The notes beneath the pieces were generated by a model that ran no database searches, had not been told where the DNA came from, and saw nothing but the letters and a program-made list of their open reading frames with translations. This document shows positions 1 through 64,000 of a DNA stretch of 64,000 nucleotides, piece by piece. Source of the DNA: a gamma proteobacterium symbiont of Stewartia floridana. Lineage in GTDB: Bacteria; Pseudomonadota; Gammaproteobacteria; Chromatiales; Chromatiaceae. Numbering within the stretch: the stretch's first letter is position 1; each line of letters opens with the position of its first letter. A program made the position numbers and the translations under genes. The stretch lies in the NCBI GenBank assembly GCA_003676145.1, contig NAUB01000022.1, forward strand, positions 62,001 to 126,000, read 5' to 3'.

Positions 1-792
1 CAGTGCCTGTAGGAACCCCCGCTGCTCTTCCAATTCAAGCAGCTTCTCCTGTAATCGCTCCGCCATCAGATCAAAGGTGGAACCGAGTCGGCTGAGTTCA
101 TCTGCCCCCTGCATCTCAACACGGGTTTGTAAATTCCCATCAGTCAACGCCTGACTCGCGTTTTTGAGCTGTTTGACTGGTCTGAGAATATGGCTGTGTA
201 TGAACCACCAGCCACCTGCCAGATTAAGTATCACGATCAGGGATCCGGCACTCATCAGCATCAGCGTGGTGGTACTTACCTTGTGTCTGAGCGAACTGGC
301 GTCGTAGTCGACATAGAGTATGCCGTTGATCGGATTCTGCTCTGCCGGACCATGACACTCTTTGCAGGCTGGCTTGTTGTGCACCGGATTGATGCTGCGC
401 AGCAACTCCTGCTGTGACTCACTCTCTATGAACCGGGTTGTTTGAAGACTCTCCAGATAGGGATTTTCCAGTTTTTTACCGAAATCCCCATCACGACTGC
501 TGAAACGGATTTCACCTGCCGGGTTAGTGATAAAAACCCGCACGATATCCTTCTGCTCCCCGAGCTTTTGCACCATATCACTCAATCCGGGCAGGTCGCG
601 CTTGAGCATGGCGTTCTCCAGGGAGACCTGCAGCAACTTGTTGACCTGATTGGCGGTCTCCGCTCGCGCCCCTTCCAGTTCCGATTGGTAGATCGGTATA
701 TAGAGTAAAAGAAATACCAGGGTGCTTAAGACAAGACCTGATGTGGTACCGAGGATGAATTTTCTATTCAGGCTTTCGTTTATCCAGTTCAT
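1..792 (-). CDS. Haem-c periplasmic sensor protein with HAMP domain (partial)
   Basis: The gene runs off the left edge, leaving 264 N-terminal residues. It starts with ATG at 792. Residues about 12-32 form a membrane helix. A periplasmic domain of about 150 residues follows with one CKECH haem-c motif, the layout of haem-binding periplasmic sensor domains. A second membrane segment (MLMSAGSLIVILNLAGGWWF) leads into a HAMP-like segment (LRPVKQLKNASQAL) and the start of a coiled coil. The output domain (histidine kinase, GGDEF or methyl-accepting) lies outside the window. It is divergent from the secreted protein at 996 and about 1.6 kb from the molybdoenzyme cluster, so it could be the redox sensor controlling them; that is inference. 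Confidence 0.8.
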   Translation of the reverse strand, partial: MNWINESLNRKFILGTTSGLVLSTLVFLLLYIPIYQSELEGARAETANQVNKLLQVSLENAMLKRDLPGLSDMVQKLGEQKDIVRVFITNPAGEIRFSSRDGDFGKKLENPYLESLQTTRFIESESQQELLRSINPVHNKPACKECHGPAEQNPINGILYVDYDASSLRHKVSTTTLMLMSAGSLIVILNLAGGWWFIHSHILRPVKQLKNASQALTDGNLQTRVEMQGADELSRLGSTFDLMAERLQEKLLELEEQRGFLQAL

Positions 793-860
793 CACTTGTA
801 ACAACTCGGTTGCTCAGGATCCGATGTTTTGATTGTAATATTAAAAAAATCCCGTTTTTC

Positions 861-873
861 TGACAATTTGTCA
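861..873. promoter_or_regulatory. Dyad operator, TGAC-N5-GTCA (site 1)
   Basis: The 13-mer TGACAATTTGTCA is a dyad with perfect 4-bp arms and an AT-rich centre. It lies about 58 bp upstream of the -24 element of the sigma-54-type promoter at 931 and in the divergent region with the haem sensor gene. Two near-identical 13-mers lie upstream of the second sigma-54 promoter (2070 and 2226), so this is probably the binding site of one enhancer-binding activator. The regulator is not identified. Confidence 0.5.
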
Positions 874-930
874 TGTTTCCAGTGAGAATCCAACGATTCT
901 TTTCTCCTTTTTGCCTCTGATTCAGCCCTT

Positions 931-945
931 TGGCTTGTGTTTTGC
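931..945 (+). promoter_or_regulatory. Sigma-54 (-24/-12) promoter for the gene at 996
   Basis: TGGCTTGTGTTTTGC carries GG at 932-933 and GC at 944-945 with exactly 10 nt between them, the diagnostic spacing of RpoN promoters. Predicted transcription start is near 957, leaving a leader of about 40 nt before the ATG at 996. No competing sigma-70 promoter was obvious. Confidence 0.6.
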
Positions 946-995
946 TCATAAATTGGAAATCTGAACGCCATACCCTATCTGGAGGAGAAGCGAGA

Positions 996-1775
996 ATGAG
1001 AAAAATAAATACAATTTCCGGTTTCCACATCACAATGCTGCTGCTGTGGGTCTTTTTATGGTTACCAATTATGGGCTTAGCGGAACCTGCCAATAGCCTC
1101 GGTGAATCGCTACGCGAATCTCTCCAACAGCAGGGATGGCAACAGTACACTGCTGAGGATGGTAGTGTTATCTATCGACAACCGAAGAAAGATGCGGCGA
1201 CTGACATTCCGTCAGGAAACAGGGAAACAGGCGAGATACGCAAATTTGGAGAAGCACTGCAGAGCCATGGCTGGCAGGTTGAATGGGATGCAGATAACAC
1301 ATTGATCTTAAAACCAGCAACGCCCCCTACCACCTCTGGGAATAACCTGAATCCATCTCAACAGCCCCCCGCAGCTCCTACGCAGACTATGAAAGACGAT
1401 CTACCAAGTGACATGTCAGGTTTTAAATACTGGCATATCGAGCGGGATCAGGGGGGAGCACTACTTTTTCGCCCTGTGGAACTCTCTGCGTTAGAACAGC
1501 AAACCAAAGCAGCGAGAACCATTCAATCGACAGAGTGCCGCATTGATCAATTCCAACTGACCAACGGATCGCTGCCGGTTGATCAGTGGTCAGAAGCACA
1601 GGATGTTGCAAAGCAGTGGCTCAAGACAGAGGGGGTGGCCGGGCTTCAGGTGGGCCGTATCCGTAAGATAAATCGCATCTATCTGGTCAGTATTGTCGGA
1701 GAGTCTGCGCCCTATCCATTGAAACACCAGCTGGTAATTCGTGCTTCCGACGGCTCGGTCATGCTAATTGAGTAA
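996..1775 (+). CDS. Secreted protein of unknown function with three Gly-Trp repeats
   Basis: A 259-residue protein not recognised as a known family. The start at 996 is chosen because GGAGGAG lies just upstream and a signal peptide begins there (hydrophobic MLLLWVFLWLPIMGL, then AEP); the longer reading frame from 930 adds residues unlike a leader. The mature part holds three related short units, around LQQQGWQQYTAEDGSVIYRQP, LQSHGWQVEWDADNTLILKP and FKYWHIERDQGGALLFRP, separated by Pro/Ser/Thr-rich linkers, then a folded C-terminal domain of about 85 residues with a single Cys. It is probably periplasmic. It has its own sigma-54-type promoter and shares an operator motif with the molybdoenzyme operon downstream, so a role in the same response is likely but unproven. 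Confidence 0.7.
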   Translation: MRKINTISGFHITMLLLWVFLWLPIMGLAEPANSLGESLRESLQQQGWQQYTAEDGSVIYRQPKKDAATDIPSGNRETGEIRKFGEALQSHGWQVEWDADNTLILKPATPPTTSGNNLNPSQQPPAAPTQTMKDDLPSDMSGFKYWHIERDQGGALLFRPVELSALEQQTKAARTIQSTECRIDQFQLTNGSLPVDQWSEAQDVAKQWLKTEGVAGLQVGRIRKINRIYLVSIVGESAPYPLKHQLVIRASDGSVMLIE

Positions 1776-2069
1776 CGATCGAGATAAAAAAACCTAAACA
1801 CAATCCCTCTCTCGATAGGGACTGTTCTGTACGAAACCGTTCTGCCTTGCTGAGGCTCTGTTGCTACTCAGCAGAGCAGAATGGATTTGCTGCTGCTGTC
1901 ATTGGAAAACCGATTCACCACGGTATAAAGGGATTACCCGTGTACCAGAGCTTGATTGACCCTATTTATTAGGGTCTGTTAAGCGGTATGAGTGGTGGTT
2001 GGTAAACATCCTCCTGCCACTCTCCGCATTGGATACACTGACAGATTTCATCGTGCCAATCGCCCTGTA
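1776..2069. other. Intergenic region, left part
   Basis: No gene is visible between the end of the secreted protein gene and the operator sites. A 7-bp inverted repeat (TGCTGAG/CTCAGCA, about 1849-1874) could form a hairpin, but no T-run follows it, so it is not called as a terminator. Confidence 0.4.
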
Positions 2070-2082
2070 TGACGAATTGTCA
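2070..2082. promoter_or_regulatory. Dyad operator, TGAC-N5-GTCA (site 2)
   Basis: TGACGAATTGTCA matches sites 1 and 3. It lies about 260 bp upstream of the sigma-54-type promoter at 2329, a normal distance for an upstream activating sequence acting by DNA looping. Confidence 0.5.
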
Positions 2083-2225
2083 GTCAATCAAAATCTTATC
2101 TGAAGCTGAAATATAAACTGATAAATATCCTCTAAGCGAATGAAAAATAATATTTAAATTCCATCTCAATCAAACTCCTGGACGATATTCCAATCACTAC
2201 GGGTTTAAACCCACTCAGGAACACA

Positions 2226-2238
2226 TGACAAATCGTCA
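2226..2238. promoter_or_regulatory. Dyad operator, TGAC-N5-GTCA (site 3)
   Basis: TGACAAATCGTCA is, read on the other strand, one mismatch from site 2. It lies about 90 bp upstream of the -24 element at 2329. Paired upstream sites are typical of NtrC-family activators. Confidence 0.5.
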
Positions 2239-2328
2239 GAGTAACCGATTCAGCTATTCTTTTGGATCGAGCTTTAGAATCAAAAAAAACCCTTATAAAT
2301 CAATTAAAAAAAACTAAAACCTATGCAC

Positions 2329-2343
2329 TGGCATAACCCTTGC
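2329..2343 (+). promoter_or_regulatory. Sigma-54 (-24/-12) promoter of the Met-rich/molybdoenzyme operon
   Basis: TGGCATAACCCTTGC has GG at 2330-2331 and GC at 2342-2343 with 10 nt between, and matches the RpoN consensus (TGGCA...TTGC) well. Predicted transcription start is near 2355, about 46 nt before the first ATG at 2401. The whole run of genes to 9569 is on this strand with short gaps and may be one transcription unit. Confidence 0.7.
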
Positions 2344-2400
2344 GTTGTAACAGATGCCAACCCGTACTGATAACAATGACGAATCGAGGAGGGTTTTAGA

Positions 2401-2685
2401 ATGCGGCTGTTAGCTACTGCCTGCACCGGTCTGTTTGCATTACTTCCACTACAGCTCATCGCGGGGTATCCCGTAGCTGGTCTAGAGCCTTCAAAACGGC
2501 CAATCAACGCACCGGTCATCACACAGGTATCGCGTGATAAGGCTTGGTACCAATCATCCTTGACAGGTGTTGAGCAACCCTACCCCAGGAGTCTCCACTT
2601 CCTTGACAATCAAGGTAACTGGTACACGCCTTTCACCCGGCCCGGAATGACAGGTCCCTATGATATTCGGCAATGGCATCAGTAG
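2401..2685 (+). CDS. Small secreted protein, first gene of the molybdoenzyme cluster
   Basis: A 94-residue protein with a strong ribosome site (GAGGAGG) before ATG 2401. An N-terminal signal peptide (MRLLATACTGLFALLPLQLIAG) is followed by a short mature part rich in Pro, Tyr, Trp and Arg, including LDNQGNWYTPFTRPGMTGPYD. No family was recognised. It is the first gene after the sigma-54-type promoter and precedes the Met-rich protein by 110 bp. Position suggests a periplasmic or surface partner of that protein; the function is unknown. Confidence 0.65.
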   Translation: MRLLATACTGLFALLPLQLIAGYPVAGLEPSKRPINAPVITQVSRDKAWYQSSLTGVEQPYPRSLHFLDNQGNWYTPFTRPGMTGPYDIRQWHQ

Positions 2686-2795
2686 CGTTGGTATCAGACT
2701 TAGAACCAAGTTCAATTGATGTGGCGACTACAAAGCAGTGAACGGTTCTTTTATTTAAAGGTTATAAAAATTTACTACAACTTGAGGCGAAAATT

Positions 2796-3539
2796 ATGAA
2801 AATTATTCGAATGCCAAACCTGAAAGGAGTGATCAAAGCGATGGGGATGGTCGTAGCACTTGCTGTTGCCCCACTCGCTAGCGCAGGCATGTCCGGTATG
2901 GGTGGCATGTCCGGTATGAGTGGCATGGGCGGTATGGGCGGCATGTCCGGTATGAGCGGCATGGGTGGCATGTCCGGTATGAGCGGCATGGGCGGCATGT
3001 CCGGTATGAGCGGCATGGGCGGTATGTCCGGTATGAGCGGCATGGGCGGCATGTCCGGCTACTTCAAGATTACCCCCCAGGGACAGATTTTCTTCTACCC
3101 AGCTAGCGGTATGAGCGGCATGTCCGGTATGAGCGGCATGGGTGGCATGTCCGGTATGAGTGGCATGGGTGGCATGTCCGGTATGAGTGGCATGGGTGGC
3201 ATGTCCGGTATGGGTGGCATGTCCGGCATGGGCGGTATGTCCGGCATGGGCGGCATGAGCGGTATGTCCGGCATGGGCGGCATGAGCGGTATGTCCGGCA
3301 TGGGCGGTATGTCCGGTTACTTCAAAATCACTCCCCAGGGACAGATCTTCTTCTACCCGGCTAGCGGTATGTCTGGCATGAGTGGCATGTCCGGAATGGG
3401 CGGCATGAGCGGAATGTCCGGCATGGGCGGCATGAGCGGAATGTCTGGCATGGGTGGCATGAGCGGCATGTCCGGGATGGGTGGCATGTCCGGAATGTCA
3501 GGTATGGACGGCATGTCAGGTATGAGTGGCTGGCGTTAA
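2796..3539 (+). CDS. Secreted methionine-rich triplet-repeat protein
   Basis: A 247-residue protein with a signal peptide (through about residue 31, ending LAVAPLASA). The rest is Gly-Met-Ser/Gly triplets, so nearly every third residue is Met. Three triplet blocks are separated by two identical 16-residue linkers (YFKITPQGQIFFYPAS, coded at 3060-3107 and 3318-3365); the protein ends in GMSGWR. No Cys or His is present in the repeats. No named family was recognised. Exported Met-rich peptides are known as oxidant sinks repaired by methionine sulfoxide reductases (MrpX with the YedY-type MsrP in Azospira) and as copper binders; either could apply. Its place directly before a cytochrome c and a DmsA-like sulfoxide-reductase-family enzyme favours the first, as inference. 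An AAAGGAG-like site lies farther upstream; ATG 2796 is retained because the signal peptide follows directly. Confidence 0.8.
   Translation: MKIIRMPNLKGVIKAMGMVVALAVAPLASAGMSGMGGMSGMSGMGGMGGMSGMSGMGGMSGMSGMGGMSGMSGMGGMSGMSGMGGMSGYFKITPQGQIFFYPASGMSGMSGMSGMGGMSGMSGMGGMSGMSGMGGMSGMGGMSGMGGMSGMGGMSGMSGMGGMSGMSGMGGMSGYFKITPQGQIFFYPASGMSGMSGMSGMGGMSGMSGMGGMSGMSGMGGMSGMSGMGGMSGMSGMDGMSGMSGWR
2888..3530 (+). repeat. In-frame tandem repeats encoding Gly-Met-Ser/Gly
   Basis: Three blocks of 9-nt-based tandem repeats (about 2888-3059, 3108-3317 and 3366-3530) interrupted by two copies of a 48-bp linker. Gly and Ser codons vary between copies (GGT/GGC/GGA, TCC/AGC/AGT) while the amino acids are kept, so the protein sequence is under selection. 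Copy number is likely to change by slippage, and assemblies may collapse here. Confidence 0.9.
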
Positions 3540-3581
3540 TCGACTGTAGGTAATTGATTTACCCAGTCATAACACTCCCAA

Positions 3582-3599
3582 GAGCGCAGGGATGCGCTC
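3582..3599. other. Small intercistronic hairpin
   Basis: GAGCGC and GCGCTC form a perfect 6-bp stem with a 6-nt loop between the Met-rich gene and the cytochrome gene. There is no T-run, so it is more likely an mRNA-stability or processing stem than a terminator. It could let the Met-rich protein be made in excess over the enzyme. Confidence 0.35.
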
Positions 3600-3656
3600 G
3601 AATCCAATTACTCCAATTTCATATTTTCCAATAGGGCTTCATCTGAGGAAGATCTA

Positions 3657-4448
3657 ATGATTTTACCCATCAGGACCTTGATTCCACTGTTATTACCGTT
3701 GCTGCTATCAATCGATCCGGTGCTTGCCCGTGATATCGGCCCTGAGGATTATGAACGATCACGCTGGCACCCGATTCACTTCAAGCCTGATATCGATAAC
3801 GCAAGCAATGAACAATGTCTCAGCTGTCATCAAGAGATACTTGACAGGAAGGTCCTGAATCAGTCACCAGCAGGCATTACTTCGACAGAAGTTTTGGCCT
3901 GGTATCAAACCCTGTCGACTTATGAAGGAGAGCAGGAGACCTTTCATCGCCGTCATCTGGTGACACCGATGGCAATGGAACTGATGGATTTAAAATGCAA
4001 TACCTGCCACCAGGGTAACGATTTAAGAGAAGAGGCAGCGAACCCTCCAGACCATAGTAACCAGGATCTGACGCTTCGCAAATCGGTCAATCCGGACATC
4101 TGCCTGATGTGCCATGGGGCGATTGCTTACGAGTTGATGGGACTTCCCGCGCCTTGGACGGAGTCTCGAAAAAACTTTCAAAACAACTGCCTTCTCTGTC
4201 ACTCCTATATCCGCACTGAACGGCACCAGGTCAACTATTTGAAAGCGGACGCCATCGAGGCCGCCGGCAAAGCGAATTCAGACGTCTGTTACGGCTGTCA
4301 TGGTGGTCGTCAATGGTATCGCATTGCCTACCCCTACCCCAGGCACCCCTGGAAGAGCATGTCGAGCATCACCCCAGGATGGGCCAGAGATAGACCAACC
4401 GAATCGGAACCCAGGTTCCAGAAAGAGATCCAGCAAGCGGCAAACTAG
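3657..4448 (+). CDS. Periplasmic pentahaem cytochrome c
   Basis: A 263-residue protein with a signal peptide (LIPLLLPLLLSIDPVLA) and no other membrane helix. Five CxxCH haem-c motifs are visible: CLSCH (residue 54), CNTCH, CLMCH, CLLCH and CYGCH, with extra His residues that could be distal ligands. It lies 25 bp before the molybdoenzyme gene. The cluster has no DmsC-type quinol-oxidising membrane subunit, so this protein is the likely electron carrier between the respiratory chain and the exported enzyme. This resembles the use of the decahaem DmsE in Shewanella DMSO respiration, but the haem number and length differ. The specific subfamily is not recognised. Confidence 0.85.
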   Translation: MILPIRTLIPLLLPLLLSIDPVLARDIGPEDYERSRWHPIHFKPDIDNASNEQCLSCHQEILDRKVLNQSPAGITSTEVLAWYQTLSTYEGEQETFHRRHLVTPMAMELMDLKCNTCHQGNDLREEAANPPDHSNQDLTLRKSVNPDICLMCHGAIAYELMGLPAPWTESRKNFQNNCLLCHSYIRTERHQVNYLKADAIEAAGKANSDVCYGCHGGRQWYRIAYPYPRHPWKSMSSITPGWARDRPTESEPRFQKEIQQAAN

Positions 4449-4473
4449 CAACCGCTGACAGTGTGAGGTACGG

Positions 4474-7038
4474 ATGAGTATAGAAAAACTGACCCAGAGT
4501 CTGAATAAGCGATTGAACCTCTCCCGGCGTTCATTTCTGAAATCTGCGGCCGTGGGCGGTGCATCAGTGGCTGCCGGTGGTTTGGTGGAAATGAAGACCG
4601 CCAAGGAGGCCAAAGCATTTGCCTACGAACCCTATCCGACAGACGACCAACTCGAAACAGTGGTAACCAGCTGTGCCCATAATTGTGGCTCCAGGCATAT
4701 GCTGGTCGCGCATAAGTGGAAAGATGTCATCGTACGTCTCTCCACAGACGATGGTCGTTACCAACGGGATGGCCATTTCGGTAAGGACGATAACGAAGAA
4801 CCACAACTGCGAGCCTGCCTTCGAGGGCGCTCCTATCGGCAACGGCTCTACTCTGCTGAACGTCTGCTCTACCCGATGATGCGGGTTGGCAAGCGGGGTG
4901 AAGGGAAATTCAAGCGCGTCTCATGGGATGAGGCCCTGACCCATGTAGCCAGCAAAATGGTCGAGATCAAGGACACTTACGGTCCGACTGCTCTGGTGGA
5001 TCAGAGTTATGCGGGTGCCTCCTACGGGGTGCTTCATAAATCCGATCAGATCGAGGGTCTGCTGGGTCGTTTTCTGGGCATGTTTGGCTGTCGAACAAGC
5101 TCTTGGTCGGTACCCTCCTACCAGGGAACCACCTTCAGCTCGCGTATGACCTTCGGCACCATCGAGGATGGCAATGAGGATGATACCTTCGCCCATTCGA
5201 AACTGATGATCATGTGGGGTTGGAATCCTGCCTACACCTTCCACGGCGGCAATACCTTCATGTATATGCGCATGGCTAAGCAGCGTGGCTGTAAGTTTGT
5301 CTTGGTCGACCCCCAATATACCGACTCTGCAGCAGCCTACGATGCCTGGTGGATTCCGATTCGACCGAATACGGATGCCGCCATGATGGCCGGGATGGCC
5401 CACTATATTTTCACTAACGATCTGCACGACCAGGAGTTCATCGACCAGTTCTGCCAAGGTATGGACGCCGGGACGATGCCTGAGTGGGCCAAGGATAAAG
5501 AGAACTTCAAGGACTATATCCTGGGCAAATATGACAATGAACCCAAAACACCGGAATGGGCTGCGGAAATATGCGGTGTGCCAGCTGAAGACATCATCAA
5601 GCTGGCGGATATGTATGCCCGCACCAAACCTGCCGCACTGAAGGCATCATGGGCACCGGGAAGAAACGCCTACGGTGAACAATACAACCGTATGGCTGCA
5701 GCCCTGCAGGCGATGACCGGGAATATCGGCATCCTCGGTGGCTGCGCTGAAGGTGTGGGCAAGGCCTGGCATGCCGAAGCGGTAGCCTACCCGTACGATC
5801 AATACTCGAATATCTGGTTTCAATCCATCAAATCTGATCGCTGGGCTCACTGTGTACTCAACTATCCGAATGTAAAAAGAGAAGAGATCGGACTGTGGCC
5901 CCGGCAGGACGATACCGACGGACAGATACCCAATATCAAAGGCATCTTCTGGCAGGGCTCCGATTGGTTCAATCAACTTACCAATATCAATAAAGAGATT
6001 GAGGCGATCAATAAGCTGGAACTGGTGGTCTGCATGGACTCAACCATCACTCCCTCCGGCTTGTATGCCGATGTTCTGCTACCCATAGCCACGCACTTTG
6101 AGCGCCACGATGTAGCCCTGCCCTGGTATAAAGGACACTACTACATTCATCGCCCCAAGGTTATTGAGCCGATGGGAGAATCGAAAACCGATTTTCAGGT
6201 TTTCACTGAACTCGCCTACCGAATTGGTGGCAATGTTTTTGGGCAGGCCTTCAATCCAAAAGCAAACCGCGACTACTTTCACATCAATGACAATGTGGAT
6301 GAGGCCTACCTGAAGGAGTGGTGGGATCAGAAAGTGATTGGTCATCAGCATGTGGATATGTCCTGGGATGAGTTCAAACAACGAGGCGTCTATAAATTCA
6401 AACTCGACCAACCGCACGTTGCCTTCAGGGAACAAATAGAGAACGGGAAAGCGTTCCAGACTCCCTCTGGCAAGATTGAAATACTGGCCTCACAACTGGC
6501 ACAGATCACCGACTGGAAGAAAACCATGTATGGTTATGAGATCCCCTACATCCCTAAATGGATCGAGCCGTGGGAGTCGCTGAACAGTCCAAAGACCAGT
6601 GAATTTCCTTTTCACCTGATCTCACCCCATCCTCGTTGGAGAACCCACTCCATATTCAACAACTGCAGCTGGTTACGTGAGACCTATGAACAAGAGGTGA
6701 CCCTGAATGCCGCCGATGCAAAACAACTCGGTATTAGAACCGGTGATACAGTTGAAATCTGGAACGACCGTGGCCGGGTTGTGGTACCGACCTATGTTAC
6801 AGAACGCTGCATGCCAGGAGTGGCGGTACTGCACGAGGGAGTATGGATCGATCTGGACTCTGAGGGTGTCGACCGGGCGGGTAACCCGGACATGTTGACA
6901 CTGGATGAGCCAAGTCCAGCCGGAGCATTTGCCTACAACACTGTTTTATGCAACATCAAGAAAACGGATCTGGAGCATCGGCCTGGCTGGGACCAGTTGG
7001 CCACATCCCGAGCACATGTGTTTAGGCGTGACCTTTAG
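4474..7038 (+). CDS. Tat-exported DmsA-like molybdopterin oxidoreductase, catalytic subunit
   Basis: An 854-residue protein starting with a twin-arginine signal (SRRSFLK, residues 17-23). It aligns along its length with E. coli DmsA: QLRACLRGRS (residues 111-120), KRVSWDEAL, a middle molybdopterin-guanine-dinucleotide-binding domain, and a C-terminal dinucleotide-binding domain (WNDRGRVVVP). The Mo ligand is probably the Ser in SVPSYQG, by alignment with the DmsA DYSSAQ region. The N-terminal cluster motif is unusual: Cys67-x3-Cys71-x3-His75 ... Cys115, whereas DmsA has Cys at the third position. Likely reaction is oxygen-atom transfer on a sulfoxide or N-oxide in the periplasm; the substrate is not known. 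An oxidising role (for example dimethyl sulfide or another reduced compound) cannot be excluded in a sulfur oxidiser. Confidence 0.85.
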   Translation: MSIEKLTQSLNKRLNLSRRSFLKSAAVGGASVAAGGLVEMKTAKEAKAFAYEPYPTDDQLETVVTSCAHNCGSRHMLVAHKWKDVIVRLSTDDGRYQRDGHFGKDDNEEPQLRACLRGRSYRQRLYSAERLLYPMMRVGKRGEGKFKRVSWDEALTHVASKMVEIKDTYGPTALVDQSYAGASYGVLHKSDQIEGLLGRFLGMFGCRTSSWSVPSYQGTTFSSRMTFGTIEDGNEDDTFAHSKLMIMWGWNPAYTFHGGNTFMYMRMAKQRGCKFVLVDPQYTDSAAAYDAWWIPIRPNTDAAMMAGMAHYIFTNDLHDQEFIDQFCQGMDAGTMPEWAKDKENFKDYILGKYDNEPKTPEWAAEICGVPAEDIIKLADMYARTKPAALKASWAPGRNAYGEQYNRMAAALQAMTGNIGILGGCAEGVGKAWHAEAVAYPYDQYSNIWFQSIKSDRWAHCVLNYPNVKREEIGLWPRQDDTDGQIPNIKGIFWQGSDWFNQLTNINKEIEAINKLELVVCMDSTITPSGLYADVLLPIATHFERHDVALPWYKGHYYIHRPKVIEPMGESKTDFQVFTELAYRIGGNVFGQAFNPKANRDYFHINDNVDEAYLKEWWDQKVIGHQHVDMSWDEFKQRGVYKFKLDQPHVAFREQIENGKAFQTPSGKIEILASQLAQITDWKKTMYGYEIPYIPKWIEPWESLNSPKTSEFPFHLISPHPRWRTHSIFNNCSWLRETYEQEVTLNAADAKQLGIRTGDTVEIWNDRGRVVVPTYVTERCMPGVAVLHEGVWIDLDSEGVDRAGNPDMLTLDEPSPAGAFAYNTVLCNIKKTDLEHRPGWDQLATSRAHVFRRDL

Positions 7039-7055
7039 TCCTGGAGGAGAGATCG

Positions 7056-7721
7056 ATGACAAGTAAACAAGACAAGGCCAGGATTAAAGCCGCGGTAAAA
7101 CGCCGTAAGCGTGAGACCTACACACCGGTTGTCCCGGATAAGCAGCTTGGATTTGTGCATAACAATGTGGACTGTATCGGCTGCCGGGCCTGTGAAATCG
7201 CCTGTAAAGACAAAAACGGCCTGTCGGCAGGGCCAAGATTCAGACGGGTTCAATATATCGAAGGTGGCACCTATCCGGACGTCTATGCCTATAAGGTCAA
7301 TATGTCCTGCAACCATTGCGAATCACCCGCCTGTCTTCCCACCTGCCCTACCGGGGCGATCTTCAAACGCAAGGCGGATGGCATCGTCGATATCGATTCG
7401 ACCCTATGTATCGGTTGTCGGCGTTGTGAAGCGGCCTGTCCTTTTGGTGCACCACAGTTCGATCCAGGCGACAATATCGTCAAGAAGTGCAATATGTGCG
7501 TTGACGAGATCGAAGCGGGACGTAAACCGTATTGTGTTATGGCGTGCATGATGCGGGTGCTGGACATCGGATCCATCGATGAAATCTGGAGAGGCAGTCT
7601 GGAGACTGTGGCAATCGGTCCCGCAGACAAAGTCTCAAAACAAGTCAAGAATATGGCCAACATTGAGCTGACCAAACCATCGATCGGTTTTGTGGCGCAC
7701 AGCAAAGGTAAAGTCAAATAA
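7056..7721 (+). CDS. DmsB-like four-cluster ferredoxin subunit
   Basis: A 221-residue protein with four Cys groups for [4Fe-4S] clusters: CIGCRACEIAC, CNHCESPACLPTC, CIGCRRCEAAC and CNMCVDEIEAGRKPYCVMAC. This is the arrangement of the electron-transfer subunits of DMSO-reductase-family enzymes (DmsB is about 205 residues). It has no signal of its own and would be exported with the Tat-bearing catalytic subunit. A GGAGGAG ribosome site precedes ATG 7056, 17 bp after the catalytic gene. The stop overlaps the next start (TAATG), so the chaperone is translationally coupled. Confidence 0.9.
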   Translation: MTSKQDKARIKAAVKRRKRETYTPVVPDKQLGFVHNNVDCIGCRACEIACKDKNGLSAGPRFRRVQYIEGGTYPDVYAYKVNMSCNHCESPACLPTCPTGAIFKRKADGIVDIDSTLCIGCRRCEAACPFGAPQFDPGDNIVKKCNMCVDEIEAGRKPYCVMACMMRVLDIGSIDEIWRGSLETVAIGPADKVSKQVKNMANIELTKPSIGFVAHSKGKVK

Positions 7722-8494
7722 TGAATCAACAGGCTGATCCGAACCACGAGACGAATAAAACGCAGATCAAAAGCTTTTTACAAGCGATAGCGGGTGACGT
7801 GTTGATGCTGACCCGCTTACACGCCAGGGAACCGGATACGGCACTGCTTGAGCTATTGGTGGAGTATGAATTCCCCAACACCATGGCTCTGAACCTGGTC
7901 AGTGACGAGGGTAAACAGGCCAGCCAGTTCATGCGGCATGTGGTTGAAACCATGCCTTCACAGTTCGATGATGAGTATCTTGATACGCTGGCGGCAGACT
8001 TTGCAGATATCTATCTGAATCATAGCCTGCAGGCTTCGCCACTGGAATCCGTATGGATCGATGAAGAGAAGCTGACCTGTCAGGAGAGCATGTTTCAGGT
8101 TCGAGCCTGGTATGAGAGCTATGGCCTGCAAGCGGAAAACTGGCGAGTCCGCCCAGATGATGACCTGGTATTGCAACTACAATTCATCGCTCACCTGTTC
8201 TCGATCTCTGATTCGATAGAAGAACTCGAAGATGTTGCACGATTCATGGATGAGCACCTACTGCGCTGGCTTGGACAGTTCTCATCGCGAGTGGCCCATC
8301 GTTCTGCAACACCCTACTACTCAGGTATCGCACTATTGACCGGGGCTTATTGCGAAGAACTCAGAGATCTCATCGCTACGATCACCAATCTGCCCAGGCC
8401 ATCCGCGGAGGAGATCGATGAGAGAATGAAGCGTGACACGATGAGTCAAGAGGTGACATTGAGTTATATGCCAGGTATTGGCCCCGCAGTATAG
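7721..8494 (+). CDS. TorD/DmsD-type redox-enzyme maturation chaperone
   Basis: A 257-residue all-helical cytoplasmic protein with TorD/DmsD-family features: a long N-terminal helical part, the acidic DDDLVLQLQFIAHL segment, and the C-terminal LRWLGQFSSRV...TPYYSGIA region. Such chaperones bind the Tat signal of their molybdoenzyme and hold it until the cofactor is inserted. It overlaps the DmsB-like gene by one base and is almost surely dedicated to the enzyme at 4474. Confidence 0.85.
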   Translation: MNQQADPNHETNKTQIKSFLQAIAGDVLMLTRLHAREPDTALLELLVEYEFPNTMALNLVSDEGKQASQFMRHVVETMPSQFDDEYLDTLAADFADIYLNHSLQASPLESVWIDEEKLTCQESMFQVRAWYESYGLQAENWRVRPDDDLVLQLQFIAHLFSISDSIEELEDVARFMDEHLLRWLGQFSSRVAHRSATPYYSGIALLTGAYCEELRDLIATITNLPRPSAEEIDERMKRDTMSQEVTLSYMPGIGPAV

Positions 8495-8504
8495 TACGCC
8501 TGAT

Positions 8505-9569
8505 ATGCCTTTTCTCAAGGATTTGTTCAATCGGGTACGCGAGGAAGAGAAGTTACCGGTTGTCGACCCGGAGCGATGTGTCCATAGCCTGATTGAGATC
8601 GCCAGCTGTTCGTCCTGCGTGGAAGTCTGTCCTACAAAGGCCTGGGCCCTGGATGACGAAGCTCTGCTGTTCGATGCGTCTGTTTGTGATGGTTGCGGGC
8701 TCTGCCTACCCATCTGTCCTGAAAGCGCCATCTCGATCCAATATGAGATTTTATGTGGCGACTTGGATCTGGGAAAGATCGTACTCTCCACCTGCGAAGA
8801 GACTGGAATGAAGGACAACCAAGGCGTGCTGCCCTGCATTCACATGGTCAGTCTCAACGACATACTCAATCTCTACAACCAAGGCTATCTACAATGGGTG
8901 ATTGCTACTGGCAACTGCTCAGAGTGCCAGCGTGGTTGTAATACTACGCTTTTTGAGCGAATACAACAGGTCAACACTGCATTGGATGAGGAAGGACTTC
9001 CTCTCATCGATTATCACGCAACTGATTTCATATCATGGCAGCGTATCCAGTCACTGATGGAGGATACCCCACCATCTGCAAGCCTCAGCCGAAGAGCTTT
9101 CTTAAGAGGCGTCCTGGAGAACAGCGTCAATAACCCAACCAGTCACTTTAAACAGAAACAACCAGCAACCACTGCTATTCCACCAGGTAAGTTAATGCCG
9201 AATCAGAACAGAACAACAATCTGGCCCTACGTACCTCAGATAAACAGCAAGCTGTGCAATGGTTGTGACGCTTGTGTCAATACCTGCCCACACAATGCGA
9301 TCGGACTCGTCACCGATAATGACAACTTACTATATGAAATTCGACCTGAAGCCTGCACTGAATGCGGTATTTGCCGAGATGTATGTGAGAAACGGGCGAT
9401 CACTATCATGAAGTGGACAAAACAGCCGCAACGGACGCTTGCATTGAATACCTTTACATGTGCAAGCTGTGGCAACCCTGCCCATTCACCTTCTGATGAT
9501 CACCGGTCGCTATGCAGAATTTGTGAGCAAGTAAACCACCAGAGTAACCTTTATCAGGTTATGGATTAA
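8505..9569 (+). CDS. Polyferredoxin accessory protein of the molybdoenzyme cluster
   Basis: About 354 residues with several ferredoxin-type Cys groups: CSSCVEVCP and CDGCGLCLPICP near the N terminus, CNGCDACVNTCP and CTECGICRDVCE near the C terminus, and further CxxC pairs (CSECQRGC, CASCG, CRIC). A middle segment reads LSRRAFLRG, like a Tat motif but internal, so it is probably not a signal. NapF-, NrfC- or DmsG-like accessory ferredoxins with several clusters are common beside periplasmic Mo enzymes, where they assist cluster assembly or electron supply; the family is not pinned down. The start is uncertain: ATG 8505 is preferred, with a TTG at 8478 that would overlap the chaperone gene as the alternative. 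Confidence 0.75.
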   Translation: MPFLKDLFNRVREEEKLPVVDPERCVHSLIEIASCSSCVEVCPTKAWALDDEALLFDASVCDGCGLCLPICPESAISIQYEILCGDLDLGKIVLSTCEETGMKDNQGVLPCIHMVSLNDILNLYNQGYLQWVIATGNCSECQRGCNTTLFERIQQVNTALDEEGLPLIDYHATDFISWQRIQSLMEDTPPSASLSRRAFLRGVLENSVNNPTSHFKQKQPATTAIPPGKLMPNQNRTTIWPYVPQINSKLCNGCDACVNTCPHNAIGLVTDNDNLLYEIRPEACTECGICRDVCEKRAITIMKWTKQPQRTLALNTFTCASCGNPAHSPSDDHRSLCRICEQVNHQSNLYQVMD

Positions 9570-9715
9570 CAGTCCGTCGGCTGCAGGACTCATCTATACA
9601 GGACCTAAGCCAGACAAATATAACAAGTTCATAACATTTTCCCCCATACTACAGACTTAGCGTCTTTCCTATGCTCTACTTGGACTCAAGGTGCAGTAAG
9701 TGGAAATCTAAAATT

Positions 9716-11311
9716 ATGATCAATTGGCATAAACCTGCTCGCTTTTTTCTCCATATTGAAGTTGCCTTATTCTTGATGGTGGCACTCGTCACTACCAGCT
9801 GCTCATCTGAAACTCCAGAACCTGAACAACCCACAGTCAATCAGAGTACGCCCAGCAACCAAAATAGGAATTTTGCTCCTGGTTTACCCTGGTTGAATGT
9901 TGTACGCCCGCTTACTACTGATGATATGTTAGGTAAGGTCGTTATTCTCGATTTCTGGACATATGGCTGTATCAACTGCATCCACGTACTGGCAGATCTG
10001 AAAAAACTGGAGGAGAAGTATGGCCATCAATTACTGGTAATTGGCGTACATACCCCAAAATTCGATAATGAGAAAAACCTGCAAACCCTGAAAAAAATCG
10101 TGATCCGATACGCTGTCGATCATCCTGTAATCAATGATGTGAATGGTTTACTCGCCAGCTATTACGGCATGCGCGCCTGGCCCACACGGGTGTTGATCGA
10201 CCCCAAAGGCGAGGTTCTTGGCAAGGTGGTAGGAGAAGGCCGATATGATCAGATCGACAATAAGATTTCAGAACTTCTAACCCAGCATAAGGCAGTTCTT
10301 AACCCCTCCCCGATACCTATAAGGCTGGAGCGTGAAGAAGATGACACCACACTCCTGTCAGCACCGGGAAAAATCACTGTGAACGCTGACTCTATTGCGA
10401 TAAGCGATTCCCTGAACAATCGAATTATCGTTACCAGTCACAGTGGTAAGATTAAATATATCATAGGCTCAGGTGCCACAGGAAGACTGGATGGCAGCTT
10501 TACCAATGCCAGTTTCAACTCACCACAGGGAGTGCTGTTCAACGATAATCTTATCTATGTTGCAGATACCGGCAACCATCTGCTCAGAGTAATAGACCTC
10601 GAACACAAAAGCGTCTCTACGATTGCCGGAAACGGAACCTTGGAGCGAAAACGCAGTGGTGAATTTGATGCCAAGTCAATCGGCATGGCCTCTCCTTGGG
10701 CGCTCGCTCGATTAGACGACAGATTGTTTGTTGCAATGGCTGGTAGCCATCAGATATGGGTCTACAACATCAGCAACAAGCAGCTAAGTCGTTTCGCAGG
10801 ATCAGGGCGCGAAGGCATCCTGGATGGTGATGTAGATCAGGCAACCTTCAGCCAACCGAGCGGGCTGAGTATTCGCAATAACTGGCTTTATATCGCTGAT
10901 TCAGAAGCTTCGGCAATACGACGCATTGACCTGAAAAAGAATCAGATCGAAACACTCGTGGGAACTGGATTGTTCGACTTTGGTGATAAAGATGGCGATC
11001 TCCAAAGCGCCAAGTTACAACATGTACTCGGTATCTCGGTGAAAGACCAAAAAGAGATTTACATCGCTGACACCTACAATCACAAACTCAAACGGATAGA
11101 CCTTGAGTCATCTTCTGTGGAATCCCTGATTGGTGATGGCAAGCCGGGATTTCTTAGCACTATAGATGGTCAGCTGCAGTTAAATGAACCAGCAGGCTTG
11201 GCACTTTATAAGGACAAACTCTATATCACGGACACCAACAATGATCGCATCGTTGTATATGACATCGGCAGTGGTAAAACGATGCTTTTGAACATTCAAG
11301 CTACCCGCTAA
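9716..11311 (+). CDS. Exported thioredoxin-like protein with NHL beta-propeller
   Basis: About 531 residues. The N terminus is a hydrophobic leader followed by TTSC, a possible lipoprotein site. A thioredoxin-fold domain (about residues 45-165) contains GCINC as the redox-active CxxC and the cis-Pro segment AWPTRVL. The rest is an NHL-repeat propeller with recurring units such as SPQGVLFNDNLIYVADTGNHLLRVIDL. This pairing is that of the NHLRC2 family. The start at 9716 is chosen over 9671 because the leader begins there. It sits 146 bp after the polyferredoxin gene on the same strand. A thiol-redox protein beside a sulfoxide-reductase-family system fits periplasmic redox repair, but co-transcription is not shown. 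Confidence 0.75.
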   Translation: MINWHKPARFFLHIEVALFLMVALVTTSCSSETPEPEQPTVNQSTPSNQNRNFAPGLPWLNVVRPLTTDDMLGKVVILDFWTYGCINCIHVLADLKKLEEKYGHQLLVIGVHTPKFDNEKNLQTLKKIVIRYAVDHPVINDVNGLLASYYGMRAWPTRVLIDPKGEVLGKVVGEGRYDQIDNKISELLTQHKAVLNPSPIPIRLEREEDDTTLLSAPGKITVNADSIAISDSLNNRIIVTSHSGKIKYIIGSGATGRLDGSFTNASFNSPQGVLFNDNLIYVADTGNHLLRVIDLEHKSVSTIAGNGTLERKRSGEFDAKSIGMASPWALARLDDRLFVAMAGSHQIWVYNISNKQLSRFAGSGREGILDGDVDQATFSQPSGLSIRNNWLYIADSEASAIRRIDLKKNQIETLVGTGLFDFGDKDGDLQSAKLQHVLGISVKDQKEIYIADTYNHKLKRIDLESSSVESLIGDGKPGFLSTIDGQLQLNEPAGLALYKDKLYITDTNNDRIVVYDIGSGKTMLLNIQATR

Positions 11312-11530
11312 TCTTTCTCTCTAGAGATCTTAACTACCCTCAAAACGAAAAAGTGATCGTTCAGGTTTCACCCCGCGATTGATCAGATTGGATTATGGTT
11401 CTGTCTAACTAAAAGATAGACATATGAATCATATTCAGGCAAGCATCTGAAGAACAACTTAAGTATATTTAGAGTTACAAAAAGCGTATAATGATGCGGG
11501 CAGGGAATCAACATTTTTTGAGCTTTACTC

Positions 11531-14500
11531 ATGACTGCTTCACGCATCACCATTCTGCTGACGGGCATCTATCTTATCACCTCGTTGGCTTTGGTGTGGT
11601 TTGTTTGGAACGAGTGGACCACATATCAAACGACAAAAAATGATCTCCTAAACGACTCCAGAATCATGGAATTGCGAAACAATATCGTCCACCTTGATGA
11701 GGTATTGACGATGTCTTCCCGCATGGCAGCGGCGACTGGCGACCTGCAGTGGCAGGAACGATATAACAGCTACAAACCAAAACTAGACGCCGCCTTCGTG
11801 GAAGCCGTGAGACTTTCGCCCGAACCCTTTAGAGCTAAAGCTGTTTCAGATGCTGAAGCAGCAAATACAAAACTCGTGGAGATGGAGAAAAAATCTTTTG
11901 AACTGATTCTACAAGGACGCATAAATGAAGCCAAGGCGCTTTTATTCAGCGATGAATACGAAAAGCAGAAAATTATTTATGCTCAGGGAATGACTCAGTT
12001 TGTTTTAAAACACCCCCAGTTTCTCAGACTTGAAGAGTTGCGAGGCATTATCATACATCTGGATGAGGTGTTGACCATGTCCGCTCGCATGGCTGCCGCA
12101 ACAGGTGATCTGCAATGGGAGAAACGCTATCGTAATTCTGAATCCATATTGGATGCCGCTATCAGAGACGCCATTAATCTTGCACCAGACTCAAGAATAA
12201 GTCGCTTGATCTCTAAAACCGATTTAGCCAATAGAAAGCTGGTGGAGATGGAGAATCAATCCTTTAAGCTCATTCAAAGCGGGCTTATTGACGAAGCCAA
12301 GGCCATCCTGTTTGGCGACGAATATACTAAACAGAAGTTAATCTATCACCAAGGCATGGATAACTTTTCCAAGGCGCTCTCCAGCCTGTCTCATAAAAAT
12401 CTCTCTGAGGCTCAGACAGCAGCTTTAGTACGTGTTTTTGTAACAGTACTTCTTCTTTTGTTTCTTATCTTAGCTTGGTTTGTGGTGATACGTGTCGTAA
12501 CCAATTGGATCAAAACTCTCAGCTATACGAAAGAGTTGAAACATCAGATAACATTGCGCAGAAAAGCAGAATTGGCACTTAAACTGGCCAATCAAAGTTT
12601 AAGAAAAAATGAAATGTTGCTCATTGAAGCCCAGAAAATATCGCATCTTGGCCACTGGGATTGGAATATTCAAAAGCATGAACTGGTATGGTCAGATGAA
12701 ATCTATCGGATCTTCGGGCTCAATCCACAAAAGTTTAATACTTCCTATGAAGCTTTCTTACAAGCCGTTCATATCGAGGATCGAGAAAAAGTCAATGATG
12801 CGGTTAAGCATGCCATAGATGATCAGGCTCCCTATGATTTAGAACATCGCATTGTACTTCCCTCAGGTGAAGAGCGTATCGTGCATGAGCTGGCAAGGAT
12901 CGATCGTGATGAGAAAGGTGAGGCAGTTCGCATGTTTGGTACGGTGCTCGATATCACTGAGCGTAAAAAAACAGAAGAGCGCTTACTTCTTGCGGCGAGC
13001 GTCATGGAAAACACCTCTGAGGGTGTGATTATCTGCGATACCAATGCCAACATCATTGAAGTCAACACTGCTTTCTGCAATATTCTCGGATACTCCCGGG
13101 AAGAAGTGATTGGACAAAATCCACGCATTTGGCGTTCGGATCGTCATGATAAAGAGTTCTTTGACGGCATGTGGCAGGAGTTAACCGAGACTGGTAACTG
13201 GCGGGGAGAGATCTGGAACCGAAGAAAAGATGGCACGTTGATTCCAGAATGGTTAAACATAAGCCAAGTGCTCGATACCAATACAGATCTGAGCCACTAT
13301 GTTGCAGTTTTTTCTGATATAAGCCAGATCAAGCATTCACAAGAAAAACTTGACCACATAGCTCATCACGACATTCTCACTGATCTACCAAACCGACTGC
13401 TGCTGAATGAACGTCTGGAGCATGCACTCCGGCGCGCAGATCGCCACAACACCAAACTGGCAGTATGTTTTCTCGATCTCGACCATTTCAAACATATCAA
13501 TGATAGCATGGGGCATTTAACGGGAGATATGTTACTGCAAGCAGTAACTGAACGACTCAAGCAAACATCTCGACAAGATGACACCATTGCACGAGTTGGC
13601 GGTGATGAGTTTGTTTTCCTGTTGGAAGACATTTCCCGTGAGGAGGATGCGGTAGTAGCTGCGCAGAAACTGCTAGCCGCATTTAAAAATTCATTTCTTA
13701 TTGATCACCAAGAGATTCACATCACTGCCAGCTTGGGTATCTGTATCTATCCTCGCGATGGTGATGATGTCGACAAACTACTGCGCAATGCTGATGCGGC
13801 GATGTACCGGGCTAAGGAAGAAGGCCGGAATACCTATCAATTCTATTCCGGAGAAATGACGAGCAATGCATTCGAGAGGGTGTTGCTGGAGAACAGTTTG
13901 CACCAAGCCATTAGTAATGGGGAATTATACCTGGCTTATCAACCTCAACTGGAGTTGCCATCACAGCGTTTGATTGGCTTCGAGTCATTGATCCGCTGGC
14001 AGCACCCTGATCTGGGCTTGGTCTCGCCTGGCAAATTCATACCACTGGCTGAAGAAACCGGATTGATTCACACTATAGGTCAATGGGTACTGAGAACTGC
14101 CTGCCAGCAAGCCAGTATTTGGCTGGAACAAGGCTTAGATTTTGGCCATATTGCGGTTAATGTGGCTGGACCGCAGATCCAGAGAGGCAATCTGCTTGAG
14201 GAGGTTAAAACTGTACTGGCTGAAACCAGACTTCCGGCTCACCACCTCGAGTTAGAAATCACTGAGAGCTTTATCATGCAGCAGCCCAAACAAGCGATCG
14301 AGCTACTCTCAGAACTTCGCCACCTCGGGGTTTCGATAGCTATAGACGACTTCGGAACGGGATTTTCCTCGCTGAGTTATCTCAAGCAATTACCTATCAA
14401 AAAGCTGAAAATCGACCGATCTTTCATTTTTGATATCCCTGATGATCCAAACGACATGGCTATCGTCAAAGCTGTAATCGCACTCAGTCATAACCTTGGC

Positions 14501-14650
14501 CTGAACTCCATAGCTGAAGGAGTGGAAAGCGAAGAACAAGCCAGCTTTCTTTTGGATGCCGGGTGCACTGAAGTCCAGGGTTATTTATACAGTAAGCCAG
14601 TCATAGCAGAGGAGGCGGAGAAACTGCCCTTCTGGCAGAGTAACTGTTGA
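11531..14650 (+). CDS. Membrane GGDEF-EAL protein with duplicated sensor domain and two PAS domains
   Basis: A 1039-residue bifunctional c-di-GMP protein. After a membrane helix (residues 5-25) come two homologous helical sensor units of about 120 residues (HLDEVLTMSSRMAAATGDLQW and HLDEVLTMSARMAAATGDLQW mark the two copies), a second membrane helix (about 300-325), a coiled coil, two PAS domains (SHLGHWDWNIQKHELVW; EGVIICDTNANIIEVNTAF), then GGDEF and EAL. The cyclase site is intact (VGGDEF) with an inhibitory RxxD (RQDD) five residues before it. The phosphodiesterase site keeps ESLIRW, EITES, DDFGTGFSS, KIDRSF and AEGVES. Both activities are possible; which dominates cannot be told. The ligand is unknown. 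Confidence 0.9.
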   Translation: MTASRITILLTGIYLITSLALVWFVWNEWTTYQTTKNDLLNDSRIMELRNNIVHLDEVLTMSSRMAAATGDLQWQERYNSYKPKLDAAFVEAVRLSPEPFRAKAVSDAEAANTKLVEMEKKSFELILQGRINEAKALLFSDEYEKQKIIYAQGMTQFVLKHPQFLRLEELRGIIIHLDEVLTMSARMAAATGDLQWEKRYRNSESILDAAIRDAINLAPDSRISRLISKTDLANRKLVEMENQSFKLIQSGLIDEAKAILFGDEYTKQKLIYHQGMDNFSKALSSLSHKNLSEAQTAALVRVFVTVLLLLFLILAWFVVIRVVTNWIKTLSYTKELKHQITLRRKAELALKLANQSLRKNEMLLIEAQKISHLGHWDWNIQKHELVWSDEIYRIFGLNPQKFNTSYEAFLQAVHIEDREKVNDAVKHAIDDQAPYDLEHRIVLPSGEERIVHELARIDRDEKGEAVRMFGTVLDITERKKTEERLLLAASVMENTSEGVIICDTNANIIEVNTAFCNILGYSREEVIGQNPRIWRSDRHDKEFFDGMWQELTETGNWRGEIWNRRKDGTLIPEWLNISQVLDTNTDLSHYVAVFSDISQIKHSQEKLDHIAHHDILTDLPNRLLLNERLEHALRRADRHNTKLAVCFLDLDHFKHINDSMGHLTGDMLLQAVTERLKQTSRQDDTIARVGGDEFVFLLEDISREEDAVVAAQKLLAAFKNSFLIDHQEIHITASLGICIYPRDGDDVDKLLRNADAAMYRAKEEGRNTYQFYSGEMTSNAFERVLLENSLHQAISNGELYLAYQPQLELPSQRLIGFESLIRWQHPDLGLVSPGKFIPLAEETGLIHTIGQWVLRTACQQASIWLEQGLDFGHIAVNVAGPQIQRGNLLEEVKTVLAETRLPAHHLELEITESFIMQQPKQAIELLSELRHLGVSIAIDDFGTGFSSLSYLKQLPIKKLKIDRSFIFDIPDDPNDMAIVKAVIALSHNLGLNSIAEGVESEEQASFLLDAGCTEVQGYLYSKPVIAEEAEKLPFWQSNC

Positions 14651-14738
14651 AATTAGCGTACATTGAAACTTCATTTGCCAATCCTATTGGCTACAAATAA
14701 CTAATGCCAGCCTGATCTCGCCACCGTAAACATACCCG

Positions 14739-15923
14739 CTAATTTTTCATTTGGCTAAACTCGAGGTTTTTTTGCATGATCACTTGATCCCGGCCGTTCT
14801 CTTTTGCTTGATAGAGATAAGCATCTGCTCTCTTAATTGCTTTTTCGAACGACTCCTCACCAGGCATGAATACCGCAACACCAATACTGATGGTCATATT
14901 GAAGCTATTCTCGGATACAACAAATTGATAATCGGAGACCACATCACGTATACGTTCAGCATAACTTAAGATTGCATCATCGTTATCAAACTGCCCTACT
15001 ACAACAAACTCTTCCCCACCATAGCGTATCACCAGATCACTGGGTCTCGATCGCTTTCTAAGCATACCGGCAATCGTGGTCAGCACTTCATCTCCTGCCG
15101 CATGCCCATGAGTATCGTTTACCTCTTTGAAATGGTCGATATCCATGAAGAGAATTGCCATCTGTTGCTTGGGATCTCTCTCTTGATGCTTGATGAGGGA
15201 TGGAATACTCTCAATCAAATAGCGCCTTCTGTAAAGACCGGTAAGGGAATCCCTGACTGCCAACTGGCTCAATCTATCGATCAATTGAGAACCGAAGAAA
15301 GCGGCAAATCCAATGAAAATCAACAGTAACAAGGTAGCCAGGGTTGATCCTCTGATAATGATATCCTCAGTCTCCTGCTCGATATCATCAAGGTATTTAC
15401 CTGTTCCCAGCACCCAATCCCAGGGTTCAAAATAGTCCACGTAAGAGACCTTGTTATACTCCATGCTGTTATGGGGCTTTTGCCAGTAGTACTCTACCCA
15501 GCCACCACCCCGTTTGGCGACATGGATGAACTCTTCAAAAATCCGCTTGCCTTTGATATCGGTCCAGTCTATTTGATTGACACCTACCCGCTCCGGAGTA
15601 TGCGGCTGCATGTAGAGGGTACCGTTACCCAGGTTGATCCAGTAGTAGCCATTTTTCTTGTAAGTCGCACTCTCCAGTGCATTCGCTGCAAGTCTTTTGG
15701 CCTGAGACATCGTCAGGTCTCCGGCCACTTCCAGCTTATGGAAATAGCGGATCACCCCCATACCGATTTGCGATACTTCCCGGGCATCGTCTTTGTGCTT
15801 TTGCAGCAGACTATCGGATAGATTTCCATAGAAATAGAAGAGCAGCAGGAGCATACCAAAAAGAAACAGGGCCGTAAGCAGAGCAAACTGATTGAGGATC
15901 GCGGTTCTTTCTTGTGGCTGCAT
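14739..15923 (-). CDS. Cache-domain diguanylate cyclase
   Basis: A 394-residue protein: membrane helix (about 12-32), a periplasmic single-Cache-type domain recognisable by KNGYYWINLGNGTLYMQPH and FEPWDWVLGTGKYLDDI, a second helix (about 190-212), and a GGDEF domain. The active site is GGEEF with RPSD (I-site) five residues upstream, so it should make c-di-GMP and be product-inhibited. Cache domains of this kind bind small organic ligands. It converges with the GGDEF-EAL gene at 11531, tail to tail with 88 bp between. Confidence 0.9.
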   Translation of the reverse strand: MQPQERTAILNQFALLTALFLFGMLLLLFYFYGNLSDSLLQKHKDDAREVSQIGMGVIRYFHKLEVAGDLTMSQAKRLAANALESATYKKNGYYWINLGNGTLYMQPHTPERVGVNQIDWTDIKGKRIFEEFIHVAKRGGGWVEYYWQKPHNSMEYNKVSYVDYFEPWDWVLGTGKYLDDIEQETEDIIIRGSTLATLLLLIFIGFAAFFGSQLIDRLSQLAVRDSLTGLYRRRYLIESIPSLIKHQERDPKQQMAILFMDIDHFKEVNDTHGHAAGDEVLTTIAGMLRKRSRPSDLVIRYGGEEFVVVGQFDNDDAILSYAERIRDVVSDYQFVVSENSFNMTISIGVAVFMPGEESFEKAIKRADAYLYQAKENGRDQVIMQKNLEFSQMKN

Positions 15924-16414
15924 GATACAAATAGATCAACAGATTAGATTTAGCTCAGGAGGCCTCTCTCTTTCCATGGTCAAATTTTCCTAAATCCAGT
16001 ATAAGATAAAATTTCACAAGAGAAACCTACGATGGCAGTGCGAAAATTGGAATTTCCAGTTTACTTGATCTGTCTCATGCCACTTTTGATTCAATTGTCA
16101 TAATTCGTTACATACTGACCTGTGACAATGCAATTCATCAGACCTGCCACGCACGTATGTAGACACCACACATGCCGTCCAATTATGTTTGTACAACTAA
16201 TAGTATCGGTAGTCATGGAAAACCTCTAACAAAATGCCATCAATGTATAGTGCTTTTTAGGGAGATCAGGCGCTCTGATTAAGGAAAACCATAATTTACC
16301 TTTGCCAGCTATGCTCTATGATCATCAGCACAGTCAAATAACTCGATCGGGATAATCGAGCCAGTTTATCGACCCGGGGCTTGGTTACGGGTCAGTGATC
16401 CCTGAGGCGTATCG
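15924..16414. other. Intergenic region between divergent genes
   Basis: About 490 bp that must hold the promoters of the cyclase on the left and the PstS-like gene on the right. No RNA gene, repeat or clear sigma-54 site was seen. Confidence 0.4.
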
Positions 16415-17296
16415 GTGAGTGTCAAGACATCGTTGAAAAGGCTAAGCTTTCTACTCATGCTCAGCTATTCACTTTCCAGCTATGGACTTGAGCTTAAATG
16501 GGCTGGATGTGGCATTACCAAAAAGGCGTTCATGGCCGAACTGGCTTCTGCTTATGAAGAGAAAACCGGCATCAAGATAGAGCTGGAAGGCGGCGGCGCT
16601 ACCAAAGGTATTCAGAAAGTCATTTCGAAGTCCGTCGATGTAGGCGGTTCATGTCGCTTCCGTGTGAATGATGACGATGCCTCCCGAGCCTCGATCAAGT
16701 TCAATCCAGTCGCTTGGGATGCCTTGACCGTTGTGGTCAATCCAGCCAATCAACTCGATTCGATCTCCCTGGAGTCACTGCGTGACATCTACACCGGAAA
16801 AATTACCAACTGGTCTCAACTGGGCGGTCCTGACCAACCATTGGAACTCTATGTGCGTGAGGGAAAGATATCCGGTGTCGGACACATGATTCGACAGTTG
16901 TTGTTCAACGACCCACAGATGAGTTTTGAGGGGAGTGAGTTCTTCCCCTCTTCGGGGCCACTGGAAAAAGCGATAGAGAAGAATCCCAATGCAATTGGTA
17001 TGACCGGGATCAGCAGTGCTCGTAAGCGGAACTTCAAGATCCTTAAACTGGATGGTAAGGAACCCAGTTTTGAGAATATCAAAAATGGCTCCTATACCCT
17101 CTATCGGCCCCTCTATATCGTAAGCAACCGAGAGAGTGAAAACTACGCCGAGGTGAAACGCTTTCTCAACTTTACACACAGTCGGGTAGGACGCGACATC
17201 ATGCGTGATAATGGTGTTGTACCCTATCTTGAGGCGGTTTGGTTGAGCAGTAATCTGCAGCGTCAGTGGTCTGACTCAAGAAAGATAAAAAATTGA
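16415..17296 (+). CDS. PstS-like periplasmic substrate-binding protein
   Basis: A 293-residue protein with a signal peptide and the phosphate-binding-protein-like fold: GGGATKGIQKVISKSVDVGG near the N terminus, the segment SLRDIYTGKITNWSQLGG typical of PstS-type proteins, and FLNFTHSRVGRDIM near the end. Start is GTG 16415 with GAGG upstream. No ABC permease or ATPase genes are nearby, so it may be a stand-alone binding or sensor component. The ligand is an anion by family, but phosphate itself is not assured. It lies 250 bp upstream of dsrA on the same strand. Confidence 0.8.
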   Translation: MSVKTSLKRLSFLLMLSYSLSSYGLELKWAGCGITKKAFMAELASAYEEKTGIKIELEGGGATKGIQKVISKSVDVGGSCRFRVNDDDASRASIKFNPVAWDALTVVVNPANQLDSISLESLRDIYTGKITNWSQLGGPDQPLELYVREGKISGVGHMIRQLLFNDPQMSFEGSEFFPSSGPLEKAIEKNPNAIGMTGISSARKRNFKILKLDGKEPSFENIKNGSYTLYRPLYIVSNRESENYAEVKRFLNFTHSRVGRDIMRDNGVVPYLEAVWLSSNLQRQWSDSRKIKN

Positions 17297-17549
17297 GTTG
17301 AATCAGCCACGATTCAGATTTGTCTCCTATCTCAGAGCCTTCCACCACTTTTTACTCAACAGAACCTTTAGAACCCCTACTCTCTCGACCAGTATTGGAA
17401 TGTTTGAGTCCGTCTATTCCAAAGGTGATATTAACCTACTATTTTTATCAACTATTATTAGGGGACAGATACGATAATCAAGCTCGCTACGAATGGCGTA
17501 GCCTCAGCCGGACCTGCGGGTTGAGCGGCCATGAACAGGAGGCATTCTG
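17297..17549. other. Leader region before dsrA
   Basis: Holds the probable dsrA promoter or 5' leader. A 76-codon reading frame from 17320 ends one base into the dsrA start (TGATG), but it lacks a ribosome site and any family resemblance; it is treated as chance, with a leader peptide as a remote alternative. Confidence 0.4.
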
Positions 17550-18812
17550 ATGAAGTCTCACCCCACACCTATGCTCGATCAGCTGGAGAGTGGCGAATGG
17601 CCCAGCTTTGTCACCGGCATCAAGAGATTACGTGACACCCATCCCGATCGCCGCATACGGGAAACCACCAACGACCTGCTGGGACAATTGGAATACTCCT
17701 ATGAGACCCGTAAAGGGTACTGGAAAGGTGGTACGGTCAGTGTTTTTGGCTATGGCGGCGGAATCATTCCCCGCTTTTCAAGTGTTGGCGATCGGTTTCC
17801 GCAGTCGAAGGAGTTTCATACACTGCGTGTGCAACCCCCTGCTGGAAACTACTACACCACCGAGATCTTGCGCCAACTGGCAAACAGCTGGGAGAAGTGG
17901 GGCTCGGGCCTGGTCACCTTTCATGGTCAGACAGGCAACATCATGTTCATTGGTGCGAATACAGATAACACCCAGCACTTTTTCAATGAGATCAATGAAT
18001 ACGGTTTTGACTTAGGCGGCGCTGGACCCTGTGTACGAACGGCTCAGTCCTGTGTGGGATCGGGGCGCTGCGAGCAATCCTGTGCCAACGAACATGAGAT
18101 CCATCGGCGCTTGGTCAACAACTTCCTCGACGAGATGCATCGGCCGGCGCTACCGTATAAATTCAAGTTCAAGATTTCCGGCTGCCCAAACGACTGCATG
18201 AATGCCATCGAACGTGCCGATTTTGCAGTAATCGGTACCTGGCGTGACGATATGCAGGTGGATCAGACAGAAGTGAAACAGTATCTCTCTGATAAGGGCC
18301 GGCAATACATCATCGATCACGTCATCAGCCGCTGCCCCACCCACGCCCTCTCACTGACTGATGGGGATAAGCTGGAGGTGGAGAATGCGGACTGTGTGCG
18401 TTGCATGCACTGCCTGAATGTGATGCCCAAGGCGCTCTCCCCCGGTAAGGATAGAGGCGTCAGTCTGCTGATTGGCGGCAAACGCACCCTGAAGATCGGG
18501 GATCGTTTCGGCACCATGATGATTCCGTTCATGAAGCTCGAGAATGAGGCGGATTATGAAAAACTGGTGGCGCTGGCAGAGGAGACCATCGACTTCTTTG
18601 CTGAAAACGCCCTCGAGCATGAACGCATCGGAGAGATGATCGAACGTATCGGCCTGGTCAATTTCCTCGAAGCACTGAATATCGATGTGGATCCCAATAT
18701 GATCGTGCACCCACGGGAAAACTCCTACGTGCGCACGGACCAGTGGGATGAAGAGGCCCGCAAGTGGTTTGAACACCACCCACAGAACGACCCGTCAGCA
18801 GATGTGGCTTAA
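17550..18812 (+). CDS. dsrA: Dissimilatory sulfite reductase alpha subunit, reverse (oxidative) type
   Basis: A 420-residue protein matching DsrA of sulfur oxidisers such as Allochromatium along its whole length (for example RKGYWKGGTVSVFGYGGGII and TFHGQTGNIMFIG). Cys ligands for the sirohaem-[4Fe-4S] centre are seen in CVGSGRC and CPNDC, and the inserted ferredoxin domain in CVRCMHC. With DsrB it forms the cytoplasmic alpha2-beta2 enzyme that oxidises persulfide sulfur (delivered by DsrC) to sulfite. AGGAGG precedes ATG 17550. dsrB follows after 11 bp. The usual dsrEFHC and dsrMKJOP genes are not adjacent. Confidence 0.97.
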   Translation: MKSHPTPMLDQLESGEWPSFVTGIKRLRDTHPDRRIRETTNDLLGQLEYSYETRKGYWKGGTVSVFGYGGGIIPRFSSVGDRFPQSKEFHTLRVQPPAGNYYTTEILRQLANSWEKWGSGLVTFHGQTGNIMFIGANTDNTQHFFNEINEYGFDLGGAGPCVRTAQSCVGSGRCEQSCANEHEIHRRLVNNFLDEMHRPALPYKFKFKISGCPNDCMNAIERADFAVIGTWRDDMQVDQTEVKQYLSDKGRQYIIDHVISRCPTHALSLTDGDKLEVENADCVRCMHCLNVMPKALSPGKDRGVSLLIGGKRTLKIGDRFGTMMIPFMKLENEADYEKLVALAEETIDFFAENALEHERIGEMIERIGLVNFLEALNIDVDPNMIVHPRENSYVRTDQWDEEARKWFEHHPQNDPSADVA

Positions 18813-18823
18813 GGAGAGATCTG

Positions 18824-19900
18824 ATGGCAAGTGCAGAACGACGAATTCCGATTGAAAGTGGCTGTCCAGATGGTATTCAGTATATGCATCCCGTGATGCG
18901 TAAGAATTTCGGCCACTGGCGATACCACGAAGATTCCAGGCCGGGAGTGCTTCGTCATGTGGCGGAGAGTGGTGATGAAATCTGGACCGTGAGGGCGGGC
19001 ACCCAGCGAATTCTGGATCTCTTTACGCTGCGTAAACTGTGCGAGATCGGAGATCAGTTCGCGGATGGTTATGTCCGTTTTACAATCCGCAGCAATATCG
19101 AGTTTATGCTCTCCGGCGGGGGTCGTGTGGCGTCATTGATCGAAGCCTTGGAATCGAACGGATTCGTGGTTGGCGGTACGCGAAATTCGGTTGCAGCCAT
19201 CTCCCATACCCAGGGTTGGCTGCATTGCGATATACCCGCCACGGATGCCTCAGGTGTGGTCAAATCGATGATGGATCAGCTGGTGGATGAATTTCGCCAA
19301 TGGAACATGCCCAACCGGGTACATATCACCACCTCCTGCTGTCAAATCAATTGCGGAGGCCAGGGGGATATCGCGATCAATATCCAACACACCAAACCCC
19401 CCAAAATCGATCATACCCAGGTGGCAAACGTGTGTGAGCGGCCATCGGTGGTAGCGCGTTGCCCTGTGGCGGCAATACGGCCTGCAATGGTCAATGGCAA
19501 ACCCTCACTGGAGGTCGATGAGAGAAAGTGTGTCTGTTGTGGCGCCTGTTATCCACCCTGCCCGCCAATGCAGATCAATGACCCGGAACACTCAAAGCTG
19601 GCGGTATGGGTTGGCGGCAATCACTCGAATGCCCGGGGCCGGCCCACATTCCAAAAACTGGTGGCGGCCGGCATTCCCAACAATCCACCACGCTGGCCAG
19701 AGGCCACGGCCATTGTCAAAAGGATTCTCCAGACTTATCAGACCCATGCCAAAGACTGGGAGCGGATCAATGATTGGGTGGAGCGTATCGGCTGGCCTCG
19801 ATTCTTCGAATTGACTGGGCTGCCTTTCACCAAATTTCATATCGACAACTGGAGAGGGCAACAGAAGAGCCTGAATGCCTCCACGCATCTTAGGTTCTGA
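18824..19900 (+). CDS. dsrB: Dissimilatory sulfite reductase beta subunit, reverse (oxidative) type
   Basis: A 358-residue DsrB. Sirohaem/cluster motifs include TTSCCQINCGGQG, and the ferredoxin domain carries CVCCGACYPPCPPM. The family segments NRVHITTSCCQINC and WERINDWVERIGWPRFFE are present. It is translated from ATG 18824 after AAGGAGAG and is co-transcribed with dsrA. After it the strand is empty apart from one small secreted-protein gene, then the polysaccharide flippase gene on the other strand. Confidence 0.97.
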   Translation: MASAERRIPIESGCPDGIQYMHPVMRKNFGHWRYHEDSRPGVLRHVAESGDEIWTVRAGTQRILDLFTLRKLCEIGDQFADGYVRFTIRSNIEFMLSGGGRVASLIEALESNGFVVGGTRNSVAAISHTQGWLHCDIPATDASGVVKSMMDQLVDEFRQWNMPNRVHITTSCCQINCGGQGDIAINIQHTKPPKIDHTQVANVCERPSVVARCPVAAIRPAMVNGKPSLEVDERKCVCCGACYPPCPPMQINDPEHSKLAVWVGGNHSNARGRPTFQKLVAAGIPNNPPRWPEATAIVKRILQTYQTHAKDWERINDWVERIGWPRFFELTGLPFTKFHIDNWRGQQKSLNASTHLRF

Positions 19901-20069
19901 GTATCAAAATCAGGGACTTATACGATTTCGATTGTCAGATAAATTCTCTGGTATGGGAGAAACTGTGAAGCAGCTATCAGAATTAAACGCCTGATATATT
20001 TAATTAGTTTATTAGTATATTATTATATGCTATAGTGGATTCATCTTTAAGTTAAATAGGTAAAACAGG

Positions 20070-20270
20070 ATGAATAAACTGCTGATTGCTACTCTGCTTC
20101 TTGCAACTACCGGCCTGGTCTCTGCCAGCACAAGCGAAACCCTACAACCGAAGAGTGCTACCGGCTTCGACGCCTTTTATGGCATCGAAGATTACAATGA
20201 CACCTTCTATGGGGATGTCTACGAGCAGAAGACCGCTGAACAGACCCCTGTGGTCCACTTCGGCAAGTAA
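20070..20270 (+). CDS. Small secreted peptide downstream of dsrAB
   Basis: A 66-residue protein with a clear signal peptide (MNKLLIATLLLATTGLVSA) and a 47-residue mature part rich in Thr, Asp, Glu, Tyr and Phe (FDAFYGIEDYNDTFYGDVYEQ). No family was recognised. A strong hairpin follows 20 bp after the stop, and an AT-rich region upstream probably holds its own promoter, so it is a free-standing gene. Its role is unknown. Confidence 0.7.
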   Translation: MNKLLIATLLLATTGLVSASTSETLQPKSATGFDAFYGIEDYNDTFYGDVYEQKTAEQTPVVHFGK

Positions 20271-20291
20271 TCCTCGCACTTTTCATATAGA

Positions 20292-20322
20292 CAAACACCG
20301 GGCCCAAAAGGTCCGGTGTTTG
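20292..20322 (+). terminator. Hairpin terminator after the small secreted peptide
   Basis: CAAACACCGG and CCGGTGTTTG form a perfect 10-bp stem around an 11-nt loop. The tail is moderately T-rich. Confidence 0.7.
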
Positions 20323-20564
20323 CACTTATATCTTTATATTTTGCTTTACCAAAACCGGATCAACCTGGCAGTTAGCCTAAGCAGTAAGCGGAAAAACACC
20401 TGATCGATTTACAGGGAAGCGAATCTCACGATGATGATGGTTACCAGGCTGACCACCCACTACCGCTTGGGTAGAAACTTTTAGAGGATCCTGCTCCAAC
20501 TTGTGGTGTAGAGCATCAAAAGAGACTTCTTTTATTGACTGAATGTATCAGTATGTTGCAGATT

Positions 20565-22049
20565 CTATTGTTTTATCTTACTGATCTTTAATAACAACTG
20601 TGCAGATAGTATCCCATAGGATACCACACCTATCGATACTACAATTATCATGTTAAGCAGATGGATTTCATCGAAATATTGTGTTGCAAACACCACCAGT
20701 GCCCCCATCAACACTGATCTCCAGAATGCTGGGTAAATGGCAAGAGCAATATCTTTTATCGATGTAAATATGTGTTTCCTTAAGACAAATATGCTGATAA
20801 TCCATTGCACGGCAATACCTATTGTGATCAATACTGCAACACCGTCCAATCCATATGCTTTTGTTATTGGCACGATGAGTGGCACCAGTATTGCTAATCG
20901 TAAAAGACTTATTTTAAAGGCAATTTTTGGCTTACCGATTCCCTCAAACAAATATCCATTGATTGAGGTCAATGACCTTATAAAGCCAAATACGATAAGA
21001 ATCTGAAGTGGCGTAACGGATAGATACCATTTCTCACCGAAAACAGTATTTATTATCAAGTCTGCGGTTAGTACAACACCCACCATAACAGGTAAGGTAA
21101 TCAAACATACAAATTTCAATGTCGTCAAATAGGCTTTCTTTAATGCCGCTTTATCTGCTTGTAGTTTACTGTAAGCCGGTAACATGATGCTGGAAATGAG
21201 TTTAGAGATACTTGAAGTTGCTAAATCGGCAAATGTGAATGCAAGAACATAATATCCGAGCTTTTCTGTCCCCATAATTTTACCAATAACAGCAGTATCA
21301 ATTTCTGTTGCCACAAAGATCACGATTGACGAAGCGGTTATGAATTTCCCATATGAGAGTAGTTCTTTTGCTATTTTCCAGTTAAACCTGATTCTCGGCT
21401 TGCCCTCTATTAGATAATAAGAGAGCAGTGCCTTAAGGCTGGATGATACGAGCTGTCCGATAACCAGGGCCCATACACTCCTCAATATGTAGGCAGTGAA
21501 AATTACAATGATTGTGGAGAGAAATTCAGTTAATTGTTCAATGTATGAGATACGCCTGAAATTGAGCTCCTTCATCTTGTTAATTGTATTAATGTTTGTC
21601 AATCCATCAATGATGAACACAATCGCTAATACTTCCAGCATTGACTCTAGAGTCTCGTTTTCATAATAACTTGAAATAAATGGAGCTAACGCAGCGACCA
21701 GAAGAGCCAACAGGAACCCCCGCAATAACAATAAAGTAAATGCAGTGTCTCTCGCTTTATCAAAATCATCCTGCCTTTGAATCAATGCTTGGCTTATACC
21801 AGGACGTGTGAAAGTTTCTATTGCTCGTATTGCTATGCCGGCAAGCCCCATTAAACCAAAGGCGTCAGGAGAGAGCAGGCGTGCTAAAACGACAGATCGG
21901 ACAAGGCTTAATAGTGTTAAAAACACTTTACTGGCACCGACCCAAATTCCTGATCGCAAGACTTTTGCTTTAATGGATCCATCTTCTGCAAAAGCAAAAT
22001 TCGATAACTTTCTGATTACCGATGCTGCGATTAATGAGAACTTGTTCAT
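20565..22049 (-). CDS. Wzx-like polysaccharide flippase
   Basis: A 494-residue integral membrane protein with about 12-14 hydrophobic segments. It matches the polysaccharide transporter (PST/MOP) family: the N-terminal SGIWVGASKVFLTLLSLVRS and VVLARLLSPDAFGLMGL, and AFTFADLATSSISKLISSIM with MLPAYSKLQ in the middle. It would flip lipid-linked oligosaccharides to the periplasmic face for O-antigen or exopolysaccharide assembly. It stands without glycosyltransferase genes. It is AT-richer than neighbouring genes, like the sulfotransferase gene facing away from it, so the two may have arrived together. Confidence 0.85.
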   Translation of the reverse strand: MNKFSLIAASVIRKLSNFAFAEDGSIKAKVLRSGIWVGASKVFLTLLSLVRSVVLARLLSPDAFGLMGLAGIAIRAIETFTRPGISQALIQRQDDFDKARDTAFTLLLLRGFLLALLVAALAPFISSYYENETLESMLEVLAIVFIIDGLTNINTINKMKELNFRRISYIEQLTEFLSTIIVIFTAYILRSVWALVIGQLVSSSLKALLSYYLIEGKPRIRFNWKIAKELLSYGKFITASSIVIFVATEIDTAVIGKIMGTEKLGYYVLAFTFADLATSSISKLISSIMLPAYSKLQADKAALKKAYLTTLKFVCLITLPVMVGVVLTADLIINTVFGEKWYLSVTPLQILIVFGFIRSLTSINGYLFEGIGKPKIAFKISLLRLAILVPLIVPITKAYGLDGVAVLITIGIAVQWIISIFVLRKHIFTSIKDIALAIYPAFWRSVLMGALVVFATQYFDEIHLLNMIIVVSIGVVSYGILSAQLLLKISKIKQ

Positions 22050-22760
22050 ACCGTGATTTTTACCGTATTCACTATTCTGGATTTAATCGTTGACAAAATT
22101 TCTCGCAGATAATGCGTGTTTATACACCCAAATTAATTAAATTAACGTGAATTCAAGGGGATATAAGCTATATTACACTTTTTAACTTTTCTATACCGTC
22201 TTCTTTATGAAAATACTCTGTAATTCATTGCTGACATTCATATCATTGATATATGACTTAAAAAAGCATTGTTCTCCTGTTCCTGAAACAACATCCAACC
22301 AGACCCACACACGCGACCATTTATTTAACGGTAAGCGAATTCAGATATCCCTATGAATGACATTACCAATAGATAGGCTGATTGCCGGAGACAGGGTCGC
22401 TTGAGTTTCTACTCGTGATCTTTTCATTCTTAACACTCATGGAACAACAACTGATGCACATACCGAGTTGAGATTAACTTTGTTCTGTCATAAGTTCTCC
22501 AATTGTTAAATCCTTAGCACAAGCCTCTCATCGACTTTGTATTTGTTTAACAAAATTTCAGCGTAAGTCGTAATATGTGAGATGCCAACTATTCCATGAA
22601 CCACATGCTTTTTCCTAATTACCATAACAACTTATGGGCTAAATTTGGAATTTGGACTATGCAGTGTTATACAGAAACTAAATATTGTAGAATTAAATTG
22701 TTACAGTTAATATTTAGCACTCAAAACACCTGTAACTATATAATTTTATTATAAATTAAT
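22050..22760. other. AT-rich divergent intergenic region
   Basis: About 710 bp with no convincing reading frame, RNA gene or repeat. Its low GC compared with the dsr region supports a horizontally acquired surface-polysaccharide patch. Confidence 0.4.
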
Positions 22761-23816
22761 ATGACCAAATCCAGCCAGGAAAAACCTCATACCCTTTCAG
22801 ATTTGTGCATCGTAGGTGGATGTGGCAGCAGCGGCACAACACTGTTAGCTCATATCGTCAGTAAGCATGAAAAAATAGGATCCGGTCCGGAGTTCAACTG
22901 TTTTAATCATCATGAACTGTATGATTTTGATTCATTCAAGAAAGAATTAACACATCTTCAAGTCGGCAAAGCTAAACCATCGGGTTACGTCGATGTTCCT
23001 GTATTTATGACGTTTCAGGATCATTATGGGGTACATCATGAACTAATTCATGAGTGGGTTTCTCAAAGTTCAAGCTCATTAGAGTTTATCTGCTTATTGC
23101 GCGACCACTTGCTAGATCATTTTAGATGTGAGATTTTTTTTGAAAAATCACCAACGAATGCATATTGCTTTAATGCTGCCGGTAAAACACTAAATGGAGT
23201 AAAGCTCGTGCATATGGTGCGTGATGGGCGCGATGTCGTGTGCTCTTTGATGAAAAGAGGATGGAATCTGTTCGGAGCAGGATCTCGGTGGCTATATGAT
23301 ACGGTACAGGGCTTGGAAGCTCGTAACAATCCGAATTATATGGAACTTCGCTATGAAGAATTTGTTTCAGATCCTGGCAGCGTGTTAAATGAATTATTTT
23401 CGCATCTCAATGTATCCAAAACTGCAAATGATTTAATCAATTCCAAAAAAGAAGTGCCAGGATTATACTCTGAGGAATGGACAAACCGAAGTGAACCTAA
23501 TGCCTGGAATCAGACTCCCTCAGACCCAATCTCTACAAATTCAATAGGAAGATATAAAGAAAAACTCAGCAAGGGCGAGCTAAACTACTTAAATAAAATT
23601 AAAATAAAAAGAAGTGTTGATATAGCCCAAGATACACCTCGAACATTCGGTGAATTGTTAGAGTACATGGATTATCCAAGATCTGTTGAGCAAAATAGCA
23701 TTACAGAATCCAGCAATTCCATTAACAATTTCTATAAAGTATCTGATTACTTAAGACGAGTGAGACGTTTTCATAACAGGAATTATTGGCATCTTCCTCA
23801 AATATATACCTATTGA
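22761..23816 (+). CDS. Sulfotransferase-family protein
   Basis: A 351-residue cytoplasmic protein. The 5'-phosphosulfate-binding loop is GGCGSSGTTLL (about residues 19-29) and the 3'-phosphate-binding segment is VRDGRDVVCSLMKRGW (about 155-170), so it should use PAPS as sulfate donor. The acceptor is unknown; the divergent Wzx-like gene suggests a surface polysaccharide or lipid-linked glycan. The start at 22761 lacks a good ribosome site, so the N terminus is slightly uncertain. Confidence 0.8.
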   Translation: MTKSSQEKPHTLSDLCIVGGCGSSGTTLLAHIVSKHEKIGSGPEFNCFNHHELYDFDSFKKELTHLQVGKAKPSGYVDVPVFMTFQDHYGVHHELIHEWVSQSSSSLEFICLLRDHLLDHFRCEIFFEKSPTNAYCFNAAGKTLNGVKLVHMVRDGRDVVCSLMKRGWNLFGAGSRWLYDTVQGLEARNNPNYMELRYEEFVSDPGSVLNELFSHLNVSKTANDLINSKKEVPGLYSEEWTNRSEPNAWNQTPSDPISTNSIGRYKEKLSKGELNYLNKIKIKRSVDIAQDTPRTFGELLEYMDYPRSVEQNSITESSNSINNFYKVSDYLRRVRRFHNRNYWHLPQIYTY

Positions 23817-23929
23817 GCCGAATACACCTGAGACATCCGTCTCACCACCCCGGACTAATCGACTTACTGATTTCCGGCAGGGAAACTCATCGGCAGCAAT
23901 TTAAAACAGATAGATGAAGTGTAGGGAAG

Positions 23930-23958
23930 CTAAGGCTCACCAAAGCAGGCAGCCTTAG
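23930..23958. terminator. Possible bidirectional hairpin between convergent genes
   Basis: CTAAGGCT and AGCCTTAG form a perfect 8-bp stem with a 13-nt loop between the sulfotransferase and uspA genes. No T-run on either side. Confidence 0.35.
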
Positions 23959-24024
23959 TCCAACGCGGAATAAAAGGATTTCATCAAATTAAGCCTACTC
24001 CGCTCTGTGAGCCTACCGCCATCA

Positions 24025-24555
24025 TTACTCACCAAGCGGCACAACAAGAACAGGTATCCTACATCGCCGAACGATACGCCGAGTGGTATCGCCAATCACG
24101 GCATCCTTTACCGATACCCGGTTGCCATGTTTACTGACCACCAGCAAATCATATGCTCCTGAATGGGCCTCCTCGAGAATTTTCTCCAGTGCACCGCCTA
24201 CTTCGACCTTTACTTCATAGCTCAACACAGGCTCTTCAGGTTGCTCAGAGATGCACTCCTCGCAAAACTGCTCAACATTCTTGATCGCAACATCATCCCG
24301 TTTCCGGCTGATCAGTATCTTTCTGGCATCATCCAGACTTCTGCTCACCAGTTCCTTCCACAACTCATCGCCCATGTAACTCGCCAGACTTTGCAGGTCA
24401 CGGTCGTCCACCACATGAAAAACGGTCAGTCCGGAGTCGTTGTAGCGGGCAATGGCTGCCGCATGCAGAAATCCCTGTCTTCCAGACTCGGACAAGTCGG
24501 TCACGTAGAGGATTTTCTTATATTCGATCTGTTTTAAAAGGTTAGATTTTGACAT
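24025..24555 (-). CDS. UspA-family protein of a TRAP transporter operon
   Basis: A 176-residue universal-stress-protein-domain protein. The N-terminal beta strand and loop (KKILYVTDLSESGRQG) and the C-terminal nucleotide-binding segment (LLVVSKHGN...IGDTTRRIVRRCRIPVLVV) are present. A GAGGA ribosome site precedes ATG 24555, 10 bp after the permease stop, so it is the last gene of the TRAP operon. UspA proteins encoded with TRAP transporters (TeaD with TeaABC in Halomonas) regulate transport activity in an ATP-dependent way; a similar role is likely. Confidence 0.88.
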   Translation of the reverse strand: MSKSNLLKQIEYKKILYVTDLSESGRQGFLHAAAIARYNDSGLTVFHVVDDRDLQSLASYMGDELWKELVSRSLDDARKILISRKRDDVAIKNVEQFCEECISEQPEEPVLSYEVKVEVGGALEKILEEAHSGAYDLLVVSKHGNRVSVKDAVIGDTTRRIVRRCRIPVLVVPLGE

Positions 24556-24565
24556 GATTACATCC

Positions 24566-26299
24566 TCAGGTGGTGGCCGGCGTTTTACGCTTGAGCCAGA
24601 TTCCGCTTAGAAACCAGCTGTACGCCCAGGTACCAAAAAACACCAGTACAAAGGTCACCGCGATATCTGTTGCACTGCCATCCAGGGAGAACGCGGGAAC
24701 GTAGCCAAAAATAAAGGGGGCCAAATAAAGGAACTTGGCGAACTTGAAGGCGACCCATGCTGTTGCCCACATATTTGCCTTGGCGATTGTTGCACCGGCA
24801 AAGGCTGCAATACAGACCGGAGGCGTGATATTCGAGTCCTGCGACAGCCAATAGACAATCATATGCGCAGCCAGTGGGTTGATGCCCAGTTCGGTTAATG
24901 CCGGTACCGCGACCACCGCAGTGATCAGATAAGCGGCGGTGACCGGTACCCCCATGCCGAGAATCAGGGAAGCCAGGGCAATGAACAGTATCGTGAGCCA
25001 CAGCTTTCCGTCCGCCAGATCGATAACGATATCGGCAAATGTCAATATCAGGCCGCTATAGGTCAGTACACCAATGATGATGCCGATCACACCAACCGTT
25101 GCACCAATTTTCAGGCCGGACTCCGCACCGGATCGGGAGGCATGCACGAATCCTTTTAGGTCGATACGGGTACTTTTGCGAAACCAGCTGACAACAATAC
25201 AGGTTATGATGCCGAGAATTGCCGAGTAGCCCGGTGAATAGCCCGCCAGCATGAAAATGGTTATCATCACCAGCGGTAGAATATAGAACCACTCCTTTTT
25301 CAGAATATCCGTTGCTTTTTCCTTACTGGGTTCACCCACAATGTTGTGCTTCTTGGCCTCGTAATGCACCATCATAAAGACGCTGAAGAAATACATCAGC
25401 GCTGGGAATATCGCCACCAGCATGATCTGTGAATAGGGAAGTCCAGTCAGTTCCGCCATGATGAAGCCACCCGCGCCCATAATCGGCGGCATGAACATGC
25501 CACCCAGGGATGCAGCCGGCTCTATACCCCCAGCCACATGTGGGCGAAATCCTGCTTTCTTCATCATCGGAATGGTAAACGCACCGGTGGAAACCGTATT
25601 GGCAATAGCGCTACCCGAAATCGACCCGAACAGACCGGATGCAATCACCGATACCTTGCCAGGGCCACCAATCTTGTGACCCACCGCTGCCAGAGGGAAA
25701 TCTATAAAAAATCTCTGCGCACCACTCTTCTCCAGGAATGCGCCAAAAATCACAAACAGGATGATATAGGTTGCCAGCACGTTGGCCATGATGCCGAAGA
25801 CACCATCGCTCTTATAGAAAATGCTGACACAGAGCAGTGGAAAGGTGTCGCCCGCATGCTGAATCACTTCCGGTATCCATTCGGAATCGCCAAAGACCCC
25901 GAACAGCAACATAATGGTACCTATGACCACGAACACCGTGCCGACCACACGACGGGCAACCTCGATACCAACCAGCACACCGGCTACCGCTATCCACGTA
26001 TCCAGTTCGGTCTCAGCACCGGCACGATAGTTGATAGCCTCAAAATTCAGTATCCAGTAACCGAGCGTGACGATTGCAACCACCATCAGCAGATAGTCCC
26101 AAATGCGTCCAAAGATACCACCCCAATCGGAGCGATAAAGCAGAAACACCAGGATGTAGGTGATAATGACATAAACACCGCGATGGTATTGCGTGGCTGC
26201 TGGCTCCAGCACGGCGGAATAGGAGTAAAACAGCACCAGACCTATGGCCATGGCATCGAATGCCAATTGCTCAAACTTGTTCAGTTTACTAAACAGCAT
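24566..26299 (-). CDS. TAXI-type TRAP transporter, fused permease
   Basis: A 577-residue membrane protein in which the small four-helix and large twelve-helix TRAP subunits are fused, the usual form for TAXI systems. Recognisable segments include SVIASGLFGSISGSAIANTVSTGAFTIPMM split across the loop of the large subunit and MGVPVTAAYLITAVVAVPAL near the end. It imports an organic acid or amino acid using a cation gradient; the substrate is not predictable. GAGGGTGGGG precedes ATG 26299. A strong terminator-like hairpin lies between it and the upstream receptor gene. Confidence 0.92.
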   Translation of the reverse strand: MLFSKLNKFEQLAFDAMAIGLVLFYSYSAVLEPAATQYHRGVYVIITYILVFLLYRSDWGGIFGRIWDYLLMVVAIVTLGYWILNFEAINYRAGAETELDTWIAVAGVLVGIEVARRVVGTVFVVIGTIMLLFGVFGDSEWIPEVIQHAGDTFPLLCVSIFYKSDGVFGIMANVLATYIILFVIFGAFLEKSGAQRFFIDFPLAAVGHKIGGPGKVSVIASGLFGSISGSAIANTVSTGAFTIPMMKKAGFRPHVAGGIEPAASLGGMFMPPIMGAGGFIMAELTGLPYSQIMLVAIFPALMYFFSVFMMVHYEAKKHNIVGEPSKEKATDILKKEWFYILPLVMITIFMLAGYSPGYSAILGIITCIVVSWFRKSTRIDLKGFVHASRSGAESGLKIGATVGVIGIIIGVLTYSGLILTFADIVIDLADGKLWLTILFIALASLILGMGVPVTAAYLITAVVAVPALTELGINPLAAHMIVYWLSQDSNITPPVCIAAFAGATIAKANMWATAWVAFKFAKFLYLAPFIFGYVPAFSLDGSATDIAVTFVLVFFGTWAYSWFLSGIWLKRKTPATT

Positions 26300-26350
26300 G
26301 CCCCACCCTCTCTCTTTGTGATTATTTTGTTTTTATAAACCTGCCCCTGT

Positions 26351-26381
26351 TAAAAAAGAGCGGGAGTAACTCCCGCTCTTT
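26351..26381 (-). terminator. Intrinsic terminator/attenuator between receptor and permease genes
   Basis: On the minus strand a perfect 12-bp stem (AAAGAGCGGGAG/CTCCCGCTCTTT, 3-nt loop) runs into a T-run. It lies after the receptor gene and inside the operon, so it probably attenuates permease expression relative to the binding protein. Confidence 0.75.
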
Positions 26382-26399
26382 GGCTAGGCTGAGAATGAC

Positions 26400-27368
26400 T
26401 TACATCATGCCTTTTTCTTTCCAGAACTTGATCGCACCTGGATGCCAAGGCGTTACCACACCCTGGGTACCTGTATCCAGACTCATGTTTTTAAAGGTTT
26501 TTTTCTGCTGTTTCATGTGTGCCAGGCCTTCATCGGTATAGATGGCCGAAAGCATCTTGTAAACCGTATCTTCTGAAACGTCTTTGTTCGCCACCCACAG
26601 TGCAGAGTCCTGGAATGATGGGGAGTCGTAATCAACGCCACGATAAGTACCGGCAGGCACCGACAGTTGAGAGAAGTAAGGGTACTGGTCAAAGAAACCA
26701 CTCTCCTTGGCATCCTTACCCAGATCGATCAAATCGATGTCGTTGGTCTGCGCCGCCATGATCACAGCACCACTTGGGAATGCGGTAAACAGCCAGAACG
26801 CATCCAACTGGTTGTTACCGAATGCCGACGCGGCATCGTTGTAACCCATCGCATTACGTTCGATCTTGTCCCAAACGCCCATGTGGGTGAAGAACAGCTC
26901 ACAGTTGGCGAAAGCACCAGAACCTGCATTGCCGACACCAACCTTCTTTCCAGCCAGGTCCTTGGTACTCTTGATACCGGAGCCCTTGCGGACTACCAGC
27001 TGTGCGGGCGCACCATACAGCCAGGCGACCGCCATGACATTTTCGTACTTCTTGGTATCGTTCTTCATCTTGCCGTTACGACCCAGATAGACATGACCGG
27101 AATAGACCGTTCCCATCTGCGCCTTGCCGGAGTTCACCTTACGCAGGTTTTCCACCGAACCGGCTGATGATTGTGCACGGACGCGAAAATCCTTCGAACT
27201 CTTGATAGGCTTGTAAACCTGGATGGCATTCGCCACAACCTGGAAGGTACCACCTGCCGGGCCGCCACTGAAGACGACGCGCTCTTTAGCCGCGTGTGCT
27301 GACATCGGTATTGATAAAGCTGCTGTCAGTAAGGCTACACTACTGGTTAAAAAGACTCTTCTTTTCAT
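26400..27368 (-). CDS. TAXI-family TRAP solute-binding receptor
   Basis: A 322-residue periplasmic protein with a signal peptide (MKRRVFLTSSVALLTAALS...AHA). The TAXI-family pattern is clear: FSGGPAGGTFQVVANAI, AGSVENLRKVNSGKAQMG, LVVRKGSGIKSTKDLAGKKV and GNAGSGAF. It hands substrate to the fused permease. Start at 27368 is chosen because AGGTGG sits 5 nt upstream and the signal peptide begins there; a longer frame from 27452 would overlap the promoter. Confidence 0.92.
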   Translation of the reverse strand: MKRRVFLTSSVALLTAALSIPMSAHAAKERVVFSGGPAGGTFQVVANAIQVYKPIKSSKDFRVRAQSSAGSVENLRKVNSGKAQMGTVYSGHVYLGRNGKMKNDTKKYENVMAVAWLYGAPAQLVVRKGSGIKSTKDLAGKKVGVGNAGSGAFANCELFFTHMGVWDKIERNAMGYNDAASAFGNNQLDAFWLFTAFPSGAVIMAAQTNDIDLIDLGKDAKESGFFDQYPYFSQLSVPAGTYRGVDYDSPSFQDSALWVANKDVSEDTVYKMLSAIYTDEGLAHMKQQKKTFKNMSLDTGTQGVVTPWHPGAIKFWKEKGMM

Positions 27369-27441
27369 TGATCCACCTATTTTATTTTCTAGTGATTGGG
27401 AAATTGACTCGATAAACTCGAGCAATGAAGAAAGGATAGCC

Positions 27442-27456
27442 GCAAATGTCACGCCA
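27442..27456 (-). promoter_or_regulatory. Sigma-54 (-24/-12) promoter of the TRAP operon
   Basis: On the minus strand TGGCGTGACATTTGC has GG and GC separated by exactly 10 nt and fits the RpoN consensus closely. Predicted start near 27430, about 60 nt before the receptor ATG. Sigma-54 control is well known for organic-acid transporters (for example dct systems). Confidence 0.65.
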
Positions 27457-27866
27457 GTTCATGATATAAAAGTCAAAATTTTTAAACCACTGATTTAAAA
27501 AAGAAAAAAACAGTGAGTAAATACAGATTTTCAAGCAGATGGGTGGAATTCCATCCATCTGCTCCCCAATCCCTGGCGGGAAACCGAAAAAAGCGTTACC
27601 TTGCGCGATAACTGGTATCGTTGGTTATCCGGATTATTTTTATGCATCTTGTCCTGCGGCGCCTTTCCCGGTAACCAAAGTAACACCATTCGGTCGATAA
27701 CCATCCCACCCGATTCCAATAGCGCTGCTCAGTCATGCTAGCTTCAAACGCTTCGACACTCAGGAGTTAGGAATGGATGTCTCGTTTAATGTTTTATCGC
27801 CACTATCCCTCATTATAGTGAATGTATGATCCCAATAACACACCAGTCCTAGAGCCCTGTAGATAA
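27457..27866. other. Intergenic region upstream of the TRAP operon
   Basis: About 410 bp. It may hold the activator site for the sigma-54 promoter. No gene, RNA or repeat was recognised; the short minus-strand frame at 27531-27719 lacks coding features. Confidence 0.35.
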
Positions 27867-29174
27867 TCAGTCGATGAGCTGCTCTGCCAGCAGTTGAATC
27901 GGATGCATCACCCGGCCTGAAAAACTGGTATTGCGAGCCCCACTGTTAAGATGCAGCGCACAAGTGAGATTGGTTGTAATCAGTATATCAGCCCCACTCG
28001 AAGACAAAGCGGCGACCTTCTCATCTCTCATGGGATTGGCCAGTTCAGGCTGGGTTACCATCTTTGTGCCCCCGGCGCCGCAACAGACCTGGTTGTTCGC
28101 AAGAGGCTCTATCCTGAGTCCGGGGATCTTTTCCAATAACCGATAAACCAGTGTTTGATTTTTAAGGGCGTTGCGTTGACTGCACGGCTCATGTACGACT
28201 ACCTGCTTCGGCAGTGGTTTGAATTGCAGTTCATGGAAACCATCGTTCTGCTCCAAATAGTCCAGAACATCGAGGAATGGAGGTAATTCATCCGGCTTTT
28301 TATCCTCGCCCGCAATGAGCTCGGAATAATCATTGAGATAGGCGCCACAACCGCTGGAGTTGTAGATAACAGCATTGGAATTGGCAAAGGCACTCAGATT
28401 CTGTTTCAAGCAGCTCTTTGCCGCACTCATCTCCCCATTGTGGGCATAGGCAGCACCACAACAAGCCTGGTTTTCAACTACGGTCACATCATAGCCAATA
28501 CGGGAGAGTAATTTGATGGTCGCATTGTGAGTCGCTGTATCAAATAGGTTGGCTATGCAACCGGTAAACACACTCACTTCCCCCAAGGGCTGCTCAGCCT
28601 GAGCTTGTGTAAAACCGGCAACCGGCTGTGGCGAGTGTGGTACAGGAAGTATTGCCAATAGTGGCTGAATGCCTTTCAGTAATGGCAGTCTGGCCAATAG
28701 AGCAAGCAGTCGCGATAATCCACTGTGTTGATAGATGCGGATTGAACGATTCAATCGTTGCCGGGTCTTCTCCCCTCCCATGGCCAAAGCAAGTACCCAT
28801 GAAACCAGCAAGCTCCTGGTGGGCTTGAAATGGTCGCCTTCCAGCGCCTGCCGGTAGAGCTCAGAAAAAGCCATTTTTGACGGACATAAGGTTTCACAGG
28901 TCTGACATTGCGTACAGGCAGCCAAAGCGGTCTGCTCATTCGCATCAAGTGGCTCGCCTCTACGTACCACTTTTTCCAACAAGCGGATACGACCACGAGG
29001 GCCATAGTTCTCTTCCGGTCTGATTCGATAAGTCGGGCAACTGCCAACACAGATACCGCAACTCAAGCACTCTTGAGCATCAGGGATATAGGGGCCGAGG
29101 GATTGGGTGTTATCGAGGGATAGCCCGCCGAAACCATAATCGGGCGAAAAGGAGTCGAAACCAAAATCATTCAA
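27867..29174 (-). CDS. GlcF-like iron-sulfur (CCG-domain) oxidoreductase subunit
   Basis: About 435 residues. Two ferredoxin groups at the N terminus (CLSCGICVGSCP and CTQCQTCETLCP) are followed by two CCG domains with ACCGAA and VCCGAGG. This is the architecture of the glycolate oxidase iron-sulfur subunit GlcF and related lactate/glycerol-3-phosphate subunits. No GlcD or GlcE flavoprotein gene is adjacent, so the partner is elsewhere and the substrate is not assured. The start is a TTG at 29174 with GAGGTG 7 nt upstream; TTG 29189 is the alternative. A second, decayed piece of a similar gene lies near 30.9 kb. Confidence 0.82.
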   Translation of the reverse strand: MNDFGFDSFSPDYGFGGLSLDNTQSLGPYIPDAQECLSCGICVGSCPTYRIRPEENYGPRGRIRLLEKVVRRGEPLDANEQTALAACTQCQTCETLCPSKMAFSELYRQALEGDHFKPTRSLLVSWVLALAMGGEKTRQRLNRSIRIYQHSGLSRLLALLARLPLLKGIQPLLAILPVPHSPQPVAGFTQAQAEQPLGEVSVFTGCIANLFDTATHNATIKLLSRIGYDVTVVENQACCGAAYAHNGEMSAAKSCLKQNLSAFANSNAVIYNSSGCGAYLNDYSELIAGEDKKPDELPPFLDVLDYLEQNDGFHELQFKPLPKQVVVHEPCSQRNALKNQTLVYRLLEKIPGLRIEPLANNQVCCGAGGTKMVTQPELANPMRDEKVAALSSSGADILITTNLTCALHLNSGARNTSFSGRVMHPIQLLAEQLID

Positions 29175-29456
29175 ATGCCTGCACCTCAAGTTACTTCACA
29201 GGAGGCATCAAGCAAGAACCACACCACCAGGCTACCCCATTGTTTTTATTGATATTTAATATTTTCAGGGCAGATATTTCTGTTGCGTCATCTCAATCCT
29301 GATGACAGGATTTGTCGTAAAACAGACAAATGCTCACCATTGGGTAGTGGTTTGTTTCACATTGAAGATGCGGGCCATTTCAATTTGGAGTAGATTCAGG
29401 CAAGTGGGGACGTTCGACTCATGCCAAAAGCAGTTAGAAAAAGGTCGTTGATCCTG

Positions 29457-30713
29457 TTAATCATGGCCATTCGACGAATCTCCTGACATGAGTGGGACCA
29501 CAACAGAGTGGTGATCATAAATTGCAACACGGTTTCTACCCTCCGCTTTAGCTTTGTAGAGGGAACGATCGGCTGTTTCTAAAAGCTTGGTTTCGCTTTG
29601 TGAGTCACCGTCAGGAGAGTAGCTCGCTATTCCTGCACTGATTGTGACTTTGCCTGCAGAGCATCCACTATGAGCCAGTCCAACGTTAAAAATCGACACG
29701 CGCATCCGCTCAGCCACTGACAGTGCTTGTTCCTGGGTAGTATTCGGTAATAGAGCCACAAACTCTTCGCCACCGTATCGGGCAAGAAAATCACTTGATC
29801 TTAGTAGAGATTGTTGAAGGATTCCGGCGATACTTTGTAAGCATTCGTCTCCTTTTGTGTGGCCATATGTGTCGTTATACTTTTTAAAATGATCTACATC
29901 GATCATAATTATAGATAGCGATACTTTATCGCGTCTGGCGCGTTGTATCTCGTGTTCCATGACTTGCATGAGATAACGCCGGTTCGGCACCCGGGTGAGC
30001 TCATCAGATAGCGAGAGTTTTTTCAACTCCTCTTTAGTGCGTTCAAGCTCACGGTTTGTAGATTGCAATGCCTCATTCGTCTTTAAAAGCTTTTTCAGCA
30101 AACCTTCGTGCTCGAAACGGAATTCGAAACCTTCCGCAAGGGTTCGAGTCGCCATTTTATGAGTAACAGCCAGCATGACCATAAAAAGTAGAAGCATAAT
30201 GGTCATAACAAGGCTAAGGAGACTTCCTTGTAAAGCCGTACTAATCGTAGCCGGTACGAGCATGGGTAGGATATAGAGCATATAGGTCAATCTATCACTT
30301 GCCATTGATGAAAATGCACCCGTGCTCATGCCTGCTAGCGTGAAGAGAAAGAGTAAGGTGTAAGTATCATTCAAACCTGGACTCAGAACTGTAAATCCGG
30401 CACCCCAAGTCACACCTGTTAAAATAACACCAATACGGAAAGCCTGAAGATGTCTTAAATCTTTTGAGATATCCCAGTCACGCTCAAGAGATAAGCTTGT
30501 GTGCACCATACGTGCTAGCGAAACAAGCGTTAGCATGATAAGCCAGATAACCAAATTGGTTGGTGGAAGTTGAAACCAGTAAACACCAAACAGAAGGACT
30601 GCATTGATAATGTTAAAACTGATAGCGCGTATACCTCCCTGGTAGAGATAGCGTACACGTTGGTGATTTACGCGCTGCTCGATTTCCGTAGAAGATACCG
30701 TAGCTTTGTCCAC
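29457..30713 (-). CDS. Membrane diguanylate cyclase
   Basis: A 418-residue protein with about six hydrophobic segments in the first 190 residues, a coiled coil (about 200-235) and a GGDEF domain. The active site is GGEEF with RSSD five residues upstream (I-site). Phe/Asp/Asn residues of the substrate pocket (DVDHFKKYNDTYGH) are intact. The membrane region is not one of the named MASE domains that I can recognise. GTG is the likely start codon. It should synthesise c-di-GMP. Confidence 0.85.
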   Translation of the reverse strand: MDKATVSSTEIEQRVNHQRVRYLYQGGIRAISFNIINAVLLFGVYWFQLPPTNLVIWLIMLTLVSLARMVHTSLSLERDWDISKDLRHLQAFRIGVILTGVTWGAGFTVLSPGLNDTYTLLFLFTLAGMSTGAFSSMASDRLTYMLYILPMLVPATISTALQGSLLSLVMTIMLLLFMVMLAVTHKMATRTLAEGFEFRFEHEGLLKKLLKTNEALQSTNRELERTKEELKKLSLSDELTRVPNRRYLMQVMEHEIQRARRDKVSLSIIMIDVDHFKKYNDTYGHTKGDECLQSIAGILQQSLLRSSDFLARYGGEEFVALLPNTTQEQALSVAERMRVSIFNVGLAHSGCSAGKVTISAGIASYSPDGDSQSETKLLETADRSLYKAKAEGRNRVAIYDHHSVVVPLMSGDSSNGHD

Positions 30714-30849
30714 TTTATTTATTCCAAGTACCTATATGTGATCACCATCCCTGTAACAATATGATTCTATTATTGAAATGATATCGGCAGATCAGTGTTT
30801 GTCTTTAGTGGCAAGCGATCGCTACTGTAGACCCAGCACTCCACCAAGC

Positions 30850-31000
30850 AGTCTGGAATATCCAGGAAAAAGAGTGCCTTAGCCACTTTTTCCGTCGCAA
30901 TCCCTGTATAGGGTACCAACCAGAATGGACCACAACCACTTGAGTTTTTGGGAGCAATAATGTAATTGGCAAAGGCTGCTTAATTCTGTTCCAACCAAAT
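30850..31000 (-). pseudogene. Remnant of a GlcF-like CCG-domain gene
   Basis: Translated on the minus strand this stretch gives LEQN-stop-AAFANYIIAPKNSSGCG, which parallels LKQNLSAFANSNAVIYNSSGCG of the intact GlcF-like protein encoded at 27867-29174. The nucleotide match includes AATTGGCAAAGGC and CCACAACC. The rest is too decayed to follow. It is either a degraded paralogue or the scar of a duplication. Confidence 0.5.
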
Positions 31001-31072
31001 ACTTTTTTTAGGTTCGCACAGGTCTAGCGTTCATATTTAGTTTGTCATCATGGACTACAACTGAGTCTCGTG

Positions 31073-31105
31073 GGGCCCGAACCAGTAGCTCATGGTCCGG
31101 GCCCA
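31073..31105 (-). terminator. Hairpin after the lipoprotein gene
   Basis: GGGCCCG-A-ACCA pairs with TGGT-C-CGGGCCC (one mismatch) around an 8-nt loop. It is strong but lacks a T-run. Confidence 0.45.
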
Positions 31106-31127
31106 AATCGGCTCTATCTTGCAGGAT

Positions 31128-31733
31128 CTAGATACCGTCCCTCGGTGTAAGCTTAGGACGATCTGAAAGATGCTTGGTCATCCACTTGGCATGATACTCC
31201 AGGTATTTGGTCTGGACATCTTCCGCATTGCTGGCGGCCCAGTTGGCCGACTCCTCAGAGAGCTCAACCCATTCACAACCGGACTGGCACTCCTTGAAGG
31301 TGTCGGTTTGCCGCTCTTCAGGAGTAACCGGAGTGACCGAGAACCTGGCTTTCCAGAGCCCCATACGGGGAGCCACATAAGCGTAGTAGGTCTTATCGGC
31401 TTGCAATTCAGCCGACATAAAGTCGGCACTCTCACCAACGACCATAAACAGATGTTCACCCGGATCCACTTCACAGGCGAACTGCTTTTTAGCGGCTGCA
31501 ATTCCAACCAGCTCCGGGGTCTCGTTTACGACTCTGAAGACACTGGATTGAATAGCAAATCCCATACCCGAAGGCCGCATAAAAATCACCAGCGACTTAC
31601 CCGGTTTAGGTGAGGTCACTATGCTGTCCTGAGAGACCACGCGCATATTCTTGACGCTACCCGAGCACCCTACGAGGCTCGTCGTTATCAGCAACAAGAG
31701 TGCAATTGAAAAGTAGTTTGTCAGTCTTTTCAT
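31128..31733 (-). CDS. DUF2846-like lipoprotein
   Basis: A 201-residue protein with a lipoprotein signal (LLLITTSLVGCSG; Cys as first mature residue). The body resembles DUF2846-type lipoproteins, with GKSLVIFMRPSGMGFAIQ and LQADKTYYAYVAPRMG. Function is unknown for this group. ATG 31733 is chosen because the lipoprotein signal starts there; 24 residues from an earlier start would precede it. It lies 220 bp downstream of chrR on the same strand. Confidence 0.7.
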   Translation of the reverse strand: MKRLTNYFSIALLLLITTSLVGCSGSVKNMRVVSQDSIVTSPKPGKSLVIFMRPSGMGFAIQSSVFRVVNETPELVGIAAAKKQFACEVDPGEHLFMVVGESADFMSAELQADKTYYAYVAPRMGLWKARFSVTPVTPEERQTDTFKECQSGCEWVELSEESANWAASNAEDVQTKYLEYHAKWMTKHLSDRPKLTPRDGI

Positions 31734-31953
31734 ACCAGATATTCTCCATTCATAATATTTATTAGTCCGTAAAAATCGTGAACAACCTGCCGCTCCAGGC
31801 GCCACACCGCCTATTATGTAGAATTCTCGTTATCAATGATACAGACAGATCGGATTCAGCCATTACTGCAGTAATGCTGCGACCAAAGGACTCTTGACAT
31901 CTCCTTTTATTTTCTCTCCTTGAATGAAAGAAATATCGACTGATTCTAAGGTA

Positions 31954-32610
31954 CTAGATGCCTATCAGTGGTTGAACCATTCGACTCAGAAGACCCGTAA
32001 AACGCAATTTATCATCGGTAGCGATGAGGCAGATACAGGGTTTATTTCCGACAGCAACCGGCTGATGGTTACATGAAGCATCAAGATCTGCCAGATCGCC
32101 TGCCTTGAAGTGTCCAATCTCATCCTCATAGGCACCCTCAATCACCAATGTGAGCTCACCGCCCAAATGGGTGTGGTGGGGAATTCTTATACCGGGTGAA
32201 ATGGAAAGCAAACGTACGCTGCCATTGCCACTTTCGACACCTGTCAGTTGATATTGGCGGATGCCTGGCATCAGGCGTTGCCAGGGTAACTCATCCAATC
32301 CACGTGGCACGTATTCCATGAGTACCGATGCCATGTCGCTCGACGCCGATGGAGATTTGAATGGCGTAACGGGATCGATGATATCGGCTTCGATGGCTGA
32401 CAAGACATTGCTCAGTCCTTCCTGGGACATCCGTGCGGGCTCCACTTCGCACAAGAGTTCACCGCCCAGATCACTCGCCAATGACATACGCTCGCGGCAG
32501 TGTGAACAGACCTCCATGTGGGCTGTCAGCAGCAGCGAAAAGCCCTCGCTCACGGTGCCGGCGGCATACGCCATTATGGTCGCATCATCGGCGTGATGGT
32601 TGATCTTCAT
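31954..32610 (-). CDS. chrR: ChrR-type zinc anti-sigma factor with cupin domain
   Basis: A 218-residue protein. The N-terminal zinc-binding anti-sigma domain has His6, His31, Cys35 and Cys38 (HMEVCSHC), the same positions known as zinc ligands in Rhodobacter ChrR. The C-terminal part is a cupin (HHTHLGGELTLVIEGAYEDE). ChrR holds RpoE inactive until singlet oxygen or organic peroxide triggers release. The gene overlaps the sigma-factor gene by 4 bp (ATGA), so the two are co-translated. Confidence 0.93.
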   Translation of the reverse strand: MKINHHADDATIMAYAAGTVSEGFSLLLTAHMEVCSHCRERMSLASDLGGELLCEVEPARMSQEGLSNVLSAIEADIIDPVTPFKSPSASSDMASVLMEYVPRGLDELPWQRLMPGIRQYQLTGVESGNGSVRLLSISPGIRIPHHTHLGGELTLVIEGAYEDEIGHFKAGDLADLDASCNHQPVAVGNKPCICLIATDDKLRFTGLLSRMVQPLIGI

Positions 32611-33203
32611 ATCTTCTCTCCCATGCCAATTTTCAGCTTACCGAAGGCAAGCCGCAGACGGGATTTGACGGTGCCAACAGGGATAGACAACCGGCAACTC
32701 ACCTCACTGTGTGACAAGCCTTCGAAAAAAGCGAGCTGTACGACCTCCATCTGCTCTTCGGGTAGTTCACCGATGAGTTTTCTCAACTTGTCTGTGTCAG
32801 TACGATGCTCCAACTGTTCGTTGTGTTGGAGATTCTCAAGGGTCGAGGAAGCCTCTGTATTCAACGCCACCTCGTAGAACTTGAGTTTGCGCATTCTATC
32901 AATTTGCAGGTTGCGGGCCACCCTGAAAACCCAGGTCGAGACAGCCGCCTTTTGCGGATCGTAATGATTCGCCTTGCGCCAGATCTGTACCATGGTTTCC
33001 TGCGCAAGGTCATCCGCACTGGCATCATCGGCACCTTGCCTGAGCATATAACCTTTGATCTTCGGGGCAAAATAGCCATACAACTGCTCAAAAGCATGCC
33101 GGTCACGACGTTCGGCCACCGATCTCAACCAGGTTCGGGTATCGCTGACAGGTATTGCTGTCATGTTTTCAGATTCATTGAATAGTTTGGTCACAGCCAA
33201 CAT
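32607..33203 (-). CDS. rpoE: ECF sigma factor paired with ChrR
   Basis: A 198-residue group-IV sigma factor. Region 2 is seen in FEQLYGYFAPKIKGYMLRQG and DDLAQETMVQIWRKA, region 4 in LPEEQMEVVQLAFFEG and SHSEVSCRLSIPVGTVKSRL. Gene overlap with chrR identifies it as the singlet-oxygen-type (ECF11) sigma factor. Regulon members usually repair photo-oxidative damage. An ATG at residue 14 is an alternative start that gives a more usual length. Confidence 0.92.
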   Translation of the reverse strand: MLAVTKLFNESENMTAIPVSDTRTWLRSVAERRDRHAFEQLYGYFAPKIKGYMLRQGADDASADDLAQETMVQIWRKANHYDPQKAAVSTWVFRVARNLQIDRMRKLKFYEVALNTEASSTLENLQHNEQLEHRTDTDKLRKLIGELPEEQMEVVQLAFFEGLSHSEVSCRLSIPVGTVKSRLRLAFGKLKIGMGEKI

Positions 33204-33304
33204 GATTGCTCTGTACCCTCACAGGTTTATCACTGAACTCAATCACACGGCTGTATGGATATTCCGTCTTATCATACAAGCCTAGCCCTTCTATTCAGGC
33301 ACTA

Positions 33305-33325
33305 TTCCCCAGTAACCCTGGGGAA
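33305..33325 (-). terminator. Hairpin between the fasciclin and rpoE genes
   Basis: TTCCCCAG and CTGGGGAA form a perfect 8-bp stem with a 5-nt loop just after the fasciclin stop. No clear T-run follows. Confidence 0.45.
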
Positions 33326-33351
33326 GTACCCATATCCATGCGATCAATACC

Positions 33352-33930
33352 TTAGAATTGAGGCAGGAACACACTGTTTACGACCCAGACCAAACCGTTG
33401 GCTGTCCGGTATCCCTGGCATTCGACCTCAGACTGGTTGACCATCGGCCCTGTTCTGTCACGACTGGCAAACAGGGTCTGACCGGCCAGCGTGTCGTATT
33501 TTCTGATGTAGCGAACGCGTCTTGGATCCACTTTGTTTGGCACCACGTGGTAGGCCAGTACCGTGGTAAGAATGTCTTCATCACTGGCGATCAGGGTCAG
33601 TAGATCACCGGGTATGGCAGCGAACGCCTCATTGGTAGGTGCAAATACGGTGATATCCTCGCTGCTGTCCAGAAGATCAGCCACGTCCATAGGCAGTACT
33701 GACGCCAGTGTGGTCAGACCCAGGGTTACTGCGCCCTCAGTGATTGTGGCTGGCCTGACATCAATAATGTCGGTCTTTGCGCATTTGAAATAACCGCTAC
33801 GCCAGCCGGCATTGGCCGAGGTGGTGGCTAACAGGAACATCAGCATGATCAGTAGGCTGATGATTGATACAGGAACATGTTTTTCGGAGGTTCCTGACAG
33901 AGTTTGTGTTTGCGAGATTTTGGATTTCAT
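33352..33930 (-). CDS. Secreted fasciclin (FAS1) domain protein
   Basis: A 192-residue protein. After a hydrophobic leader (SIISLLIMLMFLLATTSANA) a single FAS1 domain runs to the end, with its H1 box ITVFAPTNEAFAAIP and H2 region TVLAYHVVPNK. Bacterial single FAS1 proteins are exported adhesins or matrix proteins. Start at 33930 is set by GAGGA 6 nt upstream. It lies directly before rpoE-chrR on the same strand; bacterial fasciclin genes often sit beside ChrR-type sigma loci, so it may be in the regulon. Confidence 0.85.
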   Translation of the reverse strand: MKSKISQTQTLSGTSEKHVPVSIISLLIMLMFLLATTSANAGWRSGYFKCAKTDIIDVRPATITEGAVTLGLTTLASVLPMDVADLLDSSEDITVFAPTNEAFAAIPGDLLTLIASDEDILTTVLAYHVVPNKVDPRRVRYIRKYDTLAGQTLFASRDRTGPMVNQSEVECQGYRTANGLVWVVNSVFLPQF

Positions 33931-34514
33931 GTTGATCCTCAAAGTGGTTGTAGACTGAAGAAGAGCAGGAGGAGTCGTCGTCCTGAACCTATCGAACCGC
34001 ACTTGAGAGATCACTGAATTTACAGGGGTCCCTTTGAGTTGTAGCACGAGTTCGATTGTTTGTACGGATCGGACCGAGGAATGGATCACTGGAACGTAGA
34101 CGTTAATACCAAACAGATACTATGGGTTCTCCATCGTTTGGCGGATTGAATACCAATAGTGCTGTGGGGACGGTCAGTAACCTCGACTGATTAGCGATCA
34201 ATCAGAACTCATTCCAATGAGAGAGATTGTAGTTTGAGGCTATATAAGACAGTATTTAGGTGGTATTTTTTTGCACCAGTTTTTATTTGGCTTGCGTCAA
34301 TCTGCGCAGATAACAGGATCCAGGTTAAGCATAGAACAAGATCATTCTCTTCCCTCATCTTTTGATCTATTTACAGTCATTCAGCATGTTAATTGCTTTT
34401 TTGTCTGGCTGGTATAGATGTGAGGTTCCGTAATATCCGGTTAATACCAGACTGTAAACATTGATACTAATTCGTTAATGCTGCAGACATGAGACCATAT
34501 CAGATCATCTCCAG
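33931..34514. other. Intergenic region upstream of the fasciclin gene
   Basis: About 580 bp. Probably carries the fasciclin promoter. A TGATC is present on the minus strand near 34.2 kb, but no spaced ECF11-type -10 was convincing. No gene or RNA seen. Confidence 0.35.
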
Positions 34515-35951
34515 TTAACTTGTTGTGATGACGTTACCTCCCTTGGCTTTAGAGATATAGCTGGCTTTATCAGCTCTATCCAATGCCGCATCAACTGTAC
34601 GTGTTTCTCTGTCCAGCATAGTGAGACCGATACTGGCTGTTACTTGATGTCGGTTTGCCTCTACTACCAAGGCGTATTCTTCTATCTCTTTGCGAATTGT
34701 TTCCGCAATATGCAGTGCCTGATCAACTGGGCAGTACCAAAGCAATACTACAAATTCATCTCCACCCCATCTGGCAGCACAATCCCGTTGCCTGATATGT
34801 TTTTTGAGTAACTCTGACAGTTGCTGCAACATCCTGTCTCCACCGATATGGCCGACTGTGTCGTTAATAGATTTGAATTTATCCAAATCAATAAATAGCA
34901 AGGCATGTTGTCGTTCAGACTTTGGCGAAGTAACCGTATGAATCGCGGATTTCAGCTGTTGTCGTAGATATTCTCTATTGACCAACCCGGTTAAACTGTC
35001 ATGACTGGATTTATAGTGAAAGATCTCTTTTTCACTCATTTCATTACCGATCGCAGCCAGACTTAGACTGGTAAAAGAGAGAATCCCGATAAATGCAACA
35101 TGCAGGTAGAGATGGCCAATATGGTGCGTGCTGAAGTGCTCCAGGGAAAACAGATAACCACCAACTATAAAAATAGTCGCAACTGTCAGGTTAACCATTG
35201 CTGCGCTGTTGATACCTCCAAGCAGTGCAATTACTGCGACGACGGGCAGTAAAAAAAACAGCAATACCGTGGAGAAAGGCTCATCAGGGTATACCGAACT
35301 GTTCAAGCTGATGGCGATAACGATAAAGAATAATACAATTCTTACTGTTTTATAGATATCGAACAGTTCCACCCTGTATGACCGTTTGCCCTTGTTGGTT
35401 GCAAGGGCAATTAAAGTACCGCCAAATGTGATGATTCCAATACTGTTACCAAGCCACCAATAGAGCCAGGTAACAAAGGGTTCCGACTGTATCTCCAGAT
35501 ACTTGTGAAAGGCATAAGTACCTATGGATGCACTGAAAACCGGTCCAAGAAATACACAAAAGAAAACAAAAGCCAGCAACCCCTCGAGACGATCGATTGT
35601 CTCTTCGGTATATCGACGAAACAGATGAATGGCGACAAGGGCCTCACATACACTACCAATTGCTGCATATAACGCCACCTCCATTGGGATGTTATTGTGA
35701 AATGCCAATAACATCATGCCCAGGATCACTCCAGGCCAAATGCTTAGTCGACTCAGGTAGAGAATGGCGAGAGCAATACCGGACGCAGGCCAGATGAGTG
35801 TAAGTCCGGATTGACTGGATTGAATCATCAATCCAAATTGACCGAATGCAAAAAAAACAAATCCCAGGGAAAGCGCGCCAAGAAATACATTCTTATTGAA
35901 AAATATATTGGCAACTGAAGTTATACGTTCTTCTATATAAGTCCAATACAT
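34515..35951 (-). CDS. MASE1-domain diguanylate cyclase
   Basis: A 478-residue protein. The first 300 residues form a MASE1-type membrane sensor with about eight to ten helices (FGLMIQSSQSGLTLIWPASGIALAIL is the typical opening, here split by a short loop; SIGTYAFHKY and WWLGNSIGIITFGGTL follow). The GGDEF domain has WGGDEF with RQRD five residues before it (I-site), and DLDKFKSINDTVGH for substrate binding. It should make c-di-GMP in response to an unknown membrane signal. Confidence 0.9.
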   Translation of the reverse strand: MYWTYIEERITSVANIFFNKNVFLGALSLGFVFFAFGQFGLMIQSSQSGLTLIWPASGIALAILYLSRLSIWPGVILGMMLLAFHNNIPMEVALYAAIGSVCEALVAIHLFRRYTEETIDRLEGLLAFVFFCVFLGPVFSASIGTYAFHKYLEIQSEPFVTWLYWWLGNSIGIITFGGTLIALATNKGKRSYRVELFDIYKTVRIVLFFIVIAISLNSSVYPDEPFSTVLLFFLLPVVAVIALLGGINSAAMVNLTVATIFIVGGYLFSLEHFSTHHIGHLYLHVAFIGILSFTSLSLAAIGNEMSEKEIFHYKSSHDSLTGLVNREYLRQQLKSAIHTVTSPKSERQHALLFIDLDKFKSINDTVGHIGGDRMLQQLSELLKKHIRQRDCAARWGGDEFVVLLWYCPVDQALHIAETIRKEIEEYALVVEANRHQVTASIGLTMLDRETRTVDAALDRADKASYISKAKGGNVITTS

Positions 35952-36638
35952 TCCTGTTCCAGCACTTATATTGAGACGGCCGCTCGTGATTATCTAGTAC
36001 AAATACGCTCTTTCAAGATAGCTCAGCAACACAGAATCTCAAACACGACATTCCTATTAAATCCAAGAATAATATCCAAGAAAAAACAGCGCCTTAATCA
36101 ACACCGATACACCTAATTAATCAATACTAAATATATTACATTTCAATACAATAATCTCATTATTTAATTTTATGTATATAAGGAGTTATTAATATATTAT
36201 ATGCTTCTATGTACTTGATTTTAGGTGAATCTTTAGAAACCAAACTGTAACAGCATCAAAGCCTCCCTTGGCTCTCTCATGAGACCCAATGCGTTTTTGA
36301 ATGAGTTATGTTTCTGCACTCACCGGTACGACTCCTAAATCAAGTGCACTGTAAATCGATTCAACCGGCAAGCTTGGTTTAGGTAATCTGGCAGGCCAAG
36401 GAAAACAATAGCAGAACCTTATTAGTTCAGACCTCAGGTAGCAGGAAGCTGGAACAGACCATTGAAGGATGATGAAGCCCAATATTACGATTTGCGATTG
36501 TATGGTGCTATTGACACACTGACTTAGGCTAACGGGTGACTTTAGACCACAAGCACCAGTCACTAAAAGACTTGGCGATCATTGCCTTACGTGTTTATAT
36601 AGACTCAATCTTCACAATCAAGTAATCCGCACAAGCTA
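35952..36638. other. Intergenic region
   Basis: About 690 bp, AT-rich in the first half. No convincing coding frame, RNA gene, repeat or clear promoter was seen. Confidence 0.35.
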
Positions 36639-37784
36639 ATGAACAGAGTCTTTTCCAGTGTTCAGCTCGATGCAAGCGGCACAGTTGCGGGTCTTCGAGA
36701 CAGCTTGCAGGCTGCGGTCGGTCAAGGCGCGAAGGGGCTTCTGCTGCTGATAGGCAGTAGCAACAAGATCGATCTCAAACAACTCCCAAGTCTGTTGCGT
36801 GAAATTGCCATTCCCGCTGTGGGCGTGGTTGTCCCTGGTGTGTTGCTACAGGATCAAGTTTATGAGGATGGTATCGCGGTGTGTGGTCTTACATCCACTT
36901 CAGCGGCCACCGTGGTGCCGAACATCAACCGGTCGGAGCAGGAACTCAACCAGGACATACAGCAGATATTGGGCGTAAACCCCAATCCCTCAGGGGTGTT
37001 GATCGTAATCGATGGTCTCTCCCGGGGTGTGGATAATTTTGTCACCACCCTGCACGACTGTATCGGGCCTGATGTGCAGGTCATCGGTGCCGGGTGCGGC
37101 CATAGGGATTTCTCTTTGCAGCCGAATGTCATCACCACCGATGGTTTGCTGTCGAATGCGGCGCTATTACTCTTCACCACCATGGAACTGGTGACCAGCG
37201 TCAGCCACGGTTGGGAGCCTGTTGAGGGCCCGTTTCTCGTCACGGACGCCTCAGACAACCAGATTCAGCAGATCAACTATCAACCGGCCTTTCCGTTTTA
37301 TCTGGACATTCTCGCCCAACACCTGGGACGTACAGTGGCGGTTGAGGAGTTTTCAGCGTTGGCAAATCACTATCCTTTTGGCATGGCGCAATTGGACAGT
37401 GAGTTTCTGGTGCGTGACCCGGTCAATCGCGTGGGAAACGCCATTGTTTTTGCCGGGGCTGTTCCGACCAATGCCATGGTCTATCTGCTGCATGCCAGCC
37501 CTAATGATTTGGTGGAAGCCGCTGGCACTGCTGCCACTGATCTGCGCAGTCGATTCTCCTCCCGCTATGGCCAGGAGGCAAGTTTGAATGTATTTTTGAT
37601 CGACTGTATCTCCCGGCGCATGGTAATGGGTGAAGAGTACGATGATGAATTGGCAATCATCCGCCGGTGCCTGCCGAACAACGTCTCGGTACTGGGCATT
37701 CTCTCCATTGGGGAGATCGCCAACTCCCATCAGGGTGGGATTCAGTGGCTGAATAAGACGACCGTGATTGGTGGCTTGGCCTGA
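36639..37784 (+). CDS. FIST-domain sensor protein
   Basis: A 381-residue soluble protein with FIST_N (about 30-210; GVLIVIDGLSRG, DVQVIGAGCGHRDF) and FIST_C (about 220-370; VRDPVNRVGNAIVFAGAVP, FLIDCISRRMVMGEEYDDEL, VLGILSIGEIANSHQGG) regions. FIST proteins are proposed small-molecule (amino-acid-like) sensors that hand signals to histidine kinases, cyclases or phosphodiesterases. The stop overlaps the next start (ATGA), so it is the dedicated input module for the EAL protein downstream. Confidence 0.88.
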   Translation: MNRVFSSVQLDASGTVAGLRDSLQAAVGQGAKGLLLLIGSSNKIDLKQLPSLLREIAIPAVGVVVPGVLLQDQVYEDGIAVCGLTSTSAATVVPNINRSEQELNQDIQQILGVNPNPSGVLIVIDGLSRGVDNFVTTLHDCIGPDVQVIGAGCGHRDFSLQPNVITTDGLLSNAALLLFTTMELVTSVSHGWEPVEGPFLVTDASDNQIQQINYQPAFPFYLDILAQHLGRTVAVEEFSALANHYPFGMAQLDSEFLVRDPVNRVGNAIVFAGAVPTNAMVYLLHASPNDLVEAAGTAATDLRSRFSSRYGQEASLNVFLIDCISRRMVMGEEYDDELAIIRRCLPNNVSVLGILSIGEIANSHQGGIQWLNKTTVIGGLA

Positions 37785-39622
37785 TGAGCGATTCACGCCA
37801 GATCGACACGCTGAATCTGATCTCCATTCAGCATGAGTTGGCGATGAATATCGGCCTCGATCCTCAACTCGTACCGATGGTTCGGCGCCTGATGAAAGTC
37901 TGTTTGCGTCGTCTTTCCGTACGCCGCGCGTATCTGTTTCTGCGCATAGACGAAGATGAATTACTGCCTGCCGAAGCTACCCCTGGGCCTGAGAATAGTG
38001 TCTTTTTTGCCATGCCAGCTGACCGCCAGGCTGAAATTCTCGATACACCGCAAGTCGGTGAGTGGATTGTAGACTTCTTCCGCGGATCTTTGACCTCAGC
38101 GGAGGTGACTCTATTTCAGTTTGGACGGCAGTTTGTCTATGCCTATCCACTGGCCGACAACGGTGTACTGTTGCTCGACCGCAGCAATACCCCGCTGCCG
38201 GATATTCTGGTGGGAGCACTGACACCGGTTTTCGAGCGTTTGCGTCAGGGTTGTGAAGCTGCGATCAAGCACGAGCAGATCATCCATGAGGTGGAGCGCA
38301 GGCGGGTTGCCGAAAGGCGTATTCAACACCTGGCCTTTCATGATGATCTGACCGGACTGCCAAATCGGAGACACTTGCTCAAACAGCTGAATCAACTGTG
38401 CGAAAGACATGTCGCAGGTCAGGGCCATTGTGCACTCATCTATTTGGGCTTGGATAACTTCAGTGACATCAATGAATCTCTCGGCTATCAGATTGGCGAT
38501 GCGGTGCTGGGCGCCATCTCGAAGCGGATCGTTCTCGCCGATGAGAAACTGGCGGCAACCGCCCGGCTGGATGGGGATGAATTTGGTTTTCTGATCACCG
38601 ACCTGTCTACTGAAGAATCAGCCGCCAGCGAACGTGTCGTGACATTGACCCGCTGGCTTTTACTGCAGATTGAGCAACCCTGCGAGCTCGATGATCGTAC
38701 GGTCAGCGTCGCCGCCAGCGCTGGCATCACCGTTTTCAAGGCTGATGCCGAGCAACCTCAGGCTGTGCTGAGTCATGGTCGTTCGGCGCTTCGTCGCGCC
38801 AAATCCCTGGGCCGCAACACAATTCACCTGCATGATACGTCATTGGATGAAGAGACCAGCCAACGTCTGAGTCTGGATTACGATATGCGCTCGGCGCTCA
38901 AGTCCGGTGATTTTCAGCTCTGGTTGCAACCCCAGGTCGATCAGCAGGGACGGATTATCGGTGCTGAAACCCTGATTCGCTGGAACCATGCTGAAAAAGG
39001 ACTGCTGTTACCCAACAGTTTCATTCCCATGGCTGAGAAATCGGGTTTCATCGTGCCGCTGAGCGAATGGGTATTGAATGAAGCCTGTCGACTGATCAAG
39101 TTGCTGAATGACCAAGCTGTCTGGCCTGCCGGGGCGAAGCTCGGGGTCAATCTCAGCGCTAAACAGTTTCATCAGCCAGATTTTGTCAATCGAGTCCTGA
39201 CCACGATCAAGGAACGGAATGTCTCGGCAGAACAGATCGAACTGGAACTGACTGAACGGACCCTGCTTGATAATGTGGAGGAGGCCATCGAAAAAATGCA
39301 ACAACTGAGGGAGGCCGGATTACAGATATCCATCGATGATTTCGGTACTGGATACTCTTCCCTTGCCTATCTGCGCAGACTACCGATCAATCGGGTCAAG
39401 ATTGATCGCGCTTTTGTTGCCAATATCGATTCCAGCACGGATGATCAGGCCATCGTCGAGGTGATTATCTCAATCGCGCGACATTTCGACATGCAGGTGA
39501 TTGCCGAAGGGATCGATCGACCGGAGGCTCTGCAGACCCTTGTTGCTATGGGGTGCCACCAGTTCCAGGGGTTCCTGTTCCATCGGCCAATGCCGCTGGA
39601 GTCGTTTCTGGAATTGAGCTAG
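37784..39622 (+). CDS. c-di-GMP phosphodiesterase with degenerate GGDEF and EAL
   Basis: A 612-residue soluble protein. The first 170 residues are an uncharacterised domain, followed by a coiled coil and a GGDEF domain in which the signature is changed to DGDEF, so cyclase activity is unlikely; it may bind GTP as a regulatory site. The EAL domain looks active: ETLIRW, NLSAKQ, ELTERT, DDFGTGYSS, KIDRAF and AEGID are present. It is coupled to the FIST gene by a 4-bp overlap, suggesting ligand-controlled c-di-GMP breakdown. Confidence 0.88.
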   Translation: MSDSRQIDTLNLISIQHELAMNIGLDPQLVPMVRRLMKVCLRRLSVRRAYLFLRIDEDELLPAEATPGPENSVFFAMPADRQAEILDTPQVGEWIVDFFRGSLTSAEVTLFQFGRQFVYAYPLADNGVLLLDRSNTPLPDILVGALTPVFERLRQGCEAAIKHEQIIHEVERRRVAERRIQHLAFHDDLTGLPNRRHLLKQLNQLCERHVAGQGHCALIYLGLDNFSDINESLGYQIGDAVLGAISKRIVLADEKLAATARLDGDEFGFLITDLSTEESAASERVVTLTRWLLLQIEQPCELDDRTVSVAASAGITVFKADAEQPQAVLSHGRSALRRAKSLGRNTIHLHDTSLDEETSQRLSLDYDMRSALKSGDFQLWLQPQVDQQGRIIGAETLIRWNHAEKGLLLPNSFIPMAEKSGFIVPLSEWVLNEACRLIKLLNDQAVWPAGAKLGVNLSAKQFHQPDFVNRVLTTIKERNVSAEQIELELTERTLLDNVEEAIEKMQQLREAGLQISIDDFGTGYSSLAYLRRLPINRVKIDRAFVANIDSSTDDQAIVEVIISIARHFDMQVIAEGIDRPEALQTLVAMGCHQFQGFLFHRPMPLESFLELS

Positions 39623-40521
39623 GGATTGTCAAAGTCCAGGTTTTCCCAGGCTATCAAGCGATTTCTGCCTGTTGTTTTGGCATGATAGAGCGCCTGGTCA
39701 GCACGATGAATGGACTCTTCGATAAATATTTCATTTGATAACGCTGTCATACCAAATGACGCTGTAACACGCATTTCTGCTTTGGTGATGCCTGAGATAG
39801 TCAGATTTTCAATACCGATCCTCAGTCTCTCAATGGCAAAATTTGCTGTAACCAGATCTGTACCGGGCAAACAAAGCAAGAACTCTTCTCCACCATAGCG
39901 AAATAACATATCAAAAGGACGGATACTGTCTAAGATGTATCTGATAGCAGTCTTCAATACCATGTCACCTTCCTGGTGACCATGACTGTCGTTGATATTC
40001 TTAAAGTGATCAAAGTCCATCATGGCGATACTGCATGTAAACGCACTTCTTTTCACTAATTCATGCTGTCTGCGTAGCTCTGTCAGCATACCTGATCGTG
40101 TGCGTGCACTTGTCAGCGTATCCACGTTGAACAGGGAATCCTGTAACTCGCGCTGTAAGCTCATTATCTGCATACGGAGATGCTCAACGGATCTGGAAAA
40201 TTGGTCGTACTTATCTATATTCGAAACGGGGGCTTCCTGACTCTCCGTTAATAACGCCGTAGCAAGCTCATGCATATGATGATGTTCTTTCTCAATGGCA
40301 TTGAAGCCATCGTGCCGCAGAAGCACTTCGTCATCCAATCGATAGTACCACTTGCCGAATTCACAGTTCCGATGCGCATCCGGCATAAGATCTTCCGGTT
40401 TACATGGGACGTTACAAGCCAGAGAGCGATTGACATTTTGAAACCACATCTGGTGGTTTTCTACAGCACGATCCAATTGCTCAATGATATATTTTATTTT
40501 TTCGTGGCCCAGCCTGAACAT
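39619..40521 (-). CDS. CZB-domain diguanylate cyclase, DgcZ-like
   Basis: A 300-residue protein. The N-terminal domain matches the chemoreceptor zinc-binding (CZB) fold, with the zinc-ligand pattern His (NHQMW), Cys (CEFGKWYY) and His (HHHMHEL), as in E. coli DgcZ/YdeH. The GGDEF domain has YGGEEF and RPFD five residues upstream. Zinc inhibits DgcZ, so this enzyme likely senses zinc or its oxidation-linked release. Start at 40521 has GGAG 8 nt upstream. Its 3' end overlaps the end of the EAL gene on the opposite strand by 4 bp. Confidence 0.88.
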   Translation of the reverse strand: MFRLGHEKIKYIIEQLDRAVENHQMWFQNVNRSLACNVPCKPEDLMPDAHRNCEFGKWYYRLDDEVLLRHDGFNAIEKEHHHMHELATALLTESQEAPVSNIDKYDQFSRSVEHLRMQIMSLQRELQDSLFNVDTLTSARTRSGMLTELRRQHELVKRSAFTCSIAMMDFDHFKNINDSHGHQEGDMVLKTAIRYILDSIRPFDMLFRYGGEEFLLCLPGTDLVTANFAIERLRIGIENLTISGITKAEMRVTASFGMTALSNEIFIEESIHRADQALYHAKTTGRNRLIAWENLDFDNP

Positions 40522-41087
40522 TGACCCAGCTCCAGATATTTGTAACCCCAGCCCCAATCAGTACATATATTCATTATTTAATATAATAAACAAAAAACAA
40601 CCATTTTGAATGCTTTTTATACAATGGTACTCATCAACCAGGACACTTACCATTTGCAGAGTGGAAATACAAAACCCCAGCTCCCGTAGCCTATGGTAAC
40701 TCTGTCGGATTGTGTTTCAGTGTATGTTCTGTGTCCTCGTTTGGCTTCGCTAACAGCCCGGTAGTCAACCGGGCAATCCAGTTCCGGCTTTATGGCGTCT
40801 TCGTGTTGATCTTTCAGGTTCTGATAGCAGTTTTCCACGCCTCACACGAGATTACCTGATCACTGCAAACAGCCGACAATCCGGCGGCTGAACATATGGG
40901 CCAGGTCAGGCAATTCTTTCTGGATTGTTGCAACATACACCCAGACCACTACAAGAGCCTGATATCCAACGATTTATTCAGTTCGATTGACGTTTTTTAA
41001 TGCTCACAAATGCGAAATCGTGTATAAGTTCCATTATAAAAGTCGAAAAGGCTACAAATACAGGCACTGCGGCATTGAGGAGGGAGT
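40522..41087. other. Intergenic region
   Basis: About 565 bp. A 63-codon minus-strand frame (40647-40838) starting GTG was considered but has no recognisable features. No RNA gene or repeat seen. Confidence 0.35.
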
Positions 41088-41339
41088 ATGGAAAGTTATT
41101 CGCTTTACGAAATCAGTGAAACCGCTCGAAATCAGGCTGTTGAATGCTATGATTGCCATGCCTGCCTTGAGGATCCAGAGTTCAAAATATGTCGTGTTGA
41201 ATTCCATATCGAGAATGCCTCGGTAATTCTTTCAAACAGCGACCGATGCAGACTTTGTGGGTACGGTAAACCTTTTGCGGGTTGGCATATGTGCTCATGC
41301 CCTGTTCGTCAGGAACTTTTCATTCGGCATGGTATTTGA
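41088..41339 (+). CDS. Cys-rich small cytoplasmic protein
   Basis: An 83-residue protein with an excellent ribosome site (GAGGAGGG). Eight Cys are arranged as CYDCHAC (20-26), Cys35, CRLCG (54-58) and CSC (69-71). The pattern suggests a zinc ribbon or small redox protein. CYDCH looks like a haem-c motif, but the protein has no export signal, so haem attachment is unlikely. No family was recognised. Confidence 0.65.
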   Translation: MESYSLYEISETARNQAVECYDCHACLEDPEFKICRVEFHIENASVILSNSDRCRLCGYGKPFAGWHMCSCPVRQELFIRHGI

Positions 41340-41483
41340 TCTTAACTCGGTTGAAGCGTAGCTAAGATACATCTACAGGTGGTTATTCCAAGCCTGTAAG
41401 AGTGAGCCACTGCTTTGATTAATAGAACTGATAATAGAGCCAAAGTACATTCAAGTTGCTGATGAGTGTGCTAAAAAGCTATT

Positions 41484-44405
41484 TCATAGATAATCCACCC
41501 TGTTTCTGCCCTTCTCCTTAGCCTGATAAAGTGCCTCATCCGCTCTGTTTATTAGTTGATCAACACTCTCTTCCGCCAGATAGAGAGAGACACCCAGACT
41601 GGCTGTTTTATTCTCACCTGTTGAAAATGCATATTTTGATATGCTGTTTCGGAGATTCTCTGAAAAAGTGATCAAGCCATCCAGCGTCGTTTCCGTGCAA
41701 ATGATCATAAACTCTTCGCCTCCCCATCGTCCTACAACATCGCTGCGTCTTGAATGACTTAACAAAATATCGGCAAATTCCCTCAGCACCCTATCACCCA
41801 TTTGGTGGCCGTAGGTGTCGTTTGTCTGTTTGAAATAGTCAATATCGATCAGAATGACACCAAAGGTGGACTTGGACCGATTGGCCCTGTTGGCCTCGTA
41901 GATCAGAACCTCATCCAGCTTGTGCCTGTTATAGATCTTTGTCAGGTTATCGGTAATGACCAACTCTTTTAGAAGTCTGTTTTTTTCCTCGATCAGCCGG
42001 TGTGAAGTTTCCAATTGTTCGTTGATTATTCTGATAGATCGGTTTTTGTAAATCACCACGAGAAGAATGGTCAGAAAAAACAAACTGATATAGATGAGCT
42101 TCTTATAGTCGACCTTTTCAAGAACCTGTAGAGAAAACCATTTCTGCTGAATCTCAGTATGCTCTTCTGCTGAAATCTTCCGCAATCCTTTGCTCAAAAT
42201 CGACGTTAACTCTGGCCACTCCTTTGGACCCACAAAACTGAACTTGATGTCATCGTATCCAGAGGGTGCCGCAACTTGAAGATCGCTCATTCCTTTATGG
42301 TTGATCATGTAGTTAACGATCGCCAGGTTGCCCAGGTATGCATCCACCTCTTGATTCTGTAACATCTTGAGCGCATCTAGTGTGGTATCAGCTGACATAA
42401 CGCTGATGTTAGGATAGTCCCTCGACACCCATTGATTGGTGACAAGTCCTTTTTCGATGGCCAGTATTTTACCGGACAGATCTGACATTTGACCAACATA
42501 ACCTGACGATTTATGAGTCACTATCATGATCGGGTTCGCCAAATAGGGATCCCCAAATGAGAATTCATCTCTTCGTTCCGCCGTTTCAACGGCATACAAC
42601 AAGGTATCATAGTCTCTCCGCTCACTGTTTACCGACTTAAGCGCTTCAGCGAGCGGGCGGTCATCAATAACAAATTCGGCATCGAACCCGGTTCTATTGG
42701 CAACTGCTTTGATGTAATCCACCGCAATCCCGGCTGCGGCGCCATCAAGACTGAACTCATAGGGAGCCCTGTCTCGATTGACGTGAAACCGAATCGTGGG
42801 GTTTTGCGCTAAGAATACTCTTTCATCTTCTGTAAGCGCATTGGGATCCTTTTCTGCCTCGGATACGCCAAGCCATTTCAGTTGAAGCTCTTTTTTCTCC
42901 CCGGGTGAGATCGACTTCATCCCCTTGCGCAGGATGGCAGCAAGAAGCGGAAGATCCTTACGCGTGGCAATATTCAGCAGTGAGTATTCAGGATCTCCCA
43001 TAAGGGCTTCGCCGCTGATCGCCAGATCGGACATCATGTGTTCATTCAAAAGATGGCTAAAGACCGCCAACTCACCCAGCGCAGCATCTGCCTTGCCGAA
43101 TGTCACGGCCTTCATCGTTTCCAACATATTGTTCAGCGGAAGCAGCCTGATCTCCGGATAATTTTTACTCAGAATCTCTTCCGTGAAAAAACCTTTCGGA
43201 ACCGCTACCGTTTTGCCAATAAGTGACTCGATACTTTCATAGGGTTTATCTTTCTTGCTCAGAATGGCATTTGGATTATCTGCATAGGGGTGGGTAAACA
43301 GAAGGTACTTTTGCCGCTCCGGGGTTTTGACGATGTTCAGCATCACATCCAGAGTACCCTTTTTCATCATCTGGAGAAACTCGTTCCACGAAGGGCCGGA
43401 GATATATTCAACCTCAAAGCCCGTTCTTTCAGCGACCAGATTCATAAAGTCGATGGAGAATCCCTGGGGCTCTCCATCTTGGGTGTAGTTGAAGGGTGGC
43501 CAGTTCAATTCGTTGTGCACACGAATGACGGGGTGTGCCTCAATGAACTCAAGCTCCTCCTGTGTCAAGGGTGATACAAGTCGCTTTTTTACGACGTTGG
43601 ACAACCATTTTTGTTGAAGCCTCTTTTTATCCTCAAGGCTTATTGATGCAATGCTTTTCCTCAGAATGGAGGCGAGAAGAGGAAGCTCTTGACGCGTCGC
43701 TATATTTAACAGGGAGTACTCGGGATCCCCCATCAAAGCTTCACCGCTGATCGCCAGACCGGACATCATGTGCTCATTCATAAGATGGTTGAAAACCGCC
43801 AGCTCTCCCAGTGCCGCATCGGCCTTCCCAAAAGAGACTGCCTTCATCGTTTCCAGCATATTCTTCACTGGAAGCAGTCTGATCCCGGGATAGTCCCTGA
43901 TAAGAATCTCTTCGGTAAAAAAGCCTTTGGGTACAGCCACCGTTTTCCCGGTGAGCGACTCTATCTCTTTAAAAGGCGTCTCTTTCTTACTGAGGATGGC
44001 ATTCGGATTGTCCGCATAGGGTTGAGTAAACAGCAGGTATTTTTCCCGCTCCGGGGTCTTGACGATGTTCAGCATCACATCAAGTGTGCCCGCTTTCATC
44101 ATCCCGAGGAATTCACTCCATGAAGGGCCGGTGACATACTCGATGTCCAAGTCGGCCCGCTCAGCAACCAGATTCATGAAATCGACGGAGAAGCCCTGTG
44201 GTTTTCCATTCTGAACATAGTTAAAGGGCGGCCAGTTCGTCTCATTATGTACGCGAATAACAGGATGGGAATCTATGAATGCCTGTTCATCTTGAGTTAA
44301 CTCAAGCGGCTCTGCAGTTGCTGTCAGAGTGAGACCCAGCAGTAGAATGAACGTAATTATCGCTTTCAAAGTGATACCACTAACAGCGCAATGAATCTTC
44401 CTCAT
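41484..44405 (-). CDS. Diguanylate cyclase with three periplasmic solute-binding domains
   Basis: A 973-residue protein: signal sequence, three tandem SBP_bac_3-type (amino-acid-binding-like) domains (about 35-270, 280-515, 525-765), one membrane helix (about 772-790), a short coiled coil and GGDEF. The active site is WGGEEF with RRSD (I-site) five residues upstream. Domains 1 and 2 are near copies of each other (both contain PSW-EFL-MMK-GTLDVMLNIVKTPER, VAVPKGFFTEEIL, GKADAALGELAVF, ISGEALMGDPEYSLLNIATR); domain 3 is distant. It has the layout of BvgS-like sensors with a cyclase as output and should make c-di-GMP in response to periplasmic solutes. Confidence 0.92.
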   Translation of the reverse strand: MRKIHCAVSGITLKAIITFILLLGLTLTATAEPLELTQDEQAFIDSHPVIRVHNETNWPPFNYVQNGKPQGFSVDFMNLVAERADLDIEYVTGPSWSEFLGMMKAGTLDVMLNIVKTPEREKYLLFTQPYADNPNAILSKKETPFKEIESLTGKTVAVPKGFFTEEILIRDYPGIRLLPVKNMLETMKAVSFGKADAALGELAVFNHLMNEHMMSGLAISGEALMGDPEYSLLNIATRQELPLLASILRKSIASISLEDKKRLQQKWLSNVVKKRLVSPLTQEELEFIEAHPVIRVHNELNWPPFNYTQDGEPQGFSIDFMNLVAERTGFEVEYISGPSWNEFLQMMKKGTLDVMLNIVKTPERQKYLLFTHPYADNPNAILSKKDKPYESIESLIGKTVAVPKGFFTEEILSKNYPEIRLLPLNNMLETMKAVTFGKADAALGELAVFSHLLNEHMMSDLAISGEALMGDPEYSLLNIATRKDLPLLAAILRKGMKSISPGEKKELQLKWLGVSEAEKDPNALTEDERVFLAQNPTIRFHVNRDRAPYEFSLDGAAAGIAVDYIKAVANRTGFDAEFVIDDRPLAEALKSVNSERRDYDTLLYAVETAERRDEFSFGDPYLANPIMIVTHKSSGYVGQMSDLSGKILAIEKGLVTNQWVSRDYPNISVMSADTTLDALKMLQNQEVDAYLGNLAIVNYMINHKGMSDLQVAAPSGYDDIKFSFVGPKEWPELTSILSKGLRKISAEEHTEIQQKWFSLQVLEKVDYKKLIYISLFFLTILLVVIYKNRSIRIINEQLETSHRLIEEKNRLLKELVITDNLTKIYNRHKLDEVLIYEANRANRSKSTFGVILIDIDYFKQTNDTYGHQMGDRVLREFADILLSHSRRSDVVGRWGGEEFMIICTETTLDGLITFSENLRNSISKYAFSTGENKTASLGVSLYLAEESVDQLINRADEALYQAKEKGRNRVDYL

Positions 44406-45170
44406 TGGAAACGGCCCGGATGCCCTATTGATCTATTCTAGATTTTTGTCTTCTAACCATCATAACAGAGAAATGCTCTGCCTCTTAATACACAAGCCAT
44501 GCTGCCGAATACATTGCAGTTGAAGACAATGCCAGCAGCGGGCGACCGTTCGGCTTACGATATACCGTGACAGAGTCGGCCACCTTGTTAATTTTCTCTT
44601 CTCGATCAAGCCTAGGGAGAATAGCTGCGCCCTGCCTGTCAAGGCAGAAAACTGTAGCAGAAAACAGTGTAAATATCTCTCTGCCGACCCAACCTTTCGC
44701 TCAACTCACTAGAGTCCCACCTACATCCGGCCTCTCCCACCGCCAGCATAACAATCTGACAGAGTCCGGGTAACAGACTGCCATGCAACCAATCCTTTTG
44801 TTGCTGCAACCTATAGAGATGGGTAATAAAACCTACTGCTCAGCAAACCATTCCCATTCCGGCGAAACCAACACTGCCATCAACAACTCAGGTGATTGCT
44901 GCAAATGCCCTTAGACTGAAACTATTGATGAGTCTTGTCGATTACCAACTACTTCTCGATACAGCCCTCCCCCTCTTTACCGTCTAAATCAGAGATTCGG
45001 TCCTACACCCTATTTCTCATTAAAGAGTCGCCCCTGATGTAATGAATTGTTATCCCGCCGTGATAAATATGTGAGGCCTGTTTACCAGAATTACTCACTC
45101 ATACCTGTGCCAGGGATCTCCGTCTTAGCGATCCCTGCGCAGAGACCAATAGTCTTTTAGGAGAAAACAG
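44406..45170. other. Intergenic region
   Basis: About 765 bp without a convincing gene. An 8-bp inverted repeat (CAGGGATC/GATCCCTG, about 45110-45137) lies just upstream of the EF-hand gene and could be a leader hairpin or operator. Confidence 0.35.
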
Positions 45171-45506
45171 ATGAAAAAAATTGTCACGACTACCGCACTC
45201 GCTTTGACACTCGCATTACCTGGTGTTGCTCTTCATGCACAAGACAATCCGTTCGCTGGAAATCCAGACCTTTACGGTCATTTTCTTGCAATGGAAAAAA
45301 TGAAGATGACGCAAGGCATGATGGATAAGAATGATGATGGAATGATCAGCAAGGATGAGTACATGGGCTATGCTGAAAAAGCGGCCACCAAGGGATTCAT
45401 GATGACTGACATGAACGATGATGGGATGATATCTAAGGACGAATTCAAGTTCAGCAACCCTGATCTTTATGGCGGCGACCGGTTTATCTACGGTGGATTC
45501 CTGTAA
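45171..45506 (+). CDS. Periplasmic EF-hand protein
   Basis: A 111-residue protein with a signal peptide (MKKIVTTTALALTLALPGVALHA) and two EF-hand loops, DKNDDGMISKDE and DMNDDGMISKDE, each with Asp/Asn at calcium-ligand positions and Glu at position 12. The flanks repeat the phrase NPDLYG. Probably binds calcium outside the cytoplasm; no partner is apparent. A ribosome site AGGAG precedes the start. Confidence 0.85.
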   Translation: MKKIVTTTALALTLALPGVALHAQDNPFAGNPDLYGHFLAMEKMKMTQGMMDKNDDGMISKDEYMGYAEKAATKGFMMTDMNDDGMISKDEFKFSNPDLYGGDRFIYGGFL

Positions 45507-45518
45507 GACCCCTTGCAT

Positions 45519-45537
45519 CGGGGGCATTATGCCCCCG
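45519..45537 (+). terminator. GC-rich hairpin after the EF-hand gene
   Basis: CGGGGGC and GCCCCCG form a 7-bp GC stem with a 5-nt loop 13 bp after the stop codon. The T-run is weak. Confidence 0.55.
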
Positions 45538-45620
45538 AGCTTAGATTCCATGACTACCCATTCACTGCGTGAAGTATGGATACTATAAGAGCAGTTCCCT
45601 TTCTTATCGGGGCAGAAATA

Positions 45621-45650
45621 TCAGAGAAAATGGGCTTTGTCCCCTTTAGT
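45621..45650. repeat. REP-like palindromic repeat, copy 1
   Basis: Contains TGGGCTTTGTCCCCTTTAG, a variant of the imperfect palindrome AAAGGGCTTTGACCCCTTT found several times between 45.6 and 50.7 kb. Confidence 0.55.
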
Positions 45651-45793
45651 CTAGCGCCTACCCCGGTATTGATCCGGGGGTTACTTTGGGCTTAGGGCCA
45701 GCGCTTTTGGTGATAAATCCCAGCGGATGGATACAGTCAGGAGGCTCTCGAATTCTGCCAATTCTTAGCTGATTCCAGTACTTGTTATCAGCA

Positions 45794-46090
45794 TCACTTT
45801 TGTCCTGGTTTCCAGTCACCCCCAGATGTTTTGGGTGTGACAAGACGAAAAGCCAGTTTGGTTGCCATTTGCGCCAATTTAGTCAAGGTCTTCGGCCCGA
45901 CTAAGCTGTCTGCTTTGAGTTGATTTTGATGTTGAAACAGACGGGTTCTGGTGGCTGTTTGGGTACCAAATATGCCGTCTACTTTGAGCCCTGGTTTTGT
46001 GGGAAGTGCTTTGTTCAAACTTTCCTGAACCTTAGCGACATCACCACCCCGCAAACCGATTCTGATCACCCGATTTGGAATTGGTTGCAT
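45794..46090 (-). CDS. Peptidoglycan-binding-like domain protein
   Basis: A 98-residue protein with a very strong ribosome site (AAGGAGGTGG) before ATG 46090. The sequence GLRGGDVAKVQESLN...VDGIFGTQTATRTRLFQ is the PG_binding_1 three-helix repeat. There is no signal peptide or catalytic domain, so it may be a detached module or a cytoplasmic adaptor. It lies beside REP-like repeats in a fragmented region. Confidence 0.7.
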   Translation of the reverse strand: MQPIPNRVIRIGLRGGDVAKVQESLNKALPTKPGLKVDGIFGTQTATRTRLFQHQNQLKADSLVGPKTLTKLAQMATKLAFRLVTPKTSGGDWKPGQK

Positions 46091-46317
46091 GATTCCACCT
46101 CCTTGCGGCTATTCAATTACTTCTACCTTACAGTATAGGTTGCCATAGGCTTGATTGAAGGGTGCAGAGACAAAGTGAGAAAGCGGTAACTTGGTAGAGG
46201 GTTGCAGTTTTCTTCTCGAGGTGATTCGTGAGGATGGGGCTATCTACCCGCCCCCAGGCATCCTCACCTTTGCTCCTGACAAAAACCAGAGGGATTCCCC
46301 ACGGTCTGGCGTGATCA

Positions 46318-46395
46318 TCAAGCAATCAGCTTGACCACAACCTCCTGCCCCCGCTTGGCGAATGCCACATTCTCCCCAGTCTTGTGGAAGTAGTA
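46318..46395 (-). pseudogene. Fragment of acnB, 3' end
   Basis: On the minus strand this reads FHKTGENVAFAKRGQEVVVKLIA-stop, which parallels the C terminus of the intact AcnB encoded at 59978 ([23 protein letters not shown]-stop). The homology breaks off near 46396, next to a REP-like repeat. No open frame extends it, so it is a relic. Confidence 0.75.
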
Positions 46396-46416
46396 TTAAC
46401 CAGATCAAAGCCCTTT
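46393..46416. repeat. REP-like half-repeat, copy 2
   Basis: GATCAAAGCCCTTTTTAAGG resembles the left arm of the repeat at 50641 and abuts the acnB fragment. Confidence 0.45.
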
Positions 46417-46633
46417 TTAAGGCTTATGCTGGGTGTGAAAAAGTGGCTTTTCTGATTGATTTCAAGGAAGAAACGATGCCGAGAAAGCCTCGGTTTATTG
46501 TTCGGAGTGTCGGCTTATATTGTATAAATAAGTCCCCACCGTCCCAGAAAATGCCGGGACAGCAGAAGTATTCCCTTTCATCCTTGTCACCGCTCGCTGA
46601 CCCGGCTTCAACAAATTCCCTCTTTGTCATCGC

Positions 46634-47104
46634 TCAGTGGTGTCGAGTCACATCAACCAGTTCTGCTTCACCCAATAGGTGGGCGAACTCCTCACCAGAG
46701 ACCTTGATCAGATGTTCATGGTCTCCCGACTCGAAATAAACCTCGTTTTGATTCAATAGATTACTGTCGACCAGGGTGATCAGTCGATAGGCCGTGCCAA
46801 GTGGTGGTATGGCGCCACGTTCACAGTCGGGAAAAAGCTCCATCAGCTCGCTCTCCGTTGCCAGGCCAACCTCTCTGCCCAGCAATTTGTGTAGCTTGCC
46901 CAGGTGAATATGGTAGTCCGAAGGGACGACTACCATCATATACTCATCACCCTCCTTGACGATAACCGCCTTGGCCAGGTGTTCACTCTCAATATGCGCT
47001 GCGCCAGCGCTCTCCATGCTTGATTGAGTGTGTCGGTGAGTAATGACTTCAAAGGGTATGGATTGACCCTCTATATAGGATTGAACGGTGCTGGAAATAC
47101 TCAT
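46634..47104 (-). CDS. YbaK/ProX-type aminoacyl-tRNA deacylase domain protein
   Basis: A 156-residue protein of the YbaK/prolyl-tRNA-synthetase-associated family: IPFEVITHRHTQSSMESA, the conserved Lys in HLAKAVIVKEG, and the loop FPDCERGAIPPLG. Such stand-alone domains hydrolyse mischarged aminoacyl-tRNAs (for example Ala-tRNAPro); the exact tRNA here is unknown. It stands alone with no operon partner. Confidence 0.85.
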   Translation of the reverse strand: MSISSTVQSYIEGQSIPFEVITHRHTQSSMESAGAAHIESEHLAKAVIVKEGDEYMMVVVPSDYHIHLGKLHKLLGREVGLATESELMELFPDCERGAIPPLGTAYRLITLVDSNLLNQNEVYFESGDHEHLIKVSGEEFAHLLGEAELVDVTRHH

Positions 47105-47593
47105 GGCTCGCCTCCCAATGGATTTTCAGGTGATTGGCTATTCTGTACAGGATGTTGATCTGTATAGAGATTTCCTATGATTAACGTCAACTCCAGGTGC
47201 CTCCATGACCTCAGCTTCCGGGTCACTCATCATTCCGGACAATTGATTGCCCAAGGATCAATCGGTTATACAAAATATGTCGGGACAGACCAGGGCACGT
47301 TGGACTACCTGGTAAGAATTGATCTGGGGCTTATTTAAAGTCTAGCCAATCTATATGAGTAGTAAGAGAAGGAAGACACTATGGCATGTGTGGTTTTGCC
47401 TGAAATTTCACTATCTTCAAGCTGTTATTATGAAGTCAACTCGAGCACACTGGTACCATCGCAGCCGAAGAGAAAAGGGCTTTGACCCCTTTAATCGACT
47501 TCACTGCATGGGCGAATGATGACGCGGCAGGGTGGAAAAATAGCCCCAGCCCTTCAGGCCCGCCAGGACCAATTGGATTCGTGTTAACAGGCA
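47105..47593. other. Intergenic region
   Basis: About 490 bp containing the REP-like repeat at 47471. Nothing else was recognised. Confidence 0.4.
47471..47500. repeat. REP-like palindromic repeat, copy 3
   Basis: Contains AAAAGGGCTTTGACCCCTTT, the best-preserved copy of the family; an imperfect palindrome (its reverse complement reads AAAGGGGTCAAAGCCCTTTT). Confidence 0.6.
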
Positions 47594-48058
47594 CTAGTAA
47601 CTCGAAAACAGCTTATTGAGTTTTGTACCGATTCGTTCGAGTTCCCTTATTGTGTAGTCGTAGTCGACCTTGTCCTGATTAAATTTCGATTGGCCGCCTT
47701 CGTTGGTTGAACGGTAATCCGCCTCATCACGCTTGAGACATCCGCAGATTGACCGTAGCTGGCTGATTGCCTGATTTAATGTTTCTGTATAGTCAATCAG
47801 TGTTTGGTGAAGCCCGGCCGCATTGCGTAGAGGCAGGTCGTCTTCTTCAACACGATTGATCTGCTCAAGCAATCCTTTAAGTTCATTCTGTAGCGTGTTT
47901 AATCTTTCTTCATAATCACTGTACAGTGAGTCTGTTTTTCCCTTCAGTGAGAATAGGATCAAACGGTATGAAGTAATACCGAATAGAGCGCCATGTATCT
48001 CAGCATATCGACGATGGATATCCGAGACGCTGCATCCTAAATCGATGACTTTAGACAT
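47594..48058 (-). CDS. Hypothetical coiled-coil protein
   Basis: About 154 residues, predicted helical, with heptad-rich stretches (YEERLNTLQNELKGLLEQIN; YTETLNQAISQLRS) and no signal or membrane segment. No family was recognised. ATG 48058 is preferred; a TTG three codons earlier lies closer to GAGG. It is 25 bp downstream of the small membrane-protein gene on the same strand and may be co-transcribed. Confidence 0.55.
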   Translation of the reverse strand: MSKVIDLGCSVSDIHRRYAEIHGALFGITSYRLILFSLKGKTDSLYSDYEERLNTLQNELKGLLEQINRVEEDDLPLRNAAGLHQTLIDYTETLNQAISQLRSICGCLKRDEADYRSTNEGGQSKFNQDKVDYDYTIRELERIGTKLNKLFSSY

Positions 48059-48082
48059 CCGCTGCAATCAACCTCATTGATG

Positions 48083-48331
48083 TTATGCCTTGTTGTCAGG
48101 CTCTTTGAGAAGATGTTGCTGGTAGCGTGACTTCAACCATACACCTAATACCATCGTGCCGAGCGCGATGGATGTCAGGATGAAATCCAGTTTTTCGTAC
48201 ACCACGAACATGACTGTAGCGATCAGCGCGGTCACCCAGAAAGCCACCACGACGATGACCCACCGGTTCTTGAGACTGTCACGCTGTTTTTCCCAGGCCA
48301 GCCAGCCACTTTCCGGTTTCTGTTCCCCCAT
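48083..48331 (-). CDS. Small two-helix membrane protein
   Basis: An 82-residue protein: a charged N terminus, then helices WVIVVVAFWVTALIATVMFVV and FILTSIALGTMVLGVWL, and a basic tail. No family was recognised. A GTG at 48382 would add 17 residues but lacks a ribosome site. Probably paired with the coiled-coil gene that follows it. Confidence 0.55.
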   Translation of the reverse strand: MGEQKPESGWLAWEKQRDSLKNRWVIVVVAFWVTALIATVMFVVYEKLDFILTSIALGTMVLGVWLKSRYQQHLLKEPDNKA

Positions 48332-48631
48332 ACCCTTGCAACCTTTTTTAAGATGTTTCAAGCAATCAGCAGGATTGTACACGATCCGGACACAATTTCA
48401 TGCGAAGGGTAATCCACGTATTTTCAATCTTCGTGTTAAGAGAAACTGAAGGGTGCACTACTCTGAATGGTGCCAGCCAATCCATTTGAGAGGATATATC
48501 GTGCATAGGTGCATATAATCCATTCCTGTTACTCACATAAGATTGAGCTAAAATAATAGGCAGTCTGACTGGGTTATGTTTTGGGTCAGCTGTCATTTTT
48601 TTTATCACCAGGAACCAGTTAGGAGTAAGTG

Positions 48632-49039
48632 ATGCCAATTGTTTGGAAAAAGGAGATGGCGGTGCATAATCAGATAATCGATGATGAGCACAAACTTCTT
48701 ATCTGTCTGATCAATGGCGTCGAAATTGCGCTAAGGGCTGAGAATCATGGCATGATGGTTTTGTTTCTAGTCCGTGAATTGAAAACCTATACGAAGGATC
48801 ATTTTTCCGCTGAAGAGAAGATCATGCTTGATCATGACTACGCTGGATTTTCTGAGCATAAGCGAGCCCACCAAGATATTTTGCAACAGATTCAAGCGCT
48901 CGAAGAGTCAATCCGAAAAGCCGTCGAAAATGAGCAAGCGTTGGATGCGGAAGAGCTTAATTTAATAGGCCTGCTAAGGTCTTGGATTATAGATCATGTA
49001 CTGCAGGTCGATTTAAAGATGAGACCCTTATTTGATTAG
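48632..49039 (+). CDS. Bacteriohaemerythrin
   Basis: A 135-residue protein with the di-iron ligand pattern of haemerythrins: His in MAVHNQIIDDEHKLL (HxxxD-H region), HFSAEEKIMLDHDY (HxxxE), HKRAHQD (HxxxH) and HVLQVDLKM (HxxxxD). Single-domain bacterial haemerythrins bind oxygen for storage, delivery or sensing. AGGAG lies 6 nt before ATG 48632. No neighbouring partner is evident. Confidence 0.9.
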   Translation: MPIVWKKEMAVHNQIIDDEHKLLICLINGVEIALRAENHGMMVLFLVRELKTYTKDHFSAEEKIMLDHDYAGFSEHKRAHQDILQQIQALEESIRKAVENEQALDAEELNLIGLLRSWIIDHVLQVDLKMRPLFD

Positions 49040-49106
49040 CGATCACAAGTCTGTCAAAGTCAGGTGTGCCATTGATGGGTAAATATCGTATTAAAGGAGT
49101 CAAAAC

Positions 49107-49194
49107 CCTGCCCCCAGACGATTGGGGAAGATACGGATTTAACCGAGACCATGGTGGAGCCTGCGGCGGTATGTGACTGGTTACCCATACAGAG
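49107..49194 (-). pseudogene. Fragment of acnB, internal part
   Basis: The minus strand reads LCMGNQSHTAAGSTMVSV, matching [18 protein letters not shown] of the intact AcnB (coded near 60.2 kb). Nucleotide identity is high across about 88 bp, including CTGGTTACCCATACAGAG. REP-like sequence touches it on both sides (AAAGGAGTCAAAACCCTG before, ATGGCTTTACCCCCTGTAAT after). Orientation and order relative to the 46318 fragment match acnB, but the gap is about 2.7 kb instead of about 0.2 kb. Confidence 0.75.
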
Positions 49195-49195
49195 A

Positions 49196-49265
49196 AACAT
49201 GGCTTTACCCCCTGTAATCAAAAGCAGATAGTAAATCGATAATAGTGGTCTTTGACCTCTTTAAT
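49196..49265. repeat. REP-like repeats, copy 4
   Basis: Two decayed units, ATGGCTTTACCCCCTGTAAT and GTGGTCTTTGACCTCTTTAA, follow the acnB fragment directly. Confidence 0.45.
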
Positions 49266-49370
49266 CTATTTCCCAGCCGACTTGTTGCCATTCCATCTAC
49301 GAAATGGACATCTCTGGCCGGACTTATGTGAAAAATGTAAAAACGATCCCAGGGATCAATACCTTCATTT

Positions 49371-50117
49371 ATGAATACGAAGCAGGAATTCGGTTGGTTT
49401 AAGCGGACCATCAGCGGTGTCATTCTGCTGGCAGTCAATCTGCTAGCCGGTGCCGCATTGGGTCTGCTTTGGGTGAAGCTTTTTGTGGATGTGGACATGG
49501 GATTCGGTGGGGTCGCCGATACCCTTGGCGGTGCCATGGTCGGCATGTTTCTGGCTTTGCTGGTCACAGGTATTGCAGTATTTCATTTGACACCGCGTGC
49601 ACAAGGGCTCTGGTCTGGGGTTGCCGGGGTGGTGGCAGTAGTTGTCCTGGCAGGACTGGTGATCACTGCGCCGCCTCGGAAGGTCTCAAATGAACCAGTC
49701 ATCAAAACAAAATTCCGTCCCGCTTTTGTCCTCAGAATGAAAACAAACCGGCCCCGATCCGAACTCGCAATCCTACCGGCGAAACAGAGACAGCTGCCTT
49801 TCACTGAGGCCGAAGTATGGACTGGCAGTTCGAAACTGATCTTCGTTGGCTGGGGGCCTGATTTCAACGCCTGTGAGGCACAGGCGAGCAACGAGGATTT
49901 TGCTCGACTGCTGCCGCTGTTGCAGCAGGTGGTGAGCATCTCCGGCCCGGCCTGTCGAACTCCGGAGGATGATTTCAGACTGAATGTCCGGTGGAACATT
50001 GAAAACAACTCGGGTCACTGGAATCTGGATGCGGGCTGTATTGCACAACAGCTGGCGATAGTGTCATTGGTCAGTGCCGTTGGCGATTTAGCGGGTCGTC
50101 TGTGCAGTAACGAATAA
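49371..50117 (+). CDS. Membrane-anchored protein of unknown function
   Basis: A 248-residue protein with three N-terminal hydrophobic helices (VILLAVNLLAGAALGLLWV; LGGAMVGMFLALLVTGIAVF; GVAGVVAVVVLAGLVI), then an exported or cytoplasmic domain of about 150 residues with two or three Cys (FNACEAQ, GPACRTPEDD, AGCIAQQ) and a W-rich core. No family was recognised. No operon partner. Confidence 0.6.
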   Translation: MNTKQEFGWFKRTISGVILLAVNLLAGAALGLLWVKLFVDVDMGFGGVADTLGGAMVGMFLALLVTGIAVFHLTPRAQGLWSGVAGVVAVVVLAGLVITAPPRKVSNEPVIKTKFRPAFVLRMKTNRPRSELAILPAKQRQLPFTEAEVWTGSSKLIFVGWGPDFNACEAQASNEDFARLLPLLQQVVSISGPACRTPEDDFRLNVRWNIENNSGHWNLDAGCIAQQLAIVSLVSAVGDLAGRLCSNE

Positions 50118-50149
50118 GCTACATCAATGGATGCCACGCAGTTCTGGGC

Positions 50150-50434
50150 TTAATTATGCTGCAAGCTGTTATTCGGCTCGACGCTTTCGTCCGCAGGAGA
50201 CTGTGAGGCGCCGAAATAGGGTTGCTTTGACAGAGTTTTGAAGTTTATGAACTTAGAAAATGATTTCGGTTTGAGGTCCGTTGTGGTTGTAGGGTTTTCA
50301 CCCTTTGCATTTTTTATTGAAGCATTGAGGGCAGACTCTAAGCCATCGTCTCCAGCAAGAAAAAAGCCATGAAATGGACAGGAGTATGATGGGGAAGCGA
50401 TTAACAGCAGGAGCGCTAGAGTCAGGAGTTTCAT
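50150..50434 (-). CDS. Small secreted peptide
   Basis: A 94-residue protein with a signal peptide (MKLLTLALLLLIASPSYS) cut before CPFHGFFLAG. The mature part is polar and low in complexity. Start 50434 is chosen at the signal peptide rather than the upstream frame. Function unknown; convergent with the membrane-protein gene. Confidence 0.5.
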   Translation of the reverse strand: MKLLTLALLLLIASPSYSCPFHGFFLAGDDGLESALNASIKNAKGENPTTTTDLKPKSFSKFINFKTLSKQPYFGASQSPADESVEPNNSLQHN

Positions 50435-50640
50435 GATCTGAATATTATCATAAAATCGAGCATAAGATAAGAATAACAGAGGTAGAGAGGACTGCAATCA
50501 AACAGCAAACCCATGAAATTAAAGAGAAAATTTGTAATCTATTATCTGTTATAAAAGATAGTCGTCTAGAACGCCACAAAATAGGGTAGTTGGCGCCCAA
50601 TTCAGTGACAAGTCAGTACCAGGTATCAGGATTCAAAGGG

Positions 50641-50706
50641 ATCAAAGCCCTTTTAGGGCTTTTGTCGGGTGTGATAGGAAGGAAAAGGGCTCTGACCCCT
50701 TTGATC
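50641..50706. repeat. REP-like inverted pair, copy 5
   Basis: Two arms, ATCAAAGCCCTTTTAGGGCT and AAAAGGGCTCTGACCCCTTT, form an inverted pair about 25 bp apart just downstream of the haem-GGDEF gene, the classical BIME-like arrangement. Confidence 0.6.
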
Positions 50707-50722
50707 ATCGGAATGACGATAT

Positions 50723-52054
50723 CTAAGGATCGAGGTTCATGGACTGGGATCCCGATGCATCCTCCGCGGAAGAAACCTGGTTTCTTCCGCCCTCCTTGGC
50801 CTTGTAGAGCGCCACATCAGCAGCCTTAATGAGTTCTTTAATCGTGCTACCGTGCTCCGGATAACTCGCTGCTCCGATACTAAGGGTGATATGGGTCGAG
50901 GTATTTTCATCCAGTTTGACAGTATGTTCTGAAATCATAGACCTGATAAGCTCTGCCTTTTTTATGCTTTCGGCATGGGTAGAGTCAGTGAGTATGAACA
51001 TCAGTTCATCACCACCATAACGAATCATATAATCACTTTCCCTGAGCTTGTTACCGAGTTCGCTTGAAATGACTTCTAGTACCTTGTCACCTGCCAGGTG
51101 ACCATAGGTATCATTGATGTTTTTGAAGTTGTCGATATCCGCGATGAGTATGGACAGGTATGATTTGTTTCTTTTTGCTCTTGCAAGTTCGTTATCAAAA
51201 ATCAAGTCAGCCTGGTGACGATTAAGGAATCCGGTCAGCGGATCATGAATGGCAAGATCCTGCAATTGTTGCTGAAGCTCATCATTCCTCTGCAGAAAGT
51301 GGCGCCAGCGTTTACCGGTAAACAGTATACCCAGCGTGCCAATCAACCACATAACAAAGTAACTGATCATGTGAGTACGGATGATGCCCAAACGCGCGTC
51401 TGAATAGACCACCATGTCAACGTGAACACCCAGCCCACCAACGATGTCACCCACTTTGTATTGACTGTAGCTGTGGCACTTGTAGCACTTGGGTTTCAGG
51501 GCGAGCGGCTGTAACATCCGGTAGTAGGATCTGCCCTCGAATTCTGTATATCCGGCTACGGTTTTTTTACCGGCTCGAAGCTTATCTAGTGCCATGGATT
51601 CCCATTCATCGGGCTCGTTGCCGGGTTTGAGTGGATCATCTCCGGTAAAGCGGATGAATGCGCCCACAACTCGGTTTTCCTTTCCCATGATTGAGTTCAG
51701 TGCTGCGATGGAGTTGGCGATAGTCAGTTGTCTACCGTCTAAAGTCTCCACATCCCTGCCGACAGACTCGGGTATGTAGGGATTGGGCTTGTGTACATCA
51801 CTAACGGGGGCATAAACACCACCAAATCCCACAATCCATTTTCGTACATGGTTGGCGGTTTGCAGGCGAATATTTGCTTCACGGTTCACAAGCCGGTCTA
51901 TCTCGGCGAGATCGTGCCATATATGCCATCCAGTCAGTGCGACTATCAATGTCAGCCAAAACACGTGCGCCGTCCACAGGAAATGCTTTAGCCTCTGAAT
52001 GGAATTGGCCGCCTTGAGCTGTTTTTCGGTACTGCTTTGTTCGCTCTTGTTCAT
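50723..52054 (-). CDS. Haem-c sensor diguanylate cyclase
   Basis: A 443-residue protein: membrane helix (about 25-45), a periplasmic domain of about 170 residues with one CYKCH haem-c motif and the phrase GLGVHVDMVVY, a second helix (about 225-245), a coiled coil and GGDEF. The signature is GGDEL (Phe to Leu) with RESD five residues upstream; this change is often tolerated. The sensor resembles DUF3365/Tll0287-like haem domains that sense redox state or small gases. Start at 52054 is set at the first Met before the charged N terminus. It ends a three-gene signalling cluster. Confidence 0.85.
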   Translation of the reverse strand: MNKSEQSSTEKQLKAANSIQRLKHFLWTAHVFWLTLIVALTGWHIWHDLAEIDRLVNREANIRLQTANHVRKWIVGFGGVYAPVSDVHKPNPYIPESVGRDVETLDGRQLTIANSIAALNSIMGKENRVVGAFIRFTGDDPLKPGNEPDEWESMALDKLRAGKKTVAGYTEFEGRSYYRMLQPLALKPKCYKCHSYSQYKVGDIVGGLGVHVDMVVYSDARLGIIRTHMISYFVMWLIGTLGILFTGKRWRHFLQRNDELQQQLQDLAIHDPLTGFLNRHQADLIFDNELARAKRNKSYLSILIADIDNFKNINDTYGHLAGDKVLEVISSELGNKLRESDYMIRYGGDELMFILTDSTHAESIKKAELIRSMISEHTVKLDENTSTHITLSIGAASYPEHGSTIKELIKAADVALYKAKEGGRNQVSSAEDASGSQSMNLDP

Positions 52055-52090
52055 TTCAAAATAGCCTTTTTTGCACTTTAGCAAGTGGTC

Positions 52091-55000
52091 CTAAGCTTGT
52101 CTGTGCCTGTTGTCATTGGACTCTCCAGTACTCTCTTTTTGCAGATACTTGGGACCATCACCAGTAGTCGCTTTTACGAACTCCTCCGGTTCGAATTCAC
52201 TGTAGAAGCGTGTTATCTCCTCGGGTCTCATGGGTTTGGCCAGATAGTAGCCCTGAATCTCGTCACAACCAATTTCATTCAGAAGACTGAGCTGACTGGC
52301 ATTTTCCACACCTTCGCACAGTACCTTCTTACCCAAGGAGTCTGCCATCTCCACGATGGAACGCAGAATGGCCAGATCGTTCTCGTCATGCTCCACATCC
52401 TTGATGAAGATTCGGTCGATCTTCAGCGTATTGAACGGGAGATGTTTTAAGCGGAAAAGTGATGATTCGCCAGTTCCGAAATCATCGATGGAAATGGTGA
52501 AGCCAGCATCGATCAGGTCTTTATACAGATTGGAGTATTTCGTCTGCTCCAGGATGACTGTCTCGGTAATTTCGATCTCCAGTTTCCCGGGACTGATTCC
52601 TTCATCCCTGACGATACGCTGCAAATGGCTGCTGAGATCGATGCTCTTGATGGTCTGGCCGTCAAGATTGAAAGAAATCGTACCGGGATCGATATTCAAC
52701 TCATTCCAGGCGCGAATCTGTCGGGCTACCTGTCGAATGACGAGGTCGGTAATCTCCGGCATCAAGCTCGCATCATGCGCCGCTGGCAGGAACTCCAGCG
52801 GGGAGATCAGTCCGCGCTCAGGGTGTTGCCAGCGAATCAGTGCTTCAGCGCCGACCAGGGCATGGTGTTCTAGTGAAAACTTCGGTTGGTAAACCATATA
52901 CAGCTGGTCATCCGCACGCAGGGCGTGTCGTAGATCGGTCTCAAGGACGAACAGTTCTTCCGCTTCCCGGGCCATGTCTTCGGTGAAATAGCTGTAGTTG
53001 CCGCGCCCCTTACGCTTGGCGCGGTACATGGCGGCATCAGCATTTTTAAGAAGGGTGGTGGAATCCTCCCCATCCTCGGGGTATATGCTGATGCCAATGC
53101 TCGCTGAGATATGGAGCGATCGGCCTTCAATGCTAAAAGGTTCCCTGAAGCATTGAAGAAGCTTATTGGCAACTCTTGCAGGGTCGTCTTCCTGATCAAA
53201 AGCCTCTATCATGATGATGAATTCATCACCCCCAAGTCTCGCCACAACATCATCCTGACGAATGAATCGCTGTAGTCGCTTGCCAACTTCTAAGAGCAGT
53301 TTGTCACCCACCTGGTGACCGAGTGTATCGTTGATCTGTTTGAAATGGTCCAGGTCGAGGTAGAGCAGAGCAGCATGTACGTTCATACGCTTGGAATGCT
53401 TGAGGGCCTGGTCAAACAAATGCATAAAAGATGTGCGGTTGGGTAGATTGGTCAGTTGGTCCATATAAGCCAGTTCCTGCAGCCGCTTCTCCTTTTTCAG
53501 CTTATCAGTGATATCACTGAATACGGCGACGTGGCTCAACACCTCACCATCGTTATCTCTTATGGTGGTTATATTTAGCCACTCGGGATAAACATCTCCA
53601 TCCTTTCGACGATTGAATATTTCGCCTTCCCAGTAGCCATCCTGCAGAATATTGACCCACATCTCCTGGTAGAAACTAGGGTCGTGCATGCCGGAAGAGA
53701 GAATGTTTGGATTTTTTCCCTGTACCTCTTTTTCTCCATAACCGGTGATCTCGGTAAAGGCCCGATTGACGGCAACGATATTCACATTCATGTCGGTTAC
53801 CATTATGGCTTCCGACATGTTTTGGAATGCCGTTTCTGTCTGCTGTTGGCGGATACGGTTTTCGAAGTCCTGGGTGATATCCCGGAACAGAACAACGGCA
53901 CCTGCTATGCTACCTTCGTCGCGTAGAGGGGAACTGGTCACTTCGGTACGAATCAGGCTGCCACTGCGATGGGTAAAAGTCTCATTGCTGCTTCTGTAAA
54001 CATTTCCTGACATGGGCTCCGTTCTTATCGGGCAGTTTTGCGCTGTTACGGGTTGGTCCGCAGAGTGGTGATGGAATAGATTGTGGCCGTTCTTTCCCTG
54101 CATTTCATGTTTTGAGAATCCAAGTATGTTTTGGGCAGCCTTGTTGCTGAACACGATGTTTCCCTGATTGTTCATCACGTACAAACCCTCGACCATATTC
54201 TCGCTGATGGTTTGCAGTTGCTGGCGAGATCTCAGCCAGTGCTGGTAGGAGCGACCACCCAAAAAGAACAGAAGGCTTCCCAGCGCAAAAACAATCAAGT
54301 GGTTGCGTAGCATGACGGGGTATTCGTCTCCGGGAAACGATCCCACAACATAGGCAGCTGGACGGCCAGCACTGTCTTTTACTGAAAGCAGAACCACCTG
54401 GTGGCAGTCGAAGTTGTCGATACACTTGTAGAGGCTGAGTGTCCGGCCCTCCCTCATGGCGGTATCAACATCCGGATCGGCGCCCAGTGCGAGGTCTAGT
54501 GGTTCGAGGTAGGGTGGTGCTTCCATGATCTGTACTACATCACGCATTGAGGAGCTTTCGTCCTCTATGACAAACTCGGGATGCACCGTGGTATCGCGGA
54601 ACAGTGAGCGGACGCTTGGGTGACTGACCGCCTCTACCAAATCTTTTCTAAGCAGGAACTGGGAAAAAGAGGCAGCATCCCTATTCTTTGAGGACAACAC
54701 ATCGTAGAGGGCATCGAATGCTACGCTGAAGTCGACTACTCCCACGAGTTGTCCATCCTTTAGCAATGGAAATGCGTTGCGGAAACCAGGATAGACACGG
54801 CCATGTTCAAATCCTTGTGCATGATGGCCCTGGACCAATACACGACGTAACAGGGGGCGGTCGTCGGCGATGGTATCGCCATACAGATCCGGGCGATTCA
54901 TTCTCAGGAAAGAGGTGCCATCGGTCAGTAGGAACTGCAATACCCTTATTTTGCGATCCTGCAGCAGTTTGAATGTGGGATACATGCGGCGATACAACCT

Positions 55001-55270
55001 GCCACGGAGTCGGTTCCTCTCTTTCGGGGAGGCCTTTTCTGCCGCTGCTACATGTTCGATGATATCCCGAGTATTGACCTCTTTCTGAAAGATCGCTTCG
55101 ACCAGACGACCATAACTTGAGGTAATACTCTCAACGGCCGTATCCAACTGCGTTTCCCGGAACTTGAGGCGGTAGCCGACTTCCGAGGAAAAACTGTAAT
55201 AGGTGGCAAACCCGAAAAGGCTTTCCACCAATAGGAACAGTGACAAAGCTATCAGCGTAGTACGACTCAT
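52091..55270 (-). CDS. dCache-PAS-PAS-GGDEF-EAL protein
   Basis: A 1059-residue protein. Between two membrane helices lies a periplasmic double-Cache-type domain of about 300 residues (LTDGTSFLRMNRPDLYGD, GRVYPGFRNAFPLLKDGQLVGVVDFSV). Two PAS domains follow (ENMVEGLYVMNNQGNIVFSN; EAIMVTDMNVNIVAVNRAF), then GGDEF (LGGDEF with RQDD I-site) and EAL (EALIRW, EITETV, DDFGTGESS, KIDRIF, CEGVEN). Both sites look intact. The start codon overlaps the stop of the PhnD-like gene (TAATG), so the binding protein and this sensor are made together. Confidence 0.9.
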   Translation of the reverse strand: MSRTTLIALSLFLLVESLFGFATYYSFSSEVGYRLKFRETQLDTAVESITSSYGRLVEAIFQKEVNTRDIIEHVAAAEKASPKERNRLRGRLYRRMYPTFKLLQDRKIRVLQFLLTDGTSFLRMNRPDLYGDTIADDRPLLRRVLVQGHHAQGFEHGRVYPGFRNAFPLLKDGQLVGVVDFSVAFDALYDVLSSKNRDAASFSQFLLRKDLVEAVSHPSVRSLFRDTTVHPEFVIEDESSSMRDVVQIMEAPPYLEPLDLALGADPDVDTAMREGRTLSLYKCIDNFDCHQVVLLSVKDSAGRPAAYVVGSFPGDEYPVMLRNHLIVFALGSLLFFLGGRSYQHWLRSRQQLQTISENMVEGLYVMNNQGNIVFSNKAAQNILGFSKHEMQGKNGHNLFHHHSADQPVTAQNCPIRTEPMSGNVYRSSNETFTHRSGSLIRTEVTSSPLRDEGSIAGAVVLFRDITQDFENRIRQQQTETAFQNMSEAIMVTDMNVNIVAVNRAFTEITGYGEKEVQGKNPNILSSGMHDPSFYQEMWVNILQDGYWEGEIFNRRKDGDVYPEWLNITTIRDNDGEVLSHVAVFSDITDKLKKEKRLQELAYMDQLTNLPNRTSFMHLFDQALKHSKRMNVHAALLYLDLDHFKQINDTLGHQVGDKLLLEVGKRLQRFIRQDDVVARLGGDEFIIMIEAFDQEDDPARVANKLLQCFREPFSIEGRSLHISASIGISIYPEDGEDSTTLLKNADAAMYRAKRKGRGNYSYFTEDMAREAEELFVLETDLRHALRADDQLYMVYQPKFSLEHHALVGAEALIRWQHPERGLISPLEFLPAAHDASLMPEITDLVIRQVARQIRAWNELNIDPGTISFNLDGQTIKSIDLSSHLQRIVRDEGISPGKLEIEITETVILEQTKYSNLYKDLIDAGFTISIDDFGTGESSLFRLKHLPFNTLKIDRIFIKDVEHDENDLAILRSIVEMADSLGKKVLCEGVENASQLSLLNEIGCDEIQGYYLAKPMRPEEITRFYSEFEPEEFVKATTGDGPKYLQKESTGESNDNRHRQA

Positions 55271-56133
55271 TACTCGGTACCGGGTATGGGCCACGGTATC
55301 CTTGTAAGCGCATCTGCTACGTCATTGTAGTTACAGTTATCAGGGGTGACGGCACCATTGCGGAACTGCTTACCCCAACGGCTGACCCGTTTTCTGTCGT
55401 TTTCCGACTTTTGGGGATCGAGTGTCAACAAGGCTCTGCGAATGGACGCGATCTCTTCCTGTTTGACGGTATTGGTGTTGGCGATTAAAGCAAATCCAGG
55501 GAAGTGTGTACTTTCCGCAATTCTCCTCAGGCCCATATGTAAATAGCGTTTCGAAATCGCGGTTTTGACTCCTGCTACGTCATATTCACCCCTGACCACT
55601 CCCAGGGCCGCCTTGGAATGGCTTCCAGCATAGCTAAATCTGTTTCCATCGCCATCAATGGATAGATCCGCATGGGCAAGCATCTGGGATACAGCCAGGT
55701 AACCACAGGTGGAGTAAGGCTGGGTAAGACCAAAGTGAACATCTCGTAGATTGTTGAGTGTCATCCCGCTGTCTTCAAAGACCACCAGAGAACAGGTATA
55801 GCTGGCTTCCCCCTGTGTATCCCGGAAACAGACTACTGGCTCTTGGGCCTCAAACTGCTTTTTGAGGACTACGTAAGGCAGGGGGCCGAGATAGGCAAGA
55901 TCGATCTCATCTTTGCCGAAAGCATCGATAATCTTGGCATAATCATGAAAAAACACCATTTTCAGTTTGTGCCCAGTCTCTCCGGACAGGAAGCTGGCCA
56001 ACCCCTGGAACTGTTCGTGGATAATTTTTTTGTCTTCCAGGGGAAGTGGGGCAAAGCGCAGTTCCCGCGCTGAAGCAGGGCTACCGAGCATGGTCAGTAC
56101 AATTAAAACAGCGGAAAGAATGAACTGTCTCAT
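55270..56133 (-). CDS. PhnD-like periplasmic binding protein
   Basis: A 287-residue protein with a signal peptide (VLIVLTMLGSPASA). It matches PhnD/SsuA-type binding proteins: GLASFLSGETGHKLKMVFFHDY, IDLAYLGPLPYVV, SYTCSLVVFEDSG. No ABC permease is nearby. Its gene is translationally coupled to a dCache GGDEF-EAL sensor, so it probably presents a ligand (phosphonate-like or other oxyanion) to that sensor instead of a transporter, as known for some periplasmic-binding-protein/sensor-kinase pairs. Confidence 0.85.
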   Translation of the reverse strand: MRQFILSAVLIVLTMLGSPASARELRFAPLPLEDKKIIHEQFQGLASFLSGETGHKLKMVFFHDYAKIIDAFGKDEIDLAYLGPLPYVVLKKQFEAQEPVVCFRDTQGEASYTCSLVVFEDSGMTLNNLRDVHFGLTQPYSTCGYLAVSQMLAHADLSIDGDGNRFSYAGSHSKAALGVVRGEYDVAGVKTAISKRYLHMGLRRIAESTHFPGFALIANTNTVKQEEIASIRRALLTLDPQKSENDRKRVSRWGKQFRNGAVTPDNCNYNDVADALTRIPWPIPGTE

Positions 56134-56420
56134 GAAATTCGCAACAGTCGTATGTTTCTAAAGGGTCTAGGTCGCTTATAAGAGTATCGGCTGATACTGC
56201 TAAAAATTTAATGGTTTTTGTTCTTCCGCATTGCTGAAAGGGCTTCTGCCCATTGTCAGGAAGCCTACCCCCAGAGCACGCCTATCGGTTCAACCCAACA
56301 GGTCGTTTGCCATGTTTGGGCCTAAGATCAGTAAGATCTGGACAACCCGTTCTTTTCAGCGAAAATCTATTCGACCTTGGTACATACTTAAAGGTAGGCC
56401 CACAGTGATGGTTGACGATC

Positions 56421-56702
56421 ATGCATAGAGTGAAACGCCTGGTGTTGGATGTGCTTAAACCTCATACCCCCAATGTGTTGGATTTCAGCCGCCATCTGGC
56501 TGAACATGGGAGCCATAGGGTAAAGACCTGCGTTGTCGAGATGGACGATAAGACCGAGACCCTGCAGCTGGTCATCGAGGGAGAGGATATCGATTTCGAG
56601 GGTATCCAGCAGGCGATCAGCGAAAATGGCGCCTCCCTCCACAGCATCGATGAGGTGGAGATTGAGGGTAGTGAAACAGAAGCCGATACGGACTCAGACT
56701 AA
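56421..56702 (+). CDS. DUF211-family protein
   Basis: A 93-residue protein that matches DUF211, a ferredoxin-like-fold family common in archaea: VKRLVLDVLKPHTPNVLDFS at the start and SLHSIDEVEIEG at the end. ATG 56421 gives the family's usual length; a TTG at 56412 would add three residues. It lies 5 bp before the VIT-like gene, a pairing seen in archaea too, so it may regulate or serve that transporter. Confidence 0.8.
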   Translation: MHRVKRLVLDVLKPHTPNVLDFSRHLAEHGSHRVKTCVVEMDDKTETLQLVIEGEDIDFEGIQQAISENGASLHSIDEVEIEGSETEADTDSD

Positions 56703-56707
56703 GCGGA

Positions 56708-57289
56708 TTGGCAATGGCCCTGCTAGAACGATTGCGCTACTGGTCCTATCTCGCTGGCTCGGGAGATATCGCCCGTCGCTACTTCGTAGTGAATGGATTC
56801 GACGGAGCCTTGACCATGTTGGGGCTAGTCACCGGATTCCACTTCTCCGGCACCGAGGATCTCAAGCTGATGCTCAGCGGCTGTGTCGGTGCTGCGGTGG
56901 CCTTGGGTATCAGCGGTATCAGCAGTGCCTACCTAAGTGAATCGGCGGAACAGCGTTGCGCCCTGACGGAGCTGGAGGAGGCGATGGTCAGCGACCTCTC
57001 CGATAGCGAGCATGCCAATGCCGCCAAGACCTTGCCTGTTTTAGTCGCCATGGCGAATGGTCTTGCGCCTATGCTGCTGTCGATCTTGATTATCTCCCCT
57101 CTCTGGTTGGCTCAGGCCGGCGTGCCTCTGCCACTTCAACCCCTGCTACTCTCCATCTTACTGGCTTTAGGGAGTATCTTTTTTCTTGGTGCCTTTCTAG
57201 GTAGCGTCGGAGGAACTTCATGGCTGGTCAGTGGCGTAAAGACGTTGCTAATCGCGGGCATAACCATGGGGTTGATCATGCTGATTTAG
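56708..57289 (+). CDS. VIT1/CCC1-like membrane transporter
   Basis: A 193-residue membrane protein with about five helices. The opening RRYFVVNGFDGALTMLGLVTGF is typical of the Ccc1/VIT1 iron/manganese transporter family, as are AVALGISGISSAYLSE and the C-terminal helices (SILIISPLWLAQA; GVKTLLIAGITMGLIMLI). It is shorter than yeast CCC1 and lacks the long cytoplasmic metal-binding domain. Probably exports or compartmentalises Fe/Mn. It forms an operon with the DUF211 gene. Confidence 0.75.
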   Translation: MAMALLERLRYWSYLAGSGDIARRYFVVNGFDGALTMLGLVTGFHFSGTEDLKLMLSGCVGAAVALGISGISSAYLSESAEQRCALTELEEAMVSDLSDSEHANAAKTLPVLVAMANGLAPMLLSILIISPLWLAQAGVPLPLQPLLLSILLALGSIFFLGAFLGSVGGTSWLVSGVKTLLIAGITMGLIMLI

Positions 57290-57469
57290 CTTCGGATAAG
57301 CGGGATCAGTAACTCACTAACAGTTGTCATACTCTTTCAGCAACTATACCCTTTGATCGAATTGTTTCAGGAGCATTCCTAGAAGGATATACAATCTTAC
57401 CAAGTATCTACGATCTTAAACCCCGTATTCAGCCCCTGTTGCGACCACTAACCGATGACTGATGGTATG

Positions 57470-57963
57470 CACCAGCGCTGTTCATTCCTGCAGGTTGGGT
57501 GCATGGGCAAGATGAAATCGACTTTTACCCCAAGGCGTGGTGATGTAAATACCATCCAGGAACAGCATATGGAAATGTACACTCAGATTGAGTGCGCTAC
57601 CGAACCGTTGGATCAGCCTAACCGCACCGGTTTGCACGCTGTTTCGGGTGAATCCCGCTTTTTGGATCTGCTGTCCAGAGATGGGCGGTAGACGATCCCC
57701 GGCACCCAGCCCATCAGTTGCGGACGGCTGGCGAACAAGAATCTTAGTTGAAGAGGAGAGTTCAGCACCCATTGGCGGATCGGTTGTTCAGTCAGAACCT
57801 CAGCGACCAACAGTGCGATGCTCTCAGCCATGCATATTTCGCCACAACTGGGACAGAAGCCTCTTCGCTTGCAACAGCTAGGGTACGCCTGAAATAGCCC
57901 GCTATCCGTCCTCAATCTATCCCCCCTGAATGTCCGGCTGAAACTGCCCTCTTCCATTGCCAT
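57470..57963 (-). pseudogene. IS91-type transposase, N-terminal and middle part (frameshifted)
   Basis: Minus-strand pieces in two frames match IS91-family transposases: CCKRRGFCPSCG (zinc-binding), IRQWVLNSPLQLRFLFASRPQLMGWV, then in another frame VRLIQRFGSALNLSVHFHMLFLDGIY (conserved HxH segment). The frame changes near 57.6-57.7 kb and the C-terminal half is missing, so it is inactive. Confidence 0.8.
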
Positions 57964-58104
57964 GACGGTCTTCTAGCTTCGTTCAGGCAATACACCACCA
58001 GGCAACTGATCCTTGTGTTGCTGTGCCATGTAGAAGAGTTTGGAAAACCGCAGCCAGGTAACCCAGTCTGAACCAGGAGAGGCTCGTGTTGCTGGCATCA
58101 ACTG
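57884..58104 (-). repeat. Direct repeat R1 (IS91-like 3' end)
   Basis: About 220 bp, nearly identical to 59235-59452 and in the same orientation. Both encode the transposase tail (ATRASPGSDWVTWLRFSKLF) and about 80 bp beyond its stop. The copies diverge at TACGCC on one side. Confidence 0.85.
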
Positions 58105-58240
58105 CGGGTAAAACAAGGCTTGGTGCAGCAGGACAAGAGTGAGGATGATCGACGCTGTACGGTACTGAACTTGACCGAAAAAGGGCACGAGATCTACGCC
58201 GAGATTGTTCCCCTGGTGCTTGAAGAACAGGAAAAATCTT
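58105..58240 (+). pseudogene. MarR-family regulator remnant
   Basis: Reads KQGLVQQDKSEDDRRCTVLNL, then TEKGHEIYAEIVPLVLEEQEK, the wing and C-terminal helix of a MarR protein. It has no N-terminal part: the left edge coincides with the end of direct repeat R1, so an IS91-like element appears to have cut the gene. The right side is out of register. Confidence 0.7.
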
Positions 58241-58353
58241 CAGCGTATTCAACTCATCCGATAGCCCTGCCGTGGTGGTTGGTCAATGGATCGGGTTTGC
58301 CTGGCAGTGACCGTTCATCCCCCATGTCTGAAATTGGGGGTATGGCATACCGA

Positions 58354-59052
58354 TCATTTGAATTTGGGCCTACCCACTCTGGAAGGTACAGGTGGAGGAG
58401 CACTCCTGGAAACAAGGGCATACCAACCTTCCCTATCCGGCGCGCCATATTTTCTGTGCAGATTCAAATCAGGAACCAGGGGTTTGAACTGCTTGATATA
58501 CAGTTGTGGAATCCTGGTCAAAAAAGAGATTTCCGCACCCGCCGAGCCGCTGATGTTCAAGGCAATGATCTTGTGGGATGCGTCGATCAGCAGACGCACC
58601 CAGCTGCTCATCTTCTCATGTTGCAAAACACCTATTTTACTAGAGAAACTCGACACACCGGGTAGTTTCATAGACGCAGTATCAAATACCATTCGATAGA
58701 TATAGCCATTGGCCTGACCACCGCAGGCCTCACTTTCATCGGTTGAGATCCAGAAGGAGTCTCTGGTCTTTTGGGATTTGATGAGCCGGCTCAAATCGTT
58801 TTTATTCAACTTCATGTACTGCCCGGTTGGCAATTGCCGTCGGCTCGATTTGTCGTATCTCATGATTGGTGTCTTGAGACTGTCGATCAAACGTTCAGCC
58901 CGTTTTGATTTCAGGTTCAGTGACAGATCTTCACCACAGAACTTTTTCAGTACATTCATCGCCTCGCTGAACGAGAGCGGTTGCCAGGCTTCGAAACCTT
59001 GATTGGAAATCACATCAGGCTTTCTGGTGTCTGCACGAAATACTTCCAGCAT
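58354..59052 (-). CDS. Probable ADP-ribosyltransferase toxin-like protein
   Basis: A 232-residue protein with GGGAGG before ATG 59052. The N terminus FRADTRKPDVISNQGFEAW resembles pertussis toxin S1 (YRYDSRPPEDVFQNGFTAW), with the NAD-binding Arg in RADTR (Arg6-Arg10). A central STx motif is WISTD (Ser103-Thr104) followed by GYIYRMVFD (S1: GYIYEVR). The catalytic Glu is Glu174 in AEISFLTRIPQLYI, aligned with QSEYLAHRRIPPENI of S1. The residue two before Glu174 is Gly instead of Gln or Glu. There is no signal peptide, so export would need another route, or it acts inside the cell. It lies between IS91-type repeats. The target is unknown. Confidence 0.65.
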   Translation of the reverse strand: MLEVFRADTRKPDVISNQGFEAWQPLSFSEAMNVLKKFCGEDLSLNLKSKRAERLIDSLKTPIMRYDKSSRRQLPTGQYMKLNKNDLSRLIKSQKTRDSFWISTDESEACGGQANGYIYRMVFDTASMKLPGVSSFSSKIGVLQHEKMSSWVRLLIDASHKIIALNISGSAGAEISFLTRIPQLYIKQFKPLVPDLNLHRKYGAPDREGWYALVSRSAPPPVPSRVGRPKFK

Positions 59053-59234
59053 TGTTCGCCTCCCTGTTGCAGGTTGAGTCCTTCAGATAGAGTTTGCGAT
59101 TAAAAACTCCGATTGGCTATGGACTGGGACAGCTCCCCATACAAGCAACACCAGATCCTTATAACATTATAGATAAGTATTAGGAGAATAAACGCAACAT
59201 CCTTGAACATCAAGGCAGAAAGCTGGAGCTCGGA

Positions 59235-59452
59235 TACGCCTGAAATAGCCTGCTATCCGGCCTCAATCTACCCCCTGAATGTCCGGCTGAAGCTGCCCTT
59301 TTCCATTGCCATGCTGGCCTTCTAGCTTAGTTCAGGCAATACATCCCCAGGCAACCTATCCTTGTGTTGCTGTGCCATGTAGAAGAGTTTGGAAAACCGC
59401 AGCCAGGTAACCCAGTCTGAACCAGGAGAGGCTCGTGTTGCCAGCATCAACT
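59235..59452 (-). repeat. Direct repeat R2 (IS91-like 3' end)
   Basis: Second copy of the 220-bp repeat at 57884. Here it continues upstream into the transposase C-terminal region. With R1 it brackets the MarR remnant and the ADP-ribosyltransferase gene. Confidence 0.85.
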
Positions 59453-59800
59453 CAGGTGGTTGCGGTAATTTGCCCTTGAATTGTAAATACTGAAGGATCT
59501 TGTCGATCACCGCCTGATCCTCGATACAGGTGATTATCTTGATTCACCCCCACACTCCAGGCAGATCGACACACCCATGTTGAACACGTGCTTCAGACGC
59601 TGCGCCCAGGTCATCGCCTTGTGCCGCTGCTGCGGGGTCCTATCATCACTCTCATGATGCTTGGAACCTTTGCCTCGGTTGGCTGGCGTCACATCGACAC
59701 GGTGTTTGCTATTTGGTGCAAATACGCCGTGGAATCGGGCCAAGTTAACTCTCGGCTTCAGGACCAAGGCAGCCAGCTTGGCAATGACAAATCGGCAGGA
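59322..59800 (-). pseudogene. IS91-type transposase, C-terminal part (frameshifted)
   Basis: Minus-strand pieces IAKLAALVLKPRVNLARFHG, VFAPNSKHRVDVTPANRGKG and MTWAQRLKHVFNMGVSICLECGG match the C terminus of IS91-type transposases. A frameshift near 59.54 kb moves the continuation (IITCIEDQAVIDKILQYL ... LPELS-stop) to another frame. Inactive. Confidence 0.8.
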
Positions 59801-59977
59801 AAGCCGATTGCACAACAAGGATCAGCCGAAGGGTGGAGCAAGGGATTCGCGACATGAAATCCTGTGGTTTAAATTATATCCACACACCATCCTGGACGAC
59901 ATGAATGTCAGGCAACTATCGACACCCAACAAGTCGCAGCCAGACCGGAGGTGAAAACCTCCAGTCTGGCGAGATCC

Positions 59978-62581
59978 TCAGGCGATCAACTTAACCGCAA
60001 TCTCCTCTCCCCGCTTGGCGGATTCAACATACTCATCCATCTTGTCGAAGTTGAGATACTTGTAGATCTCCGGCGCCATGGAGTCGATCTTGCTGGCGTA
60101 GGCCATGTACTCTTCCACGGTCGGCAGCTTACCCATCACCGAAGCAACAGCAGCCAGTTCGGCCGAAGCGAGGAACACGTCGGAGCCCTGACCCAGACGG
60201 TTGGGGAAGTTACGGGTTGAGGTGGAAACCGCGGTGGATCCTGCGGCGATACGTGCCTGGTTACCCATACAGAGTGAACAGCCGGGCATCTCGGTGCGGG
60301 CGCCGGCACTGGCGTAGATGTTGTAGACACCCTCTTCCATCAGCTGCTGCTCATCCATCTTGGTGGGTGGCGCCAACCAGAGGCGGGTCGGGATCGACTC
60401 GCCAGAGGCCTCCAGCAACTTGGCGGTAGCACGGAAGTGACCAATGTTGGTCATACAGGAGCCGATGAAGACTTCGTCGATCTTGGTGCCGGCGATCTCG
60501 GACAGCGGTTTCACATCATCCGGATCGTTGGGGCATGCCAGCAGAGGCTCTTTGATCTCGGACATGTTGATCTCGATGACTTCCGCATACTCCGCATCCG
60601 CATCGGCACGCATCAGGCTTGGGTTCTCGAGCCACTCCTCCATCGCCCGGGCGCGACGCTCCAGGGTGCGGGCATCCTCGTAGCCGTTGTCGATCATCCA
60701 GCGCAGCATGGTGATATTGGAGCGCAGGTATTCAGCGACAGACGCTTCCGACAGCTCGATGGTGCAGCCACCGGCGGAACGTTCGGCCGAGGCATCGGAG
60801 AGTTCGAAGGCCTGCTCCACGGTCAGATCGGGGAGACCCTGGATCTCCAGGATACGACCGTTATAGATGTTCTTCTTGCCCTTCTTCTCCACCGTCAGCA
60901 GACCCCGCTGCAGCGCGGCGTAGGGAATGGCGTTGACCAGATCACGCAGGGTGATGCCGGGCTGCATCTCACCGGTGAATTTCACCAGCACCGACTCGGG
61001 CATATCCAACGGGATCACCCCCAGAGCCGCGCCGAAGGCGACCAGACCGGAACCGGCCGGGAAAGAGATGCCCAGCGGGAAACGGGTGTGGGAGTCACCA
61101 CCGGTACCCACCTGATCGGGTAGCAGCATGCGGTTGAGCCAGGAGTGGATGATGCCGTCACCGGGACGCAGGGAGACACCGCCGCGATTCTGGATGAAGT
61201 CCGGCAGAGTGTGCTGGGTGTTGATGTCCACCGGCTTCGGATAAGCCGCAGTATGACAGAAAGACTGCATCACCAGGTCGGCACTGAAGCCGAGACAGGC
61301 GAGCTCTTTCAGCTCGTCACGGGTCATCGGGCCGGTGGTGTCCTGGGAACCGACCGTGCTCATGCGAGGCTCACAGTAGGTGCCGGGACGGATACCCTCC
61401 ACCCCGCAGGCCTTGCCGACCATCTTCTGCGCCAGGGTGAAACCCTTGCCGGAATCTTGCGGATCGACTGGACGGCGAAACAGGTCTGTGGCACCCAGAC
61501 CCAGCGCTTCCCTGGCCCGCTCAGTCAGAGAACGTCCGATGATCAGAGGGATACGACCACCCGCCTTCGCCTCGTCCAGTAGCACCTCGGTTTTCAGGCT
61601 GAACTCGGAGAGCAGTTCACCGGAATCCGTTTCGATCTTACCTTCATAGGGCTTGACCACAATCACGTCGCCCATGGCGAGCTTCTCAACCGGGCACTCG
61701 ATTGGCAGAGCGCCGGAATCCTCAACGGTATTGAAGAAGATCGGGGCAATCTTGCCGCCCAGTACCACACCACCCTGACGTTTGTTGGGAACGAAGGGGA
61801 TATCGTCACCCATGTGCCAGAGCACTGAATTGGTGGCTGACTTACGCGAGGAGCCGGTACCCACGACGTCGCCCACATAGGCCAGGGGCAGTCCCTTCTC
61901 CTTGAGTGCATTGAGTTCGACTATAGGTCCGATCTTGCCCTGCTCATCCGGTTTGATCCCTTCGCGCTCGTTCTTCAGCATCGCCAGCGCATGCAGCGGA
62001 ATATCGGGACGGGACCAGGCATCCTGGGCCGGCGACAGGTCATCGGTATTGGTCTCGCCGGTAACCTTGAATACGGTAAGCTTGATCTCTTCCGGTACAT
62101 CAGGCTTGCGCTTGAACCACTCCGCCTCCGCCCAGGAGTTCATCACCGCCTTGGCGTTGGCATTACCCGCGTCCGCCTTCTCCTTTACGTCGTGGAAGGC
62201 ATCGAACATCAGCAGGGTATACTTCAGTTGCTCGGCGGCCAGTTCGCCCAGCTCCGCATCGTCCATCAGTTCGATCAATGGCTGGATGTTGTAGCCACCC
62301 AGCATGGTGCCCAACAGCTCCACTGCCTTGGCCTTGTCCACCAGTGGGCTTGCTGCCTCACCCTTGGCCACGGCCGCCAGGAAACCCGCTTTCACGTAAG
62401 CCGCATCGTCAACACCGGGTGGCACCCGGTTGGTCAGCAGATCGAGCAGGGTCTCCTCCTCTCCCGCCGGTGGGCTCTTCAACAGTTCAACCAGATCGGC
62501 GACCTGCTGTGCATTCAGGGGCAGCGGGGGGATACCTTGTTCGGCACGTTCTGCAACATGTTGACGGTAGGCTTCGAGCAT
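59978..62581 (-). CDS. acnB: Bifunctional aconitate hydratase 2 / 2-methylisocitrate dehydratase
   Basis: An 867-residue protein that matches E. coli AcnB throughout, from [17 protein letters not shown] to the C-terminal end. It keeps the HEAT-like N-terminal domain ([20 protein letters not shown]), the swivel ([20 protein letters not shown]), and the [4Fe-4S] Cys in GSCMTNIGH and [10 protein letters not shown]. It interconverts citrate and isocitrate in the TCA cycle. Start at 62581 is set by GGAGAG and the E. coli N terminus; a longer frame from 62608 adds nine residues. Two relics of a second acnB copy lie at 46318 and 49107. Confidence 0.98.
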
Positions 62582-62689
62582 ACTCTCTCTCCTCGGTTCG
62601 GGGATCAACGGCCATTCATGCCCGTTGTCCGATGGTGATCGTTCCGGTTCGCCAACCGGATAATGGTGGGCACGATATCAGACCATCTA

Positions 62690-62745
62690 ACATACGTATA
62701 ATTGATTGTTCGCATGTATTGTATAAATATTTTGCATGCTATAAT
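62690..62745 (+). promoter_or_regulatory. Shared promoter/operator region of acnB and lysR
   Basis: An interrupted inverted repeat, ACATACG (62690-62696) and CGCATGT (62711-62717), lies between the divergent genes, a usual place for a LysR-type autoregulatory site. An extended -10 box TGCTATAAT (TATAAT at 62740-62745) points toward lysR. Confidence 0.45.
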
Positions 62746-62862
62746 TCTCTTATGCCCTCTTAGCCATAGGATTTTGCAGTTGGATATCCCTGCCCTCACC
62801 CATCGGTGTGACGCCATACAAGGGGTCTCATTCGATGATTGGATCGTCTGGAAAGAGCCTTT

Positions 62863-63744
62863 ATGGACCTGTTATTGATGCGTTCTCTGGTGGCGATTGC
62901 CGATACCGGCTCGATCACCGAAGCGGCGGATCGGATCGGCCTCACCCAGCCGGCCCTCTCCCGCCGTTTGCAACAGCTGGAGGACTATTTTGGCGCAGAG
63001 CTGTTCTCCCGTGGTCGTAAAGGGGTACAGCTGACCGAGATCGGCCGTCTGGTGGAGAGCGAGGCCCGCATCCTGATTGCCCGATACGATCATCTGCGGG
63101 ACCAGGTCAGAGCCCATCAGGGCCTTGAAGGGGGCACGGTGAGAATCGGCGGGGGTGCCACCGCTGTCTCATTTCTCCTGCCAAAAGCGATCGCCACCTT
63201 TCAGGGCAGCCATCCGGCCGTTAAGTTTCAGTTGAAAGAGGCCGGCAGTAATGAGGTGGCCGAGGATGTGATCAATGGCCGCCTGGAACTGGGACTGGTG
63301 ACCATGCCGGTGAAAAACCGGGAACTCAAAGTCTGGCCTCTGCTCACCGACCGGATCGTGCTGGTCGGACCGAAACAACACCCACTGGCGAAAAAGCGCC
63401 GCATCAGTGCCAGCGCATTGGATGGCATCTCTTTTGTCGGCTTTGAAGCGGATACCGCAGTTCGCCAGATCATCGATGCCACACTGCGGGATGCGGGCGT
63501 GACCATGAATGTGGTGATGGAGCTTCGTTCGATCCCCGCCATCCTGAGGATGGTGGCCACCACTGGCAATCTGGCCTTCGTCAGTCAGCTCGGGGTGGAC
63601 AGCCTGGAGGATGTAGCTGAGATCGAGGTCAGGGATTTTAAAGTCGAGAGAGAGCTGGCGGTGATCGCCCGGCGTGGCAGCACCCTCTCACCGGCAGCTC
63701 AGGCTTTTGCCGATCTGTTGCGGGAAGCGGTGGTTAAGGGGTAG
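62863..63744 (+). CDS. LysR-type transcriptional regulator
   Basis: A 293-residue LTTR. The winged helix-turn-helix is in ITEAADRIGLTQPALSRRLQQLEDYFG (about residues 15-42, split here by the turn) and the co-inducer-binding domain starts near 90 (GTVRIGGGATAVSFLLPKAI). Start 62863 has GGAAAGAG upstream. It is divergent from acnB across a dyad, so acnB is a candidate target; an allophanate hydrolase gene converging from the right is another possible link. The effector is unknown. Confidence 0.9.
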   Translation: MDLLLMRSLVAIADTGSITEAADRIGLTQPALSRRLQQLEDYFGAELFSRGRKGVQLTEIGRLVESEARILIARYDHLRDQVRAHQGLEGGTVRIGGGATAVSFLLPKAIATFQGSHPAVKFQLKEAGSNEVAEDVINGRLELGLVTMPVKNRELKVWPLLTDRIVLVGPKQHPLAKKRRISASALDGISFVGFEADTAVRQIIDATLRDAGVTMNVVMELRSIPAILRMVATTGNLAFVSQLGVDSLEDVAEIEVRDFKVERELAVIARRGSTLSPAAQAFADLLREAVVKG

Positions 63745-63829
63745 CTGTTGTTTGGTGTTGATTATCAGCCGCAAATGAACGCTAAGCACCGCAAATTCTC
63801 GCTAATCGATCCTTGTTGGATAACTTGTC

Positions 63830-64000
63830 TTAGGGCCTGTTCAGATAAGCCTTCCATCCGCCAAAACCGGTAATCTCTTCTGCCTTGGAAATTGCATAAG
63901 GTTCACAGATGAAACCGCTGGCCTCGCTGCCATCGGCAAGTTGCAACTTACCAATGCCGAGTGGCGATGGAATGGCTGCAACGAAACTGCCAAACTGACT
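63830..64000 (-). CDS. Allophanate hydrolase, C-terminal end (partial)
   Basis: Only the last 56 residues are in the window. [30 protein letters not shown] and [13 protein letters not shown] match the C-terminal domain of AtzF-type allophanate hydrolase, which completes ATP-dependent urea breakdown (urea carboxylase pathway). The amidase domain lies beyond the right edge. Confidence 0.75.

Follow-up and report, generated by a model that had tools for sequence, protein, structure and literature searches.

Gene content of the locus

The window analysed here, a stretch of 64,000 nucleotides from the genome of a gammaproteobacterial symbiont of Stewartia floridana, carries an operon that combines a DmsA-like molybdoenzyme with a secreted protein built of Gly-Met-Ser/Gly triplets (Table 1). 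Inspection of the sequence and ORFs of the window locates all operon parts at the positions first noted: the secreted protein, the Met protein, the pentahaem cytochrome, the DmsA-like subunit, the ferredoxin, the TorD-type chaperone and the polyferredoxin named in an earlier note each lie where it had placed them. The genes that travel with the enzyme are sec94 and those of the pentahaem cytochrome, the DmsB-like subunit, the TorD-type chaperone and the polyferredoxin. The sec94 product returns no family match in Pfam (E-values up to 0.001) or NCBIfam (E-values up to 1e-5), and the 16 Cys of the DmsB-like subunit are consistent with four clusters.

The module is larger than first noted. It also comprises a divergent kinase with a haem motif and an NtrC-type regulator and, less regularly, the exported 281-residue protein (DUF281); in one relative, L220, the C-terminal part of DUF281 sits within the Met protein. 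The remainder of the kinase gene and the activator gene lie beyond the window edge (kinase and activator together, G000:C13:59572-62804).

Table 1. Features of the operon and its surroundings, in window coordinates
Feature	Position	Strand	Remarks
Sensor histidine kinase, membrane, 5' part	1..804	-	HAMP, PAS, HisKA and HATPase_c domains; 622 aa in full
NtrC-type sigma-54 activator, 455 aa, adjacent to kinase	outside window		Response_reg/Sigma54_activat domains
Exported 281-aa protein (DUF281), family without name	930..1775	+	related gene in 19/45 long loci
Sigma-54-type -24/-12 promoter element TGGCATAACCCTTGCG	2329..2344	+	starts 72 bp before sec94 ATG
sec94, small secreted protein, 94 aa	2401..2685	+	36-row alignment with 14 invariant columns; 35/45 long loci
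Secreted Gly-Met-Ser/Gly triplet protein, 247 aa	2796..3539	+	two YFKITPQGQIFFYPAS inserts
Exported pentahaem cytochrome c	3657..4448	+	five CxxCH; Cytochrome_C7 and NapC/NirT-like Pfam matches; 80/80 named loci
Tat-exported DmsA-like molybdoenzyme catalytic subunit, discrete clade	4474..7038	+	Tat signal; Molybdopterin and Molydop_binding domains
DmsB-like ferredoxin subunit, 16 Cys	7056..7721	+	TIGR02951 189 bits (cut-off 214); 80/80 named loci
TorD/NarJ-type chaperone	7721..8494	+	Nitrate_red_del (Pfam), TorD-like; 78/80 named loci
Polyferredoxin	8478..9569	+	three CxxCxxCxxxC motifs and more Cys; Fer4 families; 62/80 named loci
Thioredoxin-like/NHL-repeat protein	9671..11311	+	13/45 long loci; module membership uncertain

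The Met-triplet protein

The Met-triplet ORF consists of tandem arrays preceded by an apparent Sec signal, as judged by eye, and its product contains 64 Met and 86 Gly among 247 residues, which bears out the earlier description of a Gly-Met-Ser/Gly protein with Met at nearly every third residue. Among 2929 Gly-phased triplets, the second position is Met in 98.3%, while the third drifts between Ser (55%), Gly (32%), Asn (8%) and others. A 51-base pattern derived from the Met triplets returns 131 overlapping matches in the symbiont's own genome (two loci together), and its reversed control none. A chance repeat or slippage artefact is rejected on the basis of this control, of the conserved phase and of the mixture of synonymous codons within the Met triplets.

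The DmsA-like enzyme clade

The nearest named enzyme, 99% identical, comes from Ca. Thiodiazotropha. The clade is discrete, with about 70% identity or more among its members and at most 45% to other matches. The Molybdopterin and Molydop_binding domains, together with a Ser at the aligned Mo-ligand position, place it in the broad DMSO-reductase superfamily, and among PDB sequences it matches DMSO/TMAO reductases best. The score against TIGR02166 (DmsA/YnfE), a model that covers DMSO/selenate reductases, is 624.5 bits, under the curated cut-off of 777.7. Ser215, present in all 80 named loci, is aligned with the DorA Ser that we take to be the Mo ligand, the ligand role being assigned by alignment only. 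Tyr179 (80/80) is aligned with the Tyr of the DorA SYGW motif, a motif that reads S/A-Y-A-G throughout the clade (80/80, with S in 78), the Trp being replaced by Gly in 80/80. This Trp is cited as necessary for sulfoxide reduction in DorA (PMC7402097, in the sections consulted). The N-terminal cluster motif of the clade is Cys-Cys-His-Cys (C67, C71, H75 and C115 in 80/80 named loci), and all four DmsA-like outgroup rows contain CxxxCxxxC. No DmsC membrane anchor appears among the Pfam matches of the proteins of this operon.

Co-occurrence of the clade and the Met-triplet gene

The earlier note would have given up the pairing if the enzyme had mostly been found without the Met gene; the search returns the opposite, and the gene association is stronger than that note could know. 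Within the family, the Met pattern occurs in 48 of 52 genomes with the enzyme and is absent from 135 of 142 without it, the kinship between genomes being uncorrected; by genus, the hand count from the tables, likewise uncorrected for kinship, is 27/29. In a phylum sample of 398 genomes, all five clade carriers have the Met-triplet gene, and the pattern is found in none of the 26 genomes that have only enzyme matches of at most 45% identity. A plain "DMSO reductase" annotation is therefore insufficient, as in this sample the Met gene accompanies the clade and not the other matches. Among the 80 named loci kept for these figures (339 further relatives were found and left out), the Met-triplet gene lies upstream of the enzyme in 69, and where at least 2.5 kb is available upstream of the cytochrome, a Met ORF is present in 34 of 36. 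Judged by record title, the carriers are Alpha-, Beta- and Gammaproteobacteria, largely sulfur oxidisers, some of them symbionts of lucinid clams and tubeworms; they include Thiohalocapsa halophila DSM 6210 (L279), available from a strain collection.

Six of the 11 named loci devoid of a Met ORF have less than 800 bp upstream of the cytochrome, and four genomes of the other five (L273, L276, L278, L289, L309) carry one on another contig. Of the family genomes with the enzyme only, contig ends truncate G084 and G193, the enzyme gene of G086 is interrupted, and G150 truly lacks the Met ORF: sec94 and the enzyme are present, but no such ORF separates them and the pattern is missing genome-wide. 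Of the enzyme-only genomes at the class level, G235, G379 and G428 possess a diverged Met ORF upstream; the 6.7-kb contig of G326 contains none, and its genome is devoid of the pattern. Seven family genomes have the pattern only (G060, G067, G074, G075, G127, G134, G138). In G067, G074, G075 and G138 the Met ORF is located at a contig end beside sec94, in G060 a 71-residue ORF lies ~4 kb away from an activator that shares 67% identity with that of the module, and the match in G127 is spurious, falling within a transporter-like ORF. The pattern-only genomes at the class level (5/14) and at the phylum level (5/10) have no residue other than Gly, Ala or Thr in third place. In several family genomes the Met ORF does not adjoin the enzyme (G034, G036, G041, G050, G076, G088, G118). 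Diverged second loci with their own Met ORF are found three times in Thiodiazotropha genomes and once in G155. Among 11 second enzyme copies with upstream DNA, seven (L135, L136, L137, L149, L150, L152, L216) lack a Met ORF in their vicinity, and in each of these genomes one stands beside the first enzyme copy.

Promoter and regulators

The sigma-54 -24/-12 consensus serves as the scoring reference for the promoter. Elements scoring at least 9/12 precede 59 of 65 sec94 homologues, compared with 3.0% of mononucleotide shuffles, and the sigma-54-type promoter proposed earlier is conserved. The haem-motif kinase is encoded in 33 of 45 long loci, 32 of which also encode a sigma-54 activator, and CxxCH is kept in 32 of 33 full-length kinase homologue rows. 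The operon is probably under its own haem-kinase/sigma-54 control, the kinase pair presumably driving the sec94 promoter in response to a putative signal sensed by the kinase.

Methionine sulfoxide repair in the carriers

The PF00174 family (MsrP fold) has no match in the symbiont's own genome, and the MsrP model is absent from all 12 genomes of the genus examined. MsrP occurs in 16 of 40 family genomes with the clade and in 17 of 40 without it; since it is equally common in both, the clade is rejected as a general replacement of MsrP. Moreover, three of the four MsrA of the symbiont have apparent export signals, and hence extracytoplasmic MetO repair does not depend on the DmsA-like enzyme. 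The earlier suggestion of a Met-sulfoxide cycle not built on MsrP keeps its footing in gene linkage, Met conservation, the Ser aligned with the Mo ligand, the S/N-oxide-reductase neighbourhood and the lack of PF00174, though not as a simple replacement of MsrP.

Proposed methionine redox cycle and alternatives

We consider it moderately likely that the operon encodes an extracytoplasmic Met redox cycle, in which the enzyme would reduce Met-sulfoxide in the Met-triplet protein, an exported oxidant sink. The Gly-Met-X protein, exported via Sec, would offer dozens of exposed thioethers that oxidants would convert into sulfoxides. With the pentahaem cytochrome c instead of a membrane DmsC anchor as its electron source, the Tat-exported DmsA-like/DmsB-like complex would turn these back into Met, so that respiratory electrons would regenerate the sink. 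The membrane kinase, with its periplasmic c-haem motif, and the NtrC-type activator would turn the operon on from the sigma-54 promoter. For this cycle we infer the substrate, the direction of electron flow and the oxidant; it builds on the gene content, the conserved linkage, the Met conservation, the promoter, the regulator genes and the enzyme superfamily, all observed in the sequences.

Several observations count for the cycle: Met holds the second position in 98% of triplets and the third position varies, the clade is associated with the Met gene at the family, phylum and named-locus levels, the best PDB matches are DMSO/TMAO reductases, Ser215 and Tyr179 are retained, the own genome has no MsrP-fold protein, and the promoter and kinase are conserved. 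Precedents are the MrpX-type system and DorA, an enzyme of the same superfamily that reduces protein-bound MetO (PMC7402097, in part). Against it count the exported-looking MsrA, the unchanged MsrP frequency, the Gly at the SYGW Trp position in 80/80, the seven of 11 second enzyme copies without their own Met ORF, the unlinked Met ORFs, and G150 and G326.

Alternatively, though rather improbably, the enzyme would serve respiration by reducing or dehydrogenating a small sulfur compound, DMSO for instance, or act in inorganic sulfur oxidation, with the Met protein as an accessory, e.g. a sacrificial protector of the complex. The superfamily and the DmsB/TorD set agree with such a role, as do the second enzyme copies without a Met ORF. 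A sulfur-metabolic substrate also fits because a dsrAB-type pair is located 8 kb downstream of the operon (outside the 10-kb flanks in which recurrent neighbours were counted) and the carriers are largely sulfur oxidisers by name. The arrangement in lucinid symbionts points the same way, with dmsAB upstream of soxY-S1c and dsrAB nearby, and DMSO suggested as electron acceptor (PMC11237559, in the portion consulted). However, this alternative leaves unexplained why the Met-triplet gene goes with the clade and is absent from the 26 phylum-sample genomes with only DmsA/TorA-like matches.

An unlikely extension of the Met redox cycle would make the Met-triplet polymer a rechargeable protein-bound electron acceptor, its sulfoxide forming in the presence of oxidants and, at low oxygen, serving respiration by way of the DmsAB-like complex that the cytochrome feeds. 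Oxidising power would thereby be stored outside the cytoplasm as solid-phase sulfoxide, and the cell would respire its own secreted protein.

It is quite doubtful that the Met protein, with a structural Gly-X-Y-like repeat, forms a polymer at the surface or in the periplasm or coats a sulfur or selenium particle, the enzyme making or consuming the element of the particle as a selenate- or sulfur-type reductase. The weak collagen-like Pfam match of the protein, the recurring non-repeat inserts and the span of TIGR02166 over DMSO/selenate reductases are in line with it. However, a Gly-X-Y coat would be served by other residues and its structure does not demand Met in 98% of positions, and the carriers include Hyphomicrobiales and Thermopetrobacter, which are not known as globule formers. 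Least probable of all is a copper or silver sponge, with a redox complex that handles metal redox or is co-regulated: Met is spaced i, i+3 all along the protein, an MxxM arrangement reminiscent of known Met motifs for Cu(I), but no copper gene is identified among the groups recurring in at least 5/45 loci (four small non-core groups being only partly identified), and a relative of Mo S/N-oxide reductases would be an odd partner.

The operon probably encodes a rechargeable shield or store for oxidants, as far as its sequence tells. If the Met redox cycle is right, an exported oxidant sink based on Met-sulfoxide cycling has arisen by a second route, with unrelated parts wired to respiration, and it could be relevant to life where oxic and anoxic zones meet, or to withstanding host oxidants, in the symbionts of lucinid clams and tubeworms. 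It also offers a testable substrate for an enzyme clade currently read as "DMSO reductase".

Comparison with known systems

The pairing of a Met-triplet protein with this enzyme is not found in the open-access papers searched, nor in the consulted parts of PMC7464077 and PMC11578231; the operon is apparently undescribed so far. A close counterpart is MrpX with YedYZ/MsrPQ of Azospira and other perchlorate reducers, where an exported Met-rich peptide and a periplasmic reductase are proposed to cycle Met and Met-sulfoxide as a hypochlorite defence (PMC4623255, in part). An exported Met-rich protein is encoded with the reductase in 69 of 80 named loci here, a likeness to MrpX in kind, MrpX being compared by description. 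In contrast to that system, the catalytic subunit belongs to the DMSO-reductase superfamily and not to the MsrP fold, a pentahaem cytochrome and ferredoxins take the place of the membrane protein YedZ as electron carriers, a sigma-54/haem-motif kinase pair that of SigF/NrsF, and a long Gly-Met-X array makes up the Met protein.

The E. coli DmsABC and YnfEFGH systems share the catalytic subunit, the four-cluster ferredoxin, the TorD-type chaperone, the Tat signal and the Ser at the aligned Mo-ligand position. However, the clade is at most 45% identical to non-clade matches, the subunits score below the TIGR02166 and TIGR02951 cut-offs, the N-terminal cluster motif has His where the third Cys would stand, and no DmsC appears among the Pfam matches of the operon, which has a cytochrome c and a Met protein instead. 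Shewanella DmsEFABGH, which performs extracellular DMSO respiration, also combines a multihaem cytochrome with DmsAB and a TorD-like chaperone, but its cytochrome has ten haems and works with an outer-membrane beta-barrel partner. Here, the cytochrome has five haems and a weak DmsE-family match (32.7 bits, cut-off 192.2), Pfam identifies no such partner in the operon, and the Met-triplet protein is present. Lastly, the single-subunit S/N-oxide reductases DorA, TorA and BisC are the best PDB matches and share the Tyr of SYGW, and DorA may resemble the enzyme in function through its reduction of protein-bound MetO (PMC7402097, in part). Unlike them, the clade has an extra N-terminal Fe-S motif, a separate ferredoxin subunit and SYAG for SYGW, and scores far under the family cut-offs.

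Operon architecture and regulation

The genome of the Stewartia floridana symbiont (4.55 Mb, the window lying on contig G000:C13) encodes, on one strand and in this order, the small secreted protein sec94, the Met-triplet protein, a pentahaem cytochrome, the DmsA-like enzyme, a DmsB-like protein, a TorD-type chaperone, a polyferredoxin, and a thioredoxin/NHL protein. This confirms the gene set of the earlier note, which had listed a secreted protein, a Met-triplet protein, a pentahaem cytochrome, a DmsA-like subunit, a ferredoxin, TorD, and a polyferredoxin. On the 5' side are an exported 281-residue protein and, divergently, a sensor kinase and an NtrC-type sigma-54 activator, partly beyond the window. 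Further downstream, a PBP_like_2 protein precedes a dsrAB-type pair, itself directly followed by a short ORF.

Features and their locations (window positions unless a locus or contig is named)
Feature	Location	Strand	Remark
281-residue protein	930-1775		exported
sec94	2401-2685	+	94 residues
Met-triplet ORF	2796-3539	+	247 residues
DmsA-like enzyme	4474-7038	+	Tat-exported
PBP_like_2 protein	16415-17296		
dsrAB-type sulfite reductase pair	17550-19900	+	PF01077, PF03460
Short ORF	20086-20403		apparent signal; Met-containing MTPSMGMS; no Pfam family
CRP-family gene	L059:4960-5817		second locus of this genome
Met array-cytochrome c fusion	L161:7187-7837	-	G050
Met-triplet ORF away from the enzyme	L162:6507-8846		adjoins OmpA-family protein
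Interrupted enzyme and cytochrome genes	L151:4690-7998		G086
GMGGMG run	G127:C1:704000-718000 (L158)		in membrane-transporter-like ORF

A tblastn scan of 84,980 species genomes (E up to 1e-3) returned 419 relatives, the best 80 of which (78-99% identity) were examined as named loci; the closest named enzymes are from Candidatus Thiodiazotropha records (top identity 99%). The sigma-54-type promoter noted earlier before sec94 is conserved as a -24/-12 element, since 59 of 65 upstream regions, close relatives included, score at least 9/12 (3.0% of shuffles) and 49 at least 10/12 (0.5%). Neighbours were counted in 45 loci: the first 24 kb of the window, together with every one of the best 80 named loci that spans 14 kb or more (44 loci). 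Of these 45, 33 have a kinase of ~620 residues and 32 the activator, the 33rd kinase locus being the window, where the activator lies just beyond the edge. CxxCH is present in 32/33 full-length kinase rows and GAFTGA in 31/36 activator rows. A class I cytochrome c gene stands between DmsB and the polyferredoxin in 16/45 loci. The second locus of this genome, whose enzyme is 77% identical, carries a CRP-family gene between the Met ORF and the cytochrome, so that the two enzyme copies look differently regulated.

Co-occurrence of the Met-triplet gene and the enzyme

The association of the Met-triplet gene with the enzyme clade is real, old, and specific. The earlier note had made its reading depend on enzyme homologues being mostly accompanied by the Met gene, and this was borne out. 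Among the best 80 of 419 relatives, a Met ORF lies within 4 kb upstream of the enzyme in 69, the cytochrome and DmsB are found in 80, TorD in 78, and the polyferredoxin in 62; where at least 2.5 kb is available upstream of the cytochrome, the Met ORF and sec94 are each present in 34/36. By record title, the sources include Thiodiazotropha, Sedimenticola, tubeworm endosymbionts, Thiohalocapsa, Thiothrix, Thiobacillus, Hydrogenophilales, Rhodocyclaceae, Hyphomicrobiales, and Thermopetrobacter; misbinned sequence may account for the lone Desulfobulbus and Clostridia bins.

In the family (194 genomes, 61 genera), 52 genomes have the enzyme, 55 the 51-base Met pattern, 48 both, and 135 neither, the Fisher tests of this association treating related genomes as independent. 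When completeness of at least 90% and contamination of at most 5% are required (157 genomes), the corresponding counts are 41, 42, and 39, and 27/29 enzyme genera also have the pattern; the overlaps were tallied manually, with a second check of those for the 194 genomes. One of the 55 pattern genomes, G127, is a false positive, of the kind that a GMGGMG run gives; the third position of the pattern accepts Ser, Gly, Ala, Thr, and some other residues. In the class (274 genomes), the enzyme is found in 13, the pattern in 14, and both in 9; of the four genomes with the enzyme and no pattern, three carry a diverged Met ORF upstream, of type GMYGMRGMGG or GMNGMSGMYGMRG, and none was found upstream in the fourth, G326. 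In the phylum (398 genomes), all five clade genomes are among the ten with the pattern, which is absent from the 26 genomes whose enzyme matches are all at most 45% identical. The Ser-containing class and phylum matches, among those listed, are all in clade carriers.

Linkage has its limits. Of 11 second enzyme copies with upstream DNA, four have their own Met ORF nearby (L059, L060, L062, L114) and seven do not (L135, L136, L137, L149, L150, L152, L216), the copies at L135, L136, and L137 directly following the first operon; L061, whose copy starts at a contig end, is outside this count. All 11 genomes have a Met ORF beside the first copy. Met ORF and enzyme are on different contigs in G034, G036, G041, G050, G076, G088, and G118. 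Some of these cases reflect an assembly broken at the repeat, whereas others, such as G041, are apparently real rearrangements. G150 retains sec94, cytochrome, and enzyme and lacks the Met ORF. At L151, the enzyme and cytochrome matches are split into pieces, and the locus yielded no Met-triplet ORF. At L162, the OmpA-family protein beside the Met-triplet ORF weakly resembles the 281-residue protein in its N-terminal part.

The enzyme clade

Within the genus, an ortholog of 89-100% identity is present in 21/22 genomes (own included); a second copy, of 76-77%, occurs in four. Family, class, and phylum matches form two groups, at least 72% (lowest 70-71% by tblastn) versus at most 45%, weaker ones falling outside the E cut-offs of 1e-120, 1e-100, and 1e-70. 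A quick, midpoint-rooted tree was built from 79 rows: the window, 64 of the 80 named loci, four DmsA-like outgroup rows, and 10 rows that are second copies or class relatives. It unites the clade at 100% SH-aLRT on very long branches, with several deep forks open. C67-x3-C71-x3-H75...C115 and Ser215 are present in all of the best 80 of 419 relatives, versus CxxxCxxxC in the four outgroup rows. The enzyme scores 624.5 against a DmsA/YnfE cut-off of 777.7 and stays under every cut-off of BisC, TorA, and the other listed NCBIfam models. By these tests, it lies inside the DMSO-reductase superfamily and outside DmsA/YnfE.

Conservation of the Met-triplet protein

Gly alone was used to phase 2929 triplets in 76 Met ORFs, one from the window and the rest from the named loci. 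Position 2 is Met in 98.3% of these triplets and, where it is not, mostly Gln; position 3 is Ser in 55%, Gly in 32%, and Asn in 8%, followed by Gln, Glu, Lys, Asp, and Ala. Because the ORFs were picked for Met periodicity, the Met figure is biased upward, and it is the difference between positions that carries the information. By these sequences, selection on the arrays keeps Met itself. Recent slippage as their origin is ruled out by the use of all four Gly codons and both Ser codon families. Recurring inserts include YFKITPQGQIFFYPAS, QWVWVPS, and WVCTQWT. Three fusion types point in the same direction as Met conservation: a class I cytochrome c joined to a Met array (G050), a Met protein that contains the C-terminal part of the 281-residue protein (G314, L220), and sec94 with a Met-rich tail (G235, L217).

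A putative methionine cycle and its relation to known systems

A Met/Met-sulfoxide cycle is the simplest reading of an exported array that is kept for its Met and inherited together with a private S/N-oxide-reductase-type enzyme. We infer, on good grounds and with slightly better than even confidence, that the operon runs such a cycle outside the cytoplasm, its substrate, direction, oxidant, and signal included. The enzyme would reduce Met-sulfoxide of the exported array back to Met, and the pentahaem cytochrome would take the place of a membrane anchor as electron carrier.

Several observations count against this cycle: the genome has four MsrA, three of which seem, by eye, to carry export signals; MsrP is neither required by nor excluded from clade genomes; the SYGW Trp is missing from the enzyme; G150 does without a Met ORF; and the dsrAB-type pair lies 8 kb downstream. 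Most second enzyme copies also lack their own Met ORF, but this leaves the strength of the reading unchanged because each such genome still has a Met gene. In lucinid symbionts, dmsAB near soxY-S1c and dsrAB, which may or may not be this locus, has been read as DMSO or organosulfur metabolism in a paper whose main text does not contain the word 'methionine' (PMC11237559).

DorA, of the same superfamily, is reported to reduce protein-bound Met-sulfoxide at ~90,000 per M per s with oxidised beta-casein (PMC7402097), and hypochlorite defence by Met cycling has been described for MrpX with YedYZ (PMC4623255). The operon resembles MrpX/MsrP in principle. However, its enzyme differs from that of MrpX/MsrP, and the operon is therefore a variant, not a member, of that system.
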